Assembly (NCBI GenBank): GCA_029834535.1
Contig: JAQMWT010000430.1
Span: 1 to 55,493, forward strand
Source: Chrysophaeum taylorii
Taxonomy: Eukaryota > Sar > Pelagophyceae > Pelagomonadales > Pelagomonadaceae
DNA length: 55,493 nt
Direction of reading: 5' to 3'
Shown: in pieces, positions 1-55,493 of the stretch
Numbering within the stretch: position 1 is the first letter of the stretch
How the letters are laid out: every line of letters begins with the position of its first letter
Notes under the pieces: model-generated
Databases searched by the model: none
What the model was told of the DNA's origin: nothing
Seen by the model: the letters and a program-made list of their open reading frames with translations, nothing else
Translations under genes and position numbers: made by a program

Positions 1-180
1 AGAGAACAGTAAAAATCACTGTGCCTCTGGTAGAGAATGGTGGCAGTGGTAGTGCTGCCTTTCGTCCTGTCCTCTAACGACACAAAGAGCAGCACGGTGT
101 ACGACACAGCGATTTTATGGTTGTAATGTGAGTGTGAGGTTTGGGGGTGTTCTAACCCTAAATGGAATTTTCTATCTCTA
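1..180 (-). repeat. 3' LTR of minus-strand element
   Basis: Nearly identical to 7946-8129 with a few substitutions and small indels. Shared landmarks include AGAGAACAGT at one end and CTAACCCTAAATGGAATTT at the other. In element sense it lies downstream of the giant ORF, so it is the 3' LTR. A purine-rich GCGAGGGCG lies immediately upstream of it in element sense (181-189), in the position expected for a polypurine tract. Confidence 0.75.
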
Positions 181-526
181 CGCCCTCGCAGATTGAACTC
201 GGTGATGAGCGAAATCTGGGACAAACAAAACAAATGTCTGGCCAGGACAAATGGATGTCGAGTCGTGAGGAGGCGTTGAAGGAAAGTGTGCGAAGTGCAT
301 GAAAGAGATGGAGGAAAACGAAACTCAGGTAGTGTGTGAAGTGAGAAAGGAGAAAGAGCGGATGATCAAAGAAAGGAAAAAGCATCGATCGTGAGTAAGA
401 AGAAAAGTGGAGGAAGATGCTAGGTAGGCTAACGATGAAGTATGGCGAATGTTGTGCGAGAGATCAGATCATCATCTTGCTCAGTGGCTAATGAGATAGG
501 GGACGGTGCGTGCCGGTGGATAAATC

Positions 527-1878
527 CTAAGTGGCTGGGGGAGCATCTGAGTAGAGCGGGTGGTCTAACGAATAATAACAGGAGGGATCATGGGTCAGGC
601 AGTCGGGAATTGTGCAGCAGACCAATGGTTGATCGAAAGGCGAATAGTGAAAGTGGCCGTAGGGATGAGATTCTATTGTGACTAAAGTTTTGCTAGTAAA
701 GATTTGACGATGTGACGGAGCGCCAGCGTGATCCCATGAAGAGATATGACCATTTAACCAAATCGGTTTCGACATGGTAAGGTAATCGTCGTAATGAGAG
801 CGAGTAAGGCGGAGCTGTTTCTGGAAGATGAGAGAACCAGAATTGCCTGTCACATACGTGTCAAAGCTGTCGTCCTGAGTGTAGCGTGGGACAGCTGAAG
901 CTAGGCTATGAGCGTCTAAAATAATATGCGGATAATCGTAGCGCGATGAGGATATCGGGATAAAGTTGTCTGGGGTTGGCCATAAATATGAAAACTCTAA
1001 AGTTGTAGACTTGGGTTCGTAGTCTCGTGTAAGTCGCCAGTGGCTATCATCGAAAGATGATTGGGCGGAGACTGAGGTTTGCGAGTGTATCGCGTATGAT
1101 GGTGGATACAGGCGTGTGTCCTGTGCTGACGAGTCGGTGCCCTGTGCAGAAAATGCAGAAGAGTCGGGCAACAGAAGAGAATGCCTGAAGGCGATGGACT
1201 GCTTGAAGATAGTGTCCGTGCCAGGGGGAGAGTTGACTTCGAAGGTATGGTCAAAGTCGCATCTTTTGTGTTCTGTTCGATAAAGTAATCCTGAACTGTG
1301 ACAATCGACTGATCAATCGACTGATCCATTCATTTCATGTCCGGAGTCGTTTTCATCAGAATCAAACGAAGCGTTTTCACCAGAATCAAACTTCCCTTGA
1401 TGTACAAGCGCGAGGGAGCGTGGTGCATCCCTGGTGAATCGTGCAGTGACTGAAAGGTAAGACATTCGAACATTCGACAGAAGGGTGTTGTCGATATGCG
1501 AGAGCTGTACAGTATACAACGTGTAGGGAGCGTATGTTTCAAGAGAGGATTGATCTGTGGACGGGGGATGTCCGAAGAATGAACATGATGTGAGGTCCTG
1601 TCCATAATGCGAGAACTGTCCGGCAATGAGTCATGCGAGACTGTGGCTAGCAGCGAGTGTGTGGGAATGAAGAAGTGGATAGGCATGGCAGTTAACTTCT
1701 CTTGATTCGTAACACAACTGGGTAGGGCTAGCGGTGTGCGGCAGTGGGACTCGGTGGAATGCTGAGAGCAGAGCGCGTGTCCAACCTGTGGAGATTGGGG
1801 GTTATCATCGCGGGTGCTACGGAAAGCGTCGACTGGGTGCGAATAGCAATGGCGGCTGTTGGGCGCAGAGTTCTGCAA
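527..1878 (-). pseudogene. Frameshifted continuation of the giant element ORF
   Basis: Two further minus-strand open stretches (1878-1330 and 1171-527) follow the main ORF in other frames. They have the same Ser/Thr/His/Pro-rich composition and no recognisable domain. The simplest reading is that the original ORF extended to about 527 and has been broken by at least two frameshifts. They could also be chance open frames favoured by composition. Confidence 0.4.
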
Positions 1879-4800
1879 GATGGAACCCGCAGTGCGAACG
1901 GAGAGGAGCGAGCCGAGTGCGTCATAGGAGCGTAATACGCTAGTGCAGTCTGAGCTGTGTCCGAAGCATGATTCGATAGCAATGTCGACAGATGCGAGAT
2001 ATGATCAGAACTGGACGAGGATTTCGCGTGAAGTTGTGTTGTAACCGAACCACAGTGGTGCAGAGCTTCAACGTCAAGCATAGTGCTGGGGGGGACGTGA
2101 AAAGAGGTGAGCAAAGGACTCTGCGTGCGGCTATCATTTGGTGGCGGGCATTTATTGCGCGAGACTGGCGATAACTGCGACGTGTGGCTTTGGCGTGATA
2201 GAACTTCGTTTGCATATGGCAGCATGCTGGATAAAATCGAGCGAGCTGAAACGTGATAGGTGTGACCTGCAAGAGACTGACGGAAGAGCGTGGGTGGCTC
2301 TGAATTGCATTGATGACGGAACTTAGTGTCATCACAAATCGTCGGGGATTTGGTCGTCGGGAGTCGCGTTGAAGCGGGGAGGAACGACGAATACTCATCA
2401 GGTCTTGGCGTGTGACAGAGGTCCTTAGAAAGAGGGACTTCGGTACGTGCCTTGAATCGAGTTCCGATGTAGCCAGAGTAGCCATAGGAGGCATGACTGA
2501 TACGAATCGAAACGAATCTTGTCGTCGGTGGAAAACTAATGCGCCCTCGTAATTCGAACCGGGTGAAATCTTCGAATTGCCGGTGAGACTGAGAGACCAT
2601 GATTGCGAAACGAGCGCAGAGCCGGGCGGCGGTCGGAGGAGGCGCTTCAGCGGTGGCTGAGACGACAGTGTTCTGCGTATCATGAATCAAAAGGTGTTTG
2701 GGCATCGTACTGTGCGACAAGCGAGCGTGCGTCTCAGTTGACTGTGAGTGTACCATGGGTATGGCGCAATGTTTGTAGTCTAAACCGAGAGGGGCGGTGA
2801 GCGTGCCGTCGCGAGTGCATTGTAGCCTGTGCGGTGTCTGGGCTTTAATCGGAATATGACATATGACGTCATACAAAGCGATGGGAGCTGAATCAGACGT
2901 GGTGGGACTGGCTAGTAGTGCCGGGAGCAGCATGTCGGGGGTAGCGCTCAGAGATGAGGGTGGGGCGCAGTCCACTTCTATCTCGGTTGCCGTGTGTCGC
3001 GGTACTATGGGCGTAAACAAATGACATGAAGTAAATGCTTGTGTCCCAAACGAGAATGCGGTTATAGTCGCATGGGGAGGTTTCATTTTGTCTCTGCTGC
3101 AGTCAAATGCTTTGGAGGAAACCAATGGAGAAACCACGAGCACATGGGTGGCGTCTGGTGGCCAAAGTTCCTGTGGGTGTGGTTGAGGTGACTCCAAAGT
3201 AGGATTCCTTATTGGGTATGACTCAAGCGTTGCAACGAGTTCATGCTCGAGATCATAGTCGTCCATTAGATGACTTGAGGTGGTCGCGAATGAGCGATAC
3301 GTCGACCTGGTGTCAGGGGAGACCGAGGTGGTGCAGTGACCTGGCTGGCTGAGGTAGCCGTGCTGGTAAGATTCCAGCGGGTGCGCATAACTCAGCAGAG
3401 TGCTGACATTGGCTTGTGCCTGATCTGCAGTCGTGCAGGGAGGCGAGATCGTCTGTGCTAATACGGATTGCAGCGACAGGGAAGGGTCAGGTGCCTGGGA
3501 GGCTGAAAGGCGGCCTTTGTCTTCCAGAGGCGAAGGGAACAAGCAAAGCTGTAGCTTCGTCTCGTCGTGATCGGATAGGCGCAATGAGCTTGTGCGCGTG
3601 ATCGTGGTGTGCTTACCTGTGTCTTCATGATGTACCTTTGCGTCCTGTGGTTGTGCTTCTGCGAGCGGGACATATCTTAAGGATTGGTCCATCGGATGGG
3701 GTGCATCAGCTATGAATGAGACAGGAGCCAGTAGCAGTGCAAGGTCAGGTGACAGAACGTTTGCGTGGTCGAGTAATTGAGCGTTGGACCTGAGCATCGT
3801 CTGCATAGTCTGGAACCGTGCTGTGCAGTTGGTTTGCGTTGTCTCGTCTGCTACATCAATGAGCTGGCTGGTGTAGCTGGCCGTTGTGGTCTTATCTTTC
3901 GTCTTGTCGTCCAATAGAGACTGCGAGATAGTACTCGTTGCTATGTGCGAGACTATAAGTAGCTGTTGAGCAGCTGTTGAGAGCTGAGTGCTCTCTTGTC
4001 TGGCAGTTTCTGTGGCTTTGGAGTTCCAGAGACATGATTGCGCAGCTTCAGACGTCTTGGCATTGGGGATTGCCATAAAGTAACTCGTAAGTTCAAAGTC
4101 GGACGTCGGAAAATGCATCGAAAGACCTGTGAGGTCACCAATTGAAATACGCCCTCGTAAGGCGTGCGCGACGTGGTGCGGGCGCGAGCGACTTATGTTG
4201 GTGATCTGAAGGTCGTGAGATACGTTGCGGCGCGGAGTGTCGGTGGAAATGACGAGTGTCGTGGTGTTAGAGGCGGTGACGCGGAGAGCATCGAAAAGCG
4301 TGTCATGCTCCAAGAGCAAAAGCGCGTGATGCGGGTGGTCCGAAGTCAGTGCCAAAAGGAGTGTGGCTCGCGGCTGACCTGTCTGCAAGGTAGGGCAGAT
4401 GGGCGCGTGAGCTGAGATCCCGTGGTGGAGAGTATCCGGCCTGAAATGCTTGGGGTCCAGTGCGGGAATTCGAAAAGAGGGGTCGCCGAAGGAGAGTGCA
4501 GTAGAACCAAGGGCGATGTAAGGGTCAGTCCTGCTGGGTGCATCCTCAATAGCGGAGATGCTGGGACCAGAGCAGTGAGTGCCGTAGTGACCAGGGTTGC
4601 CCTTAGGCGTGTAGAGCATTCGAAGGTGCGGGCATGTGACATGCGTCCTCAAATGAGGAGTGACGTGCTGAGCGATAAGACGCTTTTGAGGGAGGCAACG
4701 TACGTGACTTGGGTGCATGTTTGTGGTGGAGCCGGCAGCTGGCGTGGAACGTTTGTCGTGCATTCCAGTGATGCGAAAATGCTTACAGAAGTGGTTCAGT

Positions 4801-7724
4801 TGGAGCGAGTCTGTGCATAGTGCGCGGAGAATGTTTCCTGAGAGCGCAACGTCGATTTTCCGGAGGCAGCGCAAGCGTGTGGCGTCCAGAAGAGAGCTAT
4901 GCAAGGGGACATACAGGACCGAAGTGGTCGCAATGGAATCGTGCATAGTTTGCGGCTGATCGGGTCGTTCAGAACTCTCGAAATCTGTGTCTGTTACTGC
5001 AGCCATGGGGAAAGCTTTCCAGAGGCTTGGTCGCGGTGAGACATAAGGATCGGCAGTCAAAAGGAGTGCGTCCTCTGACCGAAAGTTAGGGAGCGGGTGA
5101 TCAGGTGCTGCGACTGGTGCTCGTGCGAAGACATCCATCAAATCGTTACATGGTGGTCGCAGATGGGTCCATGCAACCTGCTGAGCAGTGTCATCCAGTG
5201 CATCCGACCGAGAAGGTGGATGGTGGGTGCAGCAGCAAGCGCCGGTGAGCGGCAGTGCGCGCCTGTCTTCGAGGAGGGGAGGCGGCGAGGCGGAACCAGC
5301 TTCGAAGTGATCGGGAGCTGCTGATCGAGAGATATCGAACAAGGCGGGAGTGCCTGGTGAATCTGAGCTGATACCTGCAGGTGCGGTGAGTGCCTGCGAG
5401 TATGTTGACCGTGGGACCGTTGACAGCGTGTCTTGTCCTTGTGGATTCGGCATTGCGGGGTCATTGGTGGTGCTTGGATCAGGCGGCTGATCTGGAATGG
5501 TCGAGGAGACCATCTTCGAGACTAGTGAAGTGGGTCTTGCTTCTTCGCTGTATGCATCATACCAGGGGGCTGAATCAGAGGGGATGTTGTCAGTGGCCTG
5601 CGGCTCTTGTGCCCGGTGCATGGAATACGGCGGAGCCTTAGGTTCTTGGGTGTGGTTGCCATCGTCGATGTGGGCATAATACTCGGGAACATCTCTGGGT
5701 GTCTTTTTCTTTGACTTGTCGAAAGTGGGAACGAGGTGGCTTGGTGTTTCTTCGACAAGATTGCTTCCTGGGCCGTTGTGCCCGAAGAGAGAAGAAGCCC
5801 TTATGCACGTCTTGGCAGCATTGTGGTGAGCATGACCATCTGGCAAAGAGCTGTCCTTTGATAGTTCGGAACTTGTCGACTCTCGATGTGGGTGGTTTTG
5901 ATTATTGGTTGGACTTTGCACGAGGTGATCGTCGCTGATGGTAGGGGAAAGGTCGCCGGTGTTGAATGTACGCCCTCGCAACTCGGACGCGGGGATGTGG
6001 TCGAGTTGGAATGAACCAGGTAGCTGATATGGCGAGCGGGTGCAAAGGGGTTCAGGGGGTGCCAAATAGGCGAAGAGTGGGTGGGTAGACGAGGAGGGGC
6101 CAGAGATGGCGGGGGGTTGAGAACAGAGAGACGGAGTGGGTGGTGAACCAGGAGAACCAGGTCCGGGGCATCCGTGGAGATGGTGATGATACTCGGGGAG
6201 AATCGGGGGAGAGGCATGGGAGGTTGGTTCGGAAGGGGATGAAGTTTGGTTGTTGATGGGGAAAGGAGGCGAAAGATGCGATGCAGCATATTGGGTGCGG
6301 TGGGTGGCATCCAATGAGGTAAGAATGGTTTGGAGGATGGCGTTGATGTCAAGGTGGGAGCTGCGGATGTCAGCGTGGGCAGTTTCGAGTGCCTTGAGCT
6401 GGGTGTGGGTGAGATGGAGTTCGGCGTGGGTGGAGACCAGTTCGTCGGCTTGGATGGCGAGCTGGGCAGTGGCGAAAGCCAGGGCGGCGTCGGTGATGTT
6501 GAGTTTGGCGGCTGTGGAGGACAAAGCATTGTCCTTGCGAATGAGCGTGGCCTTGGTTGCGGCCAATTCGGCGGTTTGGGAGCGGAATGCAGCCGTAGTG
6601 GTGGCCAACTCGCGTTGGAGCGCAGACGGAGGTGCATTGGAATTTTGAGAAAGGAGGTGGAGTGTTGCTTGAGTGGGGACGGAGGAATGGTCGTAGTCGT
6701 GGAATGCATATTCACGCGGGTGGAGGGGCAAATCGGGGGAACAGCGACTTTCGAACGGTGATGAAGGTCTGTCAAGAGGGTCTGATGGTTGGGCTGCAGG
6801 AACTTGAGCCGCGGAGGGAGCTGTGGTATAAATGGAAGTGCCGGGGCCGTCGTGGCCGTAGGTGGCATGGTCTTGTGGATGGAGAGGAAAGTCCTGAGGA
6901 GAGTGACTTGCGGAAGATGATGGATATCGGACAAGGGAATCCGACAGTGGGGCGGCAGGAGCTTGAGCCGCGGTGGGGGCTTGGTCAGGGATGAAGGTGC
7001 CGGGGCCGTCATGGCCGTAGGTGGCATGATCATCAAGGAGATGAGTGGTGCGGCGAGGGGGTTGACGAGGATGTTGGGGAACTTGTATAGGTGGTGTAGC
7101 GGGAGTCGCCGATAGTGGGGAGTTAGGCTCCAGTGAAGGAGGTGGAGGCTCCGGTGGGGTTGGTAGAGTGAAGGGAGCAATGTTTATTGGTGGTGGTGTG
7201 TTCAACATTGCTGGTGCGATATTTGAACGAGGTGGAGTGTCCTCGTGAACGTGGGGTGTGCCAGGTTGCGGAGTAACCTTGGCTGTGCCTGGGTCCGGAG
7301 GGAAGGCAGTGGGGTCTGAGACTTTGCCGTGGGGTGTTTGATATCTGGTGAAGTTGTCGGCATGAGGGGGGGTGACCATCGAGATGATCGGGTCTTGGGT
7401 CGCGACTTCGTGAGAAGTTTGCTTGTGCTTAAGGGGAGTTGCCGTATGAACAGCTGGTTGGGGAGCTTGTTCAAGTTGCTCGTCTTGATCGAGTTGGTCG
7501 TCTCGAGCTTCGATTGCGGCAGTGATTTTGGCTCTGAGATCAGCGTAACCAGCAGCGATTTTGGCTTGCAAGGCAGCATTATCAGCGGCGTGTTGATCTA
7601 AGAGATTAGCTTGGCGCCGTTGGCAATCAGCCAAATTGGCTTTGAACTGTTGGTCGAGAGCGTTCTGTGTAGCGAATTGCGTCGCTACTTCCAGACTCGG
7701 GACTTGTGGGTCGTGAGTCGCCAT
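1728..7724 (-). CDS. Giant Pro/Ser/Thr-rich coiled-coil protein of LTR element (1998 aa)
   Basis: Open from ATG at 7724-7722 for 1998 codons. Residues ~10-90 are Ala/Gln/Asp-rich with heptad-like spacing (many ALQAKIA-type runs). Residues ~100-350 are Pro-rich with repeated short phrases such as HATYGHDGPGT. Residues ~370-480 form a second coiled coil rich in Ala/Thr/Leu. The rest is low-complexity Ser/Thr/His/Pro with three scattered L-R-G-R segments. No CCHC knuckle, protease or polymerase motif is visible. The position, directly after the 5' LTR and a ~220-bp leader, fits a Gag-like structural protein or a long ORF carried by a non-autonomous element. An open frame this long in composition-biased DNA suggests past selection on the protein, but function is unknown. 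Confidence 0.6.
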   Translation of the reverse strand: MATHDPQVPSLEVATQFATQNALDQQFKANLADCQRRQANLLDQHAADNAALQAKIAAGYADLRAKITAAIEARDDQLDQDEQLEQAPQPAVHTATPLKHKQTSHEVATQDPIISMVTPPHADNFTRYQTPHGKVSDPTAFPPDPGTAKVTPQPGTPHVHEDTPPRSNIAPAMLNTPPPINIAPFTLPTPPEPPPPSLEPNSPLSATPATPPIQVPQHPRQPPRRTTHLLDDHATYGHDGPGTFIPDQAPTAAQAPAAPLSDSLVRYPSSSASHSPQDFPLHPQDHATYGHDGPGTSIYTTAPSAAQVPAAQPSDPLDRPSSPFESRCSPDLPLHPREYAFHDYDHSSVPTQATLHLLSQNSNAPPSALQRELATTTAAFRSQTAELAATKATLIRKDNALSSTAAKLNITDAALAFATAQLAIQADELVSTHAELHLTHTQLKALETAHADIRSSHLDINAILQTILTSLDATHRTQYAASHLSPPFPINNQTSSPSEPTSHASPPILPEYHHHLHGCPGPGSPGSPPTPSLCSQPPAISGPSSSTHPLFAYLAPPEPLCTRSPYQLPGSFQLDHIPASELRGRTFNTGDLSPTISDDHLVQSPTNNQNHPHRESTSSELSKDSSLPDGHAHHNAAKTCIRASSLFGHNGPGSNLVEETPSHLVPTFDKSKKKTPRDVPEYYAHIDDGNHTQEPKAPPYSMHRAQEPQATDNIPSDSAPWYDAYSEEARPTSLVSKMVSSTIPDQPPDPSTTNDPAMPNPQGQDTLSTVPRSTYSQALTAPAGISSDSPGTPALFDISRSAAPDHFEAGSASPPPLLEDRRALPLTGACCCTHHPPSRSDALDDTAQQVAWTHLRPPCNDLMDVFARAPVAAPDHPLPNFRSEDALLLTADPYVSPRPSLWKAFPMAAVTDTDFESSERPDQPQTMHDSIATTSVLYVPLHSSLLDATRLRCLRKIDVALSGNILRALCTDSLQLNHFCKHFRITGMHDKRSTPAAGSTTNMHPSHVRCLPQKRLIAQHVTPHLRTHVTCPHLRMLYTPKGNPGHYGTHCSGPSISAIEDAPSRTDPYIALGSTALSFGDPSFRIPALDPKHFRPDTLHHGISAHAPICPTLQTGQPRATLLLALTSDHPHHALLLLEHDTLFDALRVTASNTTTLVISTDTPRRNVSHDLQITNISRSRPHHVAHALRGRISIGDLTGLSMHFPTSDFELTSYFMAIPNAKTSEAAQSCLWNSKATETARQESTQLSTAAQQLLIVSHIATSTISQSLLDDKTKDKTTTASYTSQLIDVADETTQTNCTARFQTMQTMLRSNAQLLDHANVLSPDLALLLAPVSFIADAPHPMDQSLRYVPLAEAQPQDAKVHHEDTGKHTTITRTSSLRLSDHDETKLQLCLFPSPLEDKGRLSASQAPDPSLSLQSVLAQTISPPCTTADQAQANVSTLLSYAHPLESYQHGYLSQPGHCTTSVSPDTRSTYRSFATTSSHLMDDYDLEHELVATLESYPIRNPTLESPQPHPQELWPPDATHVLVVSPLVSSKAFDCSRDKMKPPHATITAFSFGTQAFTSCHLFTPIVPRHTATEIEVDCAPPSSLSATPDMLLPALLASPTTSDSAPIALYDVICHIPIKAQTPHRLQCTRDGTLTAPLGLDYKHCAIPMVHSQSTETHARLSHSTMPKHLLIHDTQNTVVSATAEAPPPTAARLCARFAIMVSQSHRQFEDFTRFELRGRISFPPTTRFVSIRISHASYGYSGYIGTRFKARTEVPLSKDLCHTPRPDEYSSFLPASTRLPTTKSPTICDDTKFRHQCNSEPPTLFRQSLAGHTYHVSARSILSSMLPYANEVLSRQSHTSQLSPVSRNKCPPPNDSRTQSPLLTSFHVPPSTMLDVEALHHCGSVTTQLHAKSSSSSDHISHLSTLLSNHASDTAQTALAYYAPMTHSARSSPFALRVPSCRTLRPTAAIAIRTQSTLSVAPAMITPNLHRLDTRSALSIPPSPTAAHR

Positions 7725-7945
7725 CGTTTTCGGGGTTGCGTTTTGCGCGTTGTTGGTTGCCTTTCACACTTTTTCACACTTTTTCGCCAGTAGCAAGCGA
7801 TGAAACTTGACTACGGTCTTAAAACTTTCAGGAACTGCAGGAGATGGCTCTTGCCTGGAAATACTGAATCTTCGTCCGAGACGTCGATCGAGATTGGTGT
7901 CTTTCGGAGGACGCTTCTCTACCAGTACTGGACTGGGCCATAACC
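7725..7945 (-). other. Leader / untranslated region with candidate primer-binding site
   Basis: Between the 5' LTR and the ATG of the giant ORF. In element sense the bases after the LTR include TGGTAGAGAAGC, which loosely resembles the 3' end complement of initiator tRNA-Met used by many LTR elements, but it is set back about 20 bases from the LTR edge. I regard it only as a candidate. Confidence 0.3.
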
Positions 7946-8129
7946 TAGAGAACAGTACAAATCACTGTGCCTCAGGTAGAGAATGGTGGCAGTGGTAGTG
8001 CTGCCTTTCGTCCTGTCCTCTAACGACACAAAGAGCAGCACGGTGTACGACACAACGATTTTGTGGTTGAAATGTGAGTGTGAGGTTAAGGGGGGGGGGT
8101 TCTAACCCTAAATGGAATTTATATCTCTA
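7946..8129 (-). repeat. 5' LTR of minus-strand element
   Basis: Direct copy of 1-180. In element sense it runs from TAGAGATA to TTCTCTA. A G-run at 8090-8098 is expanded relative to the left copy. Together with the left copy it defines the element ends. Confidence 0.75.
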
Positions 8130-8165
8130 CAGCTTATGTCGCTGATGGTCACCGAAGACGCCTGT

Positions 8166-8261
8166 GCTAACTAACTAACTAACTTCAGACCTCTCCCGAG
8201 CATGGGAGCCAGGCCGGACCGACAGGAGCCAGTCCGGAATCACGGGCCTGTAGACGCCAAC
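8166..8261 (-). repeat. (TTAG)n-tailed retroposon, internally deleted copy
   Basis: Starts with (CTAA)3 then CTTCAGACCTCTCCCGAGCA on the plus strand, the same sequence seen at 23606, 46540 (reverse) and 47431. After TAGACG the copy jumps to CCAAC, which is the far end of the full copy, so about 145 bases are missing. It sits between the LTR of the minus-strand element and the truncated copia element. Confidence 0.65.
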
Positions 8262-8298
8262 CACATCTTACTCAATCGGGCACCAAGCCTCACGATGA

Positions 8299-8892
8299 CG
8301 TATTTCCCCGACATCATCAACAATCTCACCCAGAGTCGCAGATTTTCTTTGTGCAACTTACACTCCAGGCAAGACCTCAAAGAAGACTAACTCGTCGCAC
8401 GGATGCAATGGACCAGGCACTGAAACTTCATTAATTGACGGTGGCGCATCCTTTTGCTTCACGCGCACAATTCAACACCTTGTTCCCGAGTCCTTACGCC
8501 GGATTCCCGAACACACCACACGTATAGGAAGAGGCACCTTGACCAGCCATTTCATCGGTGTCAAACCGTTGTACTTGCAGGCCGCAGGTCTCTTCCCAAA
8601 GGATATCGAAGTGTCAACTGGTTGCGCATTATACCTTTTATTTTTGGTCGTCCCGCAATTCCGAAAAGGTCTACAGGTTATCGCGACATCTCAGCTCGAA
8701 GCTCGGAATGTACAAGCAACAGACCCTCCATTGCCACACGAACCATACCTGTATGAATTAATGAACACGTCGACAGCGGATCCCCGCGATTATAAGACGA
8801 GAAAAAACAACTATAGTTCGCGCCAATCGCGAAACCAATGGCCTGTTGTCCCTGCCGTCTCATCCGAAACAAACCCTCCGCGCTGTGGTTAG
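8299..8892 (+). pseudogene. Copia aspartic protease region
   Basis: Open frame from after a TGA at 8296. At 8431-8451 it reads L-I-D-G-G-A-S, the retropepsin active-site signature (D-[ST/G]-G-A). About 25 residues downstream comes I-G-R-G, matching the flap region of copia proteases. Upstream, the frame contains S-K-K-T-N-S-S-H-G-C-N-G, the usual sort of spacer before a copia protease. No CCHC knuckle is seen, because the gag part is missing. The frame ends at 8892 and overlaps the methyltransferase frame that begins by 8846, so one frameshift separates them. Confidence 0.65.
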
Positions 8893-10700
8893 TTTTCACA
8901 CCGGAACACGCTTGTCACTCAAGGATGAACTCGCACACATCACACAGCATGTCGCAAAGACACGCTCGCAATCTCACATGCTAGATTTTGCTAAGCTACG
9001 GCATCACTCCATCTTTTTATCGGACCTCATTCGCCTCCCGCGTACTGTTGTCCAATATGCCTTCACTACCTCAGCGGACCTCTGTGCGCAAGCAGAACCC
9101 CCTCCGCTAAAAACAGTTATTATTGCAGATGGACTTCACCAAGAAGATTTTGCCTCTTTTCGCAATCGCTTCGACAACCGTATTACTGTCGTGGTCGCCT
9201 GTGAAATTCACCCTATTATGCGCGCTCGCGCGCAACAACTATTCCCGCGTGCTCAGCATTATGCGGACCTCAGAAAAGCTCAATGCCGCTTTACAAACCG
9301 GCAAAATCCGACTACCCCATTTTGACTTAGCGGTTTTCACACTGCCATGTCAAAATTTGAGTGTAATGAAAGAATATGAGGCTACGCCACTCCGGTGACC
9401 GCCGACCTTTTTGTTACAGAACAAATCCGCTTTGTTCGCTGCACGCTCCCGACCTACACCATTGTCGAGAACGTCCCTCCCAAACGCCGAACTCATCACG
9501 AGTACACCCAACTCGCCAAATGCTATCAGCGCTTAGGCTACTTCCGACACTCCGGTGTCTACAATGCCTCCGCTTTTGGTGACGTCATCAGCAAGCACCG
9601 CTATCTCGCTGTCTATGCCCGCCACCCGGTCACCGAGTACAACCTCGAGAAAAACGCTTCTCCTTGGTTAACATCTCTTCCGAGCATGGTTCCACTTCTG
9701 GACCCCAGCAACACTATCCCCGACGATCTCTGGATCGCCAACCCCGCCCTTCGTGGCACTGTGCCCCGCTCCACCTTGACCTACTACCAATACAAGGCCA
9801 CCTTTTCCTACGCGCCCGCCGACAACTCTAAACTCTCGATTTCCGAAAATGCCCGCATCTGTCAAATGCTCGCACGCTTCACCAAGCCCTTCACGGATCT
9901 CGGTCTAGATGCCGACGCCCCCCCCTACGCCACCATGGAGGACATTTCCCACCTCCTGGTTTTCACATTGCTGCACAATCATCTGTCGCAACATCCCACC
10001 CTCGCCGCTTGGAACACCCTCCGCTGTTTTCGTGCCTCAGAGTCCTAATGTGCTTACCATTTGGATGGAGCCATCACCGGCACCGTCGCTACTGGCGTCG
10101 CCTGTGGCTATTTTCCCCGCGCCTCCCTCACCCTACATTCCAGCCCCCCTCGGATATTGGACTGTTCACATCAACCCGCAGTCTTCTCCCCAACGCACGC
10201 CTTATCCCTGGATGTTCCCAAGGGCACCGCCTTTCTGGTCGTCGCCTACACCACCTCCTTGGCCGCCGTCCACAGCTGCTCGCGCCCGTCCGCTTGGGTC
10301 CACTACATGAATCGTTCGCATCCTGGCTTTGCCGCGATCGACTCACGAGGGCGAATTACTCTCGATGACCCCAAGGGACTCATTATGTCCAAAACACGTC
10401 CCACTTACGCGGAATATGTCGGCCACATCGGAGACACGCATCAGAAAAGCACCAAGTGCTACTCGGTCACTGGCTTGTACCCAACCAACAAGAGCTTCTC
10501 CAACGCCTTGCTGCTGATCTCTCCAGACCACATCCGCTATGCGACCCTCAACGAAATCGCAAAGTTTGGACACCACTCGGACCCGGAACTGCTCCGCCTG
10601 TTCCAACAGCACCCGCCGTACTTCGCGTTTAAGGCACTGGCCAACGCCGTCCCGCACCACATGCTGCAGGCAAAGTACAGCGCTGTCCTCGCACTCCACG
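8846..10700 (+). pseudogene. Retrotransposon-encoded DNA (cytosine-5)-methyltransferase (copia)
   Basis: A C5 methyltransferase transfers a methyl group from AdoMet to cytosine C5. Conserved motifs appear in order: motif I region K-T-V-I-I-A-D-G (~9109), divergent from F-x-G-x-G-G; motif II V-V-A-C-E-I-H-P (~9192); motif III A-D-L (~9264); motif IV with the catalytic cysteine T-L-P-C-Q-N-L-S (9339-9362); motif VI V-E-N-V-P (9464-9478); motif VIII Y-N-A-S-A-F-G followed by K-H-R-Y (~9560-9610); motif IX A-T-L-N-E-I-A-K-F-G (~10535); and motif X L-A-N-A-V-P-H-H-M-L (~10636-10665). The target-recognition region would lie between VIII and IX. Three lesions are visible: an extra base at the A4 run 9274-9277, a shift at ~9375-9382, and a TAA at 10046. 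After that stop the frame runs on into integrase, so the enzyme was part of the pol polyprotein. Confidence 0.82.
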
Positions 10701-12136
10701 AATCGCACCACCACGTGAACTTTCACATCGAATGGGCAACAATACGCAATGGCATCCCCAGCCCCGGAGACATCACCCAGGTTGCAGACTTCTTCATGAG
10801 CATCTCCAGCCGTCTCTTAGCAGAGGAGGACCTCAACCTCACCTCCCTCTTCAATGCCATAGCAGATGCTCACCATGATGCGATCCGCAAACCAAGCAAA
10901 TCGAAAAACCTCGAGACGCTTCTTGCAGAGGCAACCGTTGCTAAAGTCCGAGTCGACAAGCGACCCAGCCCCCCCAGCGCTTCGACTGCCGCTCTGCCTC
11001 CCTTGCACAAGCCCGGCACCATTCAGCACGCCAAAAGAGTGCTTTTGGTCACTCGCTGGCACCGCATACATCACCAGCAACCAGAGATTCTTCGCCGCAC
11101 GATTGCCGCCAATGTAACGAATCTCCGCCCAGGTGATGATCGGTATCTGCAAGACTGCAGTGAATGCAAGCGCTGCCAATCGCATGTAGGCTTCAGTCAC
11201 AAGAACAATTCCTGGTCACAGGATGAACTGGCCTATGCTCCTGGCCAACACCTCCACATGGATGTCTCATACCCGAGCATCAGCAAATGCTATGGTGGTT
11301 TTCGCTACATCATGCATTTTGTGTGTATTTTCTCAGCACACAAGTGGGTCTATTTCCTGCGGAAACTAGACGCACAGGACGTTCTGGCCGGCATCCTCTA
11401 CGTGGTCAATGTGATCAAGGTCGAATTCGATGTAAATGTGAAAATCATATCGTCCGATGCATTCTCAACTTTCCGCTCCGAAGCATTCCACCCGCTCAAG
11501 GTGCAACTCGGCATCCAGTTTCAAATCATTGGTCGCCACCTCCACCAGCGGAATCTTGCGGAAAACATCATCAAGGAAAACACCCGATGCACAGTAGTTC
11601 GCCTCCTTAACCGTCGCAGTGTCCGCATCGAAGGAAAGTCCATTGCCGTCGAGTATTATCACCCATTTGCTCTACTGCATAAGATCCAAGCCGACAACCC
11701 GCGCTCTCATGGACTGCCCTCGCGCACAAACATGGCATGCACCGTTCCCCGGCGCATCATGTCACCCATGGCACCGCTCTTGAAGCTCCTTCCCTTTGGT
11801 GAACCTGTCACCTTTGTCTACCCTCAAAGTCACAAGCTGGAACCCTCCAGCGTCTCCGCCTCCTATCTCACAAGCAACAATTACGTCCCCAACCTCCCCG
11901 GCACGGATCGAATATCCGTGATGTTCATAGCTCCCTTCTCCTTGTACATCAGGGACGATAAGGGAAAATCGTCACCTCTAACGACTTCCACGTTGATGCA
12001 GACATGCCAGTCAACCGCAACAAGGAGATCGAACGGATCAACGCGCTCAGATCCCAACAGAGGCACGGCAAGAGGACCCGCTCACAGCTATAAGCGAACA
12101 GCAAATGCCGGAAGCAAGACAGGAATCGACAAATGA
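10701..12136 (+). pseudogene. Copia integrase
   Basis: In the same frame as the methyltransferase motifs IX-X, hence one polyprotein. A zinc-binding H-x3-H / C-x2-C module is seen at ~11057-11180 (H-R-I-H-H, then C-S-E-C-K-R-C). The DDE catalytic triad follows: H-M-D-V-S-Y (~11256), S-S-D-A-F-S (~11451) and L-A-E-N-I-I (~11553), with about 34 residues between the second Asp and the Glu, as in copia integrases. The frame ends at 12136 just where the next frame (12105 onward) has begun, indicating a frameshift. All triad residues are intact. Confidence 0.85.
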
Positions 12137-13040
12137 GGGCGAGACTCAAGATGACGACTCGGATGACAAACCTGAAGATGACGAGCACAAAGAACCGGAT
12201 CCAACCCCCGCTGCTGATCCAAGTCCCGTCAGCGACGAGACACCTGAACAGGATTTTTCGTTCCTCAACCGGCCACCCCCGCCGGATGGTAGCATTCCGA
12301 TGCCCAAACGAAACGATCGACTAGAGGTTGTTCTCGACGATTCAGGTTTTACTCCAGTTCTCGTGCATCGCAACCAGAGTGACAAACTCAAAGCAGATCT
12401 CAAGGACGAGCGCGGATTCCGCATTCCCAAGGATCAACTCTATATCGTGAAACGTGTTGACGATGGAAAACTCTTCACCAGACGCATTATCGCTTCAGAG
12501 TATGGTCGCAACTGGAAATACCAGCAGGAGCAATCCACGGCTCGCGCCACAGCCAACATGTCCAGCACGTTGATGTTCCTCATCAGTGTCAGCGCTCTGC
12601 ACCAGGGCCATGCCGTCAGCATCGCATCTGATCTCAACATTAGAAGGGATGCTAAGCCGCCAAATGATGTCCCGAAAGGATGTCTCCTAGCAAATACCAC
12701 ACAAGACTATGGTATCATGGGCGGCACTGCACTGGATCTGCAGAGAGAAACCGACGCAGAACTCTTGTGCGTCGACTTCCCAAGGAAGCCGCACCACTCA
12801 TCTGTATTGGTCGACCACCTGGACAACGACGATTCTGTTCTCGAGAACTATGTGTGCCATGACGAACTGTCACCGGCAGAGAACTATGCGCGTCAATGGA
12901 ACCAAAAATTCTGTTGTATGAGCTCCTCTCTTTTGTGGGACATGTCAGCGCATCAGCACTACCACTTAGCTTCTCGTCACAGGCATGCCTTCATGCATGA
13001 TTCCGGCGAACTCGGACACCTCTTCCTTAGTCTTCCTTAG
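12105..13040 (+). pseudogene. Copia polyprotein linker between integrase and RT
   Basis: Acidic, Pro-rich stretch (D/E-rich then S-F-L-N-R-P-P-P-P) of ~80 residues followed by ~200 residues with no domain I recognise, ending near the start of the RT frame. Long disordered linkers between integrase and RT are common in copia polyproteins. It is one frame off both neighbours, so a frameshift lies on each side. Confidence 0.6.
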
Positions 13041-14238
13041 TCAAAGTGATCCGAACCAAGATATTCTCCAGGAAGTCTTGGACTATGATTTGCAGCACAT
13101 CGACCACGTCGTGTTACAACTCGCGACTGCTGAAGATATTGTCTATGAGCCTGAGAAGATCGTCGAACTCAAAGGACTCAGCGAAGAAGATAAGTTAAAG
13201 CATATCGCTTCGATTCGCAAAGAAATTGAAGGATTGTGCTCCAACGGTGTCTTTAAGCTTGAACCTTTACCGCCAGACCGTTCGTCTATCTCGACGAAAC
13301 TCGTGCTGAAGATCAAGTATTTTGCTGATGACACCCCAGACCGCTATAAAGCTCGTCTAGTTGCCCGAGGTTTCTTGGCACGTGTAGGCATTGACTTTTG
13401 TGCCACATCCTCCCCAACCGCAATGCTCGCCACCAACCGGCTACTGCTCGCCATCGCTGTGAAGCACAAGCTCCCGGTCGCGCACGCGGACATTCCTCAG
13501 GCATTCATCCAATCGGCACTCGATCGCCCGGTAAGGATCTACTTACCTCGAGGAATACGTGTCTCGGAAAATCTTATTCAGCAGATACAAAAGAACCACC
13601 CAGAGTCGAAGCTCGCTCCCCGACTCGTCAAGGCTATATATGGCCTCAAACAGTCAGCTTTGTTGTGGAACATCAAGCTCGACTCGTTTCTTCGACAACA
13701 TGAGTTCGAACGCTCACAAGTCGACACTTGCCTCTATATCAATTGGGATCGATCTATCAACAAATGGGTTATACTATCCGTTTCAGTCGATGACCTATTG
13801 ATCACTGGTACCAACACTGCCAAAATTACATCTCTTCGCACTGCTCTGGAGAAGGAATATGGCAAACGTACGTGGCATGACAACATCAGATCATTCCTTG
13901 GTATCGATGTACACTACAATGTCACCGCTGGTCATCTCACTATGAATGTAACAGCGAAGATCACCAAGATGCTTGCCGAGCATAAGCTCAACCTACATAA
14001 TATGGACGTCCCCTATTCGGACATCCTCACACAAATACCTTCTGCTAAGCTTCTCTCAGACTTGGCTCCTACCTTAGACGTATTACGCAAAATTTTCCTC
14101 ACTACTGTGGTATTAGCATTTACTTGCCTGTCACATGTCGGCCTGATATCAACACTTTGTGCAACAAATGCTGCAAGGGCATGCACAACCCTGATCAGAC
14201 CCACCTTCTGCACTTATATGTTTTACTTCGCTACTTAG
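12985..14238 (+). pseudogene. Copia reverse transcriptase
   Basis: RT of the RVT_2 (copia) type. Visible blocks are L-V-A-R-G-F-L-A-R-V-G (13360-13392), V-A-H-A-D-I-P-Q-A-F-I-Q (~13480), A-I-Y-G-L-K-Q-S-A-L-L-W (~13632) and the catalytic S-V-D-D-L-L-I-T-G (13785-13811), a variant of Y-V-D-D with Ser in place of Tyr. The frame is lost near 14110, where the thumb region continues in another frame (T-C-R-P-D-I-N, 14130 onward). The element synthesised cDNA from its RNA using this enzyme. Confidence 0.85.
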
Positions 14239-14678
14239 AGGGTACTCCGAATGATTCACTCGACTATTCATCCGACAGCCCCTCGATTACGCCCTTTATT
14301 CAGCATCGGATCAGCCGCTATTCTGAACTGCATCATCTTCGTTCACCCATTATTTGTTTTACTGATACAAGTTTAGCTGACCGTTCTGACCCTCGCTTGC
14401 GATCCAACTCTGGTGCATGTATCTTCGTCTTTGGCAATCTCGTATTCTGGTTTAGCAAACGCCAAACTCTTACTGCCAAAAGCACCATGGAAGCTGAACT
14501 CATCGCCGCCAGCGCAGCCGCCGATGAATGTCACCGGTTTCACCAGCTATTCTTCTCCCACCCTTATTTATTTTCTTGTGATCAAGCTCACGCTATTCCC
14601 CTGCTTATTGATAACGCTAGCGCATTACATGTCGCTAATCACCCTAAAGTCAGTGCTCCCTCTCGTCATATCAATTAA
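14124..14678 (+). pseudogene. Copia RT thumb and RNase H
   Basis: Begins with the copia block T-C-R-P-D-I-N and L-L-R-Y-L-E-G-T, then the RNase H domain with F-T-D-T-S-L-A (~14355), G-A-C-I-F-V-F (~14410) and K-S-T-M-E-A-E-L-I-A (~14480), the standard Asp/Glu residues of copia RNase H, and I-D-N-A-S-A-L-H-V (~14605). It ends with S-A-P-S-R-H-I-N, close to the usual end of copia pol (K-H-I-D), followed by a stop at 14676. Confidence 0.85.
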
Positions 14679-14970
14679 TGAGAATTTCGCGTTCGTGACT
14701 ACCAAGCCAGCTCGGTCATTCGTCCTCTCTGGTGTCCTACTCACTACCAGGTCGCTGATCATTTTTCGAAGCTCTTTCCACGCAGTTTATTCCCCAAGTT
14801 CAAAAACGTCTACGGTGTTCACTCAGCCTCTTCTTCACCGCCATCTCATCAAGTTACTCTTTCTGCTACTCTTCCACCGTACGACTCTGTCCAGAGCACT
14901 ATCTATGTTCTTGTCGATTGTAAGACGCTTCCTGCTTAGTTTGATCCAGATTTCGCTCACCGATTTCAAT

Positions 14971-15166
14971 CAGAGATAGAAAATCCGAATTAGGGTTAGT
15001 ACCCCTATTATAAGGTTAGCTCCCTTAACGTTAGCACCCTTTGATTTAAGAAAACGCGGTGTTATTCACACCGGCTGTCCTCGTTATAGGAGACAGATTC
15101 GAGGACAGACTACCACTGTTCTCACGCTCTGCTGAAGGGTAGCACAGTAGAAATTACTGTTCTCTA
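14971..15166 (+). repeat. 3' LTR of the methyltransferase copia element
   Basis: Starts C-AGAGATAGAAAATCC and ends ACTGTTCTCTA. Read in reverse complement, the LTRs at 1-180 and 7946-8129 share the same start, the ATTAGGGTTAG block, the GAGGACAG...ACTACCACTG block and the same end. Divergence is far greater than between those two LTRs, so this is the same family but a different subfamily or an older copy. The 294 bases between RNase H and the LTR (14679-14970) show no clear gene. Confidence 0.6.
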
Positions 15167-15260
15167 TTAGGAGTAAACTTAAAGATTAGCGAGCGTGCGC
15201 GGATCACAGCAGCTTAGATTGGCGGGGGTGAGAGCGTCGAGCTCGAAGGAGAGGTCCGAG

Positions 15261-16082
15261 TGTGGCAGTAACGCCCATTCCCCCCACTTGCCTGCCTGCC
15301 ACCTGACTTACCCTGATTGTTGTTCTGGTACTGACCATGCAATTATGGGGGGGGTGTCATCTTGGCATCCTCACCTGTACATCCACTGAACCCAATGTAC
15401 CAGGCATTTGTATTGCTTTCTTGCTGTCTTCTTGTTATTACCCTCACAAGTGCAGGCCAGTAAGTTCACCTAGTCCCAATCTCTAACCCCAGTAAGTTCA
15501 CCTGGTCCCAGTAGCCTAGTCAGCCGAAAAGAACTCCGACGCCTCGTCTCCGGGAAAAAAGGCCGCGGTCATGCGCGCGTTGTCAGCATCGACAACATCG
15601 TTTCGACGGGGCGTGAGAATGGCGCGCTGAAAGAGCCGCCGCGGGTCGTGGAAATAGTCTGCGAGGTCGCCGTAGACGGCTTGGTGGATCACTGTCTGGC
15701 TCTCGCGCCTACCTGATCCTTACCCTAAATCGAGGGACAGACAAACAAACATTTAAAGACAGACAAACAAACACCCACATCCTTCATGCTCCCCACACAC
15801 ACCCCCCCCTCTTAGCAGTCGACATTTAAAGACAGACAAGCAAACAACCCCCCCCCTCTTAGCAGTCGACATTTAAAGACAGACAAACAAACAAACAAAC
15901 AAACAGACAGAGAAACATTTGTCGATTAGTAGTTAGGATTTGATTGTCCGATTTCGAGATGGCGCGAGGTCTTACGCTGAGATCGGGCGTGTGGTGGTTT
16001 CACCCGCGGTTCGGGATGGGAGAAAGGGTTGTTGAGGCCTCCTGGCCAAGAGGGGCGGGTATCTGAGAGAGAAGCCACTACA
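15261..16082 (+). repeat. 5' LTR of gypsy element, split by a Helitron
   Basis: The parts 15261-15446 and 15939-16082 join to match the 3' LTR at 23467-24050 (itself split). The Helitron between them breaks an A-T dinucleotide, which is intact in the 3' LTR. The LTR has TG...CA ends. Without insertions it would be about 330 bp. Confidence 0.85.
15447..15938 (-). mobile_element. Helitron, internally deleted copy in gypsy 5' LTR
   Basis: In helicase sense it runs TCCTAACTACTAATCGACAA... to ...CTGGCCTGCACTTG. The intact site is preserved in the 3' LTR (CCCTCA|TTTGATTG), showing insertion exactly between A and T with no duplication, the Helitron hallmark. Most of the 5' helicase coding segment remains (15530-15715, minus strand: A-V-Y-G-D-L-A-D-Y-F-H-D-P), but the segment with the NKSQGQT-type motif is deleted. 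The plus-strand right part is (ACAAAC)n-rich with two copies of TTAGCAGTCGACATTTAAAG. Confidence 0.8.
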
Positions 16083-16100
16083 GTGGTCTCAGAAATGGGA
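16083..16100 (+). other. Primer-binding site of gypsy element
   Basis: The 18 bases directly after the 5' LTR, GTGGTCTCAGAAATGGGA, have the TGGT-start form typical of sites complementary to a tRNA 3' end (CCA). The exact tRNA is not identified. Confidence 0.55.
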
Positions 16101-16552
16101 ATCGATAGTCCAACTCCCGGACTATCGATCTCCTGTTTTTCGGCGGCGAGTCGGTTCGTAACGGTCGAGTGAGTGCGAAGCCGACGCATTTGTGGGTGAA
16201 GATCCAGGGGATCACGGGTACTACTGCAGGGTTCATTTTACGCGACTCGGATCGAACGGGGAGCGGAGTCACTACGAATCATTTCATTTTGGCAGCATAG
16301 CGTAAGGCCTGAGCGGCAGCAGCGTAAGCCCTAACCTAGCTCGCGCGAGGCAGACCACCTCCCTGACGGCGAGCGACAGCAGGGAAGACCGTCCATAGTC
16401 TTCACGCGCAAGGCAGTTCCTTCCGTAAGTCCAGCGCACCGGTACCAGCGCGCAGTCAGACGGCTGACGGCAATTGTAGTCTGACGGAAAAGAATACAAC
16501 AAGCGAGTTGTGAGCGTTCGGATTAATCCTATTATCCGGGCAAAGCGCGGTC

Positions 16553-17881
16553 ATGGCACAGATGCCAATGACAGAACGACCGCAGTGGTTTCGGGACGCA
16601 CAGGAGCGTCTGCAACGATTCAGTGCAGCGACTCCTTTTTCGTCTATTGGAAGAACACCGTTCAGTACGCCCTTTCCACGGCCGGAAGCCGAGGAAAGCG
16701 GCATCAGAAGAGAGGCAAGGTCATCGGACAGCCTCGACAACCCCCCAAGCGTGATCATCCTTCCGGATCCACGCGCTGGCGAAGGGGGAGCTACGGTTGC
16801 GCCAGACGCAACTTCAAGACCGGGTGAGCCGACGTTCCTGTACGCACGACCCTACGAACGTGCGATGAATACTACGGGGCCATCTCGAGCGGAACCCGGA
16901 CCGTTCACGGCGATGCGTGGACCAGAGGAGAGTGCACCTCGTAGGCCACCATCCGCGAATACGAGAGCGACAGATGTTCACGTGGATACCGACCCCGAGA
17001 TTCTACAGACCATTAATGAACGATTCGAGATGTACCAGTCGCAGATCGAGCAAGTCATACATGAACTTGAGCGCACCCGCCGCGAAGCGTAACAACAACG
17101 CTCAGACGTGGAGCGGCAGCGGATTGACAACAATCGACTTCGACGAATGGTGGAGGAATCCACGCGGGCGCATGCTCGAGAGGCACGGCCAGCCTCTCCG
17201 GATGCTACGGGTGTTACGCCCGAAGAAGATGACGTTGTATCGGCACTGACCGACGATCAGCCACCGCGAAGTCGACCGGAGCCTACCCCGCAGCATCATA
17301 CTGACCCCTTCAGCACACCCTCGTAACGAAGAAGATATGCTCCGGGTCAAGAAGGGAGCTGCTGGTATGACTCGTACCACGCTTTCGAATCTCAGTGGGC
17401 AAATTACGAAGGACCGAGAGGAGGTGATGCGTGGTGGATGCAATTGCGGTGTATGATGGAAGGCGAGATCATGCCGCATGAAGGATGTGTCGACATGCAG
17501 CTAGAAGCCACTGAGGACGATTGTCATGCGACTCTCACGGCTGCTGTTGACGAGAATGAAGTCGAGGAGGATGTCTTAAGTGACAGACCTCCTGAGCCAC
17601 CTCCAGATGAAGAAGTGAAAAAAAAACACCAGAAATGGAGATGGAGGCGACTGATAAGGACATGCTATCCAAGCAAGCCTCCTTGGTTTGGATACCCATC
17701 AGCTACACCTTTGTCGTCGTCTACTTTGCTGGCGCTGGAGGATCAACGTTGGGTATCCGGCGATGCAATGAGCTATATGGCAGTTCATTTCGCATTGTCC
17801 TGGCTTTGGATGCTTGTCCTCGAGCCCAAGCCACCTTTGAGCTCAATTTTCCGAAGATTCCCTATGTTTTGCATGAGTTAG
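16553..17881 (+). pseudogene. Gypsy gag-like region
   Basis: One frame from an ATG-rich start (M-A-Q-M-P-M-T-E-R-P) to the TAG at 17879, with two in-frame TAA stops (17090 and 17324). The first ~180 residues are Pro/Arg/Glu-rich and end in an amphipathic stretch (I-N-E-R-F-E-M-Y-Q-S-Q-I-E-Q-V-I) that could be a coiled coil. The last part is acidic (E-V-E-E-D-V-L-S-D). No CCHC knuckle or capsid signature is evident. It overlaps the methyltransferase-RT frame from 17611, with an A9 run in the overlap. Confidence 0.55.
17618..17626 (+). promoter_or_regulatory. A9 slippery run at the gag / methyltransferase-pol overlap
   Basis: Nine A residues lie just after the last upstream stop in the pol frame (TGA 17608-17610) and inside the gag frame, where codons read G-T-G A-A-A A-A-A A-A-A. 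A -1 slip on A_AAA_AAA would move ribosomes from the gag frame into the methyltransferase-RT frame. Placement fits programmed frameshifting in LTR elements. A simple indel in a homopolymer is the alternative. Confidence 0.45.
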
Positions 17882-18100
17882 GGGAATCTCATCGTCGTAC
17901 ATACGACTTGGTGTTGTCGTATTTACATTCAGATTTTTGGAAGCACTCTTATTCTCATGCAAGTCCGCCGTGTATCTATGGGTCGACTGCCAATTTGCAC
18001 TAGAGGGACGCACGCAAGGGCGCTACTATTACTTATTGGGTCCTGCGTCATTTCAGCAACGCACCTTAAGTAATTGGACGATGGACGCTCGAGCAGGAAC

Positions 18101-18204
18101 CATCCCTTTTGTGCATCACCAATTTTGTGTGCCGCGTGTTGTCGATTTCAATCATCCCTTTTGTGCATCACCAATTTTGTGTGCCGCGTGTTGTCGATTT
18201 CAAT
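18101..18204 (+). repeat. 52-bp perfect tandem duplication
   Basis: Bases 18101-18152 and 18153-18204 are identical. Because 52 is not a multiple of three, the two copies are read in different frames, and the duplication brings motif VIII back into the frame used by motifs I-VI. Confidence 0.95.
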
Positions 18205-18610
18205 AGTATCACACCAGAGTTGCTGTGCTCGCGCACGCGCCTACTTGCGTGCAATGTTCGCTTGAACCTGCCGTTATTATCGCGTGTACCACCGAATTTA
18301 AGGGACCGTTTTGGGCCAGCGTTGGGATTTACAGGTGGTCACCCGCTCATTATAGTGAACAGTTTCTCATCTACGCGCCCGGCTACCGGCCCTGCCTTCA
18401 CAGTGACGCGCAACAAATTGCAGATGGGACCTCATTTCTCGAACACACGTCCACTCACGTTGCAGATGCACCAGGAAATTATGACCGTCCCTGCTACGTG
18501 GCAATGGGGTGAGAAAGTCTCAGAGACAGCAGCTATGAAGATGCTTGGCAGTATGGTGCCACCCGCGACTATGATGCGGATCGCACTAGCAGTGGACAAT
18601 TCGTTTGACC

Positions 18611-19665
18611 CTTCACTTCGAAATTTGGGTAAGTTGCGGAATATTGCGACGACTACGATAGCCCAGCCCGATCACCATATTCTACGGTTTTCACCTTTTG
18701 CTGTAGAGTCGCGCATTCCAACGCTCGACCCTGCCACTCGCAGTGTGTCATGGATTTCGCCCGATGAACTCTATTCTCCTGCGAGTCCTGCACCACCAGC
18801 TGCTGCCTCCACCACCCCGCCACCACCTTCGGTTACATCGCCGGGGACGGCTCAATCTTTTGCAGGGGGCACCGTCGCCACTGCTGTTATGCAGAGCAAC
18901 CAAGCCGGCAACCAGCCTTCCGCAACTGCTGATGAAGAAGGCACCGCGAAGGAGAGACCTGCGTATTTCAATAAGTACGACGTTCCGCGAACGGACGCGC
19001 CTCACGACGAACATGGTCGACCTTTACCGGTGATGCTTCCTCATTTAGCGGATCAAGAGAGCATGCAGGTCATCCCTTCGACCGTCGCGCAGGTCGAAGA
19101 GGTGATGACTGAATTGGGTATTACAGAGCATCCTGCTTTAGATGACAACGAGAAGCTGATGATGAAGCATATAATCTCGTATTCGTGGGCATTTTTCGAT
19201 GATGTGATGAGACCGGTCGATTCACCCGAAGTGACGCTCCGGTTCAAAGAAGAGAACCCGACTCCCGTCAAACTCTCGCCATATCTGTTGTCGAAAGAAA
19301 AAATTGAGTGTTTGCGGATGCAGATTGAAGCATGGACCCGAGACGGAGTTATCCGTCCTGCGAATTCTCCATGGGGTTTCCCTATTTTCATGTTGCCTAA
19401 GAAAGGTGCTGAGCCTGGCACTTCCAATGCTTACAGAGCAGCTGTCGACCTACGGCGCCTTAATGCACTGCTCAAGGATGATAGCTGGCCGAATGTGAGC
19501 ATGGCTGACGCGTCGATGTTTCTCATCGACAAATTCTGTCGTTCCAGTTTGGATATTCGTTGGGGTTATCACAATTTACGATTGTCGCAAGATGCACAAG
19601 ATGCGGTAACCTTCACTAGTCCTCTGGGAGCGTACAGCTACGTGCGTCTACCTTTGGGAGTCTAA
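18611..19665 (+). pseudogene. Gypsy reverse transcriptase, fingers only
   Basis: Continues in frame from the methyltransferase through a Pro/Ala/Thr-rich linker (~18775-18920). RT then starts with P-Y-L-L-S-K-E-K (~19281), W-T-R-D-G-V-I-R-P-A-N-S-P-W (~19336), A-A-V-D-L-R-R-L-N (~19441), the first catalytic Asp region S-L-D-I-R-W-G-Y-H-N (~19549), and F-T-S-P-L-G-A-Y-S (~19614). It stops at R-L-P-L-G-V (19663). The block that should follow, with the Y-x-D-D catalytic pair, is missing; the sequence resumes at 19680 in the connection domain. Confidence 0.85.
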
Positions 19666-19679
19666 CCAGCCGGGAGATT

Positions 19680-20929
19680 TTGGGTTATTTATCCACCCCG
19701 AACGGACTTCTTCCATCACCAAGGTCTTTAGAAGCCATCAGACACATGCCAATTCCTGGCACTTTGTCAGATGCTGACCCTAAGAAGCAAGTGCGATCTT
19801 TCCTTGGAATTTGGAGTTTTTGCCGGCGTTGCGTAAGGAGTTTTGCGAAAGTTGCAGAGCCTTTAAGACAACTGACGTTGCCGGACGTGAAATTCAAGTG
19901 GACGAAAGAGTGTCAGGAAGCTTGGGATGCCATCATCGAGGCTATTGTCACTTCGAAGGGCGTCTACCATCCTGATTAGTCGTTGCCTTTTTACATTCGA
20001 ACTGATGCTTCCGCGCATGGGTTGGGTGCTTACCTATTTCAAAAGGTACCAGTCGGTGACGACGATGGAAGAGAAAGAATAGAAGAGAGAGTTTTTGAGT
20101 ACTGGAGTCGAACCGTGCCTAAGTCGATGAAGAAGTATGATCATCGGCGCTTGGAACTCCTCGCAGTACTCTCCGCTCTTGAAAATTTCCGACTTTATAT
20201 CGAAGGTCATCAGACGAAATTAGAGACAGATCATCGTAATTTAACGCTTCTTCGGGATTCGAATCATACGTCTGGACAGTGAGCACGATGGGCTCTGCGG
20301 CTTCCTGCGTTCGACCGGGAGCTCGGATACAAGCCTGGAAATTCCCCTGGCATGCGTATCCCGGATTGTCTGTCCCGCAACCCTATCGACAAATTGATCG
20401 AGAAAGACGAAGACGGGGAACCGATCAATGAGTTTTTTTTGATATTCCAAGAAATCCTCACCGATGTACCTGGCGCAGCTTGTTTCACCTTCTCTTCGGT
20501 GACGATGCCTATGCCGACGGACAGCGGACCCACAGCAGCTATGGTAGCAGTTAGTACGCGACAGAACGTACAGCCGCCTCAATTCTCGTACGAGTCTGAG
20601 CCAGTTGACTCCGTCGAACGTCTCACTTTTGCGGATCAAGCGGAGGATGAGATCACTCTCGATGAGATAGCGAAAGAACAAGCTGAAGATGACACATGCA
20701 GGCGCATCAGACGAAATCTCGATTCTGAACAGAAAGATCAAGACGAGCAGTCATCCGTACCGTATGAAGTTGATAACAACGTGTTGTACAAGGTCGATGA
20801 TTTGGATTCTCAACGTCTTATTGTGGTCCCTCAGTCTATGCGAAAGCGTGCAATCGCCATGCATCACCGAGGATTGTTCGGAGGCCATGTAGGACGAGAC
20901 TCCACAGCGAATCAAATCCTAGAACGGTA
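19680..20929 (+). pseudogene. Gypsy RT connection, RNase H and integrase N-terminus
   Basis: One frame with in-frame TAG (19977) and TGA (20280). Connection: V-R-S-F-L-G-I-W-S-F-C-R-R (19791 onward). RNase H: I-R-T-D-A-S-A-H-G-L-G-A (~20000), Y-D-H-R-R-L-E-L-L-A (~20137), T-D-H-R-N-L (~20228) and a chromodomain-free linker. The integrase zinc module begins at ~20860 (M-H-H-R-G-L-F-G-G-H-V-G) and is cut at the codon for Tyr in R-Y by a Helitron; reading resumes exactly in frame at 22051. Confidence 0.85.
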
Positions 20930-22050
20930 CAAGTGCAGGCCAGTAAGTTCACCTAGTCCCAATCTCTAACCCTAGTAAGTTCAGACCTGGTCCCAGTAAG
21001 TTCACCTGGTCAGTTAGTTTACTTAGTCCCAATCTCTATCCCGACGTAATTTCGTCGTAAACCCACTCATGCTCACACCCACTCACCCCACTCTCCTTTG
21101 AGCTCGTCGCTCTCACCTCCGCTAATCTAAGCTGCTTTGATCCGCACGCGACGCCAACCTTTGAGTTTGAGTTGTCAAAAAAAAATCAGGAAGCTCACCT
21201 GGTCTCAGTAAGTTCACCTGCACTCAGTTCACCTAGTCCCAATGTCTAGACCCAGTAAGTTCACCTGGTCCCAGTAAGTTCACCTACAGTGCGCGTGTAG
21301 ACGCCGGGAGGGGGCTTATCGGTATTGCGCAGCACGTGTGGGGTAGGGTGGAGTCGTCGACTCAGAAGAGCATATCCTCGGGGTTGTCGATCGACAGAGA
21401 GGCACGTAGAGCTGGACGTGACAGAAGACGGGCTTGGGCGAGAAGACGCCGACCTCGCGGGGCGTCTGGCCCTGGCTCTTGTCGATCGTTTGGCGTCGGC
21501 GGGCCTTAAGGGATACAGGTTGGAGGAGCCTCGGTGACACCACACGATTGATCATGTATCTGGTACCGTTGCAGTGGCCGTGCGACGGGTCGAGGTTGCG
21601 AAGACATTAAGCTCGCGATCAAAGTCAGCATGCCGTTGGTTGTCAGGGAGTTGAAAACTCGACTGTTAAGAGCGAGGCGTCGTCTTCCGACCCAACCTAG
21701 TCGGCCGAAAAGAACTCCGACGCCTCGTCTCCGGGAAAAAAAGGCCGCGGTCACGCGAGCGTTGTCAGCATCGACAACATCGTTTCGACGGGGCGTGAGA
21801 ATGGCGTGCTGAAAGAGCCGCCGCGGGTCGTGGAAACAGTCTGCGAGGTCGCCGCAGACGGCTTGGAGGATCAATGTCTGGCTTGCGGGCCTACATGATC
21901 CTTACCCTAAATCGGGGGACAACCCACCCACATCCTTCAATGAAGGCTTCATGCGCCCCACACACACCCCCCTCTTAGCAGTCGACATTTAAAGACAAAC
22001 AGACAAACAGACAAACAGACAGACTAACGTCTGTCGATTAGTAGTTAGGA
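20930..22050 (-). mobile_element. Helitron (1.12 kb) inserted in gypsy integrase
   Basis: Same termini as the other units: TCCTAACTACTAATCG... to ...GGCCTGCACTTG in helicase sense. Removing it gives CGGTA|TTGGTGGCC, which encodes R-Y-W-W-P, the normal gypsy integrase motif, so insertion was between A and T without duplication. Inside, on the minus strand, is a degenerate C-terminal part of a Pif1/Helitron helicase. The 3' side is packed with copies of a ~19-bp repeat, AGTAAGTTCACCTGGTCCC. No Rep (HUH) domain or Walker motifs are present, so it is non-autonomous. Confidence 0.82.
21300..21874 (-). pseudogene. Pif1/Helitron helicase C-terminal fragment
   Basis: Read across frames on the minus strand, the order matches the end of Helitron helicases: G-D-L-A-D, R-A-I-L-T-P-R-R-N-D-V-V-D (motif around 'ILTP.N..V'), V-F-N-S-L-T-T-N-G-M, then Q-G-Q-T-P-R-E-V-G and K-P-V-F-C-H-V-Q-L-Y-V, the near-C-terminal helicase motif VI block. 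The segment between these blocks is shortened. The same fragment recurs in each unit of the array at 40276-44761. Confidence 0.7.
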
Positions 22051-23386
22051 TTGGTGGCCAAATGTATCATCGTCAGTTAATGAGTTCGTCAATGCCAGCA
22101 TTATTTGCCAGAAGATTCGATCCACGATGCCTAGGCGTCATGACTTGCTCTGTCAACCGAATCGCGTCGGAGATTGCTAGGTCCTAGGTATGGATTTGAT
22201 GGACCTCTGCCAGGCGCTGACCTATACACGTACATACTCGCAATGTACGATGCAGCGTCGCATTTCTTGAAATTGGCTCTGATCAACACAAAACATGATT
22301 ATTCAATTTTGAACGCGTTTGTGGACAAGATTTTACTCGAGGGATGTCTCCCACGGTGCATAGTCACGGATAATGGAAATGAGTTCGCGAACAGGTTATT
22401 TCGCACGTTTGTTCGTCAATTCAACGTACGTTATCGTACTACCCTTCCGTATCACCCTCAGAGTAACCACACCGAACGCGTCAACCGATTTATCAAAGCC
22501 TTCTTGCGAGCTGCGATCGATGAACAGCGTCAGCTAGATTGGTCGAATTTCCTCCCATATGTGGCATTCATGTACAATAGGATGTACATTCCGGGAACGA
22601 AGATTTCACCTTTTTTTCATGATGCGTACTGGCAAGCAACCCCTGTTACCACCCGATTACAATCCTTTGAGTGAACAGCGTAATCTACGCCAATCACGTC
22701 ATCAGATTTTGGTGGACTTTAAGAATAAGTTTGAATTTTATAGTCGACTCGTTACACGAGCTCACCAGAAAGCACAGGAGAGCCAAAAACTCAACTATGA
22801 TGCCCACCAAATCGACATACTGATTCCCCCAGGTGATTATGTTCTGCGTTTCGTGCCTAAGACGCGCCACAAGCTACGGCCCATTTGGCGCGGGCCTTAC
22901 ATAGTTACCAGAAAGATCTCTCCCGTCGTTTACGAAATTCAGGACGTCAACGACGATGATGCTGAATCGGTTGTAGTATCTGTACAACAGATTGTGCCTT
23001 TGAAAGTGCCAACCATCGGCACTTCTTCAGTCCCTCTGCATTTACCTTCAGACCGCGACCGTTTCAAACATGGTAAGTTCGTGATTTTCAGGGTTAAAGG
23101 ACGATCCAACGCGTGGAAGAAGCGTATCTATGTAGCCGAAGTCTACGAAGAATATGACCACGACAATGATACAGTTGCGCTTCACTACTATACCGATTTG
23201 GGACCGCGCGATGATCCTCGTGTTTTTGATCCTACTAAGCCCCTGGCCGAGCGACGTTTCAGACAAGAATACAAGGACCCGGACGGGGGTAGCTTCACAC
23301 GCCTACGACCAAACATGGAGGGCTGTGAACCCTGTGTGACTGATTTTCGCCCGGATGAAATCGATGTCCTCGTCAGTAATAGCTGA
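22051..23386 (+). pseudogene. Gypsy integrase with C-terminal extension
   Basis: Resumes after the Helitron with W-W-P-N-V. The zinc module has I-I-C-Q, but the other expected Cys is Ser. A TAG at ~22169 and a shift near 22190 precede the core: G-P-L-P-G-A-D-L-Y-T-Y, then I-V-T-D-N-G-N-E-F (~22363) and H-T-E-R-V-N-R-F (~22474), the second Asp and the Glu of the triad. Another shift near 22640 leads to the SH3-like C-terminal domain, G-D-Y-V-L-R-F-V-P (~22833). After that ~130 residues form an additional domain (G-K-F-V-I-F-R-V, Y-V-A-E-V-Y-E-E-Y) that I do not recognise; it ends at 23384. Confidence 0.8.
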
Positions 23387-23453
23387 CCGAGCTTATCGTA
23401 CCATTCGTGAGCGTGACCTTCGTCGCCCTTGAAGTCGAGGACGACTTCATCTC

Positions 23454-23466
23454 AAGTAGGGGTTTC
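23454..23466 (+). other. Candidate polypurine tract of gypsy element
   Basis: AAGTAGGGG followed by TTTCC lies directly before the 3' LTR start (TGTGGCAG at 23467). Only weakly purine-rich, but its position is right. Confidence 0.4.
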
Positions 23467-24050
23467 CTGTGGCAGTAACGCCCATCCCCCCCACTTGCCT
23501 GCCTGCCACCTGACTTACCCTGATTGTGGCTCTGGTACTGACCTTGCAATTATGGGGGGGGGTGTCATCTTGACATCCTCACCTGTACTACCACTGAACC
23601 CAGTGAACTAACTAACTAACTAACCTCAGACCTCTCCCGAGCATGGGAGCCAGGCCCGACAGGAGCCAGTCCGGAATCACGGGCCTGTAGACGAGGAGCG
23701 CCGAAAGGTCGGTCGGCGGAGAGTGACCATCAAGCTTGTCGCCATGCGACGAGGAGACCGCGATGTGACTGACAACCAACTCGTCGATAACCTTCCGTCT
23801 TCGCCCCCCGGCCATACCCCGTCCCACTGCGAACGTCCCGGCTGAACCCAATGTACCAGGCATTTGTATTGCTTTCTTGCTGTCTTCTTGTTATTACCCT
23901 CATTTGATTGTCCGATTTCGAGATGGCCTGAGGTATTACGCTGAGATCGGGCGTGTGGTGGTTTCGCCCGCGGTTCGAGTTGGGAGAAAGGGTTGTTGAG
24001 GCCTCTGGCCTGGCCAAGAGGGGCGGGTATCTGAGAGAGAAACCACTACA
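23467..24050 (+). repeat. 3' LTR of gypsy element, split by a retroposon
   Basis: Matches the 5' LTR over 23467-23605 and 23854-24050. It holds the uninterrupted site (CCCTCATTTGATTG) that is filled by a Helitron in the 5' LTR, so that Helitron arrived after the gypsy insertion. Confidence 0.85.
23606..23842 (-). repeat. (TTAG)n-tailed retroposon in gypsy 3' LTR
   Basis: Begins (CTAA)4 on the plus strand and ends GTCCCGGCT. Flanked by TGAACCCAGTG and TGAACCCAATG, an 11-bp target-site duplication with one mismatch; the 5' LTR shows the single-copy site. About 240 bp. Shorter at its 5' end (element sense) than the copy at 46540. Confidence 0.8.
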
Positions 24051-24405
24051 TGAGGCTAGTTAGTTAGTTAGTTAGTTAGTCAGTCCCTTACCACCGAAAT
24101 TTTCCCCCTTACCACCTTAATTATCTCCCCTACCCTTTAGTTTTACTCCGAGCCACTGAACTTCCCACGTGCTCACCAACTCGTTCTTGCACATTCCCGA
24201 GAAGGTCATGGGATAAAAATGATATTGGTCGTCAAAGAGAGGTCGAGGGCGCGTCGATCGGCGTCCTAGCCTTCGGCAATAGCGACGCTGTGCAGATTAC
24301 AAAGACAATTGTAGTTTTTAGTCCCAGTCTAGATGCGTGCTATCGACGCACCCTGCTAAGGCTGGGTCGCTGATCGAAGCGACTTTAATACGAATTTAAC
24401 CCTCC
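24051..24405. other. Intergenic stretch with (TTAG)6
   Basis: Starts with (TTAG)n at ~24058-24085, perhaps the tail of another copy of the small retroposon, then CT-rich sequence with TTACC repeats. No gene or RNA seen. Confidence 0.5.
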
Positions 24406-25435
24406 TTGATGGCGAACAACGAATTTGACACTAAACCCTTACAAACATACGCCTGTGTTGTTATGGTCGAATCTGCTTGTACAGTTGCTGGTAAATCTGG
24501 TTTCAACGCGCGCAAGCAGCGCAATGCGAAAGACGAAGCTTGTCTCCTCGAAAAAAAGCGACGCCATCGCGCGAGGCACGCGCGGCTGCGCGGCACCGCC
24601 CGAGCGAAGCTGAGAAGCAGCAGAAGCACCGCGACGCCGACGTCGTGCTAGCGCGCTGCCGCAGGACAAGGAAAAGGGGCGCGACCGCGCGCAAGAGCGT
24701 CGTCTTCGCGCGCAGGCGCAAGACAAGGAAAAGGACCGCGAGCAGGCGCGACAACGTCGTGCTCGCGCGCAACCGCGGGAGCAGGAAAGAGAGCGGGCGC
24801 AAAACCGTCGCGAGGCGCAACGGGCGGAGACACCAACAGCTTCGAGATGACCCCGCCGGCCTCGAGCATCTTTACGACTGCGATGCGAGTGCCGCTCTTC
24901 GAGAGGTCGTGCGACTCCCGTACCTCGAGACCGAGCTCGAGAAGGCCAACGACCACAAAGCTGCGCGCGACGCTCGGGCCGCCCAGAAGAATCGGCCCGT
25001 CGAACGCGGCGAAGTCGACGAAGGCGCTGACTTTTTCCAGCAATTGGTTGACGCGTCTCTTCGAGATTGCCGGCGTGCTCTTCACCATTTTGGCTGCGCG
25101 GACTGCGACGTCAAACTCGCCCGTTACGACTCCTTCACGAGCAATTCGCCCGAAAAAAAATCATCGCGTCTGCGGGTCTTGTTTCGTTCGCGATCCCACC
25201 GAAACATGCGAGACGATCCACGTCCCTCGCGATGCCAAGGGGACTTGGCTCGAGTACTCGAACGACGACGAGGACCTCCTCGAAAGCCGCGAACGTCGCA
25301 CTTCGAGAGGTTGCGAGAGAGAAGATCGTTGATGGACATCGGCAGCACAAGATCGTGCACGTTGATGCGGCCGCCTTCTACGACTCGTTTTTTTACGGCA
25401 TGTTCGACACTAAACGGATAGCCCACCATCACTAA
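24406..25435 (+). pseudogene. Degenerate coding region, Arg/Glu-rich then Cys-containing
   Basis: Coding signal moves between frames. An Arg/Lys/Gln/Glu-rich stretch is best at ~24650-24840 (E-K-G-R-D-R-A-Q-E-R-R style). A Leu/Glu stretch at ~24850-25060 includes L-R-E-V-V-R-L-P-Y-L-E-T. A cysteine part at ~25150-25300 reads R-V-C-G-S-C-F-V-R-D-P. A last piece at ~25300-25400 reads I-V-H-V-D-A-A-A-F-Y-D. Together this resembles a basic-rich N-terminus plus a zinc-binding segment, as in some transposon-encoded proteins, but I cannot assign it. No intact ORF covers it. Confidence 0.35.
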
Positions 25436-26049
25436 ACGGATAGCCCACCATCTACAGCCTCCGGCGTTAGCCCTTCTCAATCAGCGCGCGCTACAACGTT
25501 ATGATTGAGCCAGTCTTATTTATTTTTGAGCCAGTCTGCGTTCGACTGTTTTGCCAGATAAAGGAAAGAGAGAGACTTTTTCGAACAGTACTCGTGTCAC
25601 GGGCAACCGTTGACGGCGGCGACGTGCCTGCACGCGACCTCCGCGCTCCCTCGGGGCGCGCGGCCGTCGCGGTTAAGGACGCGAAACGACTCGGGGGGGA
25701 ATCAGACGCGAGTCCACGGTTCGCTCGGAGCGCTGAGGATACATCACAAGTCGCGGCAAGTGGAAGTCGATGATGTGCGGTGCAACAAGAGCGTCAAATC
25801 CGTGGGCATTTCGCGGGAGGGCGACGAGTGCGGCCCAGCCATTGCCGCCGCTAAAACGAAGAGTGACGCTCACGCGCGTAAGGTGTGGGTACTCGCATGC
25901 GTGAGCAGCGCGTGGCTCGAGCCGTCCTGGGCGACCATTGATTTGAACGCTGACAGCGCTTAGGTTGCGACGGCACGCCAGCCGGCAGCCGACGCCGACG
26001 CCTCGGCGGGACCGAACGACGAGGCGTAGCAGCAGCGAGTGGCGACGGA
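25436..26049. other. No clear gene
   Basis: GC-rich. Several mid-length open frames lie on both strands (for example minus 26221-25673 and plus 25610-25963), but they are composition-driven and share no family feature. Includes a short duplicated phrase, ACTAAACGGATAGCCCACCAT, at 25411-25452. Confidence 0.4.
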
Positions 26050-26059
26050 CGTGCCGTAG

Positions 26060-26365
26060 CATGGTCTGCAGGAGGTAATCGGGATCGAGACATTCGAAGT
26101 CAAGGTCCGCGGCTCCTACAACACCACCCGGGACAAGGCAGCCCGCAAGATGGAGGAAGAAATCGAGGCGGCGGAGATGGCGCTGCTGACGTCGACGGCT
26201 CCGGTGGTCTCCAGCGGCCATCGCTCTCCGTCAAGCGCTGTCGCAGGTCCTCCAGGGGAAAATTTTGAGATTTCCTTGCTCGAGGAGGACGTCGCTTTCA
26301 AGGAGCAGACCAAGGCCGCGGCCATGGCAAAGAAGAAGAAGTGGGCCGGCGCCGAAAAATATTAA
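26060..26365 (+). pseudogene. C-terminal fragment of a charged, coiled-coil protein
   Basis: A frame opening after a TAG at 26057 reads L-Q-E-V-I-G-I-E-T-F-E-V-K, then A-R-K-M-E-E-E-I-E-A-A-E-M-A, a Pro/Ser linker, and ends K-K-K-K-W-A-G-A-E-K-Y at 26363. An ATG at 26150 would give a 71-residue protein. It looks like the tail of a longer protein. Function is unknown. Confidence 0.4.
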
Positions 26366-26742
26366 GCGCCGCTCCGAGAATATTCCGCCGCGCCGCCGAG
26401 CGGGCCTTCGCCGCTGTCGGGACGCCGTCGAAGCTCCGTCCTGGCCAGCTCAAGTCTTTCATCTATGGCCGCACCCGGCAAGGCCACCAAGGCCGAGAAC
26501 AACAAGGAGAATGAATGCCCTCGTCGAATCGAATCGAATCGAATCGAAGAAGCCCGCTCCCGCGTCGACGAGCCCCTGTTTCTGCCTCCGACGCCAGCGC
26601 CAGCTCAAGACACGCCCACGGCGAACACGCTGCTGCTGCTGCACGCGGGGGTGGTGGTCCTTGAGTGAAAGGGCACAAGAAGTGTTCGGCCGAAGACATC
26701 GCGGGCTGCGGGCTGACATCGCAGACGGCTTTCGCGACTCGC
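26366..26742. other. Intergenic stretch with GAATC microsatellite
   Basis: Contains about four and a half GAATC units at 26524-26548. This is the 3' flank of the minus-strand SH3/FKBP gene. No gene seen. Confidence 0.5.
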
Positions 26743-29700
26743 TCAAACGTACGCCACACCTTTAGAAGTGCCGCGGTTCGCCGGTGGCGGTTCCTCGACA
26801 AAAGCCGACTTGTCAACACTACCACCGAGGGGGCTTTGCTCGCTGATGGGCGGCAGCGGCGCGTCGTCGTTGGTTTTGACTTCGACGGTGAGGCGCTTGC
26901 GCAACGAGACGACGCGGTCGAGGCTTTCGCCGTGATCCGCGTCGTCGATAGCCGCGGGCGTCGCGAGAAGGTCGTGAGGGCCGGTTGAGCCCCCACCGAC
27001 GTTACGGCAAATTTCGAGAATCTCGAGATAGTAGATGATGTAGCTGCGGGGTGCGACATGAGGCGGCAGGCCTGCCGCGCCGTAGGCGAGCAACGGCGAG
27101 CACGTGACGCGTGCCGATTCGCCTCGTTTCAGCTCGCGCAAGCCAGCATGAAGGCCGTCAGTCGCGACGGGCGCGCCGACGATAATTACAAGCTTCGACT
27201 GGTCGTCCCAGTCGGTCGACGCGTATGGCTTGGAGAGGCCAGCGCCGCCATCCCAAACGAAAGCCGTGCAGCGCGCCGAGACGACGTCGCCGTCGGCAGC
27301 GGCGGGACCCGAGCCGGCACCGCCCTGATGTTCGACGGCGTAGCCGATCGTACAGAGCGCGTCGAACGCTGCGAGCGACGACATCGACACGGGTCGCGCC
27401 TGGTGCGACGAAGAGCTCGTCTTGCTTTGTTGCCCACGCGGGCGGGAACCGTAATGCGTCGCGGCCGGGCGGGACGCCGTCGATTGGAACGGCGAGGGAG
27501 GGATGACGTCGGCCGCGGAGACGTAATTCGCGGGGAAGTAGCCAACGTCTTTGGTGCGCTGGCAGCGCCCCAGAAGCCAGCCCTGGGTGATCTCGCGCTG
27601 AATGAGCGAGTCGGTGTTCTCGCCGGCGATGGTCTCGACGGGGATCTCGACGACGTCGCCTCGCGCCAGCGCGAGCTCGCTCTCCGAGCTCGGCGAAAAG
27701 TTCCAGAGGACGGTCATACGGGTGACGACGATTGGCGCGTCTTGGTCGTGCGGCGGCACGGGAGTCGCCGTGGAGTCTGGTGGGCAAATGCGCTCGAGCT
27801 GGACGTCGTCGTCGTCGTCGTCGTCGTCGGGCTGGTCCTTCGTCACTTCGGCTTCGCCGCTGACGCAGCTTTCGCGTGCGAAGGCGATAGCCAGCGCCCG
27901 GAGCGACTGCGAGTTTATGAGCGCCTGGAGCCAGCGCTCGAGAGCAAGGGCGTCGCCCGCCTCGAGCGCGGCGGCGACCGTGTCTCGCCGAAGCTCTAAG
28001 ACGTTGATGAGCGTCCTCGCGCCGTCGTCGTCGACGACGCGTCTCAGCTCGATGTCAAATGCGCGGATCTCCGCGATAGACTTGACTGTGACCTTGGCCT
28101 TGGCGGGTGGAGTCCCCCACGGCTCGATCGACATCAAGACATCGCCGCCTTTCACAGTCACGGTCGCAAACAACGCCATCTCGTCGAACTCGCCCGCCGA
28201 CAGCGTGAGTCGCCGAGACGACGAGCTCCTGGTTGAATTGAGATAGTCTCTCCAAGATGCTTGAATGCTCCTGTTGCTACTCGTAGTGACGACGGGGGGG
28301 GCGACATGCTCAGCGCTCGCGCGCTGGGCGGCGTCTCGCGTATCGTCGTCGTCGTCGACGATGGTCAAGTAGTTCCGCGGCACCATGCCCGCGGCGCCCG
28401 CCGCGTTCCGTGCCTTCCACCAGTTTGGGGTGTCCCGCGACACGATTCGCAGTCGCTCGTCCACCGAAAACGAAAGCTCGTGCTTGTTGCTCGCGGTGAA
28501 TTCGAAATCGCACACGGCCTCGTCGTGGCGCACGGCGTCGCACGCGGCGCACCGCGAAAAGCAAGCCTCGGCGCCGCGGTGCTCGTAGAAGCACGCGAAG
28601 CAGCTCCACGGCGCGTCTTCGTCGCACTTACGCACCGCTTTGTCAAAGCCTTCTTCTTCGACGTCGCACCACGCGGGGTCGCATGTCTTGTTGATCTCGG
28701 CGATGATCGGTAAGACGGGACGAGAGTTTCGTGACGCCTGGGCCGACGCCGCCGATTGCAAGATGGTCGCCAGATGGTCGCACGCGGCGAAGGTCAGGGG
28801 CTGTTGTCTGTGCGCGAGTGCAAGAACGCACGCGCAAGAGAGACACAGCGGATCGACCTGCGACTTTTGCAGGAGCCAGGGTACTATGAGTCCCCCGAAC
28901 CTCGCCGTTTCCGCGCGGAGCGCGCGTTCGAGCATCGTTCGTTCGACGGTGATAAGGGAGAGAACGACGTCGACGTTGCAATCTGCGAGGGCGTCGGGCC
29001 GAAACTTTCGATCGACAAGGTGGAAGAAGGAGTGTCGTGCGGCGCGGCCCGCGAGGATCTTAAATTTTTTAAAAATATCCATACGGGCCTCGCATTCGAG
29101 GACGATCGAGCCGCGGCACCGAGCAGCGCGAACGCACGAGACGTTCGGATGCGCCTCTTCGAGGGCTCGAATTATTTTGGCAATCGTCACATCAGCAGCG
29201 CAGCAAGCCATCGTCGTCGTCGTCGTCGTCGTCGTCGTTTGGAGCCTGATCTTGAATTGTACTGTGACGTCGCCGGCCATCGCGATATCGCCAAAGAGGC
29301 GGACGAGGTCGTCGGCAAAGGCGAGGGTGTCCGCGCATTCCGCGCTGTTCGCGCAGCGCGTGACTCGAATGGTGAGGGCCCGTGGTTCGAGTGCGAAGAG
29401 AAGGCGGTCGACCGCGTCGTTGGGAATCATCAACGCGGGGGCGTCGGTCGTAGCCAAGACGACTCCTAAGTGCTCTTTGGCGCGCGCGTACGCGAGCTCG
29501 ACGCGAGAAATTCCATCTCGCGAAGACGAAGAAGAAGAAGAAGAAGAAGAAGAAGAATCGGACGTTTGGAGGAATGCGTCGAGGAAAAGCGCGAGAAAGC
29601 GTTCGAACCTGAAGCAGGTGTTCCTGCACGACCAGGCGATGACGCGTTGCGCGGCGCCGGGGGAGAGGGCCTTGAGGTCGGAATGATCGTCGACGGTGAC

Positions 29701-30069
29701 GACGACGGCTTGGATAGTCGTCGCCGACGGCAAAATCCACTCGAGTAACTCAATCGGTTCCTTAGGGCTGACTCTCGCGCCTCCGCGGAACTGCAGCACG
29801 CGGCGCCTCCTCTGGGCATCGCGCGCGCCGATGAGAAAAAGCAGGGCCGGCTCAACTTTGGCCAAGCTGTGCTGCAGCTTTGCGAGGGTCGGCGCGTAAA
29901 CGATCACGTCGCACGCGGTTGCCCGATGCTCGATCTCTCGGACCTCGCGGCGTACGCATGCGAGTGCCTCCTCGTCCCGGTCATCGACGCAGACCGCCGC
30001 GACGAACCGCGAGCCGCCGCCGCCGCCGCCGCCGCTGCTGCTGCCCGCGGTCGAGGGTGAATAATTCAT
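26743..30069 (-). CDS. Multidomain protein: zinc finger, two SH3 domains, FKBP-type prolyl isomerase
   Basis: Intact 1108-residue ORF; I chose ATG 30069 (M-N-Y-S-P-S) over an upstream GTG. In order: Gly/Ser-rich N-terminus; ~440 residues without a known domain; a RanBP2-like zinc finger (W-S-C-F-A-C ... C-S... C-A-A-C, ~487-510); SH3-1 (~518-570, with E-L-S-F, N-W-W-K-A and P-R-N-Y); a PH-like region (~620-723, ending L-E-R-W-L-Q-A-L); SH3-2 (~782-849, with G-Y-F-P-A-N-Y-V); and an FKBP-type PPIase (~898-1020, with G-L-H-A-G-L-R-E-L-K-R-G-E and A-Y-G-A-A-G-L-P-P). SH3 domains bind Pro-rich peptides; FKBP domains isomerise prolyl bonds. Several FKBP pocket aromatics are not obvious, so activity is uncertain. 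Poly-Ser, poly-Thr and poly-Asp runs come from triplet repeats at 29527, 29213 and 27805. A hAT element begins 73 bp upstream. Confidence 0.85.
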   Translation of the reverse strand: MNYSPSTAGSSSGGGGGGGSRFVAAVCVDDRDEEALACVRREVREIEHRATACDVIVYAPTLAKLQHSLAKVEPALLFLIGARDAQRRRRVLQFRGGARVSPKEPIELLEWILPSATTIQAVVVTVDDHSDLKALSPGAAQRVIAWSCRNTCFRFERFLALFLDAFLQTSDSSSSSSSSSSSSRDGISRVELAYARAKEHLGVVLATTDAPALMIPNDAVDRLLFALEPRALTIRVTRCANSAECADTLAFADDLVRLFGDIAMAGDVTVQFKIRLQTTTTTTTTTMACCAADVTIAKIIRALEEAHPNVSCVRAARCRGSIVLECEARMDIFKKFKILAGRAARHSFFHLVDRKFRPDALADCNVDVVLSLITVERTMLERALRAETARFGGLIVPWLLQKSQVDPLCLSCACVLALAHRQQPLTFAACDHLATILQSAASAQASRNSRPVLPIIAEINKTCDPAWCDVEEEGFDKAVRKCDEDAPWSCFACFYEHRGAEACFSRCAACDAVRHDEAVCDFEFTASNKHELSFSVDERLRIVSRDTPNWWKARNAAGAAGMVPRNYLTIVDDDDDTRDAAQRASAEHVAPPVVTTSSNRSIQASWRDYLNSTRSSSSRRLTLSAGEFDEMALFATVTVKGGDVLMSIEPWGTPPAKAKVTVKSIAEIRAFDIELRRVVDDDGARTLINVLELRRDTVAAALEAGDALALERWLQALINSQSLRALAIAFARESCVSGEAEVTKDQPDDDDDDDDVQLERICPPDSTATPVPPHDQDAPIVVTRMTVLWNFSPSSESELALARGDVVEIPVETIAGENTDSLIQREITQGWLLGRCQRTKDVGYFPANYVSAADVIPPSPFQSTASRPAATHYGSRPRGQQSKTSSSSHQARPVSMSSLAAFDALCTIGYAVEHQGGAGSGPAAADGDVVSARCTAFVWDGGAGLSKPYASTDWDDQSKLVIIVGAPVATDGLHAGLRELKRGESARVTCSPLLAYGAAGLPPHVAPRSYIIYYLEILEICRNVGGGSTGPHDLLATPAAIDDADHGESLDRVVSLRKRLTVEVKTNDDAPLPPISEQSPLGGSVDKSAFVEEPPPANRGTSKGVAYV

Positions 30070-30277
30070 GTATCCTACCGAATAGAATTGAGGTCCGTTC
30101 ACAACATGTCATTTCAATAACAACGTTTGGAAGGCTTCTTCGCAGTGTTGGGAATTCACTTCAGCGAGTGAATGTGAACCACTTCACCAGCCACGCAATA
30201 TTGGTGAAGTGATTTGAAGTGAACACGTCACCCGCCCGACGTGGCCATCGTGTGAAAACCTTTGTGAAGTGAACGCC

Positions 30278-30279
<2 letters not shown>

Positions 30280-30308
<29 letters not shown>
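30280..30308 (+). repeat. Poly-T run (29 nt)
   Basis: Homopolymer inside the left subterminal region of the hAT element. A possible assembly-length uncertainty. Confidence 0.9.
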
Positions 30309-30310
<2 letters not shown>

Positions 30311-30792
30311 GCCAGCGCCGATCCCTGCCGCGCCCCGTCAGTTCCGTGCCCTCCGCGCGCTATTGCCTAGGTCTGGTGCTCTTAGATTCTATCGCGTTTC
30401 GGGGCGAAGGAGGAGTTACCGTGGATGGGGTTCAGTGTTTCTTACTTCAGGCGATGTGAACGACCTCGGTATCTTCGTCTGGTTCTTCCTCATCAACCTC
30501 CATCTCCAAAGAGTCTTCGGGGAATCATGGTGCTCTCGGCGTCGGATAAGAAAGTTCGCACGAGCCGTTAACTATGTTTCAGTTTGTACTAAGACATACT
30601 CAACGGATCGCTGAGCTATGTTCATTTGTACTCAAGCAGTATGTGCCGCCACGCCGCGAGATCGTCGCGATGGAAATAGTCCCCATAGTGAAGTCGGCAT
30701 CCTTTCGTCCCCTCACGCAAAAAAAGGAAAAAGCCCACGCGTTGTAGGACCCGTCGTTGCGGCGCGGGCTAGTCTCGTTTTCTTATCCGACC

Positions 30793-33193
30793 CTAATTTA
30801 AGTGCAGGGACCTCGGACACGAGACCGAGTTTTTCAAAAACCATGACTTAATCCGGGCCGCCGCAATGAAATTCTTGTTCATGCGCAGTAGGGCGGCTTT
30901 GTCCGTCTCGTCCGCGCTGAGCAACGTGTTTCCTTCAGTCAGGACAAGATTTCCAATGCCCAGGCAGCGCTCACAGTAGCTCTGCGCGCCATGTGTACCA
31001 ATTGAAGCCTTAGAGGCTCTCGCCATGTCCGGAAGGAACCTATACTGCTCCTTGGTGAGCGGTCGATACAGCTTTCCAACGTCGAGCACAGCCAGATCTA
31101 TGAAGCCGACTTCACCCTTCTTCTCAAGTTCAGGATAATGCTCTTTCCAGTTGAGCGACTTCGACAGCCTGATCTATTGAGTGAAGACCTGTTCAAACTC
31201 CACATTGAAATCGGGCATCTGGTTCTCAGGCATAGCAAAAGAAGGCACGTCGCCACTAATGTCGTCCCAAGCGTCGGGTGCGTCGAGTGCCGCCAAGAGA
31301 CCGCGGGCAGGCGCAGGCTCGGAGGGCGGCGCAGACTCGGAGGAAGTCTTTGCCTTTTCGTGGTGGAATGCAGTCCGTGCGTAAATCACATATTCTCCCT
31401 TGAGCAACTTTCTGGCCTGAGCTCTCTGATTGGACGACAGGCGCCCGCAGTTGATAGTCCGAAAGTCAAGAAGGAAGGCAATCAGCTCGCGATCGTTGAA
31501 TTCGTAGTCGAAGTGACGCACGTAGTTTTTATTATTCCCGCAAAACCGACGCTAACATTCGAGAATAGCCCGCTCAAGACAGATTTTGCCGGTCTCGCTG
31601 AGGTCGTCAACATCGACAGTCTTACGTGGCATGGATTTCGCAGTTAGGTTCGGGAGATCAATGACTTCTAGCGTCCCAGCTCGCAGAGACTCGATCATGT
31701 TGTGCTTGATCAATGCGGCGCACGCCCCCAGGTATAAGTGTTCATGTTGCACGAAAACAACGGCGGTATCCTTTATAGCAAAAATCGCCTAGAATTCAGC
31801 CAACGCCACCCATTGCTCATCACTGATTGTCCAGGGGAGTCCAATGTTGGTAGCCGCGTACAGTTTGAGCACGTGGTGCATACGCAGCAAGGAACGAATA
31901 AGTTGGTATCGCGCCAGGAGCCTCGTCTTATTGAGGTCGAGCTTGAGCTTGAGCTTCGGCGATTTCCCCGGCTGTAATGGCAAAAGCGCATGCAGATCCT
32001 TCAAACGTGTGCCGTAAGAAAAGAACTTGGCTCCATCGTGGGCACTGTTCAGCAGCTCCTGGCCAGCTGGGAATGGATTGATCACCTGCTTGCCTCTGGA
32101 TCATGTCAAGTCGCCACATGCCGCTGCCGAGATTTTTGAGATATCATGCATGTCTCACGCTTCGACCTCAATAAAAAATGCTTCGGTGACGCCAATTGCT
32201 GCCCGGTCTCTTGAACAATGGTTGCGGCCGCCAAAATCGATATCGATTCCCGCACGCTCCGCGACCACAGAACGGAGCAGAGAAGCCGTGCCTGAATCGG
32301 TTCCGTCGTCAGCTGGAACGAGGCCCACGCACACCGTCTCAACGCCACTCCAATCGGGCCAGATGAAGTATAGGCCAATGGCCTGTCGCTTGAGCTTATC
32401 CTTGTGTGTCCCGCCGTCATGCAGCACCTGGGCGAATGGATTGCCGTAAGCCGCTTCATAACACTCCGTAGCGACGTGCTTCAAGATTCGAACAAAGCAA
32501 CGATATTCAGCGTCCACCCATTCAAACTGCGCCTTTCGAGTCATGAACGGGCACTTGCCTTTCACGCCACCGCCCGGTAATACGCCTCAATTAGGCTGCG
32601 ATGAGCTTCGTCGTCAAAGGTGCGCTTGGAAATCCGCTGCGACGTGTACACGCAGTGCTCAGCCGAGAACGCCATCAGGGAAGAGTGCTTTGCCTGGCTG
32701 GGCATGGCCATGAAGTGACTCGTAATATCCGATTTACCCTTCGAGGCGGCCACAACACCCACGGCCGTCATACCGCCCTCCTTTTCTTGGTCTGTCTTCT
32801 GTTTATTGGTGAGCTGTCGACGTCCCAGCTCGTCCTCCTCCGGATGCGCAGCCTTGAAGTGGGTACCATGAGGGCTAGATCGTCTGCCATGTGCCTTTCT
32901 TGAAGTATCTCGTCACCTTCAGGCGCTCCCAGCACCGGATACACACATGCGTCGTCGCCTTCCCACTTGTCAACGCGGTCAGGATGATTTTCCTTCGGTC
33001 GACGCACGCAGTCCCACACCTTGGAAAACCTGGTTGATCGTCCACTTTTGCCGGGTGTGTTCCACGTCACAACATCGACGTCGCAGTCGGCTCGTTCTTG
33101 TGAACTTCCTCCTTCTGTTCCGCGTTTAAATTCCTCCTCATCATCAACATTATCCTCCACCTCCATGATGTAGCGCGGCTCGACTTGGCTCAT
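30793..33193 (-). pseudogene. hAT transposase
   Basis: Starts M-S-Q-V-E-P-R-Y. The first ~140 residues may hold a degraded BED finger (S-K-V-W-D-C-V). From 32565 to 30793 one frame is kept but contains stops at 32155 (TGA), 31789 (TAG), 31552 (TAA) and 31174 (TAG). The C-terminus has the hAT dimerisation signature: W-K-E-H-Y-P-E-L ~31135, then S-I-G-T-H-G-A-Q-S-Y-C-E-R-C and L-L-R-M-N-K-N-F ~30870-31000, matching the S/A-x-x-E-R-x-F-S ... L-x-x-N pattern. Retention of one frame across 1.7 kb argues for recent death by point mutation. Confidence 0.7.
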
Positions 33194-33352
33194 CAGACGG
33201 GGTCAGGGTCAGGCCGTCAGCCGAAGTGAATGAACGTGAAGTGAACATTGGACTTCGGACGAAAAATGTCGGTGAAGTGAAGTGAAGTGAAGTGAACCAA
33301 ATTCAGTGAGCCTAGTGAAGTGAGCCCAGTGAATTCTATTTTTTCCCCAACG

Positions 33353-34397
33353 TGTGTCACGACTATTGAACAGCGCTATAATATATTATCAAAAATATAA
33401 TGTCGTTTTTTTTTATTTTGATGTCATAATATGATTCATATAGATGCCATTTTAAAATAAAAAACGCCTCTTGGTTGTTTGGAAAGGGGAGCGTCTAGGG
33501 TAGGTCAGCTGGAAGAGTCGGAAGTCGTGGCTGACGACGCGGCGGATAGCGCGGCGGAAGTGGTTGTGCATGCCATCGAAATTGATTGTTGGTGAGCTTC
33601 TCAAGGGTACAACCACATTCATCGGTACGAAACGCGAGACGATAAAACAAAGCCAGTAAGTCTTGAACGATGCACGTATTCAAATGCGAGGACCCACTCG
33701 AGGGTGCGTCAGATCAGGTAGAATGTCGAGCAACTTGAACTCCGGTGATTGGTACAGTGCCGAGCAACTTGAACGCCGGTGATAGGTACAATGCCAAGCA
33801 ACTTGTATACTCCGATGATGAACTTGTTGAGGAAGTTCGCTACGCGATCCCCACGGCCCATGTAGACATCGGTAATGCGCTTGTAAAGTCGCGTGAAGTT
33901 CATGTCGCGGTTTTCATGGATATCAACGTTGTTGCTTGACGCGAAATTCGCCTTCAGAGCAGCGAGATGCTGAGATGCTAGTCCAAGGATCGTTGGTCGA
34001 GATAATGTGATCGCCGGTGGAGATGATCATGTTCGCAAGAAGACGTGGCCATTGGTGGGAAAAAAAATAATGTCGCTCACCGCTGAAGGCATCAAGTTTG
34101 TGCGAAAGCTTGCTAGCTTGAATTTCGATCGAAGACATGATAGACGACAACGAACCGAACACGTAGCAAAGAACTGAAGCCGATGAGGAGTCGCCGTGAA
34201 GTCAAGCACAGGTTCGATCGTGAACGAGCACTTGGTACCATGCGACAACTGGAATGGGGCGTTAGACTAGCGATAAGGGAATGACGTAGGGATACTGGAT
34301 ACGTGGTGCAGGGGTAAGTGTCATAGCTTCCTCACAGGTATAAAACGAAATTACACTTTGGCCCGTTATAAAAAACGTTTTAAGCTGTTCAATAGTC
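33353..34397. other. AT-richer intergenic region with ~35-bp tandem repeat
   Basis: Includes an AT-rich stretch (33360-33470) and about 2.7 copies of a ~35-bp unit with the core GAGCAACTTGAAC at 33727-33815. Minus-strand open pieces (33903-33709, 34162-33923) read like fragments of a decayed protein, but I cannot place them in a family. It also serves as the upstream region of the glutathione reductase gene. Confidence 0.45.
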
Positions 34398-36122
34398 ATG
34401 ACGATTGCAGTAGTCAGTAGGAATGTGGTGGAGAGGATTCTTTCCTCCCGAACTTTACGATCGCAACGAAGCGGAGAAGAAATGGGCGGCGATACGACGA
34501 CGTACGAGTTTGATTTGGTGGTGATCGGCGGTGGGTCGGGTGGGTCGGGCGCGGCGCGGCGGTCGGCGTTGTGGGGGGCCAAGGTCGCCCTCGTGGACTG
34601 CGGTTTCGATTTCGAGACAGGAATTCGGCGTGGCGCGGGGGTCGGAGGGACGTGTGTGAACGTCGGATGCATCCCAAAGAAGCTCATGTTCACGGCGGCG
34701 AGTTTGTACGAGAGCATCCACGGTCACGCGGAGGTGGCAACCGGGAACGGGATCACCGTCGGGGACGTCAAGTTTGACTGGGCGACGCTCAAGAAGGGCA
34801 GGGACGCTTACGTCGATCGCGCGTCGAATGCCTACAAGAGGAACTGGGGCAAGGAGGGGATTGAGGTGGTGTTGGGGATGGCGAAGCTCAAGGACCCACA
34901 CACCGTGGAGGTGCTGCTGAACGACGGCGAGCAGATGCAGCGCGCGATGCGGTCGGGGGCGACGCGAACGCTCGCTGCCAAGTACGTGCTCGTGTGCGTG
35001 GGCGGGGCCCCTTCGTACCCGGATGTCCCGGGGGCGCGGGAGTATTGCATCACGTCGGACGGGTTCTGGGACCTCGAAAAGCAGCCCACCAAGGCCGCGG
35101 TGATCGGGGCGGGGTACATTGCCGTCGAGATGGCGGGCATCTTGAGCGCGTTTGGCACCGAAACGACGCTCGTGTGCCGGGGCAAGACGCCCCTCCGGAA
35201 CAAGATGGAGTTCGACGGAACAATCGTCGAGAAGCTTGTGGAGGAAATTAACAATCACGGACCCACTCTCGTCCCCAACTCGACGCCCGCGGGTTTCTTC
35301 GAGGCCGAGGACGGCACGATCACCGTCTCGACGACAGACGGCGCGACGCTCGCGGGATTCGACTGCGTCATGCTGGCGATCGGCCGCGCCCCTCTCACCC
35401 AGGACATTGGCCTCAAGGAATGCGGGGTCGCCCTCGACAAGAAGGGCTACGTGATCGTCGACGAGTTCGAGCGCACGAACATCCCCTCAATTCTGGCTTT
35501 GGGCGATTGCACGTCCTCCGGCTGGGAACTCACGCCCGTCGCGCTCTCGACTGCGCGCCGCCTCGGGGATCGCTTATTTGGGGGCGCCCCGTGGTCCCGC
35601 CTCTCCTACGACAAAATCCCGACCGTCGTTTTCTCCCACCCTCCGATTGGCCAGGTCGGCCTCACCGAGGACGCCGCGCGTGCCGAGTTTGGCGACGCCG
35701 TCGGCGTCGACGCCCTCACGGCAGGAGGCATGGGCTTCGCTTTCAACCCGGATCCTGCCAAAAAGGTCAAGACCACCCTCAAGCTCGTCCACGTCGGCGA
35801 TGACCGCAGGATTGTAGGTCTCCACATTCTCGGCCCCTTCGCCGACGAGATGATCCAGGGCTTTGCCGTCGCTGTCCAGATGGGGGCCACCGTGCGCGAC
35901 TTTCACGCGACCGTCGGCCTCCACCCGACCATGGCGGAGGAAATTATCTCCTTTGGCGGAGGCCGCGCCTGGGGCCTCGACAAGGACCGCAAGAAGCCCG
36001 AGCGACCCCCCTATGCCGATCCTACCTATGCCAAGCCCGTTATTTCGCTTGCCCAGGCCTCGCTCGGCGCCGCCCTCCTCGCCGCCCTCGCCTTCGCCGC
36101 CGGCCGCTTCATCAAGGCGTGA
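34398..36122 (+). CDS. Glutathione reductase-like flavoprotein with C-terminal membrane anchor
   Basis: 574 residues, class I pyridine nucleotide-disulfide oxidoreductase; reduces glutathione disulfide with NADPH. FAD-binding G-G-G-S-G-G at 44-49; redox disulfide G-T-C-V-N-V-G-C (Cys86, Cys91); NADPH-binding G-A-G-Y-I-A-V-E with basic residues after the second strand (C-R-G-K-T-P-L-R), indicating NADPH rather than NADH; second FAD block L-A-L-G-D; C-terminal H-P-T-M-A-E-E (His509 as the proton-relay base). Two unusual ends: an Arg/Ser-rich N-terminal extension of 28 residues before a second ATG (34482) that could be a mitochondrial or plastid presequence, and a final ~22-residue hydrophobic segment after residue 548 ending R-F-I-K-A, typical of a tail anchor. 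Intronless. Convergent with the isochorismatase-like gene. Confidence 0.93.
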   Translation: MTIAVVSRNVVERILSSRTLRSQRSGEEMGGDTTTYEFDLVVIGGGSGGSGAARRSALWGAKVALVDCGFDFETGIRRGAGVGGTCVNVGCIPKKLMFTAASLYESIHGHAEVATGNGITVGDVKFDWATLKKGRDAYVDRASNAYKRNWGKEGIEVVLGMAKLKDPHTVEVLLNDGEQMQRAMRSGATRTLAAKYVLVCVGGAPSYPDVPGAREYCITSDGFWDLEKQPTKAAVIGAGYIAVEMAGILSAFGTETTLVCRGKTPLRNKMEFDGTIVEKLVEEINNHGPTLVPNSTPAGFFEAEDGTITVSTTDGATLAGFDCVMLAIGRAPLTQDIGLKECGVALDKKGYVIVDEFERTNIPSILALGDCTSSGWELTPVALSTARRLGDRLFGGAPWSRLSYDKIPTVVFSHPPIGQVGLTEDAARAEFGDAVGVDALTAGGMGFAFNPDPAKKVKTTLKLVHVGDDRRIVGLHILGPFADEMIQGFAVAVQMGATVRDFHATVGLHPTMAEEIISFGGGRAWGLDKDRKKPERPPYADPTYAKPVISLAQASLGAALLAALAFAAGRFIKA

Positions 36123-36535
36123 GTCGGCTTTCTTCCTCTCTTACGCCGGTCTTCTTTCTTTTCCACCCCCACCACCAACACCACCACCTCGGCGGCCCCC
36201 CGACACTTTTTTTTTGTTTCAGCCACCGCTTCTGCTCCTGCTCCTGCTGCTGCTGCATCGACGAGTGCCTTGCTTTGCATGACCGCCGCCGCCGGTCCCC
36301 GAGGGAGGGAGGGAGGGAGGGAGGAAGAAGCACCGTGCGATGTCCTACTGCTACTCGTGCACCACCGCTCTTATCGCCAATACTATGCTTGTTATGGTGA
36401 TGCTGCTTTGTGGTAATGGTTATATGGCGGTATTTGCTACCGTAACGGAGAACAAAAATCGTGCTCGACGCGGGGCAATCTTGCTTGCTCGCTCGCAATC
36501 TTGCTTGCTCGCTCGCTGAGCAGCGCGCTGTAACG
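36123..36535. other. Convergent intergenic region with low-complexity runs
   Basis: Shared 3' flank of two converging genes. Pyrimidine-rich tract, (GGGA)n at 36302-36323 and a short tandem duplication of CTTGCTTGCTCGCTCGC at ~36481-36515. No gene seen. Confidence 0.6.
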
Positions 36536-37267
36536 TTAGAGCAGCTCGGCCTTGAACTCGTCGGAGGTCATGGGCGAGGAGAACATGCCGAAAGTCCCTG
36601 CGGTCGCGGCCTGGTGACCCTCAATCGTGGTCGTCGCGCAGCAGTCGGTCAAGGTGATGGTGTTGAAGCCCTTCTCGTACGCCGCGCGCATCGTGCTCTC
36701 GACACAACAGTTGGTCAAAAAGCCAGCGAGCGCCACAGTCTCGATGCCATTGTCTACGAGAATCGACTCGAGGTCGGTGCCGGGAAACGCGTCCAAACCC
36801 TTTTTCCCCCTCACAATCTTATCCCCGGGCTGTGGCCGCATCTTTTCGTCGAAGGCGGCATTCCAGGTGCCCTCGGTAAACAGCTTGTCGGCCTTGATGC
36901 CCGCTAGAATGCCGAGATTCTGGTTGGGATTGTCGCTCGCGTCCTCCTTGAACGTGATCGGCGCGTGCAAGATCACGCACCCCTTGTCCCGCGCCGCGGC
37001 CGCGACTGCGGACGACTTGTCGAGCATGTCGCCCATAACCTCTTTGACGGCCGCGTGGAGCTTTCCCCCCTCGCTCGTAAATTCGTTCTGGTATTCGATG
37101 AAAACAACAGCCGTTTTAGAAGGATCGACTTTCACGCCACCCTTCGCCTCAGCGGGCCCGAACACGCGGTCCATCGATAATCTCGCCTTTGTGGAGACCA
37201 GCGACGGAACGAACGCCGTCACGGTCACGGCGAGTATTGCGACCAGAATCAACCCGCGCATCACCAT
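36536..37267 (-). CDS. Isochorismatase-like cysteine hydrolase, probably plastid-targeted
   Basis: 243 residues, full length for the isochorismatase-like fold. Residues 1-18 are a signal peptide (M-V-M-R-G then a hydrophobic core) followed by T-A-F-V-P, where F19 after the cleavage site fits the ASAFAP-type bipartite plastid signal of secondary red-plastid algae; a Ser/Lys/Arg-rich transit segment follows. The catalytic site has Lys155/156 (R-G-K-K-G) and Cys188 (T-N-C-C-V-E-S-T). The usual catalytic Asp (I-D-x-Q) is Glu58 (F-I-E-Y-Q-N-E-F). The substrate cannot be predicted; family members hydrolyse amides or vinyl ethers. Start ATG at 37265-37267. Intronless. Confidence 0.88.
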   Translation of the reverse strand: MVMRGLILVAILAVTVTAFVPSLVSTKARLSMDRVFGPAEAKGGVKVDPSKTAVVFIEYQNEFTSEGGKLHAAVKEVMGDMLDKSSAVAAAARDKGCVILHAPITFKEDASDNPNQNLGILAGIKADKLFTEGTWNAAFDEKMRPQPGDKIVRGKKGLDAFPGTDLESILVDNGIETVALAGFLTNCCVESTMRAAYEKGFNTITLTDCCATTTIEGHQAATAGTFGMFSSPMTSDEFKAELL

Positions 37268-37374
37268 AAGCTTCTACTCTTGGCGCCTACAAATCCGCTG
37301 GTGCCGAACTCGCTGACTTAAGATGGGATCTTCAACATCGCTTCCTCGATTTCAAATCTCCTCTGGCGGTCCTT

Positions 37375-37475
37375 CCTACTAATCGACAGATGTTTGTTTG
37401 TCTGTAAATGTCGACTGCTAAGAGGGGGGTGTGTGTGTGGGGGGAGCACGAAGGATGTGGGTGGGTTTGTGGGGT
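37375..37475 (+). mobile_element. Helitron 5'-end fragment
   Basis: TCCTACTAATCGACAGATG and the following TTAAATGT-like, CT-poor tail match the 5' terminal part of the Helitron units, here in plus orientation. It is only ~100 bp and abuts the 3' end of the LINE-like element, opposite in orientation to the fragment at 40178-40275 on the other side. Confidence 0.6.
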
Positions 37476-37711
37476 ATGAGGGATGTGCCTAACGGGCGGA
37501 GATAAGTACGCGGGACCTAGTCGGGGTCATCGCCGAGGCGTGGGGCAGGCGAAGAGCGGACCAAGGGCCCCGCCTTGGTAGGTCGTACGCATGCTGCCGC
37601 CGGACGTATGTGCGACGAAGGGTGACGTCCTGCTGGGATCGGGCGGCCTTTGTGGGGTTCCCCGAAGCGGCGACATGGGTGAGGGCGGTGGGGGCACGCC
37701 GAGCCCGGGTT

Positions 37712-38968
37712 TCAATGCGTTGGCGATCCCCCACTCACGGTAGATGCGGCGAGTTTTTTTTGGGCCGCCTTTGCCTCTGTGGAGTTGGCGCAGCCGCTTT
37801 CCACCCAGGTTCGCGCAGCGATGCGCTCGGCGCATGTTTGGGCGAGAGCGTGGCACGCCGCGCTGGCCTCACCGAAGGCACCAAAGACGAGGCCGGCGAC
37901 GGTGCCGTAGCTACGTAGCCGCTGTTCGACAGGGCCCAAGAAGCCAGGCGGTGGTGCTGTACCCGGCTGGGGGATGATGGCGTCGACGCCGCGGGCGCGA
38001 GCGAGGTATTCGGAGTGGACTTGCGCTGCGCGCCGATCGACGGGCGACGGGTGGGAGGGATGGAGGGCGCGGGCGGTGTACAACGAACCCCAAGCGAGGG
38101 TTTTGATGTCGTAGAGTTGCTCCTTGTTGTCGAGCGTGGTGAGGATGTCTGGGACGACTTGGCGTCGGGCGAGATTGCCTCGGTACCGGCCGTAGAGGCG
38201 CGTGCGAATGGTAGGGGCGACGACGTCAGCAAAGATGCCGAAAACCTCGGACAGGGCTGGGATGCCGGCCTCTTTGACGCTGCCGAGGACGCACTCGAGC
38301 TGGCCGTCATGCCAGGTGGTCCGCGCTCCTCCGCGGTTGACAAGGTTGGCCCGCGCGAGAAGCACCTTGCCGTAAGCGTCGAGAACGACGTCAGTGCCCA
38401 GAATGCGAGTGCCCACGAGGCCCAAACAAGCTGGAGAGGGGTAGCCGAAGTACTGGGCACACATCTCAGCCCAGCAGCGGTTGGGGATTTGAAGGGCAGA
38501 GCTGGGCCACGAGCTGATGAACGTGGTCGAGAAGCGATCCCATGAGGACGCCGCTACTCGAAGTGCTTCGGTGATGGGAAGGGTGGCCGCAAGGCGCTGG
38601 AGTGCAGTGGCCCGAGCTGTCTCGCGCTGGGAGGTTAGAGCACGCTGGAGTTGGGGTATGAGCACGGGTGTGTGTCGAGATGGTGGGGTCGACGAGGACG
38701 CGACGAGGACGCCCATGGAGACGAATTCGTGGGAGAGAGGACCGTCGACGAGATGAACGTTGGCGGGGTCGCCGGAACCAGCGCCGCCGTGGGAAGCCAG
38801 CGTGGTACGGAGATCAGCCCGAAGTCCGTCCCACGCAGTCTCGAGTGCTCGCCTCAGGCGGCAACCGGATGCGAGGAGGTGGTGCCAACGGTGCAACTCG
38901 TTACCTGTGCGAAAAGAAGTGGCACCCAGGACCGAGGCGAGGCGGGGGAGGTAGCCAGGGACCTCCAC
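37712..38968 (-). pseudogene. LINE C-terminal domain with PD-(D/E)xK-like nuclease motif
   Basis: 418 residues in the frame following the RT. Around 38110-38170 it reads V-P-D-I-L-T-T-L-D-N and L-Y-D-I-K-T-L, the P-D ... D-x-K arrangement of PD-(D/E)xK nucleases, followed by R-R-A-A-Q-V-H-S-E-Y (Arg and Tyr in the usual helix positions). Restriction-like endonucleases at this place cut the target in R2/CRE-type non-LTR elements. No CCHC finger was found before it. The 3' end is just after S-G-G-S-P-T-H. Confidence 0.6.
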
Positions 38969-40177
38969 GGCACCCGTAGGATCGCGAAGGTCGACGAGGT
39001 GTGAGAGGGCCTGGGCCGCCGTGCCAACAAAGGCGGCGGGGCTGAGGTCGGCGCAGGAGCGAATGCCGCCACCCCACTTCGAGCAGGAAGACGGAGGCGT
39101 TGGAGGACGATGCCGGTGGAGTCAAAAACATGACGCGGATCTGCGCCAAGTGCTGTGGCGACGAAGCTGAGGACGGCAACGTCGAAGCGGCGGAGCGCGC
39201 TCAAGGCAGTGGTGGGGTAGCAGTGTTGCGCGATGTAGTCCATGCGCGGGGCGATGCAGTAGCGGCCCAACGAGTACATGCAGTGGAGGGAGACGTTCTG
39301 GAGCTTGGTGCGAATACGGCTCATGTAGCTCACCTGAGCGTCAACCTCGCGTTGCAAGGTAGCTTCGACATAGGCATCTCCGGCGTGGCCGGGGGAGCCG
39401 ATGGGCACACCGTAGATTACGAGGCCGTCGGCGACAACGGGGATACCAGCAAGAGTACGCGTGCCGTCAGGCGCAACTTGGACGTGGTCGTGAACATCGG
39501 GGTGGTCGAGAAGCCCCATGCCAAGTGCCGGACAGAACGCCTCGCACTTGTCGAGGCGGAGCTCCTCGCCGCTAGCTTGGATGTCGCGGGCGTACTGCAG
39601 GAGGGCGTCGACAACCTCACGAGGGGAACCAGAGATGACGCCGTCGTCCATGCCAAATCGGGCGTAGCCGGCACATGAACGTAAGCGGGTGTCAAGGGCC
39701 TGAGCGGCGTCATGCGTTGCCAGACAGTACGCCGGTGGATAGGTGGGGTCGCCTTGCTGGCCGCCTTCTTGAGAGTCGAAGGGGGCGCGATCGAGGCCGG
39801 TGGGGCCGTGGAGGGCCACCCAGGATGCCGGCCGCAATTGCTTGAACATAAGGTGGCCAAAGGCACGCAGCTTAGCGTTGGCGTGGTTTGCGAGTTTGTC
39901 CACGACGGTCCGGCGCTTGAGCTCGTTGAAGGCGTTGCGTTTGTCCAGCTTGATGATGACCTGGTCGGGGTACTGCTCCGCGTGGGTGCGGACGCCAAAG
40001 ACGAGGCGCGAGGGGCCGCCCTTGACCCCGACGGCAACGTTGATCGGGTACAGTGCCTCAGAGAGCTCGGAGTGGAGGCTACGCACAAGGCACCGTCCAG
40101 TGGCACGGCGGCGGACGGTGCCAATGCCGATAGGTCGAACGTCAGGTGCTTGGTTAGCGTCAGCGGCGCGTTGTTTG
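38854..40177 (-). pseudogene. Non-LTR reverse transcriptase
   Basis: Frame enters at ~40176 and holds RT motifs: R-P-I-G-I-G-T-V-R-R (motif 1, ~40125), I-I-K-L-D-K-R-N-A-F-N-E (motif A, ~39930), Q-E-G-G-Q-Q-G-D-P (motif B, ~39755), Y-A-R-F-G-M-D-D-G-V (motif C, ~39650; M-D-D in place of A-D-D) and L-D-K-C-E-A-F (motif D, ~39540). A 'thumb' region follows. It lacks its N-terminus. The Q-G-D-P and F-x-D-D blocks place it in the non-LTR RT class. Confidence 0.8.
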
Positions 40178-40275
40178 CCTGTCTGGCTCGGGGGCCTACC
40201 TAATCCTTACCCTAAATCGAGGGACAGACAGACAAACACACCCCCCCCTCTTAGCAGTCGACATTTAAAGACAGA
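40178..40275 (-). mobile_element. Helitron 5'-end fragment (array unit 0)
   Basis: Matches the right-hand part of the Helitron units from GTCTGGCTC through CTTAGCAGTCGACATTTAAAGACAGA, missing the terminal TCTGTCGATTAGTAG. It is joined directly to CAAGTGCAGG of the next unit. Confidence 0.65.
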
Positions 40276-41295
40276 CAAGTGCAGGCCAGTAAGTTCACCT
40301 ACTCCCAATCTCTAACCCCAGTAAGTTCACCTTGTCCCAGTAAGTTTCGTATAAGTTCACCTGGTCAGTAAGTTCACCCAGCTCACACCAACTCCTTTGA
40401 GCTCGTCCCTCTCGCCTCCGCCAATCTAAGCTGCTTTGATCCGCACGCGCCGCCAACCTTTGAGTTTACTCTAAAAACCCTTTACTCTCAAAACCCCAGT
40501 ATGTTCACCTGGTCCCAGTTTCACCTGGTCACTCAGTTCACCTAGTCCCAATCTCAAACCCCAGTAAGTTCACCTGGTCCCAGTAAGTTCACCTACCGTG
40601 CGCGTGTAGACGCCGGGAGGGGGCTTATCGGTATTGCGCAGCACGTGTGGGGTAGGGTGGAGTCGTCGACTCAGAAGAGGATATCCTCGGGGTTGCCGAT
40701 CGACAGAGAGCCACGTAGAGCTGGACGTGGCAGAAGACGGGTTTGGGCAAAAGGATGCCGACCTCGCGGGGCGTCTGGCCCTGGTTCTTGTTGATCGTTT
40801 GGCGTAGGCGGGCCTTAAGGGATACAGGTTGGAGGAGCCTCGGTGACAACGACACGATCGATCATGTATCTGGTACCGTTGCAGTGGCCGTGCGACGGGT
40901 CGAGGTTTCGAAGACCTTAAGCTCGCGATCAAAGTCAGCATCCCGTTGGTTGTCAGGGAGTTGAAAACTCTACTGTAAAGAGCGAGGCGTCGTCTTCCGA
41001 CCCAGCCTAGTCAGCCGAAAAGAACTCCGACGCCTCGTCTCCGGGAAAAAAAGGCCGCGGTCATGCGCGCGTTGTCAGCATCGACAACATCGTTTCGACG
41101 GGGCGTGAGAATGGCGCGCTGAAAGAGCCGCCGCGGGTCGTGGAAATAGTCTGCGAGGTCGCCGTAGACGGCTTGGAGGATCACTATCTGGCTCTCGCGT
41201 CTACCTGATCCTTACTCTCGCGCCTACCTGATCCTTACCCTAAATCGAGGGACAGACAGACAGACAGACAAACATCTGTCGATTAGTAGTTAGGA
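40276..41295 (-). mobile_element. Helitron array unit 1
   Basis: Complete unit, CAAGTGCAGG... to ...GTAGTTAGGA on the plus strand. Contains the ~19-bp AGTAAGTTCACCTGGTCCC repeats on the left, the helicase C-terminal fragment on the minus strand (about 41190 to 40615, including Q-G-Q-T-P-R-E-V-G and H-V-Q-L-Y-V-A-L) and the (ACAG)n-rich Helitron 5' end on the right. Directly abuts unit 2. Confidence 0.78.
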
Positions 41296-42720
41296 CAAGT
41301 GCAGGCCAGTAAGTTCACCTACTCCCAATCTCTAACCCCAGTAAGTTCACCTGGTCCCATTAAGTTCACCTGGTCAGTAAGTTCACCTAGTCCCTAGTCC
41401 AAGTCTCTAACCCCAGTGATTTCGGCGTAAACCCACTCGTGCTCACACCCACTCACCCCACTCTCCTTCGAGCTCGTCGCTCTCACCTCCGCCAATATAA
41501 GCTGCTTTGATCCGCACGCACCGCCAACCCTCGAGTTTACTCTAAAACCCCCAGTAAGATCACCTGGTCCCAGAAGTTCACCTGGTCACTATATTCACCT
41601 AGTCCCAATCTCAAACCCCAGTAAGTTCACCTGGTCCCAGTAAGTTCACCTACAGTGCGCGTGTAGACGCCGGGAGGGGGCTTATCGGTATTGCGCAGCA
41701 CGTGTGGAGTAGGGTGGCGTCGTCGACCAAGAAGAGGATATCCTCGGGGTTGCCGATCGACAGAGAGCCACGTAGAGCAGGACGTGGCAGAAGACGGGCT
41801 TCGCCAAGAGTTCATCTACAGTGCGCGTGTAGACGCCGGGAGGGGGCTTATCGGTATGGGGGCTTATCGGTATTGCGCAGCACGTGTGGAGTAGGGTGGA
41901 GTCGTCGACCAAGAGAGGATATCCTCGGGGTTGCCGATCGACGAAGCCACGTAGCAGCCACGGCGCAAGACGGGCTTCGCCAAGAGTTCATCTACAGTGC
42001 GCGTGTAGACGCCGGGAGGGGGCTTATCGGTATGGGGGCTTATCGGTATTGCGCAGCACGTGTGGAGTAGGGTGGAGTCGTCGACCAAGAAGAGGATATC
42101 CTCGGGGTTGCCGATCGACAGAGAGCCACGTAGAGCAGGACGTGGCAGAAGACGGGCTTCGCCAAGAGGACGCCGACCTCGCGGGGGGTCTGGCCCTGGC
42201 TCTTGGTGATCGTTTGGCGTCGGCGGGCCTTAAAGGATACAGGCTGGAGGAGCCTCGGTGACAACGACACGATCGATCATGTATCTGGTACCGTTGCAGT
42301 GGCCGTGCGACGGGTCGAGGTTGCGAAGACTTTGAGCTCGCGATCAAAGTCAGCATGCCGTTGGTTGTCAGGGAGTTGAAAACTCGACTGTAAAGAGCGA
42401 GGCGTCGTCTTCCGACCCAACCTAGTCGGCCGAAAAGAACTCCGACGCCTCGTCTCCGGGAAAAAGGCCGAGGTCATGCGCACGTTGTCAGCATCGACAA
42501 CATCGTTTCGACGGGGCGAGAGAATGGCGCGCTGAAAGAGCCGCCGCGGGTCGTGGAAATAGTCTGCGAGGTCGCCGTAGACGGCTTGGAGCCTCACTGT
42601 CTGGCTCTCGCGCCTACCTGATCCTTACTCTCGCGCCTACCTGATCCTTACCCTAAATCGAGGGACAGACAGACAAACAAACAAACAGACAGACAAACAT
42701 CTGTCGATTAGTAGTTAGGA
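41296..42720 (-). mobile_element. Helitron array unit 2 with internal triplication
   Basis: As unit 1, but a ~175-bp segment starting CAGTGCGCGTGTAGACGCCG occurs three times (starts ~41652, 41819 and 41996), so the helicase C-terminal H-V-L-L-Y-V-A-L segment is partly repeated. Ends GTAGTTAGGA and is followed with no spacer by unit 3. Confidence 0.78.
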
Positions 42721-43729
42721 CAAGTGCAGGCCAGTAAGTTCACCTAGTCCCAATCTCTAACCCCAGTAAGTTCGGCGCAAACCCACTCGTGCTCACACCA
42801 CTACCCACCCTCCCTTTGAGCTCGTCGCTCTCACCCCCGCCAATCCAGCTGCTTTGATCCGCACGCGCCGCCAGCCCTTTGAGTTTACTCTACACCCCAG
42901 TAAATTCACCTGGTCCCAGTAAGTTCACCTGGTCCCAGTAAGTTCACCTGGTCACTCAGCTCACCTAGTCCCAATCTCCAACCCCAGTAAGTACACCTGG
43001 TCCCAGTAAGTTCACCTACAGTGCGCGTGTAGACGCCGGGAGGGGCTTATAGGTATTGCGCAGCACGTGTGGGGTAGGGTGGAGTCGTCGACCCAGATGA
43101 GTATATCCTCGGGGTTGCCGATCGACAGAGAGCCACGTAGAGCTGGACGTGGCAGAAGACGGGCTTGGGCAAGAGGACGCCGACCTCGCGGGGCGTCTGG
43201 CCCTGGCTCTTGTTGATCGTTTGGCGTCGGCGGGCCTTACGGGATACAGGTTGGAGGAGCCTCGGTGACAACGACACGATCGATCATGTATCTGGTACCG
43301 TTGCAGTGGCCGTGCGACGGGTCGAGGTTGCGAAGACTTTAAGCTCGCGATCAAAGTCAGCATGCCGTTGGTTGTCAGGGAGTTGAAAACTCTACTGTAA
43401 AGAGCGAGGCGTCGTCTTCCGACCCAGCCTAGTCAGCCGAAAAGAACTCCGACGCCTCGTCTCCGGGAAAAAAGGCCGCGGTCATGCGCGCGTTGTCAGC
43501 ATCGACAACATCGTTTCGACGGGGCGTGAGAATGGCGCGCTGAAAGAGCCGCCGCGGGTCGTGGAAATAGTCTGCGAGGTCGCCGTAGACGGCTTGGAGG
43601 ATCACTGTCTGGCTCTCGCGCCTACCTGATCCTTACCTCGCGCCTACCTGATCCTTACCCTAAATCGAGGGCAACAACAGACAGACCACACACACCCCCC
43701 TCTTAGCAGTCGACATTTAAAGACATACA
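42721..43729 (-). mobile_element. Helitron array unit 3
   Basis: Starts CAAGTGCAGG. Its right end lacks the terminal TCTGTCGATTAGTAGTTAGGA and stops at CATTTAAAGACATA before unit 4 begins. The helicase fragment is present on the minus strand. Confidence 0.75.
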
Positions 43730-44761
43730 AGTGCAGGCCAGTAAGTTCACCTAGTCCCAATCTCTAACCCCAGTAAGTTCACCTGGTCCCAGTAAGTTCA
43801 CCTAGTCCCAATCTCTAACCCCAGTAAGTTCGGCGTAAGCCCACTCGTGCTCACACCCACTCACCCCACTCTCTTCTGAGCTCGTCGCTCTCACCTCCGC
43901 CAATCTAAGCTGCTTTGATCCGCACGCCGCTAGCCTTTGCGTTCACTCTAAAAACCCTGAAGTTCACTGGTCCCAGTAAGTTCACCTGGTCACAGTTCAC
44001 CTAGTCCCAATCTCTAACCCAGTAAGTTCACCTGGTCCCAGTAAGTTCACCTACAGTGCGCGTGTAGACGCCGGGAGGGCTTATCGGTATTGCGCAGCAC
44101 GTGTAGGGTGGAGTCGTCGACTCAGAAGAGGATATCCTCGGGGTTGCCGATCGACAGAGAGCCACGTAGAGCTGGACGTGGCTGAAGACGGGCTTCGCCA
44201 GAGGACGCCGACCTCGCGGGGCGTCTGGCCCTGGCTCTTGGTGATCGTTTGGCGTCGGCGGGCCTTACGGGATACAGGTTGGAGGAGCCTCGGTGACAAC
44301 GACACGATCGATCATGTATCTGGTACCGTTGCAGTGGCCGTGCGACGGGTCGAGGTTGCGAAGACTTTAAGCTCGCGATCAAAGTCAGCATGCCGTTGGT
44401 TGTCAGGGAGTTGAAAACTCTACTGTAAAGAGCGAGGCGTCGTCTTCCGACCCAGCCTAGTCAGCCGAAAAGAACTCCGACGCCTCGTCTCCGGGAAAAA
44501 GGCCGCGGTCATGCGCGCGTTGTCAGCATCGACAACATCGTTTCGACGGGGCGTGAGAATGGCGCGCTGAAAGAGCCGCCGCGGGTCGTGGAAATAGTCT
44601 GCGAGGTCGCCGTAGACGGCTTGGAGGATCACTGTCTGTGGCTCGCGCGCCTACCTGATCCTTACTCTCGCGCCTACCTGATCCTTACCCTAAATCGAGG
44701 GACAAACAGACAAACAAACAAACAGACAGACAGACAAACATCTGTCGATTAGTAGTTAGGA
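43730..44761 (-). mobile_element. Helitron array unit 4
   Basis: Complete unit ending GTAGTTAGGA, followed by an extra copy of the terminal ~50 bases (44762-44812). The minus strand carries A-V-Y-G-D-L-A-D-Y-F-H-D and the other helicase blocks in different frames. Confidence 0.75.
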
Positions 44762-44812
44762 CAAACAAACAAACAGACAAACAAACAGACAAACATCTGT
44801 CGATTAGTAGTT
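44762..44812 (-). repeat. Duplicated Helitron 5' terminus
   Basis: (CAAA/CAGA)n then CATCTGTCGATTAGTAGTT repeats the end of unit 4. Confidence 0.7.
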
Positions 44813-45120
44813 GAAGAAGATAGTTATTGTGAAAACAGGAGCAAAGGCCCAAACTCGCCGCATCTACCGTGAGTTAGGGCTCGCCAACAGGCCGGGCTCG
44901 CTGTGCCCTCACCGCCCTCACCCATGTCGCCGCCTCGAAGAACCCCACCCAGGCCGCCCGATCCCAGCAGGACGTCACCCTTCGTCGCACACGCGTCCGG
45001 CGGCAGCATGCGTACGACCTACGGGCGGGGCCCGTCCTTTCTTCGCCTGCCCCACGACTCGGAGATGACCCCGACTACCGACTAGGTCCCGCGTACTTAT
45101 CTCCGCCCGTCGGGCATATC
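44813..45120 (+). repeat. 3'-end fragment of the LINE-like element
   Basis: Matches the reverse complement of 37490-37750, including CGCCGCATCTACCGTGAGT, the run encoding S-G-G-S-M-R-T-T-Y, and CGCGTACTTATCTCCGCCCG. Carries only the last coding residues and 3' region, so it is a severely 5'-truncated copy in the opposite orientation. Confidence 0.7.
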
Positions 45121-46354
45121 CCTCCTACCGGTAAGTTGGGCTTCGTTGGTGAAATGCCATTCCTATACTCAGGGGCAATTCATCAACAGCTAAACGGAAT
45201 CAGCAGCCCTATCGGTCTTCCATTCCAGGAAAACGCGATCGAGAATTTGATTCCGGAGGATCTCGTAGTCCTTGCATGACCGAGTATATGCTTCGTACGA
45301 GTCGTACTCGAGGAAGGCATCGGCATAACTGGACCGTAACAATTGCTTAATATGCTTGATTTGCGAGGATACCTTGCGAGTCTGAAGCTGAAATCGATTT
45401 CCATCGTTAGAAACTCAACTACAGGAGCTTCGAGCTTCAATATATCCGCCCTGTTGCCTTGGGTGCGGCTCGTGCGTGTTCTGCCATAGCAGTTGACGGG
45501 GAGCCTGTGGGTTCAGTCACGCAGTTGACACTGTCTAGACATTCTAAGGGTTCTGTCTATCGGTGTCTATGTACACTCATCTTTTTCGATGGAAGATGTC
45601 TATTTGACGACTGTGCAAGCTGTGAGTCCAGAGTAGTGTAGCTAAGCGTAGTTACTCAGGCAGCAGGTTTGTTCTGGTGCTCTCAGAGCTTGTTAAGTGC
45701 ATTGCCATGGAATGTACAGTGGACGTACCCAAATATTCCATAACATGTGTGCAAGAGTGCAGGTTAGCCGATTACACACGTCAACATTGACATGACAATA
45801 CGATACTATGAACAGGTGCACACAATGTTGCACGATCACGTGTGCAAAATATGTTATATGCAGCCCAATGGTAATGGCGTTATATTGACAAGCGTGTTTA
45901 CGTGGCGAGGCTGAACCGGCGCGGTAACAGTCGTCAAAACCCATAGGTTACGTGCACGTTTTAACACATGGTTTCGCAGGGACCCGCCTGGGCCCGTAAC
46001 CTGCAGAGCATTTAGCAAGCAGTGGTAAGTCACCTGGGAAACCATCCCGTCTCATCATGAACGTCTGGAAGTATTTAATTCGGGGAATGAAGAGGTATGT
46101 TCCCTGTATCCTCAGAACACGACAGGCGGCATCTAGAACTACACGAGAAAGGTAACGTGTATAGTGCTACATACCTCGGGACGCGCTAGACCAGGATGAT
46201 GAGCTTAAGCACAAATCAGAGGACTATTTGATTGTGTAGAAAGGAAGAAGAAGGGTAAGGAAGAGATCACGCTCTCAACGGACGGATAAGGGTAAGAGGC
46301 AGCAGATTTCTCTGCAGTTGCTCTCGAGGAATGCACAATCTAGCATTTCTGCAT
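45121..46354. other. Mostly non-coding region with a short minus-strand coding remnant
   Basis: Minus strand 45400-45190 reads as a charged helix-rich piece (H-I-K-Q-L-L-R-S-S-Y-A-D-A-F-L) ending in a stop; family unknown. The rest, 45450-46240, shows no gene. 46243-46325 is one arm of an inverted repeat with 54573-54651. Confidence 0.4.
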
Positions 46355-47429
46355 GTTAATGTACTAACAGGAACGTTCCGCTACTTGCGTAAGCCCGAAA
46401 ATCGTAATCTTCGTCTCTAGTACTACTCTGGTTCGTCTGCTCTAATGGACCATCTTCGACTTTTCGGCAATCGTACTGACATGGCTACCATGTTGGACTA
46501 CACTAAAGAACAAGTTAATTCAGGTAATTTTGATCCACTCGGTTGGCAGCCGGAACGATCGCGGTGGGACGGGGTATGGCCGGGGGGCGAAGACGGAAGG
46601 TTATCGACGAGTTGGTTGTCAGTCACATCGCGGTCTCCTCGTCGCATGGCGACAAGCTTGATGGTCACTCTCCGCCGACCGACCTTTCGGCGCTCCTCGT
46701 CTACAGGCCCGTGATTCCGGACTGGCTCCTGTCGGTCCGGCCTGGCTCCCATGCTCGGGAGAGGTCTGAAGTTAGTTAGTTATTTTGATCCACTGGTCGC
46801 ATTCGTTGATGCCGATAATGCACCCTTTTATGAACAAGACCGCAAATCGACAACCGGTTGCGTCTTTGTTTGGTTCTCTCATCGCTTGGAAGTCTAAGTT
46901 GCAGCCTATTACAGCTACTTCATGAGAGTGAACTTATCGCCCTCGATATGTGCGCCGATGATGTGGTCTGGTTACGCAAATTGTTAACGGAAATGGCATT
47001 CGCTATAAATCCTCACTTCTATCTTCGCCAACCTTCAGGGAAAGGTCTGCTACTAGATTATGATGCTCATGACAATCCCCTCCCGTCGGACATGTCGTTC
47101 ATACGTAACAGTCCTATACTTGGAGATTCTGCCTCTGCTATTCATATATCTAATATTAGTAATAATCCCGACAGCGCGACTAAAGCTAAAGCTATCAGCA
47201 CACGTTGGTTCCGTATACGCGACTACGTACAGTTGAAACGCATACGTCTACATCATGTTTCCGGTACCCATAATATCGCCGATGGATTTACCAAACCCTG
47301 TGGAGCCCCACTCTTCAGCAGATTTCGCATTACTCGGCTTACAACAACTCATAGCTCAACAAGATGGTTAATCATTACCCTTCACTATGTCCAAAATGAT
47401 TTTAAACTAACCCTGCTATGTAAAGGAAT

Positions 47430-47430
<1 letters not shown>
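46355..47430 (+). pseudogene. Copia fragment: end of RT and RNase H
   Basis: Begins L-T-G-T-F-R-Y-L-R-K, the end of copia RT, then L-V-A-F-V-D-A-D-N-A-P and R-K-S-T-T-G-C-V-F-V-W split by a retroposon at 46540-46781. It continues L-I-A-W-K-S-K-L-Q, S-E-L-I-A-L-D-M-C-A-D-D and H-H-V-S-G-T-H-N-I-A-D-G-F-T-K, the classic copia RNase H end. A frameshift near 46895 and a TGA at 46923 break it. No LTR is recognised nearby. Confidence 0.8.
46540..46781 (+). repeat. (TTAG)n-tailed retroposon with perfect target duplication
   Basis: Flanked by ATTTTGATCCACT on both sides (46527-46539 and 46782-46794), a perfect 13-bp target-site duplication. Starts CGGTTGGCAGCCGGAAC and ends GAAGTTAGTTAGTT in element sense. 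It interrupts the copia RNase H reading frame between F-D-P-L and V-A-F-V. Confidence 0.85.
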
Positions 47431-47476
<46 letters not shown>

Positions 47477-47830
47477 TCAGACCTCTCCGAGCCTGGGAGC
47501 CAGGCCGGACCGACAGGAGCCAGTCCGGAATCACGGGCCTGTAGACGAGGAGCGCCGAAAGGTCGGTCGGTGGAGAGTGACCATCAAGCTTGTCGCCATG
47601 CGGCGAGGAGACCGCGATGTGACTGACAACCAACTCGTCGATAACCTTCCGTCTTCGCCCCCCGGCCATACCCCGTCCCACTGCGAACGTTCCGGCTGCC
47701 AACTGGCCCGCCCGGGAGGCGACTAGGTGCCAACCTACGCCGGGAGGGCGGATGCCCTCGCAAGGCTCAGGATTCATGAGGCACCGTCCTCCATCGCAAC
47801 CGTAGTCGGTGGCGATCAGGGTAAGGGTAA
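47431..47830 (-). repeat. (TTAG)n-tailed retroposon, longest copy
   Basis: Begins with about eleven CTAA units (47431-47475) on the plus strand and has the shared ~240-bp body, then at least 100 more bases (from TGGCCCGCCCGGGAGGCG) not present in the other copies. It is therefore less 5'-truncated, which suggests the family derives from a longer parent. The right boundary with the copia sequence is approximate. Confidence 0.7.
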
Positions 47831-50730
47831 GCGTGCTAACAACCACGCCAAACAACAGGCATCCTTCCTCTTGTCTCTACGCCATGACCTTTGCTGCGAC
47901 ATGCTCAGCAATGCTCTGGCTGCCGGTACGTACAGCACTCTGTACAAGCACCTCTCGCTCCTCGTTGCCGATATTAAATCCCTTATGTTGGACCCTACCT
48001 TCCAACATACTGCTGCCGTGACGAAGAAATCCCATGTATCCAATTTCATGACCGTTGATCAAGCTTCCACCACGTGCAGCACAGATAACTTGTCTTTGGC
48101 ACAAGCTTTTATGATGTCTATTTCCAGCAACTGCTTGACCGAAATGTCGTTAAACTATATATCTTCGTCCTACGAAGATACCCTCGCTACTCGTGATGAT
48201 GAGGATGCACCTCCAAGTGACCCTGCTGCGCATCAGGATAACGATGCACCGCCTCCCCCTGCCTTGAACACCGAACTCAAGTTCGATGTTCGGCGCAAGC
48301 GTCATATTCCCGCTCATCCCATTCCTCGCAAGTCCTTCGCACACGGATATACCGAATATCTCAATGCCAAAGAACGTGCCAATCGCTTCCGCCGGGTGCA
48401 CCACTGCCCCGACAACGTCGCTACCAAGGCCCCCAACGTACTGGCTCGCCCTGGATTCTCTGCCTCTGACATACCATATCGCGACATATGCACCGACTGC
48501 ATCGCACACAACAAGCGCCACCCGCACAAGCATTTCAATGCGACCAAGCCTTCTTTTGAGCAAACCCACAAAGCCGGTGAAGTCTGGGCGTGCGACGGCG
48601 GCTATGTGACCATCCCATCCGAATGGGGAGGCTTCACACAAATCATCGTCTTCAAGGAACTCATTTCGAAATTTCTCTTGGTGTACTTTACACGCACCAC
48701 CAACGCCACGGAGTTCACTCAAGATCTGGATTTTGTGTATGACTTTAGTCGTACACAACTCAACGTGCACATGCGCACCCTCTACTCCGATGCCTTCAAG
48801 CCCTAGTTTAGCCAGCACATTACCTCCCCGTACCGCGTCGATAAGGGCATTCGGCTCATTGCCTTCCCGCCGAACATGCACCACTTTGACTTTGAAGTTG
48901 AGTCTGCCATCGGTTTCATCGCCTCCGCCTCCTCAACTCGCCTTCGTTCTCTCCTTAATGCTCATTATCGTGGCGCCAAGATCGTGGAGCCCGCTATCAT
49001 GTTCCAATGGGCGGTGATACACACCGTTCAAAGCTATAACCTTCTCCCGAACGCCACGCTCGAGCGCATTCATCATGCTATTCTGAGTCCGCAACAGCTA
49101 CTCTACAACCAACTCAGCACTCCCCAACACCATGCTCAAGATTTTGGCGCTGAATGCTACCTTTATTGGAGCCCCATGAACACCACGTGGAACCGTGCCG
49201 CGCAAATACTGATATCTCTGTTGCGCCAACGCGCAAACCCGCTCGTCCCCCACGCGTCGACCATCTTGCTGATGTCGTCCTCAAGACTGAAAACGGACAA
49301 ATTCGTGTTTCGTCCAAGCTACAATGCCTCTACGCTTCAGCATCCTACCCTGACCCTGAACTTGCTCCTCCGCCTCACGCTCCTCCCGCGCCTTTCTCGC
49401 TCACACGCCACGCCGCTATCCAAGACCATGTCATTCAGAGGGGGACACGGACTCCTCGTCCTCAGAGGGGGCACTCCCCACCTCCTCCAGCTCCTTCTTC
49501 GTCCCCTGCTCCTGCCTATTCTCCCTCTTCTGACGCTCTCGCCGACGATTCTGGCTCTATGTCACCGCCGCCCTTGCTTCCTTCTTACAAAGACCTCTTT
49601 TGCACAAGATGACCTCATTCTTGTCCCAGGTTCCAAGCAACCTAACACCCGTAAGGCAACTTCTATGAAAATATCCAAGCCCGGCTGCAAGCGTCTACTA
49701 TTGGTGCTTGCCGCTGGTGGCAAACTCGCCGATTTCCGCTGGGATCTTCGCCACCCTTACGTTCAAGTCTCCCGCCCTCTCCGCCCTTCATCTCGATGGT
49801 GGTTTCCTCTGGTCTGCTATCTGCTCAGAGGGGGAACATGCGTTGTTAGCTCGTCTTCTTCTCCCGTTGCGCACTGAATTAGTTGCCCGCTACCCGCACG
49901 TCGATGGTTACTTCGCCCACGCGAAGTGCGCATCCAGCATCCCAGCTGCAACCTTTTTAACTGCTGATGATTCACCTACGTGCCCCATTCCTCAGCCCCT
50001 TTTATCTGCGTTCACTGAACACGCTGCTGCCTTTGGCACCTTCCTTGCAATATGCACTTACGTACCTGGCGCCGACCAGCTTATTGATCACAACTCATCC
50101 GAGTTTGGCGCTAATTCTGCATCTCTGGCTGACTTGGGATAATACCTTCTGGTCTCTACAGAGTTTATCACCAGGTCTCACATACCGACCCTACTATCCA
50201 TATTCAACTGGAATCTGCTTCTCCTACTCCCCTACTGACGCTGTTTCGCTTATCCCGAAGTTGCGCACATTGCCTCGACCGCAACGTCAAACAAATTCAC
50301 CAGCCACTGGTCCTGACGAATATAAGGTCCAAGCGGACGTTTCCATTGACGCATATAAAGTCAAGTGGCTCCACGGTATGTCGCCTGAAAACAGGCACGC
50401 CTACCTCAAGGCCATCGCCAAGGAACTCCACGACACTATCCGCTTTGGCTGCTTCAAACTTTCCTTACCCGACGTTGTCTCTCGCCCGATCGACAGCAGG
50501 ATGGTGCTGAAGATCAAAACAGACTCTGCAGGCAAATACGTCAAGCACAAGGTCGCTAAATACGTCAAGCACAAGGCTCGCCTCGTGCTACGTGGCTTCC
50601 TAGCATCTCTTGGCGCCGATTTCTTTGGTACCTTCAGCCCCATAGCCACAATGACCGCAATCCGGATTACCGTGCACAAATCCTTAACCCTACCCAGCAG
50701 TGTTGCGACCCATGACAATGGCCTCGATTA
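47831..50730 (+). pseudogene. Copia polyprotein: integrase to start of RT
   Basis: Integrase zinc module at ~48385-48520 (F-R-R-V-H-H-C ... C-T-D-C-I-A-H) and triad D (A-C-D-G-G, ~48592), D (Y-S-D-A-F, ~48787) and E (E-V-E-S-A-I-G-F, ~48900). An in-frame TAG (48804) lies between the last two. A frameshift near 49190 enters a Pro-rich linker (P-P-P-H-A-P-P-A-P-F). Another frame at 49708-50142 has ~140 residues of unknown type (H-L-D-G-G-F-L-W-S-A-I). RT begins ~50330 and shows A-R-L-V-L-R-G-F-L-A-S-L-G and F-S-P-I-A-T-M, then ends before the catalytic Y-x-D-D. A short duplication, K-Y-V-K-H-K, appears at ~50536-50575. Confidence 0.8.
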
Positions 50731-51500
50731 AAATCTGAAAATCTGAAAGCTCCCGTTAGTGTATGAGCCCGCGGTGCCGTCGGAGCAGCGACGGTGCTTG
50801 TCGGAGTTTGGTACATCGACCGATCTACGTCGTTCTCTCGAGGCCCGTCGCCTCGCGAGCGACGAGGATCTCCATACCCTAGCCGACGAGCGAATCGCGA
50901 AGCGGAAGCGACGTGCAGCTCCGACACGACAGCAGATGCCGACGTTCCACGACAATCTGATCCGCCAACGCGTGGAGGTGTTGACGGAGCTCCACGGGTA
51001 CGAATAGCTCTACTGGAATCGGGGCGTTATCGATGCAGTCAACATACCCTGCGTGGACGGGCGGCAACGTCGTTACGGCTGGATTTACATCGTCTACGAG
51101 GAGGATGATTACGCGGTCTAGTTCACCGCGAATCGCCCCTCGTACTTGAACGGCTCCAAGGCCTACTCCTCGCGCTTTCTCATGGACCTTAAACCTCTCA
51201 TCGACGTGGAAGACGATCCCGAGCGCCCGCAAGCTGAGCCCTTGGACGAAGACGACGATTTGCGAAGTCCCGACCCAACGGGCCCCAATACGAGCCGTGG
51301 ACAGGGCCGGAATGGCCGAAGTCGCGTCTCCGACTCACCTCCTCGCTCCAAACTCGTCGGCACCCTCTCCGCTGCCGTACGCGTTAAGGCCGCAACGCGT
51401 CGTAGCGCCACACGTATATCATATAATGCACAGAACGGCGCCTCCGATGGCCAATTAGGACGATTATCAGCGCTAGCTTTGCTGGAATTGGAGACATGAA
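50731..51500 (+). pseudogene. Fragment of unrecognised protein, possibly retroelement C-terminus
   Basis: One plus-strand frame with two TAG stops (51005 and 51119): a charged N-part (E-R-I-A-K-R-K-R-R), then R-V-E-V-L-T-E-L-H, G-R-Q-R-R-Y-G-W-I-Y-I-V-Y-E-E and an acidic/Pro tail. The barrel-like middle part (basic strand, 'YGWIYIVYEE') recalls the extension after the gypsy integrase at 23050-23200, but similarity is too weak to claim. Confidence 0.35.
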
Positions 51501-51639
51501 GTTCGGGCCACCGCAGAGCTTCCCTTGCATGTATCGCTCGCGATCGTCAAAAAACTCCGTGAGTTTTCCGGTCGGCTTCGCTGTGGCCGTGCACCTCCGG
51601 TTTCTTAACACAAAATGAGACTGGGGTGTTGGACATGTC

Positions 51640-53382
51640 TCATGACGAATTACGTGAGTTCACTACTTTCGTTCCACTAAGCTTATAATGCTTGGCGATT
51701 TCCCCGACTTTTGCCGTCACATTTTCGAATATATCAACGACACACCAGTACTCGCACTCGATATGTCGATTGATGAGGTCCTTGTACTCTGGTGCAATTT
51801 TGAGTTGCGGCTTAGGTTCAGCCTTAAAGTGAAGGAGGATCATCGTAACCTTGAAGTCCTCCTTACCTCGAACAGTCTGCCACTTGTTTTCGGATATTTT
51901 CTCCACAACGCCGACACCCTCGAGGACTCGAATCACGTTCGATCCAAAATCGAACGCATTTGCCTCCGAGCTCCTGACACTGATCCATCGCGTTGGGCCG
52001 TACGCGAAGTCGATGGCCGGGAAATTGGAGGGTTCCATGCACATTAAAACGTTGCACTCCTCGTTGAAATTCTTTAACGCTTCGTAGGACCGGGCCATAC
52101 TTGGCTTAACGCTCACGTCCGATTTCATCACCGTCCGACGAAGTTCTAGAGCGTCCAGCGCTAATCCCGGCTTCCAGTTGGTCGGCAGCACCGAGAGAAC
52201 AAAAGTGCACACGTCGTGCTCAAACGTGTAGCCAAAATGGGAACCATCATAAATCTTTTGGGCAACCTCGAGCTTCTTGACGACGAAGGTGTGGAGGGTG
52301 AGCCGAGCAAGCTCGTGAACTGACGCGACGGCCTGCACCCTGTCATGCCACATCGGCACGGGCAAACCATGGGCTGGAGCGATTGTGAAAAACCTCCCAG
52401 AAACCGACGAGGAAGCTAGGACGTCACTGGACGCATCGAATGCCAGGAAGTTGACGAGAGTATCAAGCGCGCCCGATCCCATTACGGCATCTTCCGCGTG
52501 TTTGGTGATAATGTTGGCGCGTGCAAGAAATTTATTTTTATTGAATACGTACCGCGGCGCGCAGCCCACCAGCAGCGCCCGCCGCAAGATTTATTCTTCT
52601 TTTTTTTCCAGCGAGTCGAACGTCTCATCGGGGGCTGTTTCTGCAGTCCAGAGTGTCGGTACCATGGCGCACAACTCGTCTTTGGTGGGCGGCGCCGTGA
52701 CGAGAACTATCTTGTCCTTGTCGGCATTCGGGTAGTGTTCGTTAGCGTTGTTCGACGCGAATTTGATCGTGCGGCACTTAGACGTATCCTGGTAGGGTCT
52801 CTTTTCGGGCGGGTCTATGAGGACGAAGGCCTCGGGGTCTCTCGCAGCAAGTGCACCATGCCATATATCCGCACGACCGCGCGTCCACTTCGTATTTGCC
52901 CTGGGCACTAGGTTGGAAGAGGATGATCTCTTCGTCCTTGAACCCAACGCGCATCACGGTCTTATTTTGCGCTAGCAGCTCCTGCATGGCAAAAAACATT
53001 GAACCGCGCGTCTTTCCGATGCCAGGGTCGCCCACGACGATGACGTCCTTGCGGTAGTCCGTCGCATCGATCGCGTGTCGCGCCGCGGAGCGCTGCTCGA
53101 TCCGAGTGATCACTGCGTTATTTTCGGACATCTCCGAATCCTTATCGATCGCTATCGACGGTTTCTGCACCAGCACACCGCCCGCGTGTTGCACTTTGCC
53201 GCCGATCTCCGCATCGAAATTTTCTCCAGCGCGCAGCACATCCCGTGCAGCTCGATAATCTCGGCGGCGAACCGGTCGAGGTCCTCGCGCCGCGTCCACC
53301 CCTCCGACTGACGTGGCCTGCGTGCGATGGTAGTGAGCGCAGTTCTGCCATCATCCGATCTTCCCTCGAATGAATAATTCAT
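51640..53382 (-). pseudogene. Crinkler/RHS-type P-loop NTPase protein
   Basis: Read on the minus strand: W-T-R-R-E-D-L-D-R-F (~53300); Walker A V-V-G-D-P-G-I-G-K-T-R-G (~53030); R-T-I-K-F-A-S-N-N-A-N-E-H-Y (~52760) and L-V-T-A-P-P-T-K-D-E-L (~52690), matching the 'SP..HY... MP.W...E' part of Crinkler/RHS proteins; R-R-A-L-L-V-G-C-A-P-R-Y-V-F (~52560), the 'GG.PR.vf' block; and a C-terminal region with N-F-P-A-I-D-F (~51990). CRN-RHS proteins are multi-copy NTPase-nuclease genes of oomycetes and other protists. Lesions are frameshifts near 53215 and 52880 and one stop at 52591. Introns could explain some breaks, but no clean splice sites were found there. Confidence 0.6.
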
Positions 53383-53404
53383 CCGGGAGAATTAATTCGA
53401 ACAT

Positions 53405-54294
53405 ACTTTGTTCGCAACAACAACAGGAAGAAGTACGACAAAAACCAATACCACAACAAAACATACGGGACAACTGCGTGGTTCTGATGGAGAGCGAGAC
53501 AGTGTCGGCGATATTTTGACCACGTATCGCGGCGTGCTCGCTCTCCGACGATGTGATTTCGACAACCGTGCCGCTCGCGGCGCTCGAGCTAAGCGCTTCG
53601 CTCGCCACGAGCCCCATGGCTACCACTTGGAACCACGCCGTGACGCGCCACTGCTCCGCACCGTGCTCATCGAACGCGGCCTTCAAGTGTTCAACAGAGC
53701 AAGCGCCAGCGCGTCGAGATTGTAGAGTCGGCCCATTGCGACAAAAGCTCCAGCTTGAAAGCAACGCCCAACAGAGCAGAAACTCGAAAGGCTCGACGAG
53801 TCGAGAGTTACTCAGGCGGCGCAATGCGCCGTGCAACCCACAACATCGCGCACACCGATGCGCGAGTACGAGACCTCGGCGGAACGAGGATTCAAAACGG
53901 TGAGCTACAACAACGACAACACAGTGCGCGCACGACACGAGGGGTTCGTCCACACAGACGCCGGACACTCACGGCGCGAGGCGGAGCCCTTCAACGTGTC
54001 CTGGAGCTTAGCGAGGTCGGCCGCGACCTCCTTGCGCGCTTCGGCGAAGAACTGCTTATCGTCGGAATCCTTCGCCGCCTCAAACTTGGCTATCAACTCC
54101 TTGCGCTCCTGCTCCTTCGCAAAGATCTCCTCCCGAATTTTTTCGCGATCTAAGTCTTTGCCGCCGCTCGTCGAAACAAAGGCCAACTGCCCCCGCGAAA
54201 CCCAGTCCCCGACGGGAACACACGAGTCGTCGCTCTGCAAATCGAGGCGAGTCTGCGCAGGGCAAAGAGCAATACGTAACTGAACGAAGTACAC
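53405..54294 (-). CDS. Probable N-terminal exons of the Crinkler/RHS-type gene
   Basis: Minus-strand ORF from ATG 54294 starts M-Y-F-V-Q-L-R-I-A-L and has a coiled coil (E-E-I-F-A-K-E-Q-E-R-K-E-L-I). At ~53968 it meets GTGAGT, a good 5' splice site, and ~60 bases on a pyrimidine-rich TTGTTGTTGTAG could be the 3' site (~53912). The frame after it is open to ~53450, where CCGTATGT might be a second donor. The exon model is only a proposal; no N-terminal ubiquitin-like Crinkler header was recognised with certainty. Confidence 0.35.
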
Positions 54295-54435
54295 GAATCA
54301 ACGCGCGCCCTACGAGGACGCAACACAGCGGCGGCAACAACGCACCGCGCAGGTGCCCTCGATGAGGACGATAGTGTACGATGGACGGAGGCGAAGACAG
54401 AGCGATACATGCCGTGCTTCCGAAATGGGCAGGTC

Positions 54436-54563
54436 TATTGAGCCTTACCCGCACCCCTACGTCACACAATGTCTAGATACAATACTATACTTTTGGCCCT
54501 TCAGAAACGTGCATGTATATTGAGCCTTACCCTCACTAGTCCCACGTCACACAATGTCTTAGA
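54436..54563 (+). repeat. Two imperfect direct copies of a ~45-bp unit
   Basis: TATTGAGCCTTACCC ... CACACAATGTCT occurs at 54437-54480 and 54517-54562. The separating ~35 bases are unrelated. Confidence 0.75.
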
Positions 54564-54572
54564 TCTGCAGAG

Positions 54573-54651
54573 AAATCTGATGCCTCTTACCCTTATCCGT
54601 CCGTCGATAGCGTGATCTCTTCCTTACCCTTCTTCTTCCTTTCCAGAGAGC
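54573..54651 (-). repeat. Arm of distant inverted repeat
   Basis: TCTGCAGAGAAATCTG ... CTTCCTTACCCTTCTTCTTC matches the reverse complement of 46243-46325 with a few mismatches. The arms lie ~8.3 kb apart and enclose copia fragments and the Crinkler-like gene. Confidence 0.75.
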
Positions 54652-55493
54652 TACACTATTATGTGTGCGACACTGGAACATTCCACACCTATCTCTAAAC
54701 GAGGGTTTTCTCTCCGTAATACGGCTTTCCCTCTCTCCTTCTTTCCTTACCCTTCCGCCTTTTATCTCAGATTATGAAGAGCCCAATCTGAAGCTCTTTT
54801 CCAACACGGAGTAGGCCTCCAGGTGCGTACCGTCGGGTACGGGGTTTTCTGTTTAATTAATAGAAACTTCGTTCCTCGGTGTCCGTGTAAACGCTTCTAT
54901 GGGACCTAATGTCCTTAAGGAGTTAGGGCCTAAATCCCTACCTTGTGTAGTAGCATGTGACAAGCGGCATGGTCTGTACGCCTAAGACTGCACGCAGTCT
55001 CTACCATGTACCCGGAGGGGTCAAATCTCTCCAGGTTATGGGCCCAGATGCGTAGGTGTGTCAGCCCAACTGTGTTGTACGCCTAAATGGAGTGATCAAT
55101 TTGTGCCTGATCACGAGTACAATGCGACAATGTGTTTGGCGGTGGTCTACTGTACATATTTGTTGTGTGGCGGTATGTGCCCACCAGTTAATTTGGTTTG
55201 TGACCGAGTTGGGTCGGTCACTGGTCATATGTATTCGCATAACCAATAAAATTAAAAATTTTCCTATACAAGCCGCGGAAACTTGTACGGGTTTTTCCTT
55301 CCATTCCCCAACAAAAGACTGACTGCTCGAGAACTAATCCATTCTCCAGTCTCAAGTCACCCTGTTTTAAATCGCACGTTGATTTGTTTGGTCTTGTCAA
55401 TAAGCCCACGTTTAAAATAGCGTACTGTACATAGAACCCGCACTTGAGAAACCCCTCATTCTTATGTGTCGAATATGTCTATCAATCCTATAA
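54652..55493. other. No recognisable gene
   Basis: Pyrimidine-rich then AT-richer sequence, with TTACCC repeats near 54745 and a short AT-rich stretch (55240-55262). Open frames are all under 90 codons and unconvincing. Confidence 0.5.

Follow-up and report, generated by a model that had tools for sequence, protein, structure and literature searches.

The locus described here raises the question of whether a retrotransposon of the pelagophyte Chrysophaeum taylorii carries a C5 DNA methyltransferase (DNMT) of its own and, if so, what such an enzyme would do for the element. The window, that is, the whole stretch of DNA analyzed, comprises 55,493 nucleotides of contig JAQMWT010000430.1. The original prediction placed the motifs of a C5 methyltransferase in the frame that continues into the RT of a Ty3/gypsy element, and pointed to reports of similar enzymes in retrotransposons of dinoflagellates and charophytes. 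That precedent is correct: KnitGypsy-Dnmt3, SymbioDIRS-Dnmt3, and SymbioLINE-Dnmt are described by de Mendoza et al. (2018, PMC5890265). Capture of a DNMT by a retrotransposon is of a known kind; what appears to be new here is the ochrophyte host and the presence of two different DNMTs, in a gypsy and in a copia element. The best explanation overall, to which we give about an even chance of being right, is that of two decayed LTR families, each with a C5 methyltransferase embedded in Pol and predicted to act on the element's own cDNA.

Other published accounts touch on this subject. Morozov et al. place DAM- and DCM-encoding retrotransposons, taken together and with the two types unseparated, in stramenopiles among others (PMC6338049). 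A survey in Mol Biol Evol in 2025 devotes one sentence to a DNMT inside a Copia element, which concerns DNMT3 members of streptophytes and dinoflagellates, cites the 2018 paper and leaves ochrophytes unnamed (PMC12344493); the streptophyte element cited there as Copia is Gypsy in the 2018 paper (PMC5890265). In the main text of the C. taylorii genome paper, the words "retrotransposon", "transposon", and "repeat" are absent (PMC10366177). A literature search, with subscription papers and Repbase outside its scope, yielded no account of a pelagophyte LTR element with a C5 methyltransferase, nor of any DNMT retrotransposon in ochrophytes.

Structure and Decay of the Gypsy Element

The features of the gypsy element and of the copia element that adjoins it are listed in Table 1. 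The order of RT, RNase H, and the zinc-binding region, core, and C-terminal region of the integrase assigns the former to Ty3/gypsy: an RVT_1-type RT is followed by RNase H and integrase, between direct LTRs with pieces that are 94-100% identical. A Pfam search of the first putative gag frame (16514-17089) gave no match. For this single decayed copy, no target-site duplication was found, the 5 bases before 15261 differing from those after 24050, and a primer-binding site was not supported, the candidate 13-base complement having no other occurrence in the assembly. Neither tRNA genes nor Rfam families were found in the window.

The window copy is a dead pseudogene, a point that the original prediction overlooked. 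Its DNMT frame contains two stops (TAG at 18001-18003 and TAA at 18067-18069), the frame itself being maintained across both, and the DNMT region includes a 52-bp tandem duplication at 18098-18201. Moreover, the middle of the RT, which carries YIDD in the relative L069 (residue 1182), is absent after 19662. It can also be observed that one non-coding repeat is present twice in this element, in the integrase and in the 5' LTR.

Table 1. Positions of the features of the gypsy and copia elements in the window.
Feature	Position	Strand	Basis or remark
Ty1/copia element	about 8299-14976	+	adjoins gypsy element
Protease-like region, copia (LIDGGASFCF)	8299..8889	+	motif reading and place in L074 (residue 80)
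Second, different C5-methyltransferase domain, copia, broken by stops	9110..10045	+	L074 identity, PF00145, PADLOC
Integrase region, copia	10049..12133	+	rve E 3.9e-5, 24.3 bits, below cut-off
Copia-type RT	12970..14235	+	RVT_2 E 3.7e-41
5' LTR, gypsy element (TGTGGCAG...CACTACA)	15261..16082	+	direct repeats D6, D7, D4, D11 and alignment
Repeat interrupting 5' LTR	about 15446-15940		shortened copy of repeat at 20929-22052
Open frames at gag place, 16514-17089 and 17093-17323	16514..17323	+	gag by position only
C5-methyltransferase domain, motifs I to X	17689..18608	+	motifs, PADLOC, comparison with relatives
DNMT-RT linker	18609..19212	+	weaker constraint, dN/dS in relatives
RT, N-terminal part	19213..19662	+	RT motifs; PADLOC RT model E 3.1e-5, residues 443-530
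RT connection and RNase H	19620..20279	+	RT_RNaseH E 4.8e-20 on 19980-20279
Integrase N-terminal zinc-binding region	20283..20943	+	Integrase_H2C2 24.1 bits, just below 25.5 cut-off
Nested repeat splitting integrase	20929..22052	+	direct repeats D1, D2, D3, D5, D10
Integrase core	22144-22671	+	rve E 8.2e-8
Integrase C-terminal region	22538-23383	+	Integrase_p58_C E 3.3e-7
3' LTR, gypsy element	23468..24050	+	interrupted by insert at about 23609-23841

Identification of the Gypsy Domain as a C5 Methyltransferase

In the frame starting at 17611, we take the following to be the motifs of a C5 methyltransferase: I (FAGAGG, 17725), II (VLALDA, 17797), IV (ASPPC, 17959), VI (EQEP, 18091), VIII (CSRTRLL, 18226), IX (RPLTLQ, 18448), and X (LGSMVPP, 18544). 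Their order, and their position in one frame that reaches the RT motifs, are confirmed. The match to PF00145 that had been anticipated was obtained for a relative, and in the window copy it falls below the curated cut-off of 22 bits: positions 18070-19662 score 18.6 bits (E 0.0013) and 17611-18000 give no match, and the open-frame relative L069 reaches 28.2 bits. A further relative, L070, scores 21.5 bits, just under the cut-off, and gypsy copies are absent among the 57 PF00145 matches listed in a whole-genome search (best 123 of 474 candidates).

Other models recognize the domain more readily. PADLOC methylase models match both halves in the window (N half E 2.3e-7, C half E 7.3e-4), and the L069 domain matches DruM2 (2.4e-11), phrog_116 (6.5e-10), and dcm (2.5e-4) in other profile libraries. 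A profile of 11 gypsy domains, hand-chosen from the listed gypsy copies plus L070, was aligned by hhalign with nine C5 methyltransferases from prokaryotes and phages at probability 98.1 (E 7.2e-14, 271 columns). L070 alone gave a probability of 95.3 over 97 columns, and the L069 RT, used as a negative control, gave 0.3. PDB chains were matched weakly by sequence with the gypsy profile (8yf3 E 0.066, 3g7u E 1.3). It should be noted that the closest profile matches are methylases of prokaryote defence systems, which would suit an anti-viral or restriction-like role of the domain, with the cell or the element defended from rival genetic parasites, of the kind that Morozov et al. propose in general terms for methylases encoded by transposons (PMC6338049). 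These matches merely mirror the content of the libraries, however, and with no partner nuclease or effector noted in the elements such a role is very unlikely.

Recurrence of the Fusion in the Assembly

The assembly searched consists of 70.8 Mb in 697 contigs. The protein encoded by 18070-19662 has 85 matches in it, a figure that includes the window itself and some split matches; 64 of the 85 span the C-terminal DNMT half through to the RT. The genome search for intact copies that had been proposed gave many with an open frame: 38 of the 64 spanning matches (again counting the window's own) are stop-free, and L069 is open throughout, with PF00145, RVT_1, RNase H, H2C2, and rve in a single frame of 2115 aa. 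A second gypsy subfamily, represented by L070, has a DNMT 41% identical to that of L069, at least 130 matches (130 of 130 scored, of 1008 candidates), and open frames of up to 3067 aa. For 29 of its 47 RT matches at 61-63% identity, such a DNMT precedes the RT by 693-843 bp on the same strand; for the remaining 18, no such upstream DNMT is among the matches listed. Two copies of this subfamily, at G000:C5 522867-525311 and 546928-549369, have frames that stay open for 3067 and 3063 aa, respectively, and so exceed that of L069.

The recurrence in 64 of 85 matches and the fixed spacing in 29 of 47 demonstrate that the DNMT-RT fusion is a fixed trait of the gypsy family, in which the DNMT lies between a protease-like region and the RT. 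That the domain lies within Pol, upstream of the RT and in frame with it, in a Ty3/gypsy element is supported by many relatives with an open frame. An assembly join, or a dead piece of an unrelated gene beside a gypsy element, might be suggested by the broken state of the window copy; given the same fusion in so many matches and the constant spacing in the other subfamily, it is vanishingly improbable. The number of copies rules out chance as well as a join made in assembly.

A Second Methyltransferase Domain in the Copia Element

The copia element, too, carries a C5-methyltransferase domain, which differs from that of the gypsy element and is located between a protease-like region and the integrase. 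The original prediction made no mention of it. In the window, this domain is 70% identical to that of the open relative L074 over 9110-9649, where it contains two TGA codons; PF00145 matches 9380-10045 below the cut-off (E 0.0015, 18.5 bits), and PADLOC MTase_II matches at E 1.3e-4. In L074, PF00145 (32.1 bits, E 1.1e-7, above the cut-off), rve, and RVT_2 are found in a single frame of 1952 aa. The rve match at residues 1016-1110 (17.2 bits, sub-threshold) precedes RVT_2 at 1686-1933, and this order of integrase and an RVT_2-type RT within a single frame assigns the element to Ty1/copia. Motif I of the L074 DNMT is located at residue 311, PCQ at 384, and ENV at 426.

A profile of four copia domains was aligned by hhalign with the nine reference enzymes at probability 96.2 (E 2.1e-9, 151 columns), and a tblastn comparison matched the copia DNMT to a virus methyltransferase at E 2e-6. 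The copia DNMT has 152 matches in the assembly, and once two host genes are set aside, all 55 remaining PF00145 matches listed for the whole genome coincide with them. A Pfam search of the copia protease-like region (8299-8889) gave no match. Copia LTRs were not found as terminal repeats in 6000-16500 of the window or in the 9 kb of L074, stretches that are perhaps too short.

Retropepsins usually read DTGA or DSGA. The protease-like regions here read DGMA in gypsy (L069 residue 147, L070 residue 214) and DGGA in copia (L074), a departure that is common to the two families.

Selection on the Two Domains

Between gypsy subfamilies, dN/dS of the DNMT was 0.057-0.080 in 16 comparisons and 0.056-0.066 in 3 more, and that of the RT was 0.038-0.052 in 7 comparisons. 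The gypsy DNMT is therefore almost as conserved as the RT, at about 0.06 vs 0.04, with dS of 1.4-1.7 for both, which is near saturation. The DNMT-RT linker gave a dN/dS of 0.25-0.28, or about 0.26, in 6 comparisons of relatives; its dS in the same comparisons was about 0.6, far under that of the two domains it joins. Within the subfamily of the window, values were scattered and higher (0.077-0.421, 6 comparisons), reaching 1.05 in the close pair L069/L073, as is expected if inserted copies decay. For the copia DNMT, dN/dS was 0.093-0.152 in 6 pairs. Taken with the comparisons above, these results demonstrate that the retrotransposon domains are homologous to C5 methyltransferases, are part of elements present in many copies, and are under purifying selection. 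Both DNMT domains are apparently maintained in a functional state by selection.

Relatives and Possible Origin

Homologues were sought among 5.8 billion proteins. With the gypsy DNMT profile, one match was obtained (P0001, E 6.1e-5; 7995 candidates scored); the copia DNMT profile gave none among 4752 candidates, and region 475-880 of the whole gypsy polyprotein gave no homologue among 3159. No relative was found when viral contigs were scanned with both DNMT profiles or when genome contigs were scanned with P0001. The two profiles, both of which are shallow, were not joined by hhalign (probability 0.1). A DNMT3 chain was absent from the PDB matches at E up to 10, of which there were 2 for the gypsy profile and 9 for the copia profile.

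In a tree of 17 rows, the gypsy domains form a group (98/99) with P0001 and four enzymes of phages or plasmids, and those of copia form another (92/94) with the vir335 enzyme. As the references, Dnmt3 not being included, were chosen for their similarity either to P0001 or to the copia DNMT, these groupings are partly built in. The branches are very long, with a gypsy stem of 2.96 and a copia stem of 3.31. AU tests rejected none of five alternatives: gypsy with copia (p 0.184), gypsy with DNMT5 (0.308), copia with DNMT5 (0.119), gypsy with DNMT2 (0.237), and copia with DNMT2 (0.148). The phylogeny with DNMTs thus yielded groupings with prokaryote and phage enzymes, but placements with host DNMTs stand unrejected. 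Among the relatives found, both domains resemble prokaryote and phage enzymes most closely, and the trees cannot fix their origin. Since no alternative was rejected and the references were biased, separate origins are plausible only; the gypsy and copia DNMTs are likely to represent two separate captures.

Comparison with Known Methyltransferases

The prokaryote and phage enzymes (P0001, and those of Synechococcus phage S-CRM01 and Caudoviricetes vir335) are the closest relatives found and share the motif order I to X; they differ in being stand-alone proteins, unfused to Pol, and in the greater length of their TRD region. In the charophyte Klebsormidium nitens, KnitGypsy-Dnmt3, as described in the 2018 paper, likewise has an intronless DNMT in the Pol frame of a Ty3/gypsy element, in several copies and under purifying selection, with Ka/Ks under 0.2 (PMC5890265). 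Compared by description, its DNMT belongs to the Dnmt3 clade, whereas the domain here is, among the relatives found, nearest to prokaryote and phage enzymes and has EQE; its repeats show a DIRS-like arrangement in place of the plain direct terminal LTRs found here, and here the host is a stramenopile and the copies are far more numerous. SymbioDIRS-Dnmt3 and SymbioLINE-Dnmt of Symbiodinium are similar in that high-copy retrotransposons carry C5 methyltransferases in more than one family per genome, and SymbioDIRS-Dnmt3 also in that the DNMT shares one ORF with the RT (PMC5890265). There, however, the elements are DIRS and LINE with a Dnmt3 or orphan lineage, and here they are LTR elements of the gypsy and copia types. 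A third, unrelated host lineage beyond the two known, with different methyltransferases in the gypsy and copia superfamilies of a single genome, would show that DNMT capture is recurrent and useful to elements. It also sets two solutions side by side within the same cell, where they can be compared naturally.

Catalytic Motifs and Predicted Function

Motif VI of C5 methyltransferases is canonically ENV. In 18 distinct gypsy domains, selected for absence of stops, the catalytic Cys (SPPC) is kept in 17 and the R-x-R pattern in 17, and motif VI reads EQE in place of ENV in all 18. The four copia domains aligned all keep the ENV, PCQ, and R motifs. Retention of the catalytic motifs with Cys, Glu, and Arg makes it probable that both domains are active enzymes. 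Alternatively, catalysis may have been lost and the domain retained within Pol to bind nucleic acid or for structural reasons. The uniform EQE, the long stems of both groups, and a TRD that is short compared with that of P0001 are in keeping with such a loss, but the near-complete retention of Cys and Arg in gypsy and the intact motifs of copia make it doubtful.

An active DNMT translated in one polyprotein with RT and integrase would be present in the particle, where it would methylate the cDNA of its own element, either prior to integration or as it occurs. The new copy would then enter the genome marked like host DNA, and a host DNMT5-like enzyme may maintain this mark. Since the enzyme lies within Pol and would share the particle with RT and integrase, cDNA methylation is the simplest guess and, of the roles considered, the likeliest; we consider this sequence of events possible, at slightly less than even probability. 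The same argument was made by de Mendoza et al. for DIRS elements (PMC5890265), for which a yeast assay found two SymbioDIRS-Dnmt3 copies active; in the same assay KnitGypsy-Dnmt3 and SymbioLINE-Dnmt were without methylation, a result termed inconclusive by the authors (PMC5890265). If methylation of cDNA does occur, genomic parasites may mark DNA themselves, beyond being marked by the host. The EQE of the gypsy domain counts against an active cDNA methylase, as does the fact that retrotransposons without a DNMT do fine.

CpG decay was sought among copies of the elements and was not found. In 435 pairs from 30 copies, which are non-independent, the C-to-T fraction was 0.0315 at CG, 0.0237 at CHG, and 0.0286 at CHH, and the transition/transversion ratios were 1.96, 1.86, and 2.12, respectively, with no rise at CG. 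CpG observed/expected was 1.06 for gypsy and 1.03 for copia, and 1.25-1.54 in two host frames. The lack of CpG decay counts against a strong, lasting methylation mark. It would also accord with an active methyltransferase having RNA as its main target, either the genomic RNA of the element or the tRNA primer. DNMT2 has the C5 methyltransferase fold and acts on RNA, and RNA methylation was raised for SymbioLINE-Dnmt by de Mendoza et al. (PMC5890265). The nearest relatives found are nevertheless prokaryote and phage DNA methyltransferases, which the choice of references favours, and motifs IX and X align with those of such enzymes, so that an RNA target is unlikely.

Host Methyltransferases

Two stand-alone candidates were found in the host. 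A DNMT5-like gene (L002; G000:C621, 1006-3537 and beyond) combines a methyltransferase and SNF2 in one frame of 2086 aa, which is the DNMT5 architecture (PMC3145265). The other (L001, 1498-2577) is intronless, presumably DNMT2-like from its motifs, and adjoins a gene for an antenna protein (PF00504 E 1.2e-13). No DNMT1 or DNMT3 is included among the 57 PF00145 matches listed (best 123 of 474 candidates, introns ignored). DNMT5 elsewhere is a maintenance enzyme. With only DNMT2-like and DNMT5-like stand-alone genes found, retrotransposons might supply the de novo cytosine methylation of the alga, two unrelated enzymes of phage or bacterial type captured by gypsy and copia elements writing marks that the host DNMT5 would maintain; we regard this as quite unlikely. 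The two families bear in any case on the source of new methylation in a genome with a DNMT5-type enzyme and without a recognised DNMT1 or DNMT3.

Other Features of the Window

On the minus strand, 1728-7763 contains an open frame of 2011 aa that has no Pfam match, in a stretch where GC skew reaches 0.415. Pieces of another copia element are located at 46834-50728 (RVT_2 E 1.1e-5, sub-threshold).
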